Assembly: GCA_964023205.1 (NCBI GenBank)
Contig: OZ026840.1
Location: forward strand, 29,392,064 to 29,456,063
Direction: 5' to 3'
Length of the DNA: 64,000 bases
Source: Lutraria lutraria
Lineage: Eukaryota; Mollusca; Bivalvia; Venerida; Mactridae
This document shows, piece after piece, positions 1 through 64,000 of this stretch; position 1 is the stretch's first letter, and each line of letters opens with the position of its first letter. The notes beneath the pieces are model-generated. The model worked only from the letters and a program-made list of their open reading frames with translations. It ran no database searches and had not been told where the DNA came from. The translations under genes and the position numbers were made by a program.

Positions 1-137
1 TCTAATCAAACATAGGGTCGATGGAAAATTAAATTATATATATTAGGTAGGATAAGTTGATTAACCAGAATCAAACATATTTTATGTATTAAGAAGTACA
101 CATCTAAAAATGTAATTGACTAAACTATTCTTTAAAT
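1..137. other. AT-rich noncoding flank
   Basis: Plain AT-rich DNA with no open frame or repeat that I can recognise. Its last nine bases (129-137, tctttaaat) are the left target duplication of the transposon that follows. Confidence 0.6.
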
Positions 138-550
138 ATGTTTGTGAAGTTGGCGGCCTAACGGCCTGGCGGCGTAAAGTTGGTGGCCTAGCGGCCTGGC
201 GGCGTGAAGTTGGCGGCCTGGCGGCGTGAAGTTGGCGGTCTGGCGGCCTAGCGGCCTATAATTTTATACACCCGATCGCCAAGAAATGCATCAAAATCAC
301 GTTCTATAAGCATTAGAAACTATTTTGGAAGGGAAAAGTCGAAAAAAAATCGCTTCATCGTAGGAACGCAAATGCCGAAAACTTTGTTTTTTCTCCGACC
401 CGGAATATTAAACACCCAATCACTCAGAAATGTTTCATTAGAAACTATTTTGGACGGAAAAAGTCGCAAAATTTCACTTCATCATAGTTACCCCGCTAGG
501 CCGCCAACTTCACGCCGCCAGGCCGCTAAGGCCGCCAACTTCACAAACAT
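138..550. mobile_element. Non-autonomous MULE-like DNA transposon with 9-bp target duplication
   Basis: The ends are inverted copies: the left end reads atgtttgtgaagttggcggc and the right end is its reverse complement. Both sides are flanked by the identical 9-mer tctttaaat (129-137 and 551-559). A 9-bp duplication is typical of Mutator-like elements. Just inside the ends are GC-rich short tandem units (ggcggcctggcggcgtgaagtt) at 150-262 and again, inverted, at 491-540. The centre has two diverged copies of a ~55-bp unit (310-364 and 435-488, beginning cattagaaactattttgga). There is no transposase. The small open frame at 372-557 lies wholly inside the repeat and is not a gene. Confidence 0.8.
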
Positions 551-559
551 TCTTTAAAT

Positions 560-2607
560 TGTTCATCAATAAATCAAACTTCTATTTCTCCATGTCTCAT
601 AACTGTGAATATGTTTGAATAAGATTGTATAAGTATAATTGTTTCTACAAGTGAAAACATGGGCTTTTATTCTATTTTTCTGAAATAACTATCCATTAAA
701 TAATAGTACTTGACTATTTATGCACTAACCCTTCTCGAAAAAACGCTCACTTATTTACCAAAACTGTGTTTTATTGTGATTTTTGTGTGTTTTTTCTGAG
801 TTAAAGTTGGTTTTTGTGGGTCTAAGTGAGTTTAAGTTGTTTTTTTCTTGGTGAAACTGTGTTTTTAGTGTGTCTTTCCTCAATAAGTGGGTTTTCCTGA
901 GTTTGTTTCTTGTATAAGTGTGTTTTTGTGTGTCAAAAGTGCGTCTTTTCTGTATGTAGTTGGTTTTATTTGGCAGAAAGTGCATCTTTTGTTTCATATG
1001 TTAGTCTTTTATCAAAGAAGTTGGTATTTTGTAAATTGAAAGTGTGTTTAAGTGTGTTAAATTGGGTCTTATGTAAAAAGTTTTGAAGGATGCAATACAA
1101 CATAAAGACTCACTTTAACGCACTTTTTTGAGAAGTGTGTCTTTTGTTTTATTGTTGCATCTATCATGTTTTTTTTCTGCAGGACTAAGATATTGTGCGA
1201 TATCTTTTATTATCAGAACATATAATTATTAAGTATTTTTGAACAAAAGTTACCATATAAGAACAATGGAGTATACATTAAACACAAGTTTGAGTTATAA
1301 CATCAACTGAGAAATTTTTTAAGTATGTTCTTTCGTAGTTTTGACAAAAAAAATGAGTCTATATTGTGTTATAACTCAAACGCGCTCATTGTAAACAAGG
1401 ATTTCATACTTATTCTGTAATATATTTGAATCATTGATAGGCCTAACAATTAATGTGCTAAATAAAATAGGTTGGTCCAATTTCTTAAAACTTAGGCCAA
1501 ATGTGCTGCCCGACATTGTTGTGGAACCAACAAGTACCAAACTAACAGATATGTCAAAAAGAATAAAACCAATGCCTACCTTATAATGTTAAATAGTGAC
1601 ACTATAGATGCTTTATTTTACATGTGTATACTTATGGTATTCACAGAATAAATAAATATCCATAATCTCATATACATATAACGACCTGGTTTTGCTATAA
1701 TAGTTAAAAAAGTAAAATAATATTTTAAAGTTAATATTTCGAGATTAAATATCATACTTTAATACCAAGCAACAAAAAATCTAACCGAACGCGCAAAATT
1801 GTGATTTACGGCGATAAATACTGCAACCCTTTATCGACTTTTCCTTATCAGCGTTAACCATCTCTTGTGCATTGCATTGGTACGATATGATACAATAATT
1901 TGTTATAAAATATCTTACAAGATATCAAACCTGGGCGTGGTTTCAATTACTGAACCATAAACATTTGCGATTTTGATTGGCTATCAAAATTAAATGGGAT
2001 GCGTCAAATTTGTTGATCTCATGAGACGATAATGATCCGACACAGTTATTGGTAATTACCCAGCTTAAAAAACACCGTGTCATTTTTTAATTAACATTGC
2101 CGTATTATCTGATGACGGATTTCAAAGCAGTTTTCTTTATTTTGTAGCGGAAATCTTAATCTAGGGATCCCTGTCTCAGAAATTTGGTACTTGTTTTTAT
2201 TTTTTTATCAATGGCGTATTACATAATAAACAGCGGGGTATTTAAAAATCTGAGGCACTGTTTCCTGAATTATACATTTATAGTCATTTTAAGGCTATTT
2301 GTTGTAATATATTCTAGTATACAGAGTAGTTATCGTTTTTTTTTTAATTACGTGCGATATTGGTTTGTACAGAGACATATAATTGTATTATACGTCTCTG
2401 GTTTGTAGAAGACCAAGCCAATGTAATATTTGTATAACACTTAATTTTACATATTCTAACTTTTCTGATTAAAATATGTATCAGTTCATGTAACAGTGAA
2501 CAAGAAAAAGTATTTTCCTAATTCTATATACAAAGATACACACACTTAGTACACATAGTTTAAGGTTAACATTAACAAGGACTGTACGTGTGTGTTACGC
2601 AAGCATA
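560..2607. other. Noncoding, with a T/G-rich degenerate stretch
   Basis: About 2 kb with no supported gene. From about 755 to 1150 the plus strand is rich in gtgttttt/gagttaaagttggt-like words, a degenerate low-complexity repeat; the apparent minus-strand frame at 755-997 is a product of it. I see nothing in the remaining AT-rich DNA. Confidence 0.5.
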
Positions 2608-2614
2608 TAATAAG

Positions 2615-3375
2615 TTAGCCCTACTAATTCGGCTTTCCGGTTGGCCGATTTTCGTGAACGAATTCGGAAGGGCCATCCTCTCAGCCTTACAAACATCTGC
2701 ATATTTATGTGCGGAATTTAAAATTACGTCAAAATTCTTCAATTACGTGTCTAACTTACTTAATTCAATACAAATAACAATAATCTGCATGAATGTGCTT
2801 TAAAAATCTGTGTTAAATGTCAAATTTGAAATATTAGACTTAAATTTTACGTCGCGTGAAAAAAAACGGTACGAACGGACTTTAGCCTCATCCAGTTTCC
2901 CTCTGTACACAAATACCGTCGGACAGTTAATTCTATATTGATCTTTTTAATGAGTACCTAGAATTAACTAAAGTTGATTGAAAATTAACTTGCCAACGTT
3001 TCGTTGACATGCCAGCTTATTTAAACGTGTACTTAAAATTATTTTGTGAGTAGGCAATGTTTACCATGACACCGGCATTTTACCGCCATTACGCCAGTTT
3101 CGTTTTCAGTTGGGAAATAGTGGGGAGAAACAAATCATTAATGCATCTTTCAGAAAAGGTATGTGGGAATAATTTATACTCCTATGAGTATAGAAACATG
3201 TTTTCTACCCACAGAATGGTTCACTTTGGTCACAGATATTGTAGTTATCGGGCCCAACAGGTTTTAATTGGGGATTTTCCGCACACAAATATGCAGATCT
3301 TTGTTAGACTATGCGGGACGGAGCCAAGTCGAAAAATGTCTCGCCGTCACAAAGCAGTCTAATTAGTTGGACTAA
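2615..3375. mobile_element. DNA transposon (MITE-like) with 7-bp target duplication, long copy
   Basis: Imperfect 15-bp inverted ends, TTAGCCCTACTAATT on the left and TTAGTCCAACTAATT as the reverse complement of the right end. The exact 7-mer taataag flanks it on both sides (2608-2614 and 3376-3382). A second, internally deleted copy lies at 33895-34031 in the opposite orientation and shares about 60 bp at each end. The open frame at 3057-3362 is in the body of the repeat and resembles no transposase I know. A 7-bp duplication fits P-like or Dada-like superfamilies, but I cannot assign one. Confidence 0.75.
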
Positions 3376-3382
3376 TAATAAG

Positions 3383-3795
3383 TCTTTGACATTAAAAAAA
3401 AAACACAAAAAGTCTATCAACTTCAAAAGCAACACATATTATGTTTAAATTTCATTTCATTTCTAACCAAATTCAGAAATTATACATACAAAAGCATGAA
3501 ATATTTTTTGTTTTATTTATACGTTTTTCCGTAAGATACGTCGCCGTGTGACTATCGAATACCGGAATCGGACCGTATAGCATCGGCGTTTATTCAAGAC
3601 GCTCCCATTATGCATCCCGAGCACCTTACTGATCTATTTTCTGTATTTGTTTTATTTTAAGTATAAAAGCAGATAATTAACTCCTACAATATAACAATGT
3701 ATAAATTTAATTCTACATTCATTTTATATTCCTATCAAAAATAATATAAGAAACTCGTGTGCTTCCGGGAGACGACGATCTCGACTTTCCAATAG
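3383..3795. other. Noncoding spacer between transposons
   Basis: AT-rich DNA between two mobile elements. No gene or repeat recognised. Confidence 0.4.
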
Positions 3796-4373
3796 CCCAT
3801 AATCCTTTGCGGCATGGTGACTTCCGGTTTACTTCCGTGTTTCACAACATCGGCTTTACAAGTTTACAAAACGATCACTGATAACGATAATTCTTAATGA
3901 CATAACGAACCAACTACATCGTAGGTAAGTAGTGGCTTTAAGGTATTAATTACAGTTTAAATATTTCGCTGTCAATTGTTTTAACAATATATTACGGTCT
4001 CCAAATTCTACATTCAAGTGGGTGGGGTAAATCAACGGTATTTAATTTTTCCCTGAATAGTCTATTATTAATTTTACTGATTAAAAATGAGAGGCTGTGT
4101 CTTCTAACAATGTTAAATGATGTAAAACTACATAGCTGGATGATTTATTTTTAAAAAATCGTAACAGCAGGCACAATATTATATAGAAGATGGCATTAAT
4201 TGTAAAGGTTGAGGGTATATACATATATAACTATAAGGCCCCACCTGAATTTTGTGGGTTTTGACTTCTGGTTTGTGCTCATTTCACAAACTGTTATTTT
4301 TTTGTCTCTTTGACAATAGTGTTAATTTTTGTAAAAAATAAGTGAAATGTTAAATACTATATATTATTTTCAG

Positions 4374-4641
4374 AGGATGGACATTCCTTCTACTACCTGT
4401 TCACCAATAATTGTTGGTGGATCAGTCGGGGCTCATTGCTAGGCGATACAATGCACAAGGGCTCTGCACCAAGATGTGTGGAAGTTGTCATGTTATTGTT
4501 TTACCGAAGGATGAGAAGCAGAATAAAAGCTGGCTGGACCAAATAAGACGGGGTGTCATCTATACAGATATATGCTAATGGGAAAACCATTTTGAGCCAG
4601 ATATTCCTTTCCGGGTTTGCTCAGCAGCACATTTGTTGAAG
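4374..4641 (+). pseudogene. THAP zinc-finger exon remnant of a transposase
   Basis: Bounded by an acceptor (ttttcag, ending 4373) and a donor (gaag/gtataa, 4642). In one frame it reads MCGSCHVIVLPKDEKQNKSW, then LDQIRR, and after an in-frame TAA (4576-4578), WENHFEPD and FRVCSAAHLL. This matches the THAP layout: Cys pair, a LPKD-type segment, W with a basic helix, and a C-terminal RVCS.HF-like motif in which the usual HF is AH. The TAA inside the domain and the stops in the next segments (for example near 5225) show that it is broken. It lies inside the inverted-end element at 3796-10323. Confidence 0.55.
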
Positions 4642-5970
4642 GTATAAATTTGCATAGCTCTCTGATAAAATCATCAAAGAACATCAGTACAAAACAACTT
4701 CAAATTATTTCAGTTTAATTTTTAAATGTTAGTAAAAAATGTTCCAAATGAATGATACAAAATATTTTATTCATCAGTTTCTATTTTAATTATATGTGCA
4801 TGGTACGAAATTGTGCCACTAAAAGTGAAATAGTGATTGAATTTATAGTGTCAACTTTAAATTTGTGTTTTGCCAATGACTATACTTGCATTCCAATAAA
4901 CGCAGTGTAAATTATCATTTTGACTGTGAATTTTACTCTATTGACATGGTTGCTGATATGCTATCATTATTTGACGTTTCATGAAATCAAAATATGGTAC
5001 TATTAGTCTATTTCAAGGTATTTTTCAAAGTAATTTAGTAAATAATATTTTAATTCTACAACCAGTATTAGGTCAAATAAGTGCGCAAAGAAAAGAGTTA
5101 ATTTGGCCTTCAAAATATCGTGTTTGGTAATTCATATTATTTGTAAAGCTTCATTCTGTTTATTTTTTCCAGGTGTACAGACTTCACCACAGTCCAATAT
5201 GACTCATCTGAGTGACCAGTTCAAATAGAAAGTACAGCGGTCACTACATTTCCCAAAATCATGGTTGATGATTATGTTAAACTAGACACTTTCAATCCAG
5301 ATTATAACTGCAGATGATTCTAGGTTGAGTGACTTGGAGAGGCTATTAAAGTCAAAGCAGTTGAGACTGGAAAAACATTAAGGATAGTTTTAGTTTTAAG
5401 GCAACCTACCAAATTGTGCTGTTTTGTCACTATGTGCAATCATGAAATCGAGAACAAAACCAACAGGTGTGAATTACTGGAGAGGAAAAGCAACCAGCAC
5501 TTTAAATTAATTGCCAACAGTGTATTCCAGGAAATTTCATTGTAGACATAGTACAAACTTTTGATTCAAGTGTTGTTTTTTCAGTACTTGGATGAACATT
5601 CTGTGCTCAGAGTCAATTATTCGTGTGTAAGGTTGCATCGTAAATTTGTATTGATTTATATGTGTTTGTTAAAGATTGTTCCGAGTCAAGTGAATTGATA
5701 TTAGAAATAATTAACATCACATAGTTATTATATTTGGCCTGGTGCACAAATTATGGTGCATTTCCTTAAATTTGACTGTAATGACTCAGTTTTATATAAG
5801 TTGTGTAATATAAGCTTTTAAAGGTTGACGTTTTCTTTCAGTATGTACATTCCTGCAGATGTGCAAAAAAAATCAGGATGCAGTTGTTGGAGTTGGAAAG
5901 TAAAGTATTATGAGACTTCTAATTCAATAAGAAAAATTAAAGCGGGTTGATCTGATACCCTATATTTTAA

Positions 5971-6242
5971 CAGGGATTTATTGGAGCGATTTTATAGCCG
6001 AAATTCGGTCATATTCCCATTGGAAAATAGTATCTTTTTTTCCCAATTCACAGACAAAAATTCCCAATCCCCCCTCAGAATTTTTTTTTTATCAATTTTA
6101 TAAGTTCATTAACATAACTATTGGTATTAAATAAGTTAAAATTGTTGCTATACATTTTTTCCCAATTTTGATTAAACACTGCAAAAACTACCAATCCCAA
6201 GGGTATGGGTCAAATTCCCAAAATACTGAGAAAAAAAACTGT
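5971..6242 (+). repeat. Dispersed repeat F, uninterrupted copy
   Basis: Runs from cagggatttattgg to about aaaaaaaactgt. The same sequence is found at 45009-45111 and 46300-46505, where it is split by another element. Shared landmarks are ttatagccgaaattcgg, ttcccaatttt and aagggtatgggtca. Confidence 0.65.
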
Positions 6243-8393
6243 ATTAAGATACACCCACAGATATTGCAGATATTTTGAAAATCTGAAAGGTGGGTAGCTG
6301 TTATGGTCTTAAAATTACAACAACCCATATTCCCTATAGTAAGGAATTTTTTAAGCGTCGATAGAGGTATAACTCACTTCTGTGACAAAGTTCAAGTTAT
6401 TTACTTCAATATTCCATAAAATCTAATGTTTAAAAAATATGGTTTATACTTAAAAAATGCCTAAATTTAAAATACTGTGAAAAAATAACACCATATTTTC
6501 TGGGTAACTTACTGATGATCTAGTCAAATCTTTATTATAAATTTTTGATAAAAAAAACAACAAAATTTCATCCCAGAGTTTGGCAAGCCTTTGAAGTTAA
6601 ATCCAGTGGCCACATTAGATGTTAATCAGTGCAATTATCAAAGGTCTTAGGGAGTAAGTCCCAGAACAGTAGGGGGTCCTTAGATATCATCAAAAACATG
6701 TGTCACCAAAAGTTTTATGGTCATACATTGTTTATTGCAGCTGACAAGTATGACACTTTTCAAGACTAATATATACCATCAGATAAGATCAAATAATGAT
6801 AAATCAATTGTTCATTATGATAAAACAATGTGTTTGTAAAAATGAATTGCCAAATGCAACATGAAATTTACATGAAGAACAAAATAAAACAAGAAATTAT
6901 TAATTTGTGTCCTCAATTATAAGCTTAATAGCAAAAGAATGATAATCTAAACTGCAAAATATCTTACTTAGAACATTTTTTTAGGTTAATTAATTAATGC
7001 TATAATTAAGTGATGAGTGAAAAGAAAGATAATTTAAACAGCAAAATAAATTAATAAGTTCATTAATTAGTGCTATAATTAAGTGATGAGTCGAACAGGT
7101 GTCAAATCAGTGTAATAAAATTAACAAAAAATATTTTAATATAACTTTATTCTTCTAAATGTTAATAAAGATGAAGATGTGTTCTTGTTAGCTACTGAAA
7201 TAATGTAAGAACTGTAAACTAAGCATGATATAAGTACAAAAAGGGGCAGTCAATGACTTAAACTCAATACAGGACCTGCCTATCAACTGTGTAATGTCCA
7301 TCCCCTTAATGTAATATCTGTCCCCTTTCATTAAAATAAAAAAAAAATGCTTTGAATATAAATTAAGAATGAAAATAACTGTTTTTGTAAGTTTTATGTC
7401 TGTATATCTGTTACTTCAGTGAATTACAGCTTTTTAATGCTAAAATGGCAGTAATTATATCTTTAGATTTAACACAGGAACGAATGCTAGTTTTTTCCTA
7501 TTTATGTGTTATTTTCAACTGCTTCATATTTCTGAATAAATGATTTTCCTCATGAAAAAGACGATGTATATTGAACTAGTATGTACTCAAATAGTATGAA
7601 ATAAGGACAGTTGAAACTTTCTTTGTTTTCTGGTTATACATTTAAAAAGGTGTAATGCTCCTGTCAGTAATGTCTGTCCCCAATCTGTGTCTATGAACAT
7701 CCAAGAAATAATAAAAACCAGAGTGAAAGTTATCTTTTCATTACTGGGTTGTGTTTCTAGATGGTCTAGACTTACTTATAAAGCGGAAAAATACAGAAAA
7801 TTCAGTACTTTATTTTTTGGTCCTAATGCTAACTCAAATGAACCATAGTTTGTGCACCAGGCCATATATACGAGTTGATATATAATTATAATTAAATATA
7901 TAATTTTTTATACCTGTTGAAATGACAAGAAAATAAAGTGTATATTTATTGATTTAACTCTATTTAATAATCTTACTATTGAATTATAATTTCATCCCCT
8001 ACTTATGGGGGAGACATTCCGTAATGTGCAATCTGCCACACTATGTTTTCTACAAATTTATTGTGTTCTTTATGACCCTGAGTCTTCAAATTTCACTACC
8101 GGTAGTTGTCTGGTGTTATGTAAATGATCACTATTGTTTTTAGGGTCATAGGTCACAGTGACTTGAAGAGCAGAAACGGGTTCCTTATTCAGTCTGTGAA
8201 ATTAAGGTTTGAACTGAGGTTGTCTGAAACAGAACTTTTAGCTGCTTTTTCTATGATTATTAATGAAAAGTTGGTTGTCCGAACCAAAATTTTAGGTTCT
8301 CCAAATGTAAAATTGGTTGTCTCGGACAACTGCTAATTTTGCAGACTGCTTATTACTAACAGTCTAACATGTATGTCGGGCAATACCATTTAG

Positions 8394-8535
8394 TTTCATA
8401 GGGCGATCAGAAAAACACACTGCCATAATAAGGAACAGTGGAAATTATGATCTGCACGGGTTGCAAAGACATCAGTATTTGCCACCGGAAGGTGAAGAGT
8501 TAAATGAGGAACATTCAGTAACAAACTTGATGTAA
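8394..8535 (+). pseudogene. Possible last exon of the element's own protein
   Basis: After an acceptor-like ccatttag there is an open frame of about 46 codons to a TAA at 8533-8535, beginning FIGRSEKHTAIIRNSGNY and ending EEHSVTNLM. Composition and codon pattern look protein-like, and it lies inside the 3796-10323 element, so it may be the C-terminus of its transposase. I recognise no domain; a chance frame is the alternative. Confidence 0.25.
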
Positions 8536-10330
8536 AAGTAACATATTTATTAAATATAAATTCAACCTACAAGTTAATTGAGACATTGTTCCGAATCTAT
8601 AGTATAAACATGAAGGAACCTTCTTGTGTACAATGATAGTATGTATAATGTACAAACAGATTTACGAACTCAGCCATGAAATATCTGTCACTGAGGGTTA
8701 ATGTTCTGATAACAACACTTCATTGGCAGTTTAATGTCTGCATCATTGTCTCTACATGCTTTATTCAGTTGGTCTGCTTAAAGGCAAGCAACACTGTTAT
8801 AATCTTTCAAAATGAGTACATGTTCTCTTTCTGAAAGAAAATAAGCATACATTATAAAATGGAAGTAATAACAATGACTACAAAGTAACTAACTCTGTTT
8901 TCAATATACAATATGAGAAGCTCTGCCTGATTAATTATAATATAATAGCTTCTTTTGATTTATGAAAATTCAATATGTGTGGCATGGGCTTGCACCCCAG
9001 TATAGACCTAAAAATATTGAAAATTTAATTCCTCAAATTGACAGTCCTTTTATTGTTATATAAATGTCAATTACATAAATACTTTTTATACTTACAAAGT
9101 TTAATGTAAACTTTGACAATATGCTTCCAATACTGAACACTATATGAATGCGACATGCTTCGATTACTGTTCACCAAACTACCAATAAATACACACTTCA
9201 AAGACTCTGAAATAGGAACATCAATCATACAGCAAGCTTATTTTTCAATATAAATTTCAGTTCACTGATCTCAGTTCAGTCAGTTGATCTAATGTCAAAT
9301 AGATTTACTTGCTATATCTGAGCCCATTATCTTCCGAAACTAGTTTAAGTACAGAGAGATAACATACAATTGTATGTTTTGTTTGCATTTAGTAATCAGG
9401 TATATATGCACAAAAAACATGGATAACAACAGGCAGCGAGCAGCGGTTCATACCAGAAGCATCTGTACATCAAACACTACCTGAACTATCCTGTATCTCG
9501 AAGAGTTTTCAAAAGGCAAAAAATCTGCCAGACATTCAGACTGATAAATTTAAGCTTGAACATTCTGTCGGGATGAAAGGAACTCTGTCATGTGGTTAAC
9601 AAGTATATATGTATATACATCAGATTAATAAGAAGCCGGACAACTGGTTTGGTGAGAGAAGACTCTTTAACAGGCTAACACACAATCTAGCGGACAAGTC
9701 CTTCGGTATGGCGCCTTTCGCGAAGTTTGATCACATATCTATATTTCAAATGGATCTGTATTTGTTTGATACATGTAACATACTGTGATACAATGATTAT
9801 TTATAATAGTCTATGACTGTAACAGTTACGATGTTGTGTGTGAAAGTAAATTAAAAAAGAACAAGATTCTGATTCCTACAATCTAAGTCAGTTGGCATAA
9901 CCAGAGACATATCTGGCATAATGACGTATTTTTTAATGTCACTACATGTATGTTATATGCATATTATGATCATGCCACTCGATTTTATGACTGAATATAT
10001 TGAAATCAGACATCAAAATACAGTAAAATTAACAGTTTTTTAAGGATAAACAAAAATTTACAAACATTTGTTTACATTACCCCACCCATCGTTAACGCTT
10101 GACATCAAATTTGTTTAACGAGGTTTTGACGTTTGTAACTCTTTTTAAACTGTAAATTGTGTGTTAACTTAACGAAATTGATAGGTATTATTAAATACTT
10201 ACATTCATTCTTGTCTAATGTTCCAATCAATTAGTGTTTTAGGCTCAAATTGTAAATAACCGTTCTCTTGTTTTTCTACATGGAAACGAAACCGGAAGTC
10301 ACCATGCCGCAAAGGATTATGGGGAACGAA

Positions 10331-13300
10331 CTAAACTACTGACGAGTTAACTGACCATATAGACAAAGAGGAAAAACACTGACGACATACACAAAGAGGG
10401 ATTATCGGAAAACACTGACGATATAAACAAAGAATGATCAACAGACCATGTAGAGTTAGACGGGTAAAGGTGGAGAATATAAACTACCCGATGATGTAGT
10501 GTTATAATTAGGAAAATATGAAAAGACATTTTTGCAAAATATCATATATTTATTTTTGAAGCACACTGTTTCGGTCATTCAGTTTGTTAATTATGAATCC
10601 ATTTTATTTACTTAAATAAATTACAGTTGTTTGAAATACAATTAATGCTTCAGAAAATAAAGTGTTTGATGATTTTCATTGTTTACTTATTTCTGATACA
10701 AACAATTTTTGTTTGTTTGTCTCTTTGATTAATTTAATTGACATAATTTACAACTTTTGAAATGATCGATAGCGATAAATATATCGAATTTCAGTTTATA
10801 GCAACTAAATACATCTCGAGTAAAAAAGTAACTATTATTTGTCTATGTGGTCAGATAATTTCATTGAAGATTGAATATAGATATATGCCGTGACCAAATT
10901 TTATAGATGAAATAAGATTTTGCATAATTTTATAAAAACATTTTTATGGTCTGTTGACCCTTCTTTGTGTATATCGTCAGTGTTTTTCCTCTTTATCTAT
11001 ATGGTCAGTAAATTTAACTGACCAGTTGAATATAGAGCGATTATTGAAGCGTTAAAGTGGGGTTGAATTTATTTTTCACATTTTGTCTGTATACTCCAGC
11101 TAGCCTTTTTTATATGGTCTGTTGACCCTTCTTTGTGTATATCGTCAGTGTTTTTCCTCTTTATCTATATGGTCAGTAAATTTAACTGACTAGTTGAATA
11201 TAGAGCGATTATTGATGCGTTCTCCAGCTAGTTTTTCTATTCTATAATTTGTTTATGGCCTGTTGACGCTTCTTTGTGTATGTCGTCAGTGTTTTCTCTG
11301 TTTGTCTATATGGTCAGTTAATTTCATTGACCAGTTGAATATAAAGTTTCTAATGCATTACCAATAAATTAAAACAACGTATCATTTAGCAATGCCGTAT
11401 GTCAGTCATTAATTTACGTATGTAATATAACTTCATGCTTGAACGTCTTATTTTTTTATGATTTGATAACGTTATCACTTTCCTAAATATTTGATGCCAA
11501 TAATCATTGTATTCATCAAATAAATAATAGCTTTATTTTTAGTTGCTGATTTCTTCTAAAATTCTGTTTCACAGGTCAAATGAAATGCTGGTATACTATG
11601 TATTGACTAAATTGACATTTATTTTTGTACTGACCAGTTGAATATAGAAAGGGGGACACTTATATAGTAGCTGTTCAATGTCTTTAAATAAACGTTGAAT
11701 TTATTGTCATATTTCGGTCTTGGTCTATGTGGTCAGTGTTTTTCCTCTTTGTCTATATGGTCAGTTAAATTTACTGACCAGTTGAATACAGAGTGATTAT
11801 CGGTGCGTTAAATAATCGTTGAATTTATCGTCATATTTTATCCGTATATACTCCAGTGTTATTCTATATGGTCTGTTGATCCTTCTTTATCTATGTGGTT
11901 AGTGTTTTTCCTCTTTGTCTATATGGTCAGTCAATTTCACTGACCAGTTGAATATAGAGTGATTATTGATGCGATAATTAAGCGTTGAACATATCGTTGA
12001 ATTATGTCCGGGAGCATATTACAGTCTTAGTCTATGTGGTTGGTTGATTGCTCTTTATGTATGTGGTCAGTGTTTTCCCTCTTTGTATATATGGTCAGTT
12101 AATTTCACTGACCAGTTGAATATAGAGTGATTATTGATGCGACAAATAAGCATAGAACTTATCGTTAAATTATGCCCGGGAGCATATTACAGCCTTAGTC
12201 TATATGGTTGGTTGATTGCTCTTTATGTATGTGGTCAGTGTTTTCCCTCTTTGTCTATATGGTCTGTGTTTTCCCTCTTTGTCTATATGGTCAGTAAATT
12301 TCACTGACCAGTTGAATATAGAGTGATTATTGATGCGATAATTAAGCGTTGAACATATCGTTAAATTATGCCCGGGAGCATATTACAGTCTTAGTCTATA
12401 TGGTTGGTTGATTGCTCTTTATGTATGTGGTCAGTGTTTTCCCTCTTTGTCTATATGGTCAGTGTTTTCCCTCTTTGTCTATATGGTCAGTAAATTTCAC
12501 TGACCAGTTGAATATAGAGTGATTATTGATGCGACAAATAAGCGTAGAACTTATCGTTAAATTATGCCCGGGAGCCTATTACAGTATTAGTCTATATGGT
12601 TGGTTGATTGCTCTTTATGTATGTGGTCAGTGTTTTCCCTCTTTATGTATGTGGTCAGTGTTTTCCCTCTTTGTCTATATGGTCAGTTAATTTCACTGAC
12701 CAGTTGAATATAGAGTGATTATTGATGCAACAAATAAAGAAAAAATGAGCGAATTTCCAACTACTAAAAAAACTCTAAGTAATAGACGCAAAAAACATCA
12801 AATAATTATCAACATTGAAAATTATTGCATATGCAATTTACCCGCTTGTTTAGGCGATCAGGTTCAATGTTCATAAACATTGTGTACACTGATATTTCCC
12901 ATGTTGACGTTGATTTCATTTGTCAATTATGTAAATAAATTGATGCTGGTATATTAATGTTTAATATTACTGTACATGAATGAAAATGTCGTATATATAA
13001 GTGTCTAATGTACTTTTAATTCATAATAAACTACGTTTTCTATTACAATGCCGCATGTATGATATTAATTTACATTAAATTACTTTTTATGTCAGTCTTT
13101 TATTTCGTGTAATACGCTGTATTATAAATGCTCTGTTCTAATTTTCCATGGTCCGATAATCACTCTATCCCTTTATCGTCAGTGTTTTTCCTCTTTATCT
13201 ATATGGTCAGTAAATTTAACTGACCAGTTAAAAGTAGAGTGATTACCGAGGCGTAAAATTATCTACTGACTTAAAGTGTATGCTTCATTGTCTATATAAT

Positions 13301-14101
13301 CAGTGTATTTTCCTCTTTGTCTTTATGTTCAGTATACATCACTTGATTATAAAAATAATTATTTCATTAATTAAAATAACAAAAATATAATATATAATCA
13401 TACTCTTCATTGTAATATTTTTGTTCAGTTAGAAATGTGCATTCAATTGTACCAAATTATTTGTCATCATATATGATTTATATTTCGACTTCATGTTCCT
13501 CTAACTTACATGTATTTTTTAAATAATGTTTTGTCTGATGAAATTGTTATGATAATAAATTATCTAAAACATATTCATTTGTTACGTTTTATTTCATATG
13601 AACATGTATATGTATGGTTATCAATTCCATTTAGCCTAATACCAATGTCCTTTAATTACATATGATAGAACGGGATTTCTCGTATAAATAAATTTATTAT
13701 ATATTTTGAATTATCAATGCATAAGCAACATATTAGAATTAAGGAACTACTTTGAAATACAAAATGTTATAATCTTCTTAATCCATATAGCCAATTAATT
13801 AATTCGCATCATATATATTTATACATAAATTCACATATTCAAATGTGATAAAAAGGATTTATAAATATTAGTTCACGTTTATAACATATAATGTTTCACA
13901 AAACATCCATTATCACAAACTTGCAATTTACAAAATAACATATCATCGATTGTAGATTTTAACTCCAGCAGCTTAATTGATACGGTCTGTTGATCCTTCT
14001 TTGTTCATATCGTCAGTGTTTTCCGATAATCCCTCTTTGTGTATGTCGTCAGTGTTTTCACTCTTTATCTATATGGTCAGTTAAACTCGTCAGCAGTTTA
14101 G
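10331..14101. mobile_element. 3.77-kb palindromic element filled with satellite-like repeats
   Basis: The left ~120 bp (10331-10451) and right ~120 bp (13982-14101) are inverted copies; both outer ends read ctaaact.ctgacgagtt going inwards. The same words that make up the ends (tatatggtcagtt, tgtttttcctctttgtcta, ggtctgttgatc) recur many times inside as tandem units. The clearest is a ~170-210-bp period between about 11940 and 12740, marked by gaccagttgaatatagagtg at about 11941, 12110, 12307, 12500 and 12709. Many units carry a small palindrome (GGTCAGT...ACTGACC). No protein is encoded. It interrupts a Harbinger transposase on its right and abuts the 6.5-kb element on its left. No target duplication is visible. 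Confidence 0.75.
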
Positions 14102-14491
14102 TGCGACCCGTTGTACTGTCCTGCGTTCGTCGTCAGTGGTCGGAAACTTAATGTACGTGTCTCGTAGGTCAAACAAAATGTCAGTCACACGGGAAACCAC
14201 ACGGGACACGGTGGCAATATCTACCCCAAACGTGTCCCCGATCAACTGAAGAAAGCACCCAGATGCAAAAAATCTGAGTGCAATCAGAATCTGTTGTCGA
14301 ACTGTCAGTGCACAGTTCCGTCTCGTCTCATGTCGAAGTTGGTCACCAATCAGGTCTTCCAGTCTGTCCAGATTCTGAGATCCAAGTCTGTAGCGTCTGC
14401 GTAATTCTTCATCGTCGAGGTCGTCCGTCTGTCTGTGTACTCGTCGAAACTGTCTCGGTCTGCGAGCGTTAGGTACAACAAGGGCGGCCAT
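14102..14491 (-). pseudogene. PIF/Harbinger (HARBI1-like) transposase, N-terminal part, truncated
   Basis: From an ATG at 14491 (reading leftwards) about 130 residues are open, then run into the inverted end of the 3.77-kb element and stop at once. The segment has the helix-turn-helix block that precedes the catalytic domain in HARBI1-like nucleases: RFFASGCFLQLIGDTFGVD followed by TVSRVVSRVTDIL and IKFP. The first conserved catalytic block (GCIDGTH-like) is missing, and I do not find it beyond the inserted element. This is therefore a dead fragment of a DDE transposase of the PIF/Harbinger superfamily. The frame itself has no internal stop, so the break is probably not very old. It is head-to-head with the KDZ-type gene that starts 500 bp to the right. 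Confidence 0.7.
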
Positions 14492-14690
14492 TACGAAATT
14501 GGTTAACGTTCTGGTTAAATTTTAACCAGCTTCTTAGACGTTGGTTAAAATAACTGCAAATTTAACCAAAACTATGTTTGGTTAAATTTAACCAAATCTT
14601 TATACAATCGCTAACCAACAGTTTAACCAAGAATTTAACCTAACCTAGGATTTAACCCAGTGGTTAAAGTTAACCAATCTTTATACAATT
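14492..14690. repeat. Array of TTTAACCA motifs upstream of the Harbinger fragment
   Basis: At least nine copies of ttaacca or its complement tggttaa, several as palindromes (ggttaaatttaacca), in 200 bp directly upstream of the transposase start. Harbinger elements carry subterminal repeats bound by their own DNA-binding protein, so this is probably the subterminal region of the same transposon. Its outer end is not certain; cttttatacaatt-like words suggest it lies near 14690. Confidence 0.5.
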
Positions 14691-14994
14691 GGGTGCTGGT
14701 CTTTATGCTCAGAGAGTTCACGCTTAAGATTTATCTCAAGCTCACAACTGCTACATACATTGCTTACTTGACTGCACTTTTGTTAATCTAGTTAGTTCAG
14801 GAATCACTGATAATTCATACGGTCGACTTTTTTCGGGTTGAAATATTAGAATAAATACGATTTGAAATTGTCTGCTATTGCCACGTTGAATCATACAGTT
14901 TTCGCGAATAGACTTTGATCGAATTCGGCTAGTCACTATTTCGGATAGGCGGTGCGTTTTTTCTTTTCTCTAGAAGGTTCGTGTACTAATCATA

Positions 14995-17900
14995 ATGGCT
15001 TCTGCTTTGTATGTCGAGAAGCGTTCTTTTATATTTTCAGGCGATTACACCCGTAACACCATGCTGCTTGCTGGGGATTCCAACGTTCACCGGATTATGG
15101 CTGCAATTCCGAGCGGTTCGTCAATAAACTGTTTGCCAGTGTCTGGTTAGTTTTTTTAGTTAACTTATTCTGTACTAGAATAATTTTTATGAGAGAATTT
15201 TCTAAACAATGATGAAAACCTGGATGAGAAGACAGAGTTCTGTTAAAGGTTAATGGTTTTAAACAGCCCAGTCCTCTATATAAGACATCGCAATGCTCTT
15301 ACTGTTGTTTTATTTTGTCTGAACTGAGATATATTTCCGAAATTTGTCTAAAAAATATATCACAAAGTAGAGTCTAGTCACTTGATGTTTATAGTGTAAT
15401 TGTGAATAATAAAAACAAACATCAGTATTACCTCATGAAGGGTACATGATATTAATGAAATATTGACATACTTTACAAAAATGACAAAATTACTGTCTAT
15501 AAACATAATCTTGACTAATGGTTTGCAAATTTTAGTAAGTTAACATAATGTTAGATGATATGTTTACAAATCTTATGGAATGAAGAGCATGCACAAATGG
15601 AAATGGTGCAGTGTACGGTAGGTATTATAATTATTAAATAGGAGGAGGAAAACAATGTACCCAATGCTGGGCGTGAACCCAAGACCTCCTGATTGCAAGT
15701 CCAATGCTCTACAAACCAAGCTTATCTAGCTGTTAATATTACAGCCAAATTATAAATACAAATACTATATCAAGGCATACTACTACATTCCTCCGTCTTG
15801 TCAAATTGACTAAATGCGACAACCACAGTCTAGTGCTCAGCCTCATTAGACTAATTATAACCCAGCCTTTGCTTTTGGAAAAGAATGTACCAAATGGGGC
15901 CTGGGCTTGAACCCATGTTGGATGCTCTGCCAACTGAGCTATTCAGGCTGTTAATTTTACTGTCAATTTATGAATACAAATACTCTGTCATACTGCTACA
16001 TATAAATTACCATGAAAACTCATCACATAATGAAAACCAGTGACTTTACCTGATTTTCCTTTTGTAATAGGAGGAGGAAAATAATGTACCCGGTGCGGGG
16101 CTCAAACCCTCGACCTCCTGCTTGCAAGTCAGATGCTCTACCAACTGAGATAATCAGGCTGGTGAATATCCCAGCCAGTTTATAATACAATATACGACAC
16201 TGCTACACTTTCTTATCACTAAAGTCATGTTTATTTAAATATGTTACTATGGAATGTCCTTGTAAATACTATATGTGACTGAGCTTTACTACAATATTTG
16301 AAAAACATTATACTTCTTTGTAAAATGTTTATTGATTATTATTTTTTAAACCCATCTAGGGGCTAGGATTGTTAATGATGTGAAAGGATTCAGCAGGTCA
16401 CTGAGGACAGAATTGGAAAAGGTTACGTATGACCAAGTCTACCTTCACCTAGGAGCCCATGACATTCTTTGTCAACAGGGCACATTTTACAAGTAAGTAT
16501 CAAAAATTAAGTTAATTAATCATTACCAATGTTGAAAAAATCATTTAAAGAAGTTTACACATTGGCTTTTTCAGTCTTCACAAATAACCTTTTCATTTAC
16601 CGGATATTCGGTATTGTGAAGGCTCAAATCTTACTAGATCGAGATCGAAGAAACTTTTATCAGACCAAATCTTAACCTGTTTTTGCTGGGTCAAATTTTG
16701 TTTCTACAACATTTATGAAATTATATTTCTTACACATAGAGTAAAACCTTGTTATCTCGAGGAGCCATCAGACCAGACTTAATGCTGGAAATAAACCTGG
16801 TGCTGATATAATAAACAGGTTTTGTTCATTGAATGAAAAATAAATGGTGTATCACGCGTGTTAACTGGCATATTTACAGTAATACTACCAAATACTTACA
16901 CAAATGTGCACCGTGATGTATATGATGAAAATATATGTTTCTTTGAATGTATAAAATATGCATTGATCATTTAAATAAAGTTCTTTTTCCATAAATATGT
17001 TCGTGTGTTTTCTGTTTTGCAATACCATGTCTGAAACTCGTGTTATTTAGGTGAAACAATAGTGACATGACGTGAAAATTACTTATGTCAATGCCATATA
17101 GTTACGTCTAATGAGTCCTTCACTTGATTACTGATATTGTGTTTTTGTGCGACATTCTTTAATGTTCATTGATAGCAGTAAGTGAATCATAGATTTATCT
17201 GCGTATATATATTGGTAACTGCTTTTCAAATGTGTAATTAGTTCTTAATTAAGATCTCGTAATTAAATTCCCAATTAAAAAATGACTGCAAACTTGCAAC
17301 AAACAAATCAAGTTTCATTGACATTTTAAATCACGAGTGCATTGTCCAATTTTAACTAGGTGTGAAAAACAAAGTACTCAATTAAGATATGTTTGTTTAT
17401 TGCCTAATTTAAAAACATTGTCTTACAGGAATGTGTGCGAGCTCTGTGACATGGTTCACCAAGTCAGCCCATCTTCACACATTGTCTTGTGTGAAGTTCC
17501 TCCAAGAGGTCCAGATATGAGGAGAGGTGTCAGGTTATCCAAGCAGAAATTGTTGAGCTACAGGTGTTGGATCAATGAGGCCAATGATACTCTGTTGGAG
17601 ATGAGCCACCATATTCCATACATGAAATTCCTGTACTACAGAGGGATATCTTCAGTAATAATGTCTTGTCAAATATTTTGTTTTAGCTTATAAGTGTATT
17701 TCTATACAATCATTGGTAATAATTGTGTATATTTGTGTATATTTGTCTCATTGTAAGAATGAATATAAATTGGTAATATTTAAGTTGTACATCCCTTAGT
17801 CGAAGATCTTTGACAGATGCATTATATGATATTGCAGTTCATCAAAATAGCTGTCCTTGAAAAGCTAACAGGTATATGACTCTAATTGAGTCACATTTTT

Positions 17901-18385
17901 TTCCCTATTAAACACACAAATTTCCATAAAACTGGGCAGTACAATGAATTATACCAAAATCTATCAACATTACCTAAAATAAGCATTCAACTGGTAAAGG
18001 TTTGAATATCTTACCAATGTTACAGACTACTCTTATTTTCAACATTTTCCTTGCAGTGCTTTGGATGAAGTCTTCATCAAGTGTATGGTTGTATATCATT
18101 TCTCAGTTGTCTTCATATCAACATGTAATAATAATTTTGTTTCAGGTCTCGCACTTGTCTAGAGACGGTTTGCACCTGAACCCAGCTGGTGCAGAGCTTT
18201 GTCAGCGGGCCATCTGTAATTACATTGCTGCCAATGTCCCAAGTTTACAGCTCAGTCAAGTTTGCAGCCTTGAAGAAGATTGTTTCCCTGCCAGCTGGCC
18301 ACGTCTTGATGACAACGAACCTGATGCTGTTGATACCATGTCTGAGGAGAGTGGTCATAAGTCTTACGCTGCAGTGGCTAGAAGG
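14995..18385 (+). CDS. Exons 1-4: SGNH (GDSL-type) hydrolase-like domain
   Basis: Exons 14995-15145, 16360-16492, 17429-17654 and 18146-18385 give residues 1-250. The SGNH family's block I is LLAGDSNVHR (candidate nucleophile Ser29). Strand-end blocks follow as VSGARIV (~49-55) and DQVYLHLGAHDI (75-86). The closing catalytic block is DGLHLNPAG (Asp177, His180), as in GDSL/SGNH esterases. The usual G-x-N-D of block III is G-A-H-D here, so the oxyanion-hole Asn is replaced by His84. The domain could therefore be a binding module rather than an active esterase. SGNH domains are known in ORF1 proteins of some CR1-type retrotransposons; finding one joined to a DDE-type transposase region is unusual in my experience. 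There is no signal peptide. Confidence 0.7.
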
Positions 18386-21300
18386 GTAATAAACCCGTGA
18401 ATTATAAGATTTTTTTCCCAATATTCATACCATTGTCTCAAAAAGAAACTCACTGAAATGTTACAGAGATCAAGTACAAATTATGCCATAATTATTTTGA
18501 AAGAGAGCTTATAAATATGACTTATGTCAGAAACAGAGTGTATAAAATAATTATAAGAAGCTGAATTATGGAAAGGAACATACTTTGAATATTCATATAT
18601 TGTCTATTTCAGAATCATGCTGTTGTTGAAGTTCCAAAGGAGAACCTCTCAAAGCAGGCTTGTTCAGAGAAAAACCCAACTGCTAAGGTATAGAATACTC
18701 CTATATTTTATTATTATATAGTTCTGGCGTTGTCTGCCAGGCTGTTAGTACTTCTGTTTGTCTGGATATCTGTCTGTCCATGTCACTTTTTGAAACTTGC
18801 AATCACTTTAAAACTTGTGAAGGTTATTGTTTGAAATTTATAATGTAGGTAGAGCATGATGGGATCAAAAACTGTAACTCTGTCATGCCTTTCGACTCAA
18901 TTATCACCCTTTCTGTATTAGAAAAATGAGGCTTTTACTTAAAATTACTTAAAAAGTGCTAAAGGGAACAGGCTGAAATCTAAGGAGAGTGTTATGAGTG
19001 GAAGTGCAGTGAGCATAATTATAACTATATCATTCATTTTTACTGAATTATCCCCCCTTTAGAACTAAGAAAAACTGTCACTGTTACTTATAATTACTTT
19101 AAAGTACCAAAGGGAAGTGCATAAAACTTCTGCTTTAACAAACTGACAAAGATGCTTGGCAGCAGATGTCAATTCAACGTATTTGCTTGTTTCTTGCAAT
19201 ACTCTTATTAATTAAGATTTGGTAGAACTAAGAACTAGTAATAATATCTTGAAATTAGTCATTATCAAAAAAGAAAACTTTTTGTTGCAGGTTATTGTCA
19301 AAGTACGCAGAAAGGCAAGATACTTCAGAAGACAGACCCGTAAAACTTCTAATCGACTCTGCAAAATGGTATAATTCTTTTGTTAAGTTTTGAATGGATT
19401 TATAACATGACATTTTTTGCTTCAAATGATTTTTAAGTTGACACCTTAACAAAGTGTAAGTTGCAGATAGCTTTACAAGTTGTTAGTATCATTTTTCTTA
19501 TTTATTGCAGTTTGTGAGGAAACGAAATGCAAGGTATTTTTCTGATTGAACATATTTCAGTTATCTTGAAATTCAAAACAGTTGCTGATTTGAGACTTCT
19601 CATAACTTTTTTTATATGATTTTAATTTCTGTTTGAGATTGTATTGGAATGTTTATTTTTTGTATTGGTCCTTAACTCTTGAAACTTCAGATGTAGAACC
19701 TTTCTAACAGTCATACATTCAGTAAATACATCAAAAGAAAACTTACACTGAAATTTGTTATGAATATGTGCAAGTCTCAAATAACTGTGAAAGATTTATA
19801 ATTACAGTTTTCTGTACAACAAAGAATCTCCACAGTTTTCCTCAGACCGAGATTCTTTTGTACTGTTTTTGTTTATAAACTTTATAGTCACAGAAAATAC
19901 ACTCTAATTATTAGCATAGGCTCAGTTTCGGACAGGCCTGCTTTATTTTTTTAAAAATCGGAAGTCTGCTTGCGGTGCGCTCAACATAGTTGCTACAGTG
20001 GCTGTCTAATATCCGTGTGTGTAGCTCAAAGGTCAAGGTCATACTTCAACAAGAAGGTCACAAAGAGGTTCAAAATTGCTGGTGTAGACCATCATTGTAC
20101 AACCACTTCATCTCTTGACAACAATGGGCACATTATGTTGCCCTTGAGCTTCTGGTGTTGTTTGATTTTGTTGTGTTTTTATCAAAGTTGCATAAAAGTA
20201 TGTTCATATTCTGTTTATGTTCAATGCAAAAAAAATTCACTGTAAATCTGTTAAATTAATTAAAGAATATTTTTTATATTAAACTTTCATAATATCAGTG
20301 ACTTCCATCTGTTTACAAGATGCTCTAAGTCCTACATCAGGTGCATGATATAATATCACTGCATGGATCAGAGATCTTGACCAGTGGTTATAAAACTTAA
20401 CTTTGGTCTCCGAGCTCAGACCTTACATCTTTTTTAATGTTTATTTTATTTATTATACCATATTTATATAGCCCTTTTTTCATGTAATTACACGTTCAAA
20501 AGTGCTGTACAATCACGATTACGACATGGTTAAAACAATATGTAATGAATACAAACATGTTAGTCAAAAATGATATGGGTAAAATATTATATATACAACT
20601 ATGGACAAATTTATAAGTCAACAAATCCACCGTTAATTTATGCATACAAGTAAGGTACACAATAATTCTAAAATGATTCAAGTCCGTTTGGCTTCGTAAG
20701 CCAATTTAATGTTTCCAATTTAATCATGATCAGGCAATAATGGTTTTACTGATACATTGTAATTGATCTGAATATGTCTTATCCCTATCTTTTCAACCAT
20801 AATACTTTGAGAATGGAGACTTTTTCTGTAGATCTGTAGTCATTTCAATTATTATTATTATAATTTGAACAAACGATATCTTGAATAAATTAGCATAAGT
20901 TCAGATTGTACCTGTTGATGCCAAAAATTAAAGCAAACAGATAAAATTGACTTTTTTAATTTTCAGGAGACTATCTGATGCACTGGATTGTGTAACTATT
21001 AATGTTACAGATGATGTTGCTATTGAACTTAAGGCTTGCAAGATAATGGGATCATGCATGGTAAGTACATTGTATATATTATTGCTTACTAAGTTGTTTT
21101 AGAATCCTTTTTTATTAGCTTACATGAGCACTTTGCGCTCAAGGTGAGCTTTTGTGATCAGCCTTTGTCAGCCTTTTATCTTGTGAACACACTACTGGGG
21201 GCCACATTTTTAGCTCAATGTTGACAAAACTGGGTCAGAATGTTAATACCGACAAAATCTCGGACAAGACTGATGATGGGTCACTTGGGGTCAAAACATT

Positions 21301-24300
21301 GTCAATTTGTTTGTATTAATGATAACTAGGTCAAGTACAAATGTAGGTCACCTGGGTTAAAAACTAGGTCACCTGGTCAAATCTTAGTAAAACCTTATTA
21401 ACCTTTGTTGTCAAATTTTGATTGGATCTTCAATAAACAGAAGGTTTGTCCTATTGATTTGAAGGACAAGATCGAACATGTGTCATCTGGGGTCAAAAAC
21501 TATGTCACTAGGTCAAATTTTAGGAAAACTTTGTTGACATTTAGATGTCACAGTTTTGATTGGATCTTCACCAAACATTGTTAGAATGTTTGTCTTAATG
21601 ATATGTAGGCCAAGTATAAACATGGGTCATCTGTGATAAAGCGATATAGTGCCATCTTAGCCCTCTTGTATTGGATTTTATGAGTACTATATTATATTTT
21701 AGGATTAATTCTTTTAATTAAAAGTTGTTTTAATTAGGGATGCAATGACATGGCATAATTGTGATATATTGCTGTACAGTCGACCAATATTGCAATATAT
21801 ATTGTATGCAGTGAAGTAAGGAAAAACACAATAAACTAAAGCCACAGTCAAGTGTTAACCCATTTCCATATAGAGATATACAATATAACTGTATTAGGCA
21901 TTTCATTCATTTAGTAACAAATCAATAATTTGTTATTCAGAGGGTTGAATCAGTCTTTGATAGTTCAAAACAACTCTAAAAATTGTGTTCATGTTCATTT
22001 AATTATGGATGTTGTACTGGGCGTGGTTCGTATTTGCCTAACACTATATCACAATATACCTGTATATTGTTGCACCACTAATTTTAATTCTGTCAATGAT
22101 TTACAGGGACGTCACCCGCAGAGAAGTGTGACATCCTCGCAGAAAAGTGCAACCACTAAGTCTACTAATGACTATGTCGTTCCTGATAGAAAGAAGGGAA
22201 AGGTATTATTCTTAAGTTACTATTACACATGTACATACATCAATAAATAGCAAAGTGGCCACTCTGTAACTTTGTCATTATGGTAGGATTTCATTATAAC
22301 TTACTGCAAAATGTAAACCATCATTAGACGATGTGTTGGACGCAACTTCCATGCCTGTACCTCCAATGTCAAGGTCACACTTAAGAGTTCAAAAGTCATA
22401 ATTTAGCTTTTTAGCCGTGTCCTCTCTGTAACTTTGTAATTCATCGGAAGATTTTGTTATAACCTACAATTGTCTACAATGTGTCTCACGCAAATCCCAT
22501 CAATGTAGCTCTTAGGTCCATGAGGCATGTGGGGGTATTTGTCATCATGTGATAGCTCTACTTATTCTAAGTATTGGTAACATTTACATTTTTCTTGACA
22601 GATGGTTTGGTTGTTCTGCCCAGATTGTCAGGTGAAGTGTTCACGGGATGATTTTCTTCTAGACCACATCATCCGACGACACGGTTCCCATTTCTACAAA
22701 CCAGAGGAGAAGAGAGTGAGACCTAGTCGGAATATTTGCATACCACCAGCAGAAACAGTATGTAGTTTGCATTGATCTTTGCACACTGTATCTTCAGTCT
22801 TACACTGGAGTCTTCCTTGATGGTGCTGCATACAACTGTCCAGTTGAAAACTGTTGTCCATTGGTTGATTGTTGAAATACATGTCAGAAATGTTCATTAA
22901 TATGTTACTCTAAGGTTAAAGGTTATAAAATTTGATATTTTTTTGTGTATGCTCAGTAATTTGGTCTTCTATGGGCGGACTTCAGAACCTCATGGCAGAA
23001 ATGCTCCTTCATGGCAGGAATGTTGAATAATATGTGGCGATGTGTCATGCGCAACGTCATAAGTCTGTACACTTAGAGGTTAAAGGTTAAAAGGGTATTT
23101 TCATGTCTGCTCAATCACTATGTCATCCATTTTTCATGCCCACTCAGTGATTTGGACATCTATTGATGAATTCTGGAAATACAGAAATGGCAGGAATGTT
23201 CACCAACATGTGATGGTGTGTCATGTGTGGAACTGCCTCTCGAAGGAAATTAAGTTTGCATCTTTAAGTAATATCCAATAACATTTTCTGAAAACCCTTT
23301 ATACCTCAGATTTTAAACAGCATCATGCATGTGGGATTAATTGATCACTGTGACAAAGCTCTAGTGTTTTATAAGTTATGTATTAAATCTGTAAGACATT
23401 GTTTCTTATATCTGCAGGAAGAAAGTCCCAAATCTGTTGATCCAATATGTAGTGATTTATACAGCAGTCAGCATACTTGCGAAGGTATACATGTAAACAG
23501 CATTAATCTTGAAACATTGTGTTATCTGTCATGTTAGTTGAGTGACGATTAAAACTATTTCATACATGTAAATGATGTGTCAAAACAACCAACAATACAC
23601 TAATTAGACATAAATGAAATACCGCTTGTAACACAATAAAGCTGGACATAGTGAAATACTGTTGGAATTCTGCAATTCAATATACAAATAAAAGAAACTT
23701 GATATTTTTTTGCTATATTACTATCTGTAATGGCATACAACAACAGTATATGAAATCAGTATGAAATGAAAATTATTTCATCATAGAAATCAGTATTGCT
23801 AACAGCATGTATGTTTTTCTAATAACTATCAGATGTTAGATGCTTTTAAATGAATGTTTATTTTTTCAGAAATGCAGTTGGACATACAGGAAGATGCTGA
23901 CACTGCCAGACTATGCCTACTTCTATCAAATGATGTTGAGCAAAACCCTGGCCCTGTAATAGTTTTATCTTTGTATTTATCATTGTTTTATTTCTATTTC
24001 TATTGAAGGGCAGTGCTTTTTGTCTGTATATTTCTTGTTTAAAGTACTATATGAACTAAATAGTTTGATCTCTAATGACACTCAGATTTGTAAGTTGTTA
24101 GTTGGGTGGATTCACTTATTCATTCTTAACATAGACAGATGAAGGAAATAAGAAAACTTGCAAATTGAAATGTTTATTTATTCTTTACAGACTTATACTT
24201 GTAATTGGGATGAGTGTTCCATGGTATTCTCATCAATTGGAGAGCTTGATATCCACATTATCCAGCATGTCTCCAAGGATAGGGTTTGCAAATGGGCTGG

Positions 24301-27300
24301 CTGTGATGTATTCAAATCTGATTTAGCCTCTCTGGAGGTCCATGCATTGCAACATTTATACAACGTAAGTTTTTGTTAAATTTGTATAACATGCTATTGT
24401 AATTCAATATTAAATTGGGTTTTGGAAATGTGTGTTTCAGAGTTTCATTTATGTGTTGTTGCTTTTCTGGTACAGAGAATTATTTTTCTAATTGTAGAAA
24501 GAATTCTTTCCATCCATTGAAGACGGGTACAGAAGCCTTCCATCAGGACAACTCAATGAGAAAACAACTAACTTACAACTCTGTCCAAGACACTTGGTAA
24601 GGCATCATTTTATTTACTGTATATTCTTTTCAAAACAGTGTTTATCAAATCAAGTAATAGATCAGCATGAGTCTAGTTAAGTTTCTTATTGAAGCTTTGT
24701 AATGACTCCTCACAATGCCTTGATTTTCCGTAATTATACCCCCAGATATTATGGGGGCTATATTGGATTCACGCTTGACGGTCGGTCCGTGCGTCTGTAG
24801 ACACAATTTGTCCGGAGAATTTCTCAGCAACTACTTACAGGATTTCAATAAAACTTCACAGAAGTGATCAGTAGTAAGCCTAGTTGTGCTAGCTTAAAGC
24901 AATTTTTTTTCGGATTAATTATCACTGAGTTATACCCCTTTGTTGTTTTAATACAGTATATATAATAGGCAAATTTTGTCCGGACAATTTCTCAGCAACT
25001 ACTCACAGTATTTCAACGAAACTTCACAGAAGTGATCAGTAGTAAGCCTAGTTGTGCATGCTTAAAGCATTATTCGTTCGAATTAATTTTCACTGAGTTA
25101 TAGCCCTTTGTTGTTTTTATACAGTATATACAATAGGCAAATTTTGTCCTGGCTATTTCTCATTGACTACTGCCAGGAATTCAATAAAACTTCTCAGAAG
25201 TGATGAGTAGTTAGCTTAGTTGTGCATGCATTAAGCTTGTCTTGGTTGGTTAAATTTTCATTGAGTTATGGCCCTTTGTTGTTTTTTATACAGTGTATAT
25301 ACATTATCTCAGTAACTACTCATAGGAATTCAATGAAACTTCACAGAAGTTATAAAAAGTAAACCAAGTTGTGCATGCAATAACCAGGTTTTGTTTGGAT
25401 TAATTTTCACTGAGTTATGGCCCTTTGTTTTATACAAATAGGTAAATTTTGTCTGTACCATTTCTCAGCAACTACATGCAGGAATTCATTGAAACTTCTT
25501 AGAAGTGATAAATAGTTTGCCAAGTTGTACATGTCCACAACAGGTTTTGTCCAAGTAAATTTTAATGAGTTATGGCCCTTTGTTATTTTTTATATAATGT
25601 ATATTTAGAAACTGGTCGGGATATATCTAAGCAACAATTTGCAGGTATTAAAAAAATGAAAATTCATTATATTTCCCTCTGTAAAATGTAACAATAACTG
25701 TGTCAAGGCCGCATCTGGGGGTATTCATCACCTTTAGTGATAGTTCTAGTTTGAAATATTTTCACATGTATGCCTTCTTGAAATTCAACGAAGATAGATT
25801 TCTTTCAGCGATCCAAATTGATGTTTCTGTTGTTTGATGAAGACTTTGTCATGCAGTCCAATACATACACAGCAGATGATCACCAGCTGTATTTAGAGAG
25901 GCTAAGTATACAGTATCCATTTAAATTCAATGTCATGAAAGACACATTTTTACAAAAAAGAATGTCATTAGGTGAAAATTGGGTAAATACCAGTACTGAC
26001 TCATTAGAAAATAGTTCCAGGTTAGCTTCAACTTGTAGTAGCTATATTTCTTCTTTTCAAAGACCTATCTATACTACTGTCTCAAATATAGGAGAATATG
26101 ACCGAATTTCAACATCTCGACCTGAACTTGCTACCAATTTCTTTTCAGGAACAGAATTAAGGAAACCAAGCAAGAGAAAACACTCTTCTTGTTTTGGTTC
26201 TACTTGGTCTGAAAGTCTTATGAATAATTTATCATCCTGTTGTCTTGCTATGAAAATTGAAAATTCAATATTACAAATAATGTCTGACAAAGATATTGTG
26301 ACATCTTCGCAACCTTCATTTTTTAAACTTGAGCAAGAAGCAGCACGCTTGTCATCTCTCAAAGACTGTTGCAGTGGTTCTTTTGTGTATAATGTGTTTA
26401 AATGTACAATTGAGAATAGAGAAATATATTACATCAGATATTTTGAGTCTGGAGTCTATTTAGGTTTTATGCTTCAGAGGTATTTATACATTCTTAAGAA
26501 TAAATTTGATTTCACTGATGATACTGTTTTGTTACATAATACTATAACAACTGAGGATATTAAAGAAATGACTTTGGAATCAAGTGTACAGAAAGTGAAA
26601 AGGTATAGGCCAAATAAAATTTATAAATATTCAGTAGAAAATGTTATGCTTCCTGCTACAAAAGAATTACAAAAAAAAAAAAATTGTCCAGAAATAAAAT
26701 TGGAGTCTTCTTGTGTACATGTTTTACCATTTAAGAGTAAGGTAACTGTTGACAATCCAGCAGATATGTTTCTGGAATTATCCAGAGAAACATGTTCATA
26801 TGTTGATTTTAAGAGTTATTTACTTGACTTTAGACTTCACAAGCTAAATGATGAAAATGATATATCTTCAAAAAACATTTTTAAAGAACCAATAGTTGCA
26901 CAAAAGAACTTACTGCAACAGTCTATAACAATGAATTGCTTGTCTGGTAATATTAAACGGAAATCAAACTTGTTTAAACGATCTGCACGGTTTGAATCTA
27001 ATTTTCCCTTCAATGTTTCGGTTGCAAGTTCTTTAAGAAACAGAACCATTAACTTCTATCTTAATAATGACTACAGTGCTTTAATTTCTTTCTTCGTTAA
27101 ATATTTTCCAGAATTAAATGGCTTATCTGTTGAAGGTCCTGAAGTGGAGATTCCTAATATTACACCAGCTACAAAGAAGAGGAAAAGACAGCCACATAGA
27201 ATACAGGGTGTAGTAGTAACCAAAAAGGACTTGGAGAGTCAATTAATATCAGATTCTATAAGTTCAGAGTCCTCCAGTACAATTCCAATAAATATCTTTG

Positions 27301-29980
27301 ATAACTTTTGCTGTATGCTTTTAGATCACGGTAAAATGGCAATTCAGTCTTGCGATGATAATGGCGCACTTATTTGTTGTTTAAATGATTATAGTGATAT
27401 AGATGCTTCTTTTAAACACAATGATTTTGTATATACAGCAAGGCTCCCACAAGAAGTAGGTGATTACTTTTATTGCAGTTGTAATGCTTTTAACACATTG
27501 ATAAATCTTAAGAATTGTGCTAAAATTCATGAAGACTTTATTGTTTTAGATGCAGCTGGAGATAACTGTGTGACATGCATGCATTGTAAGTTTTTGAAGA
27601 AGATGGTTATGCCAGCAATAAGGTCAGGTAATGTAGAAACTAGAATGGATCAGTTTGTCGCTGATGCATTGAAATATAAAGGTAAGGACATTATCGAAAT
27701 TTCACGATTTAGAGATACACGTAAGTATATAGTATTAGTAGAAGGGGATGATATGCCAGTATTTGTACATTTAACATACAATCAGAGAACAGATAATTAC
27801 ATTGTCTCATGCCTTAATGGAAAATGTAGATCTCTCCGTGGTCATAAGAAAAATGTGACATATTTGACAACTTCCAATGTTTGTAAGCATTTAGCCATTT
27901 TAAAACAGCATACTGAGTTTTGGCAAGATTTATTAGATAATCAGAGTGCAATTAATATACCATCATCTAACTCTTTCATTGATGACAACACTACTGAAGA
28001 CAATAATAATCTAAATCTTAATACTGATATAGCAGACACTGAGGATGAAAATTTTAATGCCTCAACTGGACTTTGGTATTTTAAATGCAAGAGTACACAT
28101 TCTCCACTCAAAAAAGATAATGCCATTTTAAAACATAATGTTTTGGCCCGTGATAAATGGAACGATGATAATTTACAAAGATATTCAGATGGATGCTTAA
28201 AAGGCCCAAGTTTATTTCCAGATATTCCTGAAGACAATTGCAGTTGTAGTGCTGGCTGGCTGAAGAGAGAAGATGATCATCAATTTAGTGAAAACGGAAT
28301 TACTGTGAATGAAAAAAAGAGACTTTTGACAATTTACACACAATTTGCGCCTGTAAAATGTGAAATTCATTATAGGATATGTTACAGCTCTGAAAATCAA
28401 TGCAAATTATTTTGGGATGAGGGTCAATCCATAGGTGTTCATGTTCTAAGTAGAGACACAGCAGCAGGGGATGAAATAGGGTGGGAGTTTGTTTCAATGG
28501 TTATTAATTCAGGTATTACTTTTTCATCATTTTGTCAATTAAAAACTGAAACTTACAGGCTTAGGAATGATGAGGCTAAATTCATGGACTCCAAAGTTTT
28601 TATAAATTGGTGGTTTAGTTGGGCTGCTTGTATGAAGATAGATTTTCGTAAGCCATGTGATGTTTGTGGATTTGAACCCAAACGACTCTGTTGTGATGGT
28701 ACAAGAGTAGGTGTAGGCTTTAGACATGCTAATTATGTAGAAATTAATACAACCATTCCGAATAGTCTCATTCAATCTACACTTCATCGTCGAATGGACC
28801 GTTGCTTTCTAAAAAATATGAATGGAATAAATAAACAGCAGATGATAGCAAATCGAACAACTTTAGATTATTTAGCTAGAAGAGAAATTGGAGATCTTGA
28901 TGATAAAGATACTATAAATCCTGCTGAACTAGATTTGAAAATTGATTCTGTAAAAACTGTTTTGCCCCTTGAAGTTCTGCATCGTTTGAACGTTTTTTTA
29001 CAATGACTGAATTTGAAAAGTTGGCATATGCACATGTATTGAAAATGCTCAGTAGTACAGCATCCATAACAAGCCTTTTACCACCTTCTTTCTGTACCAA
29101 ATTACAAGAGTTTGTTGATAATCCTGAGTCTGATGGCTCTCAATTTAATATTATAATGAATGAGATGCGAACTTATGCTCCAGAGCTTAGAGATCTTATA
29201 TGTGAATCCATGCTTTGCCATGAGAATATTCTTCCAAATGATATTAGACTTCTACTACAGTATTTGATAAATGAATCACTTTGCATTGATGTAAATGAAC
29301 CAGAACCAGCAATTCCTCAGCCTGAGACATATAATCCCGCTAAATTTGGCACGGCATACTATTTTAATGAGTCAGGTTTGAAATTAAGAAATTGTAGAAA
29401 ATATACAATAGATAATGATAACAATGCTAGGAGGAATAATGATCATGATGATGATGCATTGGAATTTGAAAGATGTCAAAAGATTTATTCAAAAATTCAA
29501 CATTCTGCTCCTGGCACTTCTAATTTATTTCTTTGGTTTTGTGCTGACCATGGTCATTGTTATGGATTCCATATGACAGGGGCTGAAGGGAGGAAAGATC
29601 CAGCAGCCTCACTTAACTCTTATTTAGAAAAACCACCTCAAGATATATTTTATGATTTTGCTTGTAATTTGCAGGAATATTGCCTTAACAGAGAGAGTGG
29701 GTTTTACAAAAATGTCCGATTTTTTCATGATATCTTTCATGGCTATGCACACAAATGTTCTAGTGCTTTTAAATCAAGTAGACTTCAAGGGTTTGAGTCA
29801 GTAAATTCAGAAATCTGTGAACAGTTCAATAGCTTTATTCAGTGTATAAAAAAGTCTGCTAGACAAATGTCTCAAACTCATTTTTGTTTTTATCTTCGAT
29901 TCTTCCTACATGAATGGAATGAAAGAAAAAATTCTCTGTACAAAAAGAAAATAAGAATAGCTTTAGCCGGATTGGTCTGA
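14995..29980 (+). CDS. Composite SGNH-like / C2H2 / 2A / KDZ-type transposase gene (15 exons plus -1 frame extension)
   Basis: Exons by position: 14995-15145, 16360-16492, 17429-17654, 18146-18385, 18613-18687, 19291-19368, 19511-19533, 20967-21060, 22107-22202, 22602-22757, 23418-23484, 23870-23955, 24191-24364, 24498-24596 and 25809-29006. All introns are GT..AG and every phase joins, giving 1,631 codons. The ATG at 14995 has a good context (ataATGg). By residue: SGNH-like fold ~23-200, basic linker ~276-372, C2H2 finger 378-399, 2A motif 468-475, C2H2 fingers 479-501 and 508-530, and cysteine-rich KDZ/CxC5-like region 567-1631. A -1 shift at 28994-29000 would add 29003-29980 for about 1,956 residues. 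I infer a transposase-derived or host-transposase fusion gene. The several repeats in its introns and the intact frames suggest a long-resident gene rather than a fresh insertion. The exon model has no transcript support. Confidence 0.75.
15640..16210 (-). repeat. Three tRNA-derived SINE copies in intron 1
   Basis: Heads at about 15640-15740, 15880-15950 and 16071-16165, all on the minus strand. The reverse complement of the third reads ctcagttggtagagcatctg (A box), cttgcaa (anticodon loop, TGC, Ala-type), then gggtttgagcccc (B box), ending ttattttcctcct. The second copy has lost part of the anticodon arm. Each is followed by a shared tail with tataaattg..tacaaatac words. The acceptor stem does not pair well, so these are SINE heads and not tRNA genes. 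Confidence 0.65.
18613..22202 (+). CDS. Exons 5-9: basic linker
   Basis: Exons 18613-18687, 19291-19368, 19511-19533 (23 nt), 20967-21060 and 22107-22202 cover residues 251-372. The stretch KVRRKARYFRRQTRKTSNR in exon 6 and FVRKRNARR across exons 7-8 are strongly basic and could act in nuclear import or nucleic-acid binding. Exon 9 is Ser/Thr/Lys-rich (QRSVTSSQKSATTKST) and ends in RKKGK. I recognise no fold. The exons were accepted because each has a polypyrimidine-AG acceptor and a GT donor and the phases (0,0,2,0,0) join with no stop. Confidence 0.6.
21110..21670 (-). repeat. Hairpin-ended repeat, family A, in intron 8
   Basis: The right edge (21633-21669) is the reverse complement of acaagagggctaagatggca...ctatatcgct, the head seen at 41131. 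The left edge (about 21115-21160) has the nested palindromes gagcactttgcgctc and aaggtgagctt. Inside are two to three ~127-bp units with cacctgggttaaaaactagg and gttttgattggatcttca words. Confidence 0.6.
22245..22567 (-). repeat. Hairpin-ended repeat, family B fragment, in intron 9
   Basis: Shares accatcattagacgatgtgt, gcatgtgggggtatttgtca and gtgatagctctac with the copies at 30871-31188 and 37591-38365. The CCCCCA hairpin end is missing. Confidence 0.55.
22602..24596 (+). CDS. Exons 10-14: three C2H2 zinc fingers around a 2A motif
   Basis: Exons 22602-22757, 23418-23484, 23870-23955, 24191-24364 and 24498-24596 give residues 373-566. Finger 1 is FCPDCQVKC...H-x4-H (Cys378, Cys381, His394, His399). 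Exon 12 ends in the 2A motif. Exon 13 holds two fingers with C-x4-C spacing, YTCNWDEC...H-x3-H (479-501) and VCKWAGC...H-x3-H (508-530), the spacing of GLI/ZIC-type fingers. If skipping occurs at the 2A, finger 1 stays with the SGNH part, and fingers 2 and 3 go to the N-terminus of the transposase product, where a DNA-recognition module is expected. Confidence 0.7.
23932..23955 (+). other. 2A ribosome-skipping motif DVEQNPGP
   Basis: The last eight codons of exon 12 encode D-V-E-Q-N-P-G-P, matching the 2A consensus D(V/I)ExNPG/P, preceded by the Leu-rich run LCLLLSN usual in 2A-like sequences of invertebrate retroelements. The final Pro codon is the last codon before the donor gtaata. Skipping would release residues 1-474 and restart at Pro475, followed by the fingers of exon 13. 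If the intron is retained, the frame runs on for 16 hydrophobic residues (VIVLSLYLSLFYFYFY) to a stop. Confidence 0.75.
24731..25752 (-). repeat. Hairpin-ended repeat, family B, with tandem core, in intron 14
   Basis: The left edge is taattataccccc followed by a hairpin (cccccagatattatggggg). The right edge is gtattcatcacctttagtga with tagttctag. The core is a tandem array of about five units of 145-175 bp, each with ctcagcaactact, aaacttcacagaagtgat and gagttatggccctttgtt. It is noncoding. Confidence 0.65.
25809..29006 (+). CDS. Exon 15, first frame: KDZ-type transposase, cysteine-cluster region
   Basis: One uninterrupted frame of 1,065 codons entered from the acceptor tctttcag (25801-25808). 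It is AT-rich, with much Asn, Lys, Ser and Ile, unlike exons 1-14. Visible features: a nuclear-type basic patch KKRKRQPHR near 27170; a SWIM/CxC-like cluster YFYCSCNAF...CAKIH and CVTCMHC (27467-27600); CLNGKC...SNVCKHL (27812-27890); and near the end FINWWFSWAACMKIDFRKPC followed by DVCG and LCCDGTRVGV (28597-28715). The DFRKPC..CG...CDGT block resembles the CxC5 cluster of HMGXB3 and KDZ (Kyakuja-Dileera-Zisupton) transposases, with Asp1529 a candidate first catalytic acid. The frame ends NVFLQ-TGA. An A13 run (26671-26683) lies in coding sequence. Confidence 0.7.
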   Translation, partial: RSKLMFLLFDEDFVMQSNTYTADDHQLYLERLSIQYPFKFNVMKDTFLQKRMSLGENWVNTSTDSLENSSRLASTCSSYISSFQRPIYTTVSNIGEYDRISTSRPELATNFFSGTELRKPSKRKHSSCFGSTWSESLMNNLSSCCLAMKIENSILQIMSDKDIVTSSQPSFFKLEQEAARLSSLKDCCSGSFVYNVFKCTIENREIYYIRYFESGVYLGFMLQRYLYILKNKFDFTDDTVLLHNTITTEDIKEMTLESSVQKVKRYRPNKIYKYSVENVMLPATKELQKKKNCPEIKLESSCVHVLPFKSKVTVDNPADMFLELSRETCSYVDFKSYLLDFRLHKLNDENDISSKNIFKEPIVAQKNLLQQSITMNCLSGNIKRKSNLFKRSARFESNFPFNVSVASSLRNRTINFYLNNDYSALISFFVKYFPELNGLSVEGPEVEIPNITPATKKRKRQPHRIQGVVVTKKDLESQLISDSISSESSSTIPINIFDNFCCMLLDHGKMAIQSCDDNGALICCLNDYSDIDASFKHNDFVYTARLPQEVGDYFYCSCNAFNTLINLKNCAKIHEDFIVLDAAGDNCVTCMHCKFLKKMVMPAIRSGNVETRMDQFVADALKYKGKDIIEISRFRDTRKYIVLVEGDDMPVFVHLTYNQRTDNYIVSCLNGKCRSLRGHKKNVTYLTTSNVCKHLAILKQHTEFWQDLLDNQSAINIPSSNSFIDDNTTEDNNNLNLNTDIADTEDENFNASTGLWYFKCKSTHSPLKKDNAILKHNVLARDKWNDDNLQRYSDGCLKGPSLFPDIPEDNCSCSAGWLKREDDHQFSENGITVNEKKRLLTIYTQFAPVKCEIHYRICYSSENQCKLFWDEGQSIGVHVLSRDTAAGDEIGWEFVSMVINSGITFSSFCQLKTETYRLRNDEAKFMDSKVFINWWFSWAACMKIDFRKPCDVCGFEPKRLCCDGTRVGVGFRHANYVEINTTIPNSLIQSTLHRRMDRCFLKNMNGINKQQMIANRTTLDYLARREIGDLDDKDTINPAELDLKIDSVKTVLPLEVLHRLNVFLQ
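28994..29000 (+). promoter_or_regulatory. Candidate -1 frameshift site T TTT TTA
   Basis: Read in the zero frame (GTT TTT TTA CAA TGA), these seven bases fit X XXY YYZ with X=Y=T, the strongest class of -1 slippery heptamer. The zero-frame stop follows one codon later. After a -1 shift, reading continues ACA ATG ACT GAA into the 29003-29980 frame, which has no stop for 325 codons and encodes the rest of the transposase. A weak hairpin (ATGCT...AGCAT, near 29045-29063) lies downstream, farther than the usual spacing. A lost T in an ancestral T8 run, or a homopolymer error, would look the same. Confidence 0.55.
29003..29980 (+). CDS. Second frame: KDZ-type transposase, C-terminal catalytic part
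   Basis: 325 codons from an ATG that overlaps the previous stop (ATGA, 29003-29006), in the -1 frame. The first ~140 residues are acidic and unremarkable. From ~165 comes a well-marked block: LFLWFCADHGHCYGFHM, GAEGRKDPA, PQDIFYDFACNLQEYCLNRE, RFFHDIFHGYAHKCSSAF, NSEICEQFNSFIQCIK, and MSQTHFCFYLRFFLHEWNE. This is the pattern of KDZ-superfamily transposases and of HMGXB3-like proteins, which have an RNase-H-like fold. Candidate acidic residues are Asp218, Asp243 and Glu273. With the CDGT Asp of the first frame, the catalytic set would be split between the two frames, which argues that they are joined (frameshift, or an ancestral single frame). Termination-reinitiation at ATGA is a third possibility. 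Confidence 0.75.
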   Translation: MTEFEKLAYAHVLKMLSSTASITSLLPPSFCTKLQEFVDNPESDGSQFNIIMNEMRTYAPELRDLICESMLCHENILPNDIRLLLQYLINESLCIDVNEPEPAIPQPETYNPAKFGTAYYFNESGLKLRNCRKYTIDNDNNARRNNDHDDDALEFERCQKIYSKIQHSAPGTSNLFLWFCADHGHCYGFHMTGAEGRKDPAASLNSYLEKPPQDIFYDFACNLQEYCLNRESGFYKNVRFFHDIFHGYAHKCSSAFKSSRLQGFESVNSEICEQFNSFIQCIKKSARQMSQTHFCFYLRFFLHEWNERKNSLYKKKIRIALAGLV

Positions 29981-30028
29981 CAGTTCTATTGGAAACCATA
30001 ACTCTTTCTTTAAGTAAAATATGTTTAA

Positions 30029-30034
30029 AATAAA
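30029..30034 (+). terminator. Poly(A) signal AATAAA
   Basis: AATAAA 49 bp after the TGA of the second frame, in an A/T-rich context. It is suitably placed to end the transcript of the composite gene. Confidence 0.5.
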
Positions 30035-30324
30035 TTTAGGTGGATTTTTGCTCAACAAACTATGAATATTCATATCAATTTCTTTAGTGTGTGTATGTAC
30101 AAGTATCAGTACTTGTATTAAGTTTAAAGGACCATAACACATACATATTTTCAGATGGTTTACATCATTTCACTTTGTCACTTTGCAAACATCCTTAATC
30201 AACTTTGGTATTTAGAGCTGTAATATATCCTTATGTTCATATTGATTGTCTATTGTAGTTGTATTTTCATTGATATTTTTTTGGTCAAATCTCATACCTT
30301 TGTATTCTGATATCAACATATTGT

Positions 30325-30626
30325 GCCCCCACTCTGAAAGATGGGGGGCATGTAAGTTTACCCTTGTCTGTCCATCAGTCTATCCATCTGAAAATCTTCA
30401 AGAATGTTTGGTGTGAAGTTAAGGAACTGTACAGAAATGTTAATAAACATTCTGAAGTTGTAGTCAAAGGATTTTAACTCTGTCAAAGGCTGAAGACTCT
30501 GGAGTTAGTTGCCCTTGAATTATTATTTTGGTAGTACATATATGAAGATCTTGTGTCAAGTATAGTGTACTATGACTAGAATATTACAGTGGTGCATCTG
30601 TGTCCTATGGACACATTTCTAGTTGT
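30325..30626 (-). repeat. Hairpin-ended repeat, family D
   Basis: The left edge is the hairpin tgcccccactctgaaagatggggggca; the right edge is gtgtcctatggacacatttctagt. It is the reverse orientation of the 39324-39705 copy. Confidence 0.6.
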
Positions 30627-30870
30627 ATGTTAAACAATCCATTTTTTAGCATTAAATTTAACATTATATGTAACAATTGAATTGTATCAAAATAATCATG
30701 GTAGTATATTTGTGAAAGTTTTCACAGCTTCATTGTATCTGCATTTGTTTTTAATTATTTATTATATATTTCTGCAACTGTACTTATGTGCATGTCTGTG
30801 CAATATCTGTTGTAAATGGCCATGGGCTATAAATGCTAATTTGCTATGAAGTATGTATGTATAATGGTGT

Positions 30871-31188
30871 AATTATACCCCCACTAAAATAGTGGGGGCT
30901 ATGTAGGAGTCACTTAGTCTGTTGGTCTGTCTCGAATCATGTCCACTATGTAACTTACCACTAATGTTAACCACCACTAGACAATGTGTCACGCACACCT
31001 AGCTCCAAGGTCATATTTAGAGTTTACAGGTCATAATTTTGGTCTTTTTGACATGTCCCCTCTTTAATATTGTCATTTGTCGAAGAATTTTGAAAAAACT
31101 AAACACAAATGTGAACTCCCATGGCTGTAGCTCCAATGTTTATGCAGCATGTGGGGGTATTTGTCCCTTTGTGACAGCTCTAGTTGAT
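30871..31188 (-). repeat. Hairpin-ended repeat, family B, short copy
   Basis: Starts aattatacccccactaaaatagtgggggct (stem CCCCCACTA/TAGTGGGGG) and ends tttgtccctttgtgacagctctagtt. This is a compact copy with the full pair of hairpin ends and little core. Confidence 0.65.
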
Positions 31189-31567
31189 AATAGTTTTATT
31201 CTGGTAGAAAAACAATGAAAATGACAAAATTTATCATATACAGAAATAGAATGATATGTCATGGTCGTTAAAAAGGGGTCAATATTTCAGTTATTTTCAT
31301 TGAAATTAATTGAATTGTGTTCAAATAATCATGGGAGTACATGGCGGAAATTTTCTCAGCTTCATTGTTTCTTTACTTTTGTTACATGTACTTCTAATAA
31401 TATTAAATGATATTTTGTGTATTTTTTGCTTCTTACAAACTTACAAATATAATATTGTAATACCCACCAAAAAGCATTCAACATAATTGTCAGTTGTGTG
31501 AAATGCATTATTTTGTTTGTGTTTTGTTTTGTGTGTGTATATACATGCGTATGCAGGAGTGTTTGGT

Positions 31568-32868
31568 GATATGGTAAAGGGTAAATAGGTGTGTTGTGAT
31601 GAGGTTAAGGGTTGTAGTGTGGTTAAGGGGTGATGAGGTTAAGGGTTGTAGTGTGGTTAAGGGGTGATGAGGTTAAGGGTTGGTGTGTGGTGATGAGGTT
31701 AAGGGTTGGTGTGAGGTGATGAGGTTAAGGGTTGGTGTGTGGTGATGAGGTTAAGGGTTGGTGTGTGGTGATGAGGTTAAGGGTTGGTGTGTGGTTAAGG
31801 GGTGATGAGGTTAAGGGTTGGTGTGTGGTGATGAGGTTAAGGGTTGGTGTGTGGTGATGAGGTTAAGGGTTGTAGTGTGGTTAAGGGGTGATGAGGTTAA
31901 GGGTTGGTGTGTGGTGATGAGGTTAAGAGTTGGTGTGTGGTGATGCGGTTAAGAGTTGGTTATGGTGATGAGGTTAAGGGTTGGTGTGTGGTGATGAGGT
32001 TAAGAGTTGGTGTATGGTGATGAGGTTAAGGGTTGGTGTGTGGTGATGAGGTTAAGGGTTGGTGTGTGGTGATGAGGTTAAGGGTTGGTGTGTGGTGATG
32101 AGGGTAAGAGTTGGTGTGTGGTGATGAGGTTAAGGGTTGGTGTGTGGTGATGAGGTTAAGGGTTGGTGTGTGGTGATGAGGTTAAGGGTTGTAGTGTGGT
32201 TAAGGGGTGATGAGGTTAAGGGTTGGTGTGTGGTGATGAGGTTAAGAGTTGGTGTGTGGTGATGAGGTTAAGGGTTGGTGTGTGGTGATGAGGTTAAGGG
32301 TTGGTGTGTGGTGATGAGGTTAAGGGTTGGTGTGTGGTGATGAGGTTAAGGGTTGGTGTGTGGTGATGAGGTTAAGGGTTGGTGTGTGGTGATGAGGTTA
32401 AGAGTTGGTGTGTGGTGATGAGGTTAAGGGTTGGTGTGTGGTGATGAGGTTAAGGGTTGGTGTGTGGTGATGAGGTTAAGGGTTGGTGTGTGGTGATGAG
32501 GTTAAGGGTTGTAGTGTGGTTAAGGGGTGATCAGGTTAAGAGTTGGTGTGTGGTGATGAGGTTAAGGGTTGGTGTGTGGTGATGAGGTTAAGGGTTGGTG
32601 TGTGGTGATGAGGTTAAGGGTTGTAGTGTGGTTAAGGGGTGATGAGGTTAAGAGTTGGTGTGTGGTGATGAGGTTAAGGGTTGGTGTGTGGTGATGAGGT
32701 TAAGGGATGGTGTGTGGTGATGAGGTTAAGGGTTGGTGTGTGGTGATGAGGTTAAGGGGTGGTGTGTGGTGATGAGGTTAAGGGTTGGTGTGTGGTTATG
32801 AGGTTAAGGGTTGGTGTGTGGTGATGAGGTTAAGGGGTGGTGATGGGTTAAGGGATGGGGATTAGCAG
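31568..32868 (+). repeat. G-rich 26-bp minisatellite
   Basis: About 48 tandem copies of ggttaagggttggtgtgtgg+tgatga (26 bp), with scattered variant units of ttgtagtgtggttaagggg. The plus strand has regularly spaced runs of two to four G (GG.TTAA.GGG.TT.GG), so two-layer quadruplexes are possible. The array is nearly homogeneous, suggesting recent expansion. TTAAGGG resembles but is not the metazoan telomere repeat TTAGGG. Confidence 0.9.
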
Positions 32869-32965
32869 GGAGTTGGAGGTATATGTGAGGTGGTTGTGCA
32901 TATACACAATCCAATGTTAATAATGGTTCAATGTTAAATGTGTTTGTTTTATTTTTCCGTTTTTT

Positions 32966-33175
32966 AACTACGCCCCCTTTCTAAGAATAGTGGGTATATT
33001 GCTTTCCACATGTCGGTCATTCAGTCCATAACCAAACCTCGTCTGACCAATAACTAGAGAACGATTTGGCTTAAGCTGTTCAGATTTGGTTTGGAGATTG
33101 GTCATCACATGTACATGACCCCTATTGATTTTGAGGTCAAGGTCACGAGGGGTCATTCGTTTTTCACTTCTTGTT
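32966..33175 (-). repeat. Dispersed repeat fragment related to the hairpin-ended families
   Basis: Begins actacgccccctttctaaga and contains ccaataactagagaacgatt and ttgaggtcaaggtcacgag, words typical of the dispersed repeats elsewhere in the window. The frame at 32968-33156 is part of it. Confidence 0.45.
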
Positions 33176-33887
33176 TACTTGTTGTTCTACTGCTAAATTG
33201 TTTTTATTACACTGTGTTTATGTTGATAATTTAACAAATAAATTTTACAATTCAATTATAATTCAAGAGTTTATTGTGATATTGACATACAAACTACATG
33301 AAGTCTTCACAATGTCAGACTGGTATAATGGAGCTGATTAAAGGTTTATTATTATACAACTGAAATATTGAACGACATTAATTGTAACATTTATATCAGT
33401 GTATGTTGAAACAAAAACAACCATGATAAACAAAACAAAAAATTACAAAAGTCCATGATAAAACATTAATCTTGTTTCAATACTTGTGCAGTAGGCAGTT
33501 AATTATATACACCAATAAAACGGAATGCGATAATATGAGAAGTACTAATATGATATTGAAAACAATATTGTATGAGAGATACGAGTGTTGAACCAACAGA
33601 GCGCATGTCTGTGTGTAACACTTGTACATTTAATGTTACTTAGTATCAGTCTACTGTTAAAGTACACAAGATGAATAATGCAAAATTCTGCAAGAGAAGG
33701 AATGTGTTAATCTCTAACCTTTCTATCAACACTGCCCCCCTCGCCAATGAATTTTGTGGACGTGTAAGGTTCTAAAAATACCTGACAACGTCAAAGTTCA
33801 GGTACACAATTTATTTCTCTGGAGAATACTAGCTGTTTATGGTCAAGGCCATGGTAAAAATATCTTAACATTCATCTCACCCGTATC
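33176..33887. other. Noncoding spacer
   Basis: AT-rich DNA in which I see no gene, repeat or splice-bounded frame. Confidence 0.4.
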
Positions 33888-33894
33888 TCTTGGT

Positions 33895-34031
33895 TTAGTC
33901 CAACTAATTAGACTGTTTGGTGACGGCGATACATTTTTCGACTTGGCTCCGTCCTTGCACAGTTTGAGAGATGGTCCCTCCGAATTCATTCACGAAATCA
34001 GCCAACCGAAAAGCCGATATACTAGGGCTAC
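33895..34031. mobile_element. Short copy of the 7-bp-duplication element
   Basis: Internally deleted relative of 2615-3375, in reverse orientation: TTAGTCCAACTAATTAGACT at the left, gccgatatactagggctac at the right, with tttttcgacttggctccgtc inside. It is flanked by tcttggt (33888-33894) and tattggt (34032-34038), 6 of 7 identical. Confidence 0.7.
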
Positions 34032-34639
34032 TATTGGTTAATATCAAGCTTGGCACATAAGTCGAAATTTTACATTACTACGGCCTCGCTTCCGCCATGA
34101 AATAAATCGTCGAGTCTGTATTTTCATCCTTGGCCGATTTTCGATATCATTGTGCTAGAAATGTCCATTCTTGACAACGCAACACTTCTAGGTTTATTCA
34201 TTCGGCACATCTTACATATTATGCGAATAATGCGATTTTCCACTCGGCTTTCATTAGGGTTCTCTGCACGGAATACCTTTAACGTAAAATTAACATAAAA
34301 AGCGAGTTTTATCCCTCTATATTCTTCAACCATTACACATATGAGTTACTGCTATCAAATCATATACATGTTATACCTGAACCATTTCCGTCCATGCTGG
34401 ACAACCTAGGCTCAAACTGGACTTCCACGCTAAATATTGTCGTATGATGAACTTCACAGTTTAGTAGTTTACATATCATCAATGTTATATCCCCATAAAA
34501 TGTTCATGGTCACCTACTACTAGTATTTTGTTTCATGTTTAAGTACTAGCTAATTAGCTGCTCTGCCATCTTAGAATCACAATGTCGTCCTTTCACTATG
34601 TCCCGTAAAGTTGTAATAAAGTACTCCTACTCAACTCCG

Positions 34640-34785
34640 GGAAAAAGCAACTTCCTACTTTCTAACATAAAGACATAATTATGGTCGGTAGCTGGACTCG
34701 TACCCACTATAGTGGGTATACCCTCTATCAATGAGGTTACTGTGATTTGAAGTCATCGACACTCGACCACGGAGTTGTAATATTT
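34640..34785 (-). repeat. tRNA-derived SINE (Leu/Ser-like head)
   Basis: The reverse complement has tccgtggtcgagtg, gacttcaaatca and gggtacgagtccagctacc, an A-box/B-box arrangement. It is followed by ttatgtctttatgttagaaa. The same family is at 47273-47920. Confidence 0.55.
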
Positions 34786-34789
34786 TGTA

Positions 34790-35690
34790 GTAATGAATTA
34801 TAATGTATTATTTGCATAATCATTGCATTTCTTTAGAAGAATATCATTACATGTCGAATTACTTCCAACTATATGAAGATTACACTTTTATCAGACGACT
34901 TCTTGTTCTTCAGTATAAAGCTGGTATTGAATCAACATCAACCAACACAAATAGGACCCAAAATAGTTCTTAGTGGATATAAAAAAGAATAACAGACACA
35001 TGTATAGTTTAAACTTTCAATTATATTCATATCATACACAAATGTACATGCTAGTATGAAAACACACAAAATAATACAAACAAAACTATTTTTTCATAAA
35101 ATACAACAAATAAAATACAAAATGCATGACTTGATCATAGAAATATAATTTATTAATTATGAGTATTCTAATCCAACAGAAAATGCAGTATTCAGCTGAA
35201 AAACATACTCATTGTAATGGTAAAATTTTCCATTTTTTTTCGGCGCAGCTGTATAAAAATTGATTTTGACCTACATTGGTAACCATGCAATGAAATTGTT
35301 AGATACAAAATCTTCAGCTGAAGTAGGAGTTTTTCTCTTTGGTAAAAGGCTATTTCGTTACAAATTTTTAGGGCATCATTATTTGTTTTACTGCCTCTGA
35401 AAATAATGCAATAATAAAAGCCAAACAGTCATCAATACAACCATACATTAAATATCAAAACGTTTAAACCATGAACAAGAATGCAAAATTTCACAAAATA
35501 TGCCCGTCTAAAGGTTTGGGATACCATGGGTGGCAAATTATATCTCTTTTTTAAAATAAGCAACATTTTATAAATATGATATGTAGCACCATTCACATCT
35601 TTCATCGAAATCCAGACCACCTTGTGATCTGAGAAATATAAACAATTAATTCCAGCACACTTCATTTTTTATAATAGTCAATTTTCAATG
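34790..35690. other. Noncoding, nothing recognised
   Basis: AT-rich DNA. The minus-strand frame at 35432-35665 has no splice-site support and no recognisable motif. Confidence 0.35.
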
Positions 35691-35692
35691 TA

Positions 35693-36310
35693 TCAAGGGG
35701 CATAACTGACAAGTCCCTGGGGCAATTATGCTGGTTATTGAACTTGACCAATATCTTGTGCCCAGAAATATATTTACAGTTTGGTGAAGATCGATTGGTA
35801 ATTATGCTGAATGTTTAAAAGCACTTAGTGACCCTGTGAACCAGTTTTTTACCCTAAATAATCCATATTGGAAGTTGACCTAGATATCATGTAGATGCAA
35901 CTTCTGACCAAGTTCGGTGTTGAAGATCTAATGTACACTATTTGAATAAGAGTCAGTATATCATGTTGAATGTTGAAAATGCACTAAGTGACCATATGAC
36001 CTAGTTTTTGACCCGACATAACCCATATTCGACTTGACCTAGATATCATCTAGATGCAACTACGGACCAAGTTTGGTGAAGATCGGATGAAAACTATTTG
36101 AATTAGAGTCCAGACAACATGTTGAATGTTTAAAATGCACTTAGTGACCCCATGACCTAGTTTTTGACCCAGCATGACCCATATTCGAACTTGACCTAGT
36201 ATCAACTAGATGCAACTTCTGACCAAGTTTGGTGAAGATCTGATGTACACTACTTGAATTAGAGTCTGGACAATGTGCTGGACGCTGCCGCAACCCGCCA
36301 GCCATGGGGT
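35693..36310 (+). repeat. Dispersed repeat with ~127-bp tandem core
   Basis: Four to five units carrying gtgacc.atgacctagttttt, cccatattcgaacttgacc, atgcaacttctgaccaagtt and ggtgaagatc. The core resembles family A. It ends gctgccgcaacccgccagcc. Confidence 0.6.
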
Positions 36311-36867
36311 TTCACATAATACGTCCCGTCTTTGAAATCACACACAATGTGGAATTCATATACAGTAAATAAGATAAATACATTATATATAATCTAATTT
36401 AATGAAAAATAGTATGTACAATTTTAACTAAATATTTTTTGTCTATAGCCTTAACTGTTATTATGCTGGAGAAGGTCACACATAGTTCAATTTTTAGGTG
36501 AGCAATGTTATTGTATACACAGACATTTGTAAAAAGTAAACCATTTTATCTTATTCTAGTTATTTGAATACATGAGATAATCTGCTGTGTTAAGTTTTCT
36601 AAGTACTAATTTTCTACTGTATACACGCCAATTCTCTTTTTTAAAAGATATTTCTTGTGAAACAAAATTTCTTAATAAAACATGAATACTTAAATTTAAT
36701 ATACAAAATATATGTACACATCAACATTCAAGTTCTTAAAAGTGACTAAAAATACAAATTCATCATACAAATGATGTGTTTTGTAGTCACCAATATGTCA
36801 TTATATGTATAGTGATAAGGTTGTGAAAATAATAGAAGGAAACAATTCATATATACATTTTTGTACA

Positions 36868-36982
36868 TCAAACGCACACTGTAAAACGTGACTTCCTAAT
36901 GTGAAGACCACATTCACCTTCATTGTACAACATCTTACACTTTGACATGATATACAGATTTTCCATGTTGGCGTGGATGTCC
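36868..36982 (-). CDS. Candidate last exon, unrecognised protein
   Basis: On the minus strand a good acceptor (ttctaccatttgtaaattacag) is followed by 37 open codons, beginning DIHANMENLYIMSKCKMLYN, to a TGA (36868-36870). It lies downstream, in transcription order, of the flavoprotein-reductase exons at 41.0 and 39.0 kb and could be the end of that transcript. It does not match the usual C-terminus of that family. A chance frame is quite possible. Confidence 0.25.
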
Positions 36983-37132
36983 CTGTAATTTACAAATGGT
37001 AGAAGAAAACTTACAAAGAAAATATCCATCTTAAAACCTAATTAAAAACAAGATCTTAACTTTACAAGAACTTTTTCTTAATATTTGCTAAATGAAGGAA
37101 CACTTAATCAGGGTTGCCAGAAATTATAACTA

Positions 37133-38365
37133 AACTAGAAATGTGTCTGGAGGACTTAAATGCCAGCTCAGTGGTAAGCCTTAAGGGGTCATAACTCCTG
37201 TAATATTTTAATTTCAACAGAAATCAAACTTCACCTGTGTTTCATTATTACACATCTCTATGTAAAATATGAAACAAATCCATGAAATATTTCTCGAGTT
37301 ATTGATCGGAAACCTACATAGGCTAAGATTTAAGTAACAAGAGAGCCATGATGGCACTATATCGCTCACCAGATAAAAAGACTCTAAGAGAAATTATCAT
37401 GAGCCTATGTAAAATTAAGTGACCTGGTTAATAATTGATGTAATTAAAAGAACTGTGAAAACTTGTACATGATGTTAATGTCTCATCAAGTCAATAAGGT
37501 CATAATACATGTGATGATGAACCTTCCAATCAAATCTGAGGACCTGGTTAACGGATATAAGCAATATACTTACTAAATGATTTCATACAAAAACGAAGAG
37601 CTGTCACAAGGTGACAAATACACCCACATGCTGCATAGACCTAAGAGCTAAAGCCAAGGGAGTTGCTCACGACTCATTGTCCATTAGTGGTTAACTATAG
37701 TGGTAAGTTATTATACAGACCAGGGTTCTCAATAGGAACAGGCCACATATCCTACCCACATTTGATTATGAATAGGTTATTGTACGGCGACGGAACTTCA
37801 TGATTGCAAAACGAGCTCTCCTTCAGGTCAATTTCATGATTTTTTTTTCAAAAATATTTTTCAAGAACATAAAATTCTCCAGAAGGGGATTTAGGAGATG
37901 TTGCATTCATCATACTTTCGGTTTGACTGATTTTTGGAAAATCAACTGGTTTCTTTTCCAGCGTCACATGTTTTGTTGTAATTATATGGCAAACCAGTCT
38001 AACTATTTAAATTCATACTCAGAATTATTCAATCTAACATCGTACATGTGAAAATGCTCTTATTGGGAGTAAAATCTTTCTTGGAAATTGTGAATATTAG
38101 GCGGTTTTGGATGATATTAATTGATATTTTAAAAGTAAATTGGGAAATGGGCAATATTGATCAAATTAGTACAGGTCTGTGCTTGAATTGGGACAGGCCG
38201 GTGGATATTGGGAACAAGTCTGTTAACCGGCCCAGTGTAAAGTTATAACAGAAATCCTACCATGTATGACAAAGTTACAGAGCGGAAACGATTCGGGACA
38301 GACAGACGGACTGACAAACAGACAAAGTGACTCATATATAGCCCCCATTATTTCAGTGGGGGAGT
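37133..38365 (+). repeat. Cluster of hairpin-ended repeats (D, A and B) with an insertion
   Basis: In order: a family D head (actagaaatgtgtctggagg, 37133), a family A head (aacaagagagccatgatggc, 37339) and a family B copy. The B head is gagctgtcacaaggtgacaa at about 37600 and its tail is agcccccattatttcagtgg at 38340-38362. The B copy is interrupted at about 37720-38250 by DNA beginning agggttctcaatagg, flanked by agttatta and agttataa, so an insertion with an ~8-bp duplication is likely. Frames at 37800-38448 fall in this repeat DNA. Confidence 0.55.
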
Positions 38366-38657
38366 ATAATAAGGCAAATTACCTGTGTGGCGAGATGATG
38401 TTTACTGATAGAAGGTCTGGGAGAGATCAATTAATGGGTGCACAATGACATATTACCATTGCTTGAGGAAATCCAACTATGAACCTGCAATTATAATTAG
38501 TTTTGTTTTGGCATTCTAAAGTAAACAATCATGTCAATGTATCTTGTATCTACAATTATGCTCATTAGATCAACACTAGCAGTGCTGGGCTATCTATAGA
38601 TACTAGTAAGTCACTTCTGGAAAAAGCGTTTTAAACAGAAAGTTGTAACATATTTAT

Positions 38658-38995
38658 ATATGGGGCCATGATGGCCCTAAAAACTGCTCACCAGAATAAT
38701 CTTATGAACTGATAACTAAGTACTAGTAAACAAATAACTATTTAAAGGGCAGAACCAATTTCAACAAAGAAGCATAATTTGATAATTCTGAGTTGAGAAC
38801 CACAAGATACTACCACACACTTAAGATATCTAAGCATGTCACTTAAAAGAAAACTGGGACTGCACGAAATTTGACCCCAGAATAACTTAACATTCTCAAC
38901 AGGCTTATATATTGAGCTTTTGGTCAAGAAGATTTTTAATATCCTGTATGAGTACCAAAAGGACAGATGCTGTTGAGTCAGTGTAACATTCAATT
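38658..38995 (+). repeat. Family A-like repeat fragment
   Basis: Begins ggggccatgatggccctaaa followed by ctgctcacc, a diverged family A head. The rest is noncoding. Confidence 0.4.
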
Positions 38996-39033
38996 GGTAC
39001 TTGCGAAGCTTGTCTTCTTAGATGAAATCTTCC

Positions 39034-39089
39034 ACTTTTTTTGACGACCAAAATCCAAAATACAGGACTGCATCTCCGACCAGGTTTAC
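39034..39089 (-). pseudogene. NADPH-dependent flavoprotein reductase, exon fragment (broken)
   Basis: After the acceptor ttgttcag the minus strand encodes GDAVLYFGFWSSKKVEDFI in one frame. This matches the a.LyFG.r....DfiY block after the NADPH-binding loop in diflavin reductases (P450 reductase, methionine synthase reductase, NOS). A TAA falls where the family usually has Tyr. This frame also does not continue from the phase-1 donor of the exon at 41007-41097, so a 1-bp shift separates the two. I therefore call it a decayed copy. Confidence 0.5.
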
Positions 39090-39323
39090 CTGAACAAAGG
39101 TAAATTATTCAGTAAATAAAAATCTTGCTATACAATCATATTAACATATACAAATATGGCAGAAGGTAGCATGTTTGTTCCTGATTCAAATCGATATATG
39201 GATAAAACCACAGACAAATAGAACCATCAAAGACTTCATTCAGCCAAATGGCTTGTTTTGTTGTAACAGGCATATTATGTTGTCATTGCACTCATTTTCC
39301 ATGCTTGTAAATACATTTTGTAT

Positions 39324-39705
39324 AACTAGAAATGTGTCCAGAGGACATGGATGCCGCCGCCATTTCACATCGTCTTAATAGGATGAACATTCGTGCCAGT
39401 TTATTTAAAAATCCAATCATGCATGACAAAGTTATAAGCCGGACACAAAAATATACATATAATGCTTTAAGTGTCAACTGTGACCTTGACCTTTCAGCAA
39501 GCGACACAGTTGTTGCACATGACAGGTCATGTTGTTATGCTGAACATTTGTGCCAAATTATTTCAAAATCCAATTATGCATGACAAAGTTATGAGCCGGA
39601 CACGAAAAGGCCGTAACACACAAACAAACACACGCACACACACACACCAATGGACAGGGTAATCACTATAATGATATCCGCCATTTCATGGCGGGGCATA
39701 AAAAT
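39324..39705 (+). repeat. Hairpin-ended repeat, family D
   Basis: Head aactagaaatgtgtccagagg (hairpin GTGTCC-aga-GGACAT), two ~130-bp core units (gtgaccttgacctttcagca; atgcatgacaaagttat), and tail gccatttcatggcggggcat (hairpin CGCCAT/ATGGCG), then ATAAAA. Confidence 0.65.
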
Positions 39706-39844
39706 ATAAAGTATATAAATAACTAAGGCTGAAAAAATAATAAATTTGTTTCTGGATACATGCTCATTGAAAATAGAATAGATTGGGTAGGTTGGGAATT
39801 TTAACAATTATTTTTGTTCTTGAGATGAACATTTTTCTTTTTTC

Positions 39845-40980
39845 CCCTATATGAGCCTATGTAAAATCAAGTGATCCTGGGGCGTGGCCAATGTATACTC
39901 CAGAGCCATAATATGAACAAACTTGGCAGAGGTCCACCAGATAAAGCTACCTCCCAAATATCTGAGCTCCAGGCATTGTAGGTTCTGACAAGATTTTTTA
40001 CAATTTTCCAATATAAGCCCAAGTAAAATAAAGTCAACCCCGGGGCAGAGTCAATTTTGACCCCAAAACTTGACCAATCTTGCTACACACAAAATATCAT
40101 AAGTCTAGGCAATGTAGTATCTGACAAGGACATTTTCCTATACATGCATATAAGCCTAAATAAGATAGAGTAAACCTTGAGGCGGGGCAAATTTTTTACC
40201 CTGGGACATAATTTGAACTCACTTGGTAGAAGTCAACCAGACAGTGCTACATAAAACATATCTAAGCTCTAGGCCTTGTGGTTTTGGACAAGACTTTAAA
40301 TATTCCTATGTAAGCCTATATAAATCAAGTGACCCAGGGGGCGTGGCCCATTTTGACCCCAGAGTCATAATTTGAACAAACTTGGTAGAGGTCCACTAGA
40401 CAATGGTACATACAAAATATCTAAGCTCTAAGCCTTGTAGTTTCGGACAATATTTTTTTAGAAATGTTCCTATATAATGTAGAGTAAACCCTGGGGCAGG
40501 GACAATTTTGCCTCCAGAACGATAATTTGCACAAACTTGGTAGAGGTCTACTAGAAAATGCAACTCACCAAATATCTAAGCTCTATGCATTGTAGTTTTG
40601 ACAAGATGACTTTTTTAAAAATTTACCTATATAAGTCTATGTTACCCCTTGGTCGGAGCCAATTTTGACTACAGGGACATGATTTGAACAAACTTGATAG
40701 AGGTCTACTAGACGATGCAAATATGACCAAATATCTATGCTCTACGCCCTATGGTTTCAGACAAGAAGTTTTTCCTACTGGTTGCCCTGACAACCTGAGT
40801 TTTCAATGAAATTTAATTTTTTTAAACAACTTTGGAAGAGCTTCATGCAAGGAATATCCCTGTAAAGTTTCGTTGAAATTTGCCAACTGCTTAAGAAGGA
40901 GATGTTGTTTAAAGCAATTGTTGACGCACAGACGGATGGACAGATGTACATATGACAGACAGGATGCAAAGTAAATAATA
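39845..40980 (+). repeat. Dispersed repeat with ~145-bp tandem core
   Basis: About six units of 140-150 bp, each with gaccccagagtcataatttg, aacaaacttggtagaggtcc, atctaagctctaggccttg and cctatataagcctatgtaa. The end (40851-40970) has aactgcttaagaaggagatg and a cagacggatggacagatg tail. The same tail is at 47925-48030, and further fragments are at 42785-42980, 44460-44580 and 46740-47000. Confidence 0.65.
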
Positions 40981-41006
40981 CATGTTTGAAATGCAAAGGA
41001 AAGTAC

Positions 41007-41097
41007 CTTTAGTCTTCATGAAGTGTCTTTTTTGTAGGAATCGTTTGAATGGTGCAATACCAGTTCCTAGTCCAATTATGATCACTGGCATGGGAGT
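41007..41097 (-). pseudogene. NADPH-dependent flavoprotein reductase, NADPH-binding exon
   Basis: Bounded on the minus strand by an acceptor (ctcagtttag) and a donor (aaag/gtactt). It encodes TPMPVIIIGLGTGIAPFKRF, then LQKRHFMKTKG. The core is the pyrophosphate-binding loop of ferredoxin-NADP-reductase-type domains (normally GPGTGIAPFRGFLQ); Pro is replaced by Leu. It could come from a methionine synthase reductase- or NADPH-cytochrome P450 reductase-like gene. No flavodoxin or FAD exons were found upstream. The next exon (39.0 kb) is shifted and has a stop, so the locus is probably a partial, inactive duplicate. Confidence 0.6.
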
Positions 41098-41130
41098 CTA
41101 AACTGAGACTTTCTGAAAAGTACAAAACTA

Positions 41131-42135
41131 AACAAGAGGGCCAAGATGGCCCTATATCGCTCACATGACAATCACTGTTCACTCATTAAAACATTGTTTT
41201 GAACCGGTGACCTAGTTTTTGACCCCAGACGACCTATGTTCGAATTTGTCTTACATATCATTAAGACAAACAGTCTGACTAGGTTTGGTGAAGATACGAT
41301 CAAAATTTGACATCTACAGTGTTAATAAGGTTTTCCTAAGATTTGACCTTGTGACCTGGTTTTTTACCCTAGGTGACCCATATTTGAACTTGTCCTTAAT
41401 ATCATTAAGACAAACAATCTGACGAGGTTTGGCCAAGATCTAATCAAAACCATGACATTAAGAGCTTTTACAAGATTTTTACCTAAGATTTGACCTTGTG
41501 ACCCAGTTTTTGAACCCGGCTGACCCATGTTCATCCTTGACCCACATATCATTAAAACAAACGATTTGACAAAGTTTGGTAAGATCCAATAATAACTGTG
41601 AAATCTACAGTGTTAACATGGTTTTTCATAAGATTTGACCTAGCGACCTAGTTTTTGACCCAAAATGACCCATGTTCAAACTCATCCAAGATATTATGAA
41701 GACAAACATTCTGACAAGGTTTCATGATCATCCAATCAAAACAGTGACTTCTAGAGTGTTCACAAGGTTTTCCAGCAATTTGCCCTAGTGACCTAATTTT
41801 ACTACAGAAATGACCCATTATCAAACTTGACCTACATATTATTAAAATAAACATTCTGACAAAGTTTCATGAAGATAAAGTCAAAACAGTGATTTCTAAA
41901 GTGTTCACAAGGTTTTCCCTTATTTGGCCCTGGTGACCTAGTTTTTGACCCCAATTGGCCCAATATCGAACTCGTCCGAGATTTTGTTGATATTAACGTT
42001 CTGACCCAGTTTTGCTAAAATTGAGCCAAAAATGTGGCCCCTAGTGTGGTCACAACAAAAAGTTTGACGACGCACGACGCCGGACGGAGAGTGATCCTAA
42101 TAGCTCACTTTGTCACTTTGTGACATGTGAGCTAA
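41131..42135 (+). repeat. Hairpin-ended repeat, family A, full copy
   Basis: Head acaagagGGCCAagaTGGCC followed by ctatatcgctcac. About seven ~127-bp units (gtgacctagtttttgacccc, catattattaagacaaac, ctgacaaggtttggtgaaga). Tail with nested palindromes AGCTCAC-ttTGTCACtttGTGACAt-GTGAGCT, then AAAAA. No coding capacity. Confidence 0.7.
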
Positions 42136-45008
42136 AAACTCAAGCCTCAAAATCGTTTGCTCAACAAATAGGTAGTGTAATTGATCATTTATTGACTGAC
42201 AGTCTTAAAAAGGAGGCATCTGATTGGTTGTTTCTCAGTTTAATTTAAATATGAACAATAGCAGAGGTATTAGAATCCTTACACGCAATCTTTCTGATGT
42301 ATTTGCTCCATGCTACACAAAAATGTTATTATTACAAAAGTAGTATTGCCAGATAGGCATTAATTCTTTGATACTATAATTTTTACTACAAATTGTTTAA
42401 AAAGTTGTGAGTTTTCTATACATAAGTTGCTCGGAAACCAGAACCAGAAGGTTTGAAGGAACAGATGCATGCCCAGACAGACAGGGATAACACTCCAATC
42501 CCTTCCACCATTCTTCAAATAGCAGGGGCATAAAAATGACAAGTAATAAATTGTCTATTTAATTATAAACAAAAGATTGGTAATGATACCATGGAACACA
42601 CAGGACTAGAATTAACCAGAATACATTACTGTGTAAGAAGACAGTTTTCAACAAACAGTGGCTACTTTCATCTTAATATTTGATTTGGAGAGTATAACAT
42701 TACCAAACTATAGAAATCATTTTAGAATAAAAGTTAGGATAGATAATTCAAAAACACATTGCTTTTTTTTAGAAAAGAAAATTGTTCAGTTTTTTCCCCT
42801 ACATAAGCCAAGTGACCATTCAAGCAGAGCCAATTATGATCCATGACCATAATTTGAAGGAACATCTCCTTTCCTACATAAGCCTATTTAAAATCAAGTG
42901 ACCCCTCAGTGGGACCAACTTTTAACCATGAGAGCCATAATTTAAACAAACTTGGTAGAGGTCCACTATACGATAGTGATGTGACATCTGTTGGAAATCA
43001 TAATCAATCATTGGTTGAAATTGGTTATGGCTTCCGATCCGATTTCATAGATTATAATCAGTTTAGAAATTCAACATGTACTGTACATTGTTCAGTTCCC
43101 TTTTTGATGTACAAAAGATAGAATATAAGGTGTTTCATATTTGTATATATAAATCAATTTCAAACAAGTCATAATAACACAACATTTAAATCTTAAACAA
43201 GCAAATTTGTCGAACTGATAACTGCTCAGTATTTTTGTTGGTCAGTTAAAGCAGATAAAGCATGAAGGAAGCATAAATGAATGGTATTTTGTAGCAAATC
43301 CACTGCAAAACACATTACAGCAAAATACCTTTCATATGTTTTAAGTAACAGTAAAAGTGACCATTTTTTTAATTAAAAAAAGGGGGATAATTCTGTCAAA
43401 ATGCACGATAAGAGTTATAGGTCATGATAAGCACATTTCCACTCATCACATCCTACTAATATTCCAAGTTTCATGTGGTTCCCTTTTATACTCTCAAAAT
43501 AATTTTAAGTAGCAGTAAAAGTGACAATTTTCTAAGTTGAAAAGGGGGATGATTTAGTCAAAATGCATGATATGGTTCTTGATAAGTACACTTTCACTCA
43601 TCACCCTCTAAACAGAAACTGTCTGAAGTTTTTGAAGCAAATATCGAGCCCGCTGTGAACATGACCTTTGAACTACAAATACGGGTGATATTCACATCAC
43701 ATCATTTCACTGAAGAAAACTTTTATACCAATTTATTTCAAAGTCCTAGAATGCAAACAGAAGTCACAGGCCAGACAAGGAAAATGTATTTGACCGAATG
43801 TGTAATCTTGACCTTTGAATTATGGATCTGTGTGTTGCACAGGACATATGGTCTCATAGTATTATGCCAAGTCATTTTCAAATAAGTCAATGTATAACGG
43901 AGATACAACCCAGACAAGGTCCATAATACTTTTTTGACATTTGACATCTAAGTGTAACCTTGAACTTTAGCTTACATACCTGGATCTTGCGCATGACACA
44001 CCATCTCATGATGCAGGGCTCGACACTAACAGTGGTCCGTTAGCCCGAGGCTACCTATCTTCTCCAATGACTACCTAGGTTTCCAAGCTGGGTATCTCGT
44101 CAGGCTATCTGTAATTTGGGTGACCTGAATTATATAAATTTAAGTAAATCAAATTATAAAGCTTACAAACTTTTGTTCAATCTAATCTGGTGTAACCTGT
44201 TTAACTTTGTTCAATACATTTCTGAAAATCTGACATTTATACTTGTTTTGTGTTCTAATAAGGTACACTCGATAGGCATTGAAATGAAATAACAAACACA
44301 TATTTATGTATTAAAATGAGGACTACCTATAATTTGCAAGGACTTCCTCACTTTCTATATGCAAGTAGTCCTGCCGACTACCTCTTGGAAACTAACTAAC
44401 TAACATACAGGCACGCAAAGTTCTGCTATAATATGTGTAGCTAATCAATGTTTTCAAATCATTGGTACATCACTACTAGACAATGCTTCACACCAAATAT
44501 CTAAGCTCTAGGCATAGCAGTTTCTGACAATGAGATTTTTTAAATTTTACTATATAAGCCTATGGAAAATCAAAAGCCAAATTTAACTGTAAAGAGTAGA
44601 ATGAACAGGAACAAGCAGGGGGCTGCATGGTAACCAGACTAGTTGTTGAACTTCTATGATAATTGATAAAAACATTTAAGTTGGTTTATGATTTGACAGT
44701 CTTATGGTAAGTAATTATAAAGTCCTCCAATGAATGTCAAAGTTGTAGAACAGACACGGCAAAAAAGACCAAATTTATAACCTTTGAACACCGAGCATGA
44801 CCTTGATCTTGGAACTACTGCCATGGGAGTTGTATGTGACACATGTCTAATGACGATAAACATCTGTGGTAAGTTGTTACAAAATCCTCAAATGAATGAC
44901 AAAGTTACAGAGCAGTCATGCTTCTGGACAGACAGACCGTATTATAGACGTTTGCTATAGTTCGCTACATTTTTCACATAAAACATATAGGCAAAATGAA
45001 AACTAAAC
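42136..45008. other. Noncoding DNA with repeat fragments
   Basis: Mostly pieces of the ~145-bp-unit repeat (42785-42980, 44460-44580) and of a repeat with aaaagggggat and tcatgataagcac words (43360-43610, two units). An element edge at 44011 (cagggctcgacactaacagt) looks like a hAT-type terminus, but I do not find its partner. No gene seen. Confidence 0.45.
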
Positions 45009-46505
45009 CAGGGATGTTTTTGGGGTGATTTTATAGCCGAAATTCGGTTATATTCCCAATGGAAAATAGTATCTTTTTTTCCTAATTCACAGATAAAAAT
45101 TCCCAATCCTTTAAAAACAAGATGTGTTTTATAAACACCATGCCCCCTCCGGTTGCCCTTTTTGAAAATGCACAGGTCCTGTAGAGATTGTCATGATGAA
45201 CCAAGATATGAAGTTCGATGATTGCAGCTAGGTGGTAGCGTTATGATTTAATAGGCAAGGTTAAATTTCGCTACAGGCAAACAAAGGGCCGTAAATCTGC
45301 TAAAAATGATCGAATCACAAAACCCTAACAATATGTACTGGTGAACATGGTGACAATAGTTCTACCAAAGTTGGGTAAAAATCCCTTGAGAAATACAGAA
45401 GAAGTTGCAAACAAAAGAGTATTTCTCTATATATTACATATGCACAAAATAAACAAAGGGCCATAATTCCGTCAAAATTTATCAATTCATAAAACCTTTC
45501 CAACATGCATTGGTATTTCGATAACAATAGTTCCATGGAAGTTTTACAAAAATCCCTTTAGAAAACAAGGAAACAAGAGTATTTTACTGTTACAAGCACA
45601 CAAAATAAACAAAGGGCCATAATTCCGTCAATATGATCGAATCCCAAAACCAGGAATATATGTGTGGGGGTTCTTGGTAACAACAAGTCTGCGGAAGTTT
45701 CGTCAAAATCCCATGAAAAATGTAGGAGTAGTATCCTAAAAGAAATTATTTCTCTATATATTACATATATATGCACAAAATAAACAAAGGGCCATAATTC
45801 TGTCAAAATTTATCGAATCATAAAACCTGAACAACATGCATTGGGTATCTCGATAACAATAGTTCCATGAAAGTTTTATCAAAATCCCTTGAGAAAACAA
45901 GGAAACAAAGAGTATTTCGCTGTTACAATCACACACACAAAAAAGGGCCATAATTCTGTCAAAAATGATCGAATCACAAAACCCGGAATATGTGTGGTGG
46001 TTCTTGGGTAACAACAAGTCTGTGAAAGTTTCGTCAAAATCCCATGAAAAATGTAGGAGTAGTATCCTAAAAAAAATGTCGAAACTTTTTTAAACACGAT
46101 GACCCTGTGACCTTGACCTACTGACCTGAAAAGGTTGTCATGAGGAACCTACATATGAAGTTTAATGGATGTAGGTGCAGGCGTTTTGATCTTATAGGCA
46201 AGGTTAAAGATTGGTACAAACAGACAGACAAACAGAGAGGCCAAAAACAATAAGCCCCCGATCTATCGATACGGGGGCATAAAAAAAAAATATATATATT
46301 TTTTAATACTGTTGTAAGTTCATTAACATCACTATTATAGTAAATACCTTTTTCTACTACTATTCTATGGAAGAATAAGTAGAATAAGTTGAACATTGCA
46401 AAATTTGTAGTTATACATTTTTTCCCAATTTTGATTAAAACACCGCGAAATTCACAATCCCAAGGGTATGGGTCATATTCCCAAAATACCGGGAAAAAAA
46501 TCTGT
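45009..46505 (+). repeat. Dispersed repeat F split by a hairpin-ended family C element
   Basis: Repeat F (intact at 5971-6242) is present as 45009-45111 and about 46300-46505. Between them is a 1.17-kb insert with head acaagatGTGTTTtataAACAC, tail GCCCCCGATctatcgatacGGGGGC then ATAAAA, and a core of ~150-180-bp units (gggccataattccgtcaaaa, tcgaatcacaaaaccc). Minus-strand frames at 45315-46534 lie in this DNA. Confidence 0.65.
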
Positions 46506-47092
46506 AAACAATAAATTTTTTTAAAACCTTGCATGATCTTAGCGTACGATAACAGAAAGATTTTAAGGAAAAAAAATTGGGGGTCACTGTGACTGATCTC
46601 GTTTTTGAGTTATCTGCCCTTGAATTTGATTTTTTCTCTTACTTTAGGTCATTTCAAGGACATATAATTCACCATAAAGGAAAGCAAGACCTTATCTATT
46701 TTCATTTTTATGTAGCTGAATTATTTTCGAACTGTAGCAAACGTCTTTAAGTGACTCTCAACTGGATGATGCAAAACACCAAATTTCTAAGCTCTAGGCC
46801 TGGTGGTTTCGGACAAGAAGATTTTTAAAGTTTTCTTATATACTGTAAGCCCTTGGTAAAATCAAGTAAACCCTGATGAAGAATTCATTTTGACCCCAGA
46901 GTAATGATTTGAACTAACAAGGAAGATGTCCACTACACCCTAAATATCTAAGCTCTTAGCAATGAGGTATCGGACAAGAAGATTTCCAAAGAGTATTTTT
47001 CAAAGTAGTTTGGTATCAAAAAACATCCAGGTAATTTTGTTTTGTTTACATCGAGATTTTCGGCCCTTTTCAAAGTCAGAGTTATATGACTG

Positions 47093-47272
47093 CAGGGTTC
47101 TCAATAAGTTTGTGGCCAACAGGCCCAAAAGCTCGACTAACAGGCCTGCAAGGGGGGGGGGGGTCCGGGCATTTTCTAGCAATATTTTATAAACTTGTGA
47201 GATTCCTAACTGGCCCAAACACATTTCTAAGTGGCTAAATTGGCCTGCAGTCTGTTGTTATTGAGAACCCTG
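47093..47272. mobile_element. Short hAT-like MITE
   Basis: Perfect 15-bp inverted ends, cagggttctcaataa and ttattgagaaccctg. The 8-bp flanks tatgactg and tatgaagc agree in 5 or 6 of 8 positions. It contains a G12 run. The length of 180 bp and the CAGGG start fit hAT-derived MITEs. Confidence 0.6.
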
Positions 47273-47920
47273 TATGAAGCAGACAGTAGTTCCTGGGAAA
47301 AACCAGTACTAGATAGGGCTGAGTACTGGTTCACGTATCATATCGAATACCGGTATATAGGGTTCGGTTGATATATCGTATCAAACGTTAACGTATCGAA
47401 CAAATATCGATCAAAACAAAAAAATAATTTTAAAAACATGTTTTGGACAGTGTTTTGTGAATTTTCGTCAAATAAAACATTGTGACACATATATCAAACC
47501 TATCTGCTGTCAACCACAAGAAGAAAATAGTTTTTATTGCAGTTCAGCATGTGTGTTTGGCATGCCTGCTGAATTAACGTTAGGTACCTTCCATTATTAT
47601 TAAGTATATAAGTAGCATTTGCAGCCAAACTTTTAGTTTGTGTCAAGTACCTGTGCCAGTACAGTCAATGTTTTTCAGTATTTCTGATTTTATTTCAATA
47701 CAGAACATCAAATGATATATCGGATATCGATCATTCTGTATCTATACAAAAATCGTATCAATAATTTTTATCGATACTCAGCCTTGGTACTAGACTGTCT
47801 ACTTTCTCACATAAAGAGACATGGTTGGTAGCTTGGCTCGAACCTACGACCCTCTATCAGTGAGAGGTTACGATGATTTGAAGTCTGTGACCTTAACCAC
47901 TCAACCACGGAGGCGGGTCA
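47273..47920 (-). repeat. tRNA-derived SINE interrupted by a hAT MITE
   Basis: Same SINE family as 34640-34785. The reverse complement has cgtggttgagtggttaaggt, gacttcaaatcat and gtaggttcgagcc. Bases 47314-47786 are inserted into its tail. The right edge of the SINE is followed by another repeat (cagacggatggacagatg tail, 47925-48030). Confidence 0.6.
47314..47786. mobile_element. hAT-type MITE with exact 8-bp target duplication
   Basis: Inverted ends tagggctgagtac and (reverse complement of the right end) caaggctgagtat. It is flanked by gtactaga on both sides (47306-47313 and 47787-47794). The interior is AT-rich with many atatcg/tatcgat words. No coding capacity. Confidence 0.8.
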
Positions 47921-48030
47921 TATCCATGTAAAGTTTCACTAAATTGGCCAACTGCTTAAGAAGGAGATGTTGTTTAAAGCAATCGTTGACACACAGACGG
48001 ATGGACAGATGCACATATGACAGACATCAT

Positions 48031-49730
48031 GTGATCACAATAGCAAACCATGAGCATTTCGTTCTCTGGTAAGCTAATAACAAATAAACTGGTCCGATTG
48101 TAATAATGGTTTAGTCAAATAGTAAATTACCTTTCATCATACATGTAGTTCAATCAATTGATAAGCTTTGTCCACACAAAATGAGCTGAAATTAAGCAAT
48201 AGAGGGAATCATATGAACAATTTTTAACAATTTCAATGAACACTAGTCCTCAATACTCATTTTTGGGATGCAAAAGACCATGTTCAAAGTGGACATGATT
48301 ACATCAAAATACATCAGTATACATCCCTCCTAGGGCTGTAGTATACCGGGTATATCGTGGTATTTGCCAGAAAAAAATCGTATTGCGATACAGCAATGGC
48401 GTAACGGTTTTTCGTTTGTATTAATGTCAAGGCATATATATGCCACAATCATGACACTGTCAATACAAGACACAGAAAGATAAAAGTTTCAAAGAGTTCT
48501 AAATGACAACAAATAATTGGGATTCTCAAACCTGGGTTTCCTCATGATGTTTGTAGCACTACAAATTACAATCCAAAAATCACTTCTGATTGGTTGATGA
48601 AAAAATGTGTGTGTTGTCACAGGTCTATGTGCACAATGCCACAATTCGTATCCCAACTGGTACACATAAGTCTCAGCCAGAAATCCTCACTGCCCACCAA
48701 TCTGTCACCCTCTAAATTGTACAAAAGAACCCAAGGGTATAACATGTGGGTATATTTAGGGATAATGAAATGAATGAAGACAACACACTATGAAGACAAT
48801 GTTTACTACATAGTACCTCAAGCATCTGTACTTTACTTACCAGATACTTTGAAAAGAAGTATGAATATGACATAAGGTAATCTAAAATATTAATAAGACA
48901 TGCAAAAGACTAGTCTAGATATCTTAGTTAGTATTGTCAAGTTAATTTTTCTTCTTTTTTTTGGTCATACTGATGCTGTGATGGACCCATTCTGGGATTC
49001 CTTATAATGGCATTAATTAGGTAACACATTTTCAAATTTATGACCTAAAGTTTTTCTAAAATTAAACTATTAAACAATATGTCAGAAATTTCTACATCAT
49101 GTATCAATTGTATGTTTTTAATTAGATAAATAATGAAGCATATTCATGATAGTATTATATATTTGGTTACTATTTGGTATAACACAAATTTATAGTACAA
49201 TGTATAAGAAGGTATAGCAGCTCACACACCGACAGCAAGGAAAAAATAAAGCCATTAAACATTAACAAAATTTCTGTTTCACATGTACTACAAATAAGAC
49301 AGATGGCAGCTGTCCTATTTTCTTAATAAGTTAATTATTATATTACAGGAAAAATATGAACTCGCGAAAATATATTACAAACAGAAATTGGTTATGACCG
49401 TACAGCAAAAGTTTCTGATGTTATAATGATGCTCATCATTTAGTTTTAACAGAAATTGAACTTCAGATGAGATAGAGCTCACAATGACCTGTCTTAGAAT
49501 AAAAAAATCATCATTCGTAGATAGAGCAACACTAACCAGCTAGATTATGTAGAATCACAAGCCTTATTCGGGTCAAAGTCCTCATAATTTATGCATATAG
49601 GGCCTAATTAAAAAAATTGTAAAAGAATAAGAAATGCATTCATTACACAGCATATCTCAAACTATCCAGTAAATGCTTGTACATTGTAAACCTTTAAAGA
49701 ATTCCTCATACTCCTAAGATTATTTCCGTC
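48031..49730. other. Noncoding intergenic DNA
   Basis: AT-rich. A hAT-like terminus may start at 48332 (agggctgtagtataccgggt), but no partner is evident. One splice-bounded frame on the plus strand (from 48623, about 30 codons) is noted among the rejected items. Confidence 0.4.
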
Positions 49731-49738
49731 AGCTGCTT

Positions 49739-49990
49739 TCAAAATGGCGGCTTTCCAACTTTCTCTCCGGTAGCATATATGACGTCATGCTTTGTCCGAG
49801 ATACTCCGATTTTATATTCCAAATATGGTCTGCCCAGCATAGACTATCCTTCATGTGTTAAGTCGACGTTTCTTTAACAAACGGAGAAATATTGACTATC
49901 AAATCGAATGGACAAGTTAAATAATCTATTAACCATCTTAATACTCCAATAATCCTCACCACCCTCGGATAAAAAAAGAAAATGGCGGCA
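49739..49990. promoter_or_regulatory. Promoter-like region: YY1 sites and a CRE
   Basis: Two AAAATGGCGGC words (49741-49751 and about 49979-49989) match the YY1 activator site found at metazoan transcription starts. A perfect CRE palindrome TGACGTCA lies at 49780-49787. GC content rises locally. It sits between the minus-strand reductase remnant and the plus-strand gene at 50.36 kb, so it may be or have been bidirectional. Confidence 0.4.
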
Positions 49991-50194
49991 TTTAAAGAGC
50001 ACCTGCTTTCGAACCTTTTGCAATAGACAATAGAGAATAGTTCACTAAAATTGTTCCAAAATAAAGTAATAGTATTTTTTATTGGTTTTTCTGTTTATTG
50101 AAGAAAAGTGAGCTATATTTGTCTTTTTATGATGCATATTTTCATTTGACAGTTGCGAGCGCGTTATTTACAAACTAAGCATCGGTGTGCGTGC

Positions 50195-50230
50195 AGTGAT
50201 GACGTCACACGAACTCGCGCATGCGTACGA
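50195..50230. promoter_or_regulatory. CRE and NRF-1 sites upstream of the small gene
   Basis: TGACGTCA at 50200-50207 and CGCGCATGCG (NRF-1-like) at 50216-50225, about 140 bp before the first ATG of the gene at 50359. These are typical of TATA-less promoters of broadly expressed animal genes. Confidence 0.45.
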
Positions 50231-50358
50231 ATGAGCGTAAACAAAAAGGTTCGAAAGGAGGTGGGTTTCGAGAATAGGTGCTTAGACGAAACTACACTCA
50301 TGCACCGTGGATCATGTTATAATTATAGTTTGACACTATGATCATTTAATTTAAGTGT

Positions 50359-51248
50359 ATGCTGCCATGTTTAATAGGAAAAACGGAAATTCCGACACCA
50401 AAGTTTACAGAAGACGAAGAAACAGCTGACAATGTAAAGGATGACCTAGAAAGATCAGTGAAAGAGAAAACTGTAACCCTCACTGATGAGTGGTGTAATA
50501 TTGTCAAGGCATTACTGGGAGAGTTTAAAGATGTTGCTATAGAATCATGGAGGTTGTTCTTACTCGAAAAGATTGTCAGAGAGGAAACACTGGAACCGGT
50601 AAGTCTACAGTGGATATGACTAAATAACGAATATGAATCCAGCACGGTTTCTATCGTAAGATTAGCATGCGTTATTATATAAGTATAGTTATGTCTTTTT
50701 TATATCTACAGTCTTACATTTATTCATTATGAAAAAATGTAATACCGAGGCATCGTCAAACCTGTGAACAAAGGTCACCATTGACAAGAACATAATATGA
50801 CATTTATGGTCAGGGGACTTTCATTTAGAGGTCGTTTTATTCAAATAATCGGTGACTGTTTTTTTGATTATGTCATTGATTCATAGGGTGGTCTTTATTC
50901 GGAGATGGCTAACACAGTTTTGACTTCATATCACGTGATTCGTCGATGCTTAACAAGTTAACAAGGCTTTTAATACCCGGACAACATTTGGTTACTAATA
51001 TTTTTTAGATATCATGATTGAATCTATTTCAGTTGGAAGAAGAGATGTACAAGATAGCCTACGATAGAATATACAGCACAATAAATGACGGCATCACAGC
51101 TTTAATACAAGGTTGTAAAATTGATGAACTCTTTGGTTGTATTTTGAATACTGTTGCCGTTCTTAACACATTCGATACCTTCTGTGAGGTTTCTGTTGTA
51201 GACATGCTGAGGAAAAAGTCTTTAAAAAGTGTCCGTTTGTATGTGTGA
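50359..51248 (+). CDS. Small two-exon gene, unrecognised
   Basis: Exon 50359-50598 (donor ccg/gtaagt, phase 0) joins exon 51033-51248 (acceptor tctatttcag), giving about 152 residues. The first part is acidic and charged (EDEETADNVKDDLERS), then comes WCNIVKALLGEFKDVAIESW. The second exon is amphipathic (EEEMYKIAYDRIYSTINDGI, ALIQGCKIDELFGCILNTVA), ending LKSVRLYV-TGA. I recognise no domain; it looks like an all-alpha soluble protein. The ATG is uncertain, because tgtttaatag just after it could also be an acceptor, so an upstream exon is possible. The CRE/NRF-1 sites upstream support a real promoter. Confidence 0.5.
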
Positions 51249-51301
51249 ATCTACAGACAATATAGTTAGTGTTGCATCGTTTAATTTATTATGTCTTTGT
51301 T

Positions 51302-51683
51302 GGCATTGACTTAATACTAAGTATAAACTTGGCATTGACTTAACACTAAGTATAAAGTCGGAATTGACTTAACACTAAGTATAAAGTTGACATTGACTCA
51401 ACACTAAGTATAAAGTTGACATTGACTTAATACTAAGTATACAATTGGCATTGACTTAATTAATACTAAGTATAAAGTTGACATTGACTTATCACTAAGT
51501 ATTAAGTTAACATTGACTTAACACTAAGTATAAAGTTGTCATTGACTTAATACTAAGTATTAAGTTGGCATTGACTTAATACTAAGTATAAAATTGGCAT
51601 TGCCTTATTACTAAGAATAAAGTTGGCATTGACTGAATACTAAGTATAAAGTTGGCATTGACTTAATACTAAATATAAAGGTA
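51302..51683 (+). repeat. 29-bp minisatellite, about 13 copies
   Basis: Unit ttggcattgacttaatacta+agtataaag, with c/t and a few base variants, and one unit with a taat insertion. It lies just downstream of the small gene's stop. Confidence 0.85.
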
Positions 51684-51894
51684 TTAAGCATATAAGTTCA
51701 GGGAGTCTGTTTAAAACGTCGAACGAGTCTGTGTTTAACACCGATGTTTCGGTTATATACAGTGGTCGGTTCACCCAAGCAACTTTTCATAGCTGTATTA
51801 TAACCAATATTATTTACTGTCAACAAAGGAACCAGCAACTTCTCCACATAATTATGAAGAATGGTCAGCATTTTGTGAAATTTTCATAGAAGGG

Positions 51895-51992
51895 TATATA
51901 ACCTACCGCGACATGGATTTGATACCGGATGGCCGGGTTACTAATCCAGAACACTAACCACTGGATTACAGCCGAGGCCAGTGATCCTAGAG
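51895..51992 (-). repeat. tRNA-like SINE head
   Basis: The reverse complement reads ctgtaatccagtggttagtg, ttctggattagtaacccggc and ggtatcaaatcc, a tRNA-like A/B-box arrangement without a foldable acceptor stem. Confidence 0.45.
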
Positions 51993-52548
51993 ATGTAACC
52001 ATAGAGTGGAAGTATCATAGAATATCTCCAACCAAATTCCAATATAAGCCTATTCATTATTATACTGTTTGTAAATATAATGTATCCACGGTAAAATAGA
52101 TTAGACTATTTCTACTTTGCAGTGACTTTATAGTTAGAAGAACGCCAGTCAATTAGTATACTTGATGTCCGTGAAATATTATTATCCTGACCTACTGGTA
52201 AGTTCAGATTCTAACATAATCGTAAAATAATCTTACATTGATTCCATGAGCCGATCAAAGCACTAACACTCCTCATGGAAACAGAGCGTACATACTTACA
52301 CGGAAACATGTACGGGGAACCAGTTAAACATTTACATGGCTGGTGAAGAAAACGTAGTACTTCGGTCCGCATCATAATTCATGTGCGTCAAGCGAGAACT
52401 GATAATTTAAAACAAACTGTCGACACAGTAAATGTCACATTTTGTACGTATTACCACAATTCGGCCATTTTCACGGTTATGATTGTACTATCAAATGAAT
52501 AGACTTTCCATTTTGTATGTAATCACGAATCCCCTTCAATGTTTACAG

Positions 52549-53909
52549 CAACATCGAAATAGTTTGCTAACCCCTGTGGCTTATTTCGAAAACCCCGATG
52601 TAAAAGAATTGAAAAAGGGGCAACACTATAGGGGCTACAGACAGTGGAACCTAGCGGGAAGCAACGACAACTTACTTGCAGATGACATCTTATGTGGTAA
52701 GCTTAGATTTTCCGAAACAAATACATGTATTTATCTTTCTATCTCTTATGTGGCCAGCTTAGATGTTTCAGAAAAAATCAGTCTATCTTTCATCTCGTAC
52801 TCTCTATCTCCTTCAGTTTTTTGTTGTCAACGAAATAAGCGTCGGTTTGACAGTCAATATGTTTATAAACACGACTTAAGTACTTTAAATATATATGAAT
52901 GTATATGATAATCTTAATAGAAAGAATATCTCAAAATGATAACCTCCCTTTGGTGTTTTATATTTAGGCTTACACTATTTAACGAATTGTTCATGTTTCT
53001 CAAAAAAGAGATTGGATTATCTGAAAGCAACTTCTGAATTATTCTAGAGTAAAGAAGCGTAAATAATGAGTTTAATATGGAAGCAAATTGTTTGCAGATT
53101 TCCCAAGGGAAAATATTTATGTGACAGCAAACGAGAAGGTAAAGGGACTGAGCCAGGGAGAATTGAAATTAAAGAAAGGTAAGCTAGTATTGTTGAATAC
53201 AAGTCTTTATGTATATATGTAGTAATTTATAGTTCTATGGAAAATTGGCAACTATTGTCAGTGTTTCGTCATATGTGAAGAAGTTATCGGCTCTATGTTG
53301 AAGGTTAAGTTAATACTGGTAAGAATACTATCTAGCATAACTGGTTAAGTGAACCAAATTTGGATGAACCAACCATTGTGTATAACTGAAAAACGGCGTT
53401 AAATCCACTGGATTAAAAATTATGGCATGCTTTTGGACAAACGATTTAAATTTGAAAATGTCATACTTTGATAGGTTACATGTGTTAAGTAACCTTTTGG
53501 ACGTATCTGACCTCGTATCTTTCCTTAATTAAGGGCCGTAGCCCAATAATTTTGACTATAATGTTTTTAATATGAGGTTATAACTTATTATATCGCCCCC
53601 TCCACATTCTGAGACAAAATCTTAAATTAGTCCCCCAATAATGACTGTAATGCAGTTTTTAAAAGGGGCTTGATTCTTTAATTTACTCCCCATTACAGTT
53701 GCAAGAAAAAATCTAAGATTAGCCCCTGCGCCAAATCTAAAATCGCATACTACGGGCCTGTATTTACTTGTATTTCTCCCTCTCTTCAAGGTATGAAGAT
53801 AAAACAGAAGCTTGTATCATGCGATGGGAAAACAGGATTTGGGTGGACAAGACATTTCAGAGGTGGACCAAAAACATACGGGTTTTATCCCACCAAAGCA
53901 ACAACATGA
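52549..53909 (+). CDS. Last three exons of an unrecognised gene
   Basis: Exons 52549-52696 (acceptor aatgtttacag, donor gtg/gtaagc), 53098-53178 (acceptor tttgcag, donor aaag/gtaagc) and 53791-53909 (acceptor ctcttcaag, stop TGA 53907-53909). Phases 0/1, 1/1 and 1 join to about 115 residues. Readable pieces are TPVAYFENPDVKELKKGQHY, GYRQWNLAGSNDNLLADD, FPRENIYVTANEKVKGLSQG, and MKIKQKLVSCDGKTGFGWTR followed by HFRGGPKTYGF. I do not recognise the family. The 5' end is missing; it may start upstream of 52.5 kb or be a downstream part of the gene at 50.36 kb, whose second exon ends in a stop in my model. Confidence 0.5.
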
Positions 53910-53914
53910 AACAA

Positions 53915-53920
53915 AATAAA
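53915..53920 (+). terminator. Poly(A) signal AATAAA
   Basis: AATAAA six bases after the stop of the preceding gene. It is unusually close, but the next ones are farther into AT-rich DNA. Confidence 0.4.
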
Positions 53921-54885
53921 TGCATACATTTAAATTTCTACATACAAATATATTTTCTGCTAGTAACATTTTACTACAATTATCAGCATTGGCTTGTGTT
54001 ATTTTTAATTTTATATACGCACGTCTTGAAAGGACGTATTTTGGGACAATAATTGCCTGAAGTTGAACAAGAAAAACTATAACAAAACGTTATAGGTAGA
54101 CGAATTACAAGAAGCGTAATGGTTTGTTTTTTGTATAAAGTTGTTTTTTTCATAAAAGATAATGACTGTATATTTTATTCAATCCTCCATTAAGGTGAGT
54201 ATAAACTATTTATATGATATGAGTAATACACAATATAATGACAATCATGAGTATTCGACAAATGAATCAATGCATGTATATAGTTCACTTGCAAAAATAG
54301 TATCATACCCTACATCAATCAAATAGAATCAACCCTAAATGTTAACGTATTCACCATAAATCTGAGCACTATCATACAACCACATTGAACTTCAAATAGC
54401 CACACAACAACTTATTAAAGGCAATGCCTTCATGCTTTACTTACCTGTCAACTATTAATAGATTCAGTCATCACCATTAGCCAATCAAATGGCCAGGATT
54501 AGCCTAACTAGTAATAGACACTACACTATATACTCACGAAAAGCTATAATAAACTAATACCCATAAGCTTAATTCGTCTTGAAAAATCAATTCAATCTTC
54601 CGATCTTCACCAACTTTTTTTTTGAAATCAATTTATTCATCCCGTCACTCCGCAACATGACCATTATGGGTCGAAGCAATTCCCACAATAATTTTAGTGT
54701 ATTTTTCAACGTGTAAGTATGTTGGGTATACCAAAATATTAAATCATATTATATCTAAATATGGCCGGTGCAGAAACCTCATGTGGATTCTTTTTTGGTG
54801 GGTCCCTTATGTAATAGCTGTTCAATGTATTTAAAGAGCGTTTTTCGTCTGTTGCGGACAGGTTTCTGTTGTTCACGGGTGCCTG
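53921..54885. other. Noncoding, nothing recognised
   Basis: AT-rich DNA without splice-bounded frames or repeats that I can see. Confidence 0.4.
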
Positions 54886-54897
54886 CTTGCACTAGTT

Positions 54898-54985
54898 ATC
54901 AGGGGGTAAGGGTTCCTTGGTGGATGGGGGGGGGGGGGGTTAAGGGTCCCTGGGGGAGGGGGTAAGGGTCCCTGGAGGAAGGCGT
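54898..54985 (+). repeat. G-rich tandem words with G14 run
   Basis: Three to four copies of gggtaagggtccctgg(t/a)gga and a run of about 14 G. It is quadruplex-prone on the plus strand. Confidence 0.6.
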
Positions 54986-54989
54986 GTCT

Positions 54990-56030
54990 CTGATACGTTA
55001 ACATTATTTAATATTCTAGACGATATTTATAAAATCCATGCACATATTCTACAATCATGGTACGGCTTACGGAATTACAATGAGGGTCACGGTATAGCGT
55101 TGCTAATGCAAGGCCAAATACAACAACAGGTTGCTAGAGGATTGGCATTAGTGTTTCTCAGATGAGTCATGCAAAAGGGATAGAAGAAATCATTATTTCA
55201 AAAATCATAAAAAACTACATCATTAGAAAGATAAAACAGTTATCCGATTTTTGTGTGACCTAAAAAACACACCAGAGATGTTCTAGGTAATAGGGGACAT
55301 TACCAGGACCCCCATTAAGTGACACCTGGACCTCCCTAGGGTGCCTCGGCTTAAATTTGTTTCTGGCTATACGTCACTGGAGAAAATTGTTCTTGAATGA
55401 ATATGATTCAGTGTTGACATCCCTTTGCAATGGAATTCATGAAAATATATTTTATTCTTGAAATATTCTTGTATACTTCATAAATAGTTCATGAAATATG
55501 AACTACTATTTGACTGGGCATTGGTTTACGTTGGTGTGCTGATAAGTATATGCATTTGTAATTATCAAGACAAAAATAAAATTTAATCAGATTTACATTT
55601 TATTGCACAAGAATTCGTACTCAACATATCATTGTGTCATAACGTATATAATAATACGAAGGGTGGTCATAATATCTGAGAACTCAATTTCAACCATATG
55701 TGAATACTTTCTATTCCTTTTCAAAGTAGACCCCGTGTGACGTACAATGCACTGTGTTGTTGCTTCTCAGGTGTGACGTAGGCCGTCACGTGACAACACT
55801 CTCAACGCCGCCGTAAAAGCTCTACCAAGCTCCTCCCGTGACTCAAAAATATGACCCGCAACAGATGTTTAACACTTGGAAAGAGAAAGACATGGGCCAC
55901 GCTTTACTATAAATACACCTTTATAGATTGTCAAAGAAAATATGGCGAAAGTTCTCGCATATACTGATCACCACTTGTACGTATGTATTCCTTTTTTATA
56001 ACAAATTGTGAAGAAGAATTTCCTAAGATA
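54990..56030. other. Noncoding
   Basis: At 55654-55780 there is a stretch (acgaagggtggtcataatat; ttttcaaagtagaccccgtg) that resembles mariner-derived sequence, but I cannot confirm ends. Otherwise nothing seen. Confidence 0.3.
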
Positions 56031-56035
56031 TAGAG

Positions 56036-56175
56036 AAACTCGGGTCACTGTCCGGTGAGAACAATGTTATCAGGCGAGGTGATATCGTCCAGGGTGGCGA
56101 GCTTTAGCGAGTCACCCTGGACGATATCGCCGAGTCTGATAACATTGTTCTCACCGGACAGTGACCCGAGTTTCT
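56036..56175. repeat. Near-perfect 140-bp palindrome
   Basis: Two ~69-bp arms (56036-56104 and 56107-56175) are inverted copies with a few mismatches near the centre. The outer end reads aaactcgggtcactgtccgg, and the centre is gcgagctttagcgag. A smaller palindrome (gacctgagaacac..gttctcaggtc) lies at 56519-56548. It is cruciform-prone and probably a foldback transposon end. Confidence 0.85.
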
Positions 56176-56179
56176 ATTT

Positions 56180-57737
56180 ATCATGTAACTCAGTTTTCGG
56201 AGCATAATTTAGTGTCATTTCACCTAAAATTTAGCGTTTAATTCGCTAGTGTGATGATAACGGTCACCCGGCAAATCACACTTTAAACAGTCAACATCCG
56301 CAGATAAATAGTCCACTACAATTGGGCGAAATAATAAAAAAAACCTCCCATGGATCACAAAATTTAATTTCACATTAAAGAAATCATTTGTTAACAATTA
56401 CAAATTTGGTGAAAAATATTCAAAACAACAATTGAATACACAAAAACATACGCGCATTAATTTAAATAGTCGAGTGGGTGGAGCCAAAAAGTGTTCTCAT
56501 GCTACTATAGCATCCTATTGACCTGAGAACACATAATGTTCTCAGGTCATGTGTTATCAGGCAGTTACCATGGCAGTTGCATGATAAATAGTACAGTATA
56601 ACCTCACACACCAAACACTTCAATATTACGACCACTTCATTTTAACGATCACGGATTGTCTTACATCGGGCCGATTTTCAATATTTCCTCTCAATGCCAA
56701 TTTTACAAAGTTAGTCATAATACATGTATTAAAGTTTTTTTTTAAATTGTCGCTAATTATAGTGTTTGGTGTTGTTATATATCAAGTATCAAGTATAAAT
56801 TTCTTCGGCTTATTTATACAACCCCGTTACTCAATTTCTGGCGATATTTTGATTTTGGTATCATTTTACGTGTCGACGAGTTCTTTACAATGAACATACT
56901 TACCTGCTTCTAGATCTCCCCTAAATAAAGTGAATCCAAATTCCTCAAACCCGTAACTCGCTCATAGACGCCAAACTTCAAAACACCAAATGCGGTTTTC
57001 TCAGAATAAAAAGAAATGACATACGGGTTTGTGGAAATAAGCCGACGTAATACCATGGTAATAATAATTATTACATTAGAATACAGCTGACATTGGTTAC
57101 CCCGGGAAAATCCCTAATATATACATCAAATAGAAACAGTTCAATGCTTGCTCTACATTAAAGATGCAGAAGTTTTTTAGTACTAGCAAATTATTTTCAA
57201 TCTAAAAAACCTATTTACAGACGAATATGTTTTTTATTTTGCTAAATTCGACCCGCTTTTCAAGGAATTCCGAATGAAATTTAGTTGTAAAAGTCTTCGA
57301 TTATATTTATAATGGCGTTATAACAAAGCCATCAGTTAAAAGAGAAAAATAGTGTTGCTGTTTTAAATCTGGTACACGAAGGGGAAACCTATTCTTTGTT
57401 TGGATGTAAACGGTTAATCGATTAACCGTTTGTTTGTCCGATTAACCGGTCATTAAATCAGTAATCGATTATTCGAAAGAAATAGGAAGAAGCAAGTAAA
57501 ATATAATACATGTATTAAATTAATAACTACAAAATAAAAATTTTAGTCAATACGCGGATGTTATCTTGTCAATAAGTTGGTCGACCATATGTGCGAACAA
57601 TACAACAGTTGAGCAAATGACATCGATCTGGGACCACTATACACACTTACACATATATCGTTGATTGTTTAATTAAAGACAGAAAAAAGTCAGAAATCAT
57701 TCCCAGCTGGATAAGTAACGTTCCCTTTAACCAAAGT
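56180..57737. other. Noncoding, with a short palindrome
   Basis: Contains the 24-bp palindrome aaacggttaatcgattaacc+gttt near 57408-57431, next to ccgattaaccggtcatt, possibly a small MITE end. No gene seen. Confidence 0.35.
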
Positions 57738-57882
57738 TCACTTTGTGTCACAAGTACGTATCGCCGCGGTCCAGAAAAGAGCCTGTGTAAAACTCGCTTT
57801 TAATCTACTAGGTGGACTGGGGTACACATGACACTCATAACGTCGTCCATTATGTCCAAACACAATTCCTCTACAGAGGTAG
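57738..57882 (-). CDS. Candidate terminal exon, possibly of the sushi gene
   Basis: On the minus strand, a strong acceptor (tatttttttcag) is followed by 47 open codons to TGA (57738-57740): YLCRGIVFGHNGRRYECHVY, PSPPSRLKASFTQALFW, TAAIRTCDTK. Cys spacing and the GHNGRRYEC words look protein-like. But the preceding sushi exon ends in phase 1, and phase 1 here would read a different 27-codon frame (STSVEELCLDIMDDVM...) to a TAA. It could therefore be an exon of another gene, an exon after an unseen one, or a repeat. Confidence 0.25.
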
Positions 57883-59080
57883 CTGAAAAAAATATAAAAA
57901 AATAGGGTCGCATTAAAAGATACATTACGACCTCCCTAAAACAGCCATCAATGGGAAGGATAAAATGGCTGTTGCATCGAGGTGGCTATTGTTGAGAGAG
58001 TGAAACTACGTCATTTTGGGCTACCTGGCTGTAACAGGGAGGTGGCCGATATCTTGGTCATTAATATATTCGTATGGTATTTCCTCCCCTATGGTCAAAA
58101 TTATTATCTCAAAATGGAGCGGGAAGTTTTTGAAACGTTTATAAAATTTATTCGTTGCATTCTATGATAGAAAAAGATTTATTGTGAGATTTTTGTTCAA
58201 AACATGGACAATATTTGAGTTATCGTCCCTTTAGATTTGCATTGAGCAGATACGGCAGAAATGCACAGTACTAGTATAATTATAAAATTAATGCAATGCC
58301 TTAAGGTAGAAAGATACTAACTTCCATATCTCTTTATAAAATGGAGCGGACAAGTCTCGGAAATGTTTATAATTTTTATAGGTTTCCATTAATTATTTAC
58401 CATGAGATTTCCTATGAACGATTTTCCCGTTAAATTTCACTGAAGCCTATCGGAGTAGGCCAATTGTCAAATATATAAGAGAAAAGTGAATCCATTTCAA
58501 TGAAAACTCATGGTAAAAAAACGCAACAACACAATATCAGTCTAATTTGATAAAGAAATATGTAGGTCACAATGAAAAATCAAAAGACATATATATTTTT
58601 CTTTCTATTAACAAGGGCATCAACTCATACAAAAAATCAAAATGTGTCGTAAAATAGATTGAACTCTCAAAGAAATAATGATAATTGGGCAATTCTGTTT
58701 TTTTTTTTTTTGTAAAATAGAAGTAACAGTTTTGTGAAGCATTTAGAAAATACGTCTGAAAAGTACTGTGAGTATCCTAACACCTTAATATCGAATATTA
58801 CTTTATAATGTTGGCAATTTTTAGTTATATTAATAAAAGCTAAAGGTGCCTGCCTACCTTGTAATGTCTGAACATTTCTTTTGACATTTTTCGAGTGTAT
58901 TGGCCGGGACTGTAGTGCTCCAACCGGCGGATCTTGAAAACTTTGTGTTTTGTGTTATTGTGTATTTGTTAACTCCATTTGTACAGACTGAAAATTTAAA
59001 AAGTGAAAAGTTTCATGTTTTGTAGCAAACTCTCTTGTATTTCCATTTTCATTAAATATATCACGATGGTGTATGCCGTA
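57883..59080. other. Noncoding, nothing recognised
   Basis: AT-rich DNA downstream of the sushi gene's last recognised exon. No splice-bounded frame seen. Confidence 0.35.
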
Positions 59081-59164
59081 ATCTATGGAGGTCGTCTGTC
59101 TCGACTTTTTTCTACAACAAATCAAATACATATATTTCCATTTCCTTATACATAAACTTCAAAA

Positions 59165-59478
59165 TCGCCATTACTACTTTCATTATCATCATCACCATCA
59201 TCTTTTCTACTTCCACAGTCACCACCAATACCATCACCACTCTCATCACCGTCATCATCATCATTATCATCGTCATATTCATCAACTTAATAATCATCAT
59301 AAACACCACCACCACCCCTATCATCAGCATCATCATTGACATTTTCATCATCATCATCAACGTCGTTGTCAAAATAATTATTATCACCACCACGGTCACA
59401 ATCATCATCATCAACATCATTATGGTCATCAACACTGCCACCATGATTACCACCATCGCCATTATAACAATAATCCAT
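59165..59478 (+). repeat. (CAT/ATC)n microsatellite
   Basis: About 310 bp of imperfect catcatcac/atcatcgtc triplets. The His-rich frame on the plus strand and the Met/Val- or Asp-rich frames on the minus strand are products of the repeat. Confidence 0.85.
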
Positions 59479-59532
59479 ACCATTATTTCTTTTACTATTT
59501 AATCAATAATTATTATCATTACTTTTACTTAC

Positions 59533-59709
59533 AAGGTCTGCATTCAGCTTCACCCGACCAGTTTCCATGTTTGGTGCAGAAAAGTTTTCTGTTTCCAACA
59601 AGTTCCAATCTACCGCGACATCTTTTGACGCGAACATATTCACCGTATAGATACCTGTCTTTAGTTGGCTTGTAAGCTGTTGATCGCACTGGTGGAGCTC
59701 CACAGAACA
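59533..59709 (-). CDS. Sushi domain 4
   Basis: 177 bp, phase 1-1: FCGAPPVRSTAY, YGEYVRVKRCRG, LFCTKHGNWSGEAECRP. It has the classic CCP pattern with G-N-W-S. Confidence 0.85.
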
Positions 59710-62700
59710 CTGAAACCATACGAGCATATAAAACATACGTATGTGCAAACATACCTTAGAACAATAACCAGCGAAGCTTGAGAGATAGTCTGGATTACCT
59801 GCCCCTAGAGTACTGTGTGAGTTTACGCCGGGAACCAGGATTATAAAGAGAAATACAATATATTATGTGTGTTGTTTTGCTTGACTTGGGTCGTTATTTG
59901 TTTTGTATTATACTAGTACATCTTTGTTCATATCTGACCTTTGTTCACATCTGATCTTTGTTCAAATAACGTCTTTGTTAACACATGACCTTTGTTTAAA
60001 TATGGTCTTTGTTCACATATGACATTTGAGCATAAATGACCTTGTTCACATTTGGCTTTTGTTCATAAATGGCATTTTCCATATATGACCTTCGTTAACA
60101 TTCGACCTTTGTTCACATATGACCTTTGTAAACAAGTGACCGTTAACTCAAGTTTTACTGCACAAACGAGTTACATTTATTACAGTTAACATGTTTTAAC
60201 GAGGCAAACTGGAACTGACCGTTCTAGGCGAGATGAATGGTTGTTGGAGTGTCTGTCAGGATAGGTTCGACTGTGTTATATGGTGACTAGCCAAATGGAT
60301 ACAGACATGTTTTATAGTGAAAAATGTTGGAACTAAATTCCTTTGGTTTTACATTTGAAACCTTCGAAGACTTATTTTCTCATTAGACATTGTCAACAAG
60401 CATCAACAAAGGGTTCTTAGTGTTGCCCACCTTTGATCAGGATGTTGTTGAATAAGGATCCCTTTAATTTTACAAATCGTTCTATATAGTAGCGTTTTTG
60501 TCAATGTAATTATCTAACAGTACCAAATTATTACCACTTAAGTCACAAGTACATATACATAGGCCTACACGTAACACATGCGCAATGATTTTTAATGAAT
60601 CAACAAAGTGATTTACATACAAGCGCAGGTACAATTTATAAAGCATTTCGTAGATCTTTGCCGCTTTAGCAAATAAAAACATATACGATACGTGTGTATG
60701 CTGTAAATACTCACCCTGAACACATTGTGGTATTTTCCCGTTCGGGGTGTTGTAAGTGCCATAACTGCACGTATATTTGGTAGGATCCGGTATGTATGAA
60801 GCTGGACAGGTTAAAACCACGCCATCTCCGTGAACCACTAATGTTCCATCAGCCAAGAAGTCACCATTTGTATTAGTAATCTTTCCTTTGCCGACGATGC
60901 CAGGTACAGTGCAGTTATCTAGAAACAACAAAGTCAAAATTGTACAGTCACAATGACGGGGGTCAATTCTATGACTACACAAAGAAAATAGTACCCTTTA
61001 TATTTAGAACTACAACGAGCCCCTACTATCTGATCCCGGACCCTTTCAAATGGACACCTCTTCCATGAAACCCCATCCACTCTTGACCCACAATCATTAC
61101 TTTTTTTCAATCGCTTCCCTGTCATAAATTTGCAAATGGGCCCAAAAATCCCTTTAAGGGGCTGGATTATATTAAAAGACAGGAAACACGTATGAAATAC
61201 TTGGCATAACCGATAAAACCACAAAGCTGATACCAAGTTATTTTCAACAAATTTCTCAACAGAGAATGATACATTGTCGGATCGAGGTATAAATAGCAAC
61301 AATTAAAAAGGTAACAGAACACAAGTGCATTATTAAGAACGCCTCAGAATTAAGACTGCATGCATGAATACCGCCTCTGTCAATGTGTACCATACGGCAG
61401 CGCTTTTTAGCAATGCGCAATGACCTGTGTTCTATCGCTTGGGGCTTTATGGGTATTTCAAGATGGAAGTTATAAACAAGCAGAGTCAAGCGGACATTGA
61501 AAAGCATGCTGAACTATCGTGTGATATCTGGTTTAAAAGAGCGATAGATGTACGCTTTCAGTTTCTGTAAATTTGAGTAACAGTAGCATAATTATTGTGT
61601 TAATAATATACAATCAATATGGTTGTTTTTGTCATTTTCAATCCTTCCACGGAACTATATTTTAGCGTATGTATAACTATCCAAATACGGCTAGTAATCA
61701 GGTTAAGCGCACGTAGTGACGTGACGCTATGTATAGATTGTCGCCTCTATATTTCGACTACATCCCAAAGGTGATCTAATAAAGAAGTTTTACTGTGTTT
61801 TATACGATTAAATCACTTACTGGGTTGACACACTGGATAAAACGGTTCCCATCTTCCTGACAGAGAGCATTTGAATCTATCTGGTAGTTTTCCTTCCACC
61901 GCCACTGAATGCCCGTCAATACATTCAACCTTGAAACCATCTTCATAGTTACCAGTGATTGTTGCATTTGGTACCATTTGACAACTTTGTTGAACTAGAA
62001 AGGATCAAAGTACTGAAAATACTCTTTGTTCATAGCATGTCAGAAGTGATGTAGCGAGTATCCGAATACTAGGATAATCTAGACGAAAATTGCATTATGT
62101 AGGAATACTAGTATTCATCTCTATGATTGTAGGATCGAAATTTTAATAAATCAAAGTACTGAAAGTACTCTTGGAAAGTAAACTAACATAGACTTGCTCT
62201 GCAACATTGAACGGGGAACATGTTTAACAATTCCATGGCTGATGTAGAAAAACGTAGTACTTTGGTTTGCATCAACATTCATGTTCGCCGAGCGAGCTAC
62301 GGCTTTAGAAAGATTGATTATCGTTCAAGAACAATTGTCATATTAATTAAAGAAACTTATAATTTGATTTTTGACAAGAACAGAGTGTTTAATATCGTTG
62401 GATTCGTCTTGAAACGTTCTTGTGACCTCACGCATTTAATAAAACAAAATACAGTAGTTATATGCTTCTGAAATTAATGTCACGTGGATTTTTAGTTAAA
62501 ACAAGAGACAATCTTCGCTCCCATATACGCCGATTTAATTTCAGATTGCAATTTGCGTGAAGAATAGAATACTCGTAAGTTTGTAGATTTTGAAAACACA
62601 TATTTAAGTCAGTATTCTAGTACCTTTAATTTATGGCTTACATAGTCTATGTCAAAGCTATGCTACCTTTATCAACATACCTTCACATTTGATGAATTTT

Positions 62701-63843
62701 AGGTCAAATTCCCATTTCCCATTGTCACAAAACACTGTGTTGTCGTCTTCTACTCCCGGTGTCTTATATTTGCATGAAACATTTACCTTTAAAAGTAAGA
62801 AGATGTCTTAAAGAATACTACAAAAGACACTAGTAAATACACTTCCACATAATCAACTGAATATAACTGACATACTCTTCAAAATTGGCATACATTTGAC
62901 AAAACGATGCTTCAATTATTTTATATTTTACTAGGACTGACTGGTTAGAATGCAAATTAGAAGTTCATATCATTTAAATATTTATTTTTTTCTAAGAATT
63001 TTCTAAAAACTCGGGACCAGCTGATGTGTACGGTTTAGATATAAGAAAGGTTCGGTTTAGAAAGGATTCCGGATAAGAAAGGTCCAGTTTATAAAGAATT
63101 CCGGATAAGAAAAGTACGGTTTAGAAAGAATTCTGGATAAGAAAGGTTCGGTTTAGAAAGAATTCCGAATGAGAAAGGTACGGTTTAGAAAGAATTCCGG
63201 ATAAAAAAGGTTCAGTTTCTAAAGGATTCCGGATAAGAAAGGTACGGTTTAGAAAGAATTCCGGATAAGAAAGGTACGGTTTAGGAACGATTCTGGATAA
63301 GAACGAATCGGTTTAGAAAGGATAACAGATAAGAAAGGTACTGTTTAGAAAGGATTCCGAATTAGAAAGGTTAGGTTTAGAAAGAATTCCGGATAAGAAA
63401 GGTACGATTTAGAAAGGATTCCAGATAAGAAAGGTACGGTTTAGTAAGAATTCCGGATAAGAAAGGTACGGTTTAAAAGAATTCCGGATAAGAAAGGTAC
63501 GGTTTAGAAAGGATTCCAGATAAGAAAGGTACGGTTAAGAAGGAATTCCGGATAAGAAAGGTACGGTCTAGAAGGAATTCTGGATAAAAAAGGAACGGTC
63601 TAGAAGGAATTCTGGATAAAAAAGGAACGGTTCAGATGGTATTCTGGATAAGAAAGGTTCGGTTTAGAAAGGATTCCAGATAAGAAAGGTTCGGTTTAGA
63701 AAGGATTTTCGGATTATTAAGGACTGGAATATTGAGACTTTACTGTACCATGTCATCTGACGGAATCTCATCTCCCTGTACTACAGTTTCGCCATGATAA
63801 GTCAACAGGTATTTCTCGGCGTCAAACTTAACGACACACCTTT
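59533..63843 (-). CDS. Multi-sushi (CCP) domain protein, partial (five exons)
   Basis: In transcription order: exons 63843-63749, 62786-62681, 61994-61821, 60918-60715 and 59709-59533, all GT..AG, with phases 1-0, 0-1, 1-1, 1-1 and 1-1. They encode four consecutive sushi/CCP domains, the first split by an intron. Such domains are extracellular beta modules with four Cys (1-3, 2-4 disulfides), found in complement regulators, SVEP1-like adhesion proteins and bivalve haemocyte proteins. No signal peptide, membrane segment or stop is in view, so the gene extends beyond the window at its 5' end and probably past 59533 at its 3' end. The phase-1 modular exons are typical of shuffled extracellular domains. 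The specific protein cannot be named. Confidence 0.8.
59930..60145 (+). repeat. Degenerate ~20-bp tandem repeat
   Basis: About eleven copies of a unit like cctttgttcacatatga, in the intron between sushi exons 3 and 4. Confidence 0.7.
60715..60918 (-). CDS. Sushi domain 3
   Basis: 204 bp, phase 1-1: NCTVPGIVGKGKITNTNGDF, VVLTCPASY, YTCSYGTYNTPNGKIPQC. The usual Trp before the last Cys is replaced (GTY), and the segment there is longer. Confidence 0.8.
61821..61994 (-). CDS. Sushi domain 2
   Basis: 174 bp, phase 1-1: QSCQMVPNATITGNY, GFKVECIDGHSV, FKCSLSGRWEPFYPVCQP. It has four Cys, with GRWEP before the last one. Confidence 0.8.
62681..63843 (-). CDS. Sushi domain 1 (two exons)
   Basis: Exon 63749-63843 encodes RCVVKFDAEKYLLTYHGETV and GDEIPSDDM. 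Exon 62681-62786 continues VNVSCKYKTPG, TVFCDNGKWEFDLKFIKCE. The four Cys and the G.W before the last Cys fit CCP. The intron between them (phase 0) holds the 32-bp minisatellite. Confidence 0.75.
63040..63715 (+). repeat. 32-bp minisatellite in a sushi-gene intron
   Basis: About 21 copies of ggtacggtttagaaagaatt+ccggataagaaa, with c/t and g/a variants. It ends in tttcggattattaaggactg, which resembles the reverse complement of the pogo/Tigger-like terminus at 63918. Confidence 0.9.
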
Positions 63844-63917
63844 CTGGAAAAAAACGCACATTGACAGACTTGAAAATTATCAGCCGGTTGGTGATATCGA
63901 AAGATTAATTTTCATAC

Positions 63918-64000
63918 AGTAGAACCTTAATTATCCGAAAATTACTTGTCCGAAATATTATGAGTTCGAAAAAATCCATGGTTTCGGACAATCCGTGCTA
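63918..64000 (+). mobile_element. pogo/Tigger-like (Tc1-mariner) terminus, cut by window edge
   Basis: TA followed by cagtagaaccttaattatcc, the form of Tigger/pogo terminal inverted repeats, with subterminal ttgtccgaa/ggacaat words. The rest is outside the window. Confidence 0.6.

Follow-up and report, generated by a model that had tools for sequence, protein, structure and literature searches.

We found that the window, i.e., the whole 64,000-nucleotide stretch of the Lutraria lutraria genome analysed here (C9:29,392,064-29,456,063, C9 being the window's contig), most likely carries a gene belonging to a large DNA transposon of the KDZ type. The gene comprises 15 predicted exons, and a 2A motif within it is predicted to release an esterase-finger protein before a finger-transposase protein; we would give this reading a probability of about 0.72. 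Its domains follow the order SGNH, C2H2 finger 1, 2A, fingers 2 and 3, KDZ transposase, and the existence of a single gene with such an order is well supported by the sequences compared. A single mature transcript presumably spans the whole set of predicted exons. Taken together, the copies described below would represent a new, conserved variant of KDZ transposon. Coordinates of all features are collected in Table 1.

Table 1. Features of the window, in window positions; C9up, C8a and C8b are further copies of the element.
Feature	Position	Strand	Remarks
Insertion, right end, against the shortened left end	14090..14695	.	HTH_Tnp_4 E 0.001, under cut-off
Copy of KDZ element	14696..49857	+	35.2 kb; first ~147 bp absent
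Exon 1	14995..15145	+	start codon, SGNH block I (GDSN)
Exon 2	16360..16492	+	SGNH block III (GAHD in window copy, GAND in C8a)
Exon 3	17429..17654	+	SGNH
Exon 4	18146..18385	+	SGNH block V (DGLHLNP)
Exon 5	18613..18687	+	linker
Exon 6	19291..19368	+	basic linker
Exon 7	19511..19533	+	microexon, 23 nt; identical in C9up, C8a, C8b
Exon 8	20967..21060	+	
Exon 9	22107..22202	+	
Exon 10	22602..22757	+	C2H2 finger 1
Exon 11	23418..23484	+	
Exon 12	23870..23955	+	leucine-rich lead-in and 2A; octamer DVEQNPGP at 23932-23955
Exon 13	24191..24364	+	C2H2 fingers 2 and 3; zf-C2H2 3.6e-5, under cut-off
Exon 14	24498..24596	+	
Exon 15	25809..29980	+	transposase body, KDZ 29342-29920; frame broken near 28980 in window copy
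Lone exon-like remnant, NAD-binding motif of P450/sulfite reductases	41008..41097	-	NAD_binding_1 0.047, under cut-off; PDB 4e-5
Right inverted repeat and terminus	49787..49857	-	63 bp at 49787-49849; 87-90% to inverted C8a/C8b left ends

Exon borders placed by script in the window copy (14995-15145 to 25809-29006) are all of the GT-AG type, and all phases are compatible. The first-pass annotation, which had described fifteen exons with fitting phases, was thus right on both points, but exon 15 is split by a frameshift near 28,980. The frame starting at 14995 hits a stop at 29004-29006, upstream of KDZ, and the KDZ region is found in another frame. In the sister copy C8a, located on the minus strand of contig C8, the 15 exons form one open frame of 1,955 aa. 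Its exons 1-14 align with those of the window copy over their full length (exon 5 is three bases shorter), and exon 15 aligns nearly to the end. All 15 exons of the tandem copy C9up align full length, with four gapped positions in exon 15. Since the exons of sister copies align and C8a is open throughout, we regard the frameshift as damage to the window copy; having also lost its left end, this copy is probably inactive itself. Only exons 1-8 were recovered from C8b, and six exons, several of them gapped, came from C7a, which was examined in part.

The KDZ transposase profile (PF18758, Pfam) matched the window with an E-value of 9.2e-12 and 45.6 bits, against a cut-off of 26.6. This clear match bears out the KDZ catalytic region proposed in the first-pass annotation; for the cysteine cluster proposed along with it, no Pfam match to CxC4 or CxC5 was obtained in the window protein, and in one relative, P0012, CxC4 matched at 1.1e-5, just below cut-off. 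The name KDZ reportedly comes from a PNAS paper of 2014. When the species' own genome (728.5 Mb, 71 contigs) was searched with the KDZ profile, five candidates were scored and all five matched, falling into three lineages by later comparison. The C2H2 fingers are weak Pfam matches in the window. The SGNH blocks, the three fingers and the 2A between fingers 1 and 2 are all present in the window copy, just as had been proposed from its letters. Among 16 relatives, five have three C2H2 patterns beside the 2A and nine have one or more.

The same order recurs beyond the close copies. A second KDZ lineage, on the 33,976-bp contig C25, has SGNH at 4158, DGLHLNP at 4949, finger 1 at 8251, 2A with fingers 2-3 at 8890 and the transposase at 10097-14227, including KDZ at 13601-14173; its transposase frame (1,402 aa) is open over 1,377 codons and is 55% identical. 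C6 keeps this order on its minus strand: SGNH, then a finger, the 2A, further fingers and a transposase that is broken, with 40-74% identity by piece. Exon 1 (GDS) had no match in C25 or C6, the C6 sequence examined ending at that point.

Searching with the whole C8a protein yielded 16 proteins. Mercenaria P0001 (1,921 aa, 46% identity over 94%) begins inside SGNH and continues through 2A to KDZ; Mactra P0007 joins SGNH and 2A to the transposase without fingers and without a KDZ match. In Mytilus (31% identical), KDZ had no match in P0015 and P0016, both of which contain SGNH, fingers and 2A; in P0015, the full set of three SGNH blocks, together with fingers and 2A, lies ahead of the transposase body. 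Pieces of SGNH, 2A and KDZ are kept in Mya P0010 and P0014, KDZ being under cut-off in the latter. Another Mya protein, P0017 (LOC128220554 isoform X2, 467 aa), is made up of SGNH and finger 1, its end falling just short of the 2A exon. Dreissena P0002 and the contig protein P0011 have finger 1 without SGNH ahead. A 6,366-bp contig encodes P0011 as one unbroken frame of 1,675 aa that spans finger, 2A, fingers and KDZ; this would fit a spliced message or an intronless copy. Parts of the domain order are thus shared by proteins of Mercenaria, Dreissena, Mactra, Mya and Mytilus, but no single annotated protein among the relatives unites complete SGNH, 2A and complete KDZ, and it is C8a that has the order in full. 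A tree built from the transposase part places C8a with a Mactra antiquata protein (support 1.000) and scatters the architectures over several branches. A search with an eight-row alignment returned, among the matches listed, its own first member only; it has no bearing on taxa outside bivalves.

As for the SGNH domain, exons 1-4 are similar to Lipase_GDSL_2 (Pfam; E 1.7e-7), yet their 32.4 bits fall half a bit short of the cut-off of 32.9. Blocks I, III and V read GDSN, GAHD and DGLHLN in the window copy and GDSN, GAND and DGLHLN in C8a. All three catalytic blocks (GDS, GxND, DxxH) are found in C8a, P0017 and P0018, while the window copy is without the Asn; catalytic blocks recur in P0007 and P0015 as well. 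In a PDB sequence search, the only credible match was 4c1b, the ZfL2-1 ORF1p esterase of zebrafish L2 (8e-5 for the window, 1.1e-5 for C8a), which stood alone below E 0.1 for both queries and was also the best PDB match for two relatives (0.011 and 4.2e-6). Structure models of these two relatives had SGNH hydrolases as their best fold matches, PAF-acetylhydrolase-like ones first. Because both models are weak (low-confidence mean pLDDT of 41 and 53), we take these matches as support, not proof. The relative P0018 (287 aa), consisting of SGNH only and 41% identical, scored 7.4e-11 and 43.3 bits with Lipase_GDSL_2 and passed the Pfam cut-offs of two GDSL families; scores were weak in P0001 (0.018), P0015 (0.0066) and P0016 (0.02). 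The first-pass annotation had held that SGNH domains in mobile elements are known from CR1-type retrotransposons only. This is wrong: SGNH carriers go beyond CR1 (PMC3905857, PMC4021074, PMC6431247), among them rotifer giant retroelements with GDSL esterases (PMC6431247). For the L2 esterase, the available part of PMC3905857 reports hydrolysis of an acetate ester and affinity for anionic phospholipids. By analogy, the SGNH product of our gene might be an esterase or a lipid-binding helper resembling the ORF1p esterases of non-LTR retrotransposons.

The octamer DVEQNPGP, preceded by CLLLSN, closes exon 12 and fits the 2A core (D/G/C/N)(V/I)ExNPGP. Such 2A/StopGo sequences also occur in non-LTR elements. 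In 547,912 six-frame residues, covering the window and 21 other stretches of at least 9 kb, the octamer pattern occurred five times, always at the same position of KDZ gene copies; the C25 and C6 lineages also have it. DVExNPGP is present in nine of the 16 proteins recovered with the whole C8a protein. Among the seven proteins without it, P0003, P0005, P0006 and P0008 start downstream of the 2A position, and P0004, P0012 and P0013 look short in front, judged by the positions of later motifs. Across ten rows chosen for having the motif, mean pairwise identity was 0.92 in the octamer versus 0.08 in residues 15-40 upstream, some of which may be intron in C25 and C6. The lead-in is KLLLSG in Mercenaria and P0011, while that of the window ends in SN. 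In the available part of PMC12846837, LLLLSG-like lead-ins, to which KLLLSG-type hexapeptides belong, form one upstream 2A class, with one similar motif (motif 6) being active, and D-type octamers favour G immediately before them; a term search of that part gave no mention of transposons. The SN before the window octamer may thus lower 2A efficiency. Overall, it is plausible that the predicted gene gives two products by 2A, which would act in translation and split the product. The interpretation of the first-pass annotation, one transcript yielding two proteins in fixed ratio, is supported in part; Mya isoform P0017 arrives at SGNH plus finger 1 by stopping ahead of the 2A exon.

The boundaries of the element were drawn by comparing copies. 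The element ends CATCCTTCATGTG in C8a, with one base different in the window copy. The left border in the window, 14696, was set against C8a, C8b and C7a, which have 124-147 bp more in common and then diverge. The right terminus is common to the window copy, C8a and C8b, with different flanks, and the C9, C8a and C8b copies have both termini in common, again with different flanks. The outermost 8-10 bp of the left and right ends are unlike each other; the 63-bp inverted repeats near termini common to three insertions are those of a TIR DNA transposon. We read five left ends (C8a, C8b, C9up, C8:17.75 Mb, C13) along with five right ends (C9, C8a, C8b, C17, C11) and saw a different flank at every one; in a sixth left end, C7a, the outermost bases differ. 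Copies of DNA from the gene's 5' portion lie on at least C9, C8, C7, C14, C3 and C13. The C8a element measures 43.6 kb (the sequence examined leaves out 37,197,000-37,203,000, where the genome search shows matches), and C8b measures 20.2 kb, with about 15.4 kb lost internally. Such evidence makes it likely that the large DNA element is mobile.

No target-site duplication of 7-9 bp was found in any of the three copies with both ends; at k = 2-12, they gave only TATA, TTA and none. According to the available part of PMC12730594, Zisupton and Dileera produce 8-bp and Kyakuja 7-bp duplications. Because neither length was seen in any of the three copies, we do not file the element under any of these groups. 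The missing duplication is the main gap in calling the element a cut-and-paste insertion.

Several other observations concern the element and its surroundings. A tandem duplication on C9 with a period of about 110 kb (window 13138-64000 and C9:29294535-29346500) carries two element copies, and the element's right part is found again in a third, partial tandem copy (C9:29202924-29209379 and C9:29217911-29218131, matches displayed at 100%). The insertion abutting the shortened left end of the window copy is presumably Harbinger-like; as seen from C9up, this DNA comes with an inverted repeat of 27 bp and a duplicated CTG triplet. In C9up (56.3 kb), the initial ~149 bp of the KDZ element are cut off from its remainder by Harbinger-like and other DNA, about 20.4 kb lying between the left end and the equivalent of window 14696. 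The reductase-like remnant is splice-bounded and antisense within the element, inside a stretch common to C8a and C8b. No further exon was found for it, and the window was not among the matches listed in an own-genome search with the NAD-binding family. When 475 six-frame ORFs of window 30,050-49,857 were compared with C25 and C6, the best 40 of 348 alignments contained no further conserved genes and looked like dispersed repeats. Pfam searches on nine stretches of this region yielded two weak hits that fell below cut-off: NHR2 (0.086) and, from the reductase-like remnant, NAD_binding_1 (0.047). A 26-bp minisatellite of 44 copies (90% matches) lies inside the element at window 31663-32842.

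Between C8a and the window copy, dN/dS is 0.45 (44 changes, 16 synonymous and 28 non-synonymous), the SGNH exons contributing only two synonymous and four non-synonymous changes. Substitutions in exons versus introns amount to 0.75% versus 1.15% in C8a (P 0.018), 1.18% versus 0.87% in C8b and 0.29% versus 0.17% in C9up, the last two comparisons being non-significant. The exon and intron rates disagree between copies, and the evidence for selection among young copies within the genome is weak and in part contradictory. A stronger argument is that the domain order, together with the open transposase frame of C25, has survived at about 55% identity.

The scenario we consider most likely is that a single transcript is translated into two proteins, an esterase-finger one that ends in NPG and a finger-transposase one whose first residue is proline. 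At the 2A, the ribosome would release the former and then continue to the latter, which would bind the terminal repeats and cut there; the assumption that the KDZ protein cuts at terminal repeats is part of this scenario. The esterase-finger product may assist, as is thought for the retrotransposon esterase. Two separately transcribed genes within one element, SGNH-finger and finger-transposase, with a 2A that only trims or stays idle, would explain why P0017 stops where it does and why P0002 and P0011 lack SGNH. We nevertheless hold this arrangement to be unlikely, given that 15/15 exons are in phase in C8a, that P0001 and P0007 run from SGNH through 2A into the transposase and that in P0015 the transposase body comes after the three SGNH blocks, the fingers and the 2A; moreover, P0017 is named isoform X2, and therefore a longer form may exist.

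A different question is whether the SGNH exons matter to the element at all. They could be a captured passenger set without a role in transposition, kept by read-through of the gene; the dN/dS of these exons rests on six changes only, and the block III Asn is lost in the window copy. Yet SGNH precedes the transposase in C25, C6 and Mytilus, relatives rather distant for an unselected passenger, and the recurrence of catalytic blocks in four relatives also argues against such a view, which seems to us quite improbable. Still harder to maintain is the idea of a domesticated, non-mobile host gene (HMGXB3-like) multiplied by segmental duplication. The tandem duplication on C9, the many introns and the unfound target-site duplication speak for it, but the C8a, C8b and C9 copies have exact common termini in different flanks with a 63-bp inverted repeat linking the ends, additional lone left and right ends are present elsewhere in the genome, and both frameshifts and the loss of 15 kb of internal sequence are seen among the copies. 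We consider the host-gene origin very improbable. It is tempting to go beyond the single transposon gene and to suppose a bivalve-wide clade of giant KDZ elements, in which StopGo recoding of a single spliced message yields a retrotransposon-type lipid esterase-finger protein and a finger transposase, with the esterase working in transposition, for instance by directing the transposition complex to membranes or to the nucleus. RNA elements of the copy-paste kind and a DNA element of the cut-and-paste kind would then have a strategy in common. We propose this extension only tentatively and would not bet on it.

Should our main reading be correct, a 2A site would link the transposase of a DNA transposon to a second enzyme, a case not found in the literature searched. 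Neither SGNH nor a native 2A was found for KDZ elements in titles and abstract openings (most subscription journals being outside the coverage), and a term search of PMC4981915 gave no mention of transposases. The puzzling SGNH esterase of non-LTR elements would also be placed in an element with a DDE-type transposase, its role open to excision assays, and C8a would be an open natural copy with both termini. Among known systems, Zisupton, Dileera and Kyakuja share the KDZ domain with our element, and its inverted end repeats are as in Zisupton. Some KDZ elements likewise carry extra enzymes, TET/JBP in fungal ones (PMC12730594, in its available part). Here, in contrast, no 8-bp or 7-bp duplication was found, and SGNH and 2A lie within the transposase gene; our element measures 35-44 kb. 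In CR1/L2 elements, the type IV ORF1p has an esterase, sometimes with a zinc finger (PMC3905857, PMC4120745, as far as available). This ORF1p and our gene both place a zinc finger next to an SGNH domain, and the two SGNH domains belong to one sequence neighbourhood (4c1b), whereas here SGNH precedes a transposase in a multi-exon gene and no reverse transcriptase was recognised. The fish texim SGNH genes adjoin Helitrons and are mobilised by them, and thus an SGNH hydrolase travels with a DNA transposon there too; texim, however, is a separate neighbouring gene, and no transposase fusion is described in the available part of PMC4021074. With viral 2A/StopGo sequences (PMC12846837, same limitation), our motif shares the octamer and an LLLLSG-like lead-in, but it stands between an SGNH domain and a transposase. 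Finally, the giant transposons Polinton and Teratorn (available part of PMC6431247) are alike in reaching tens of kb, while only one gene was recognised in our element; if the main reading is true, it suggests that KDZ elements, too, can reach giant-transposon size.
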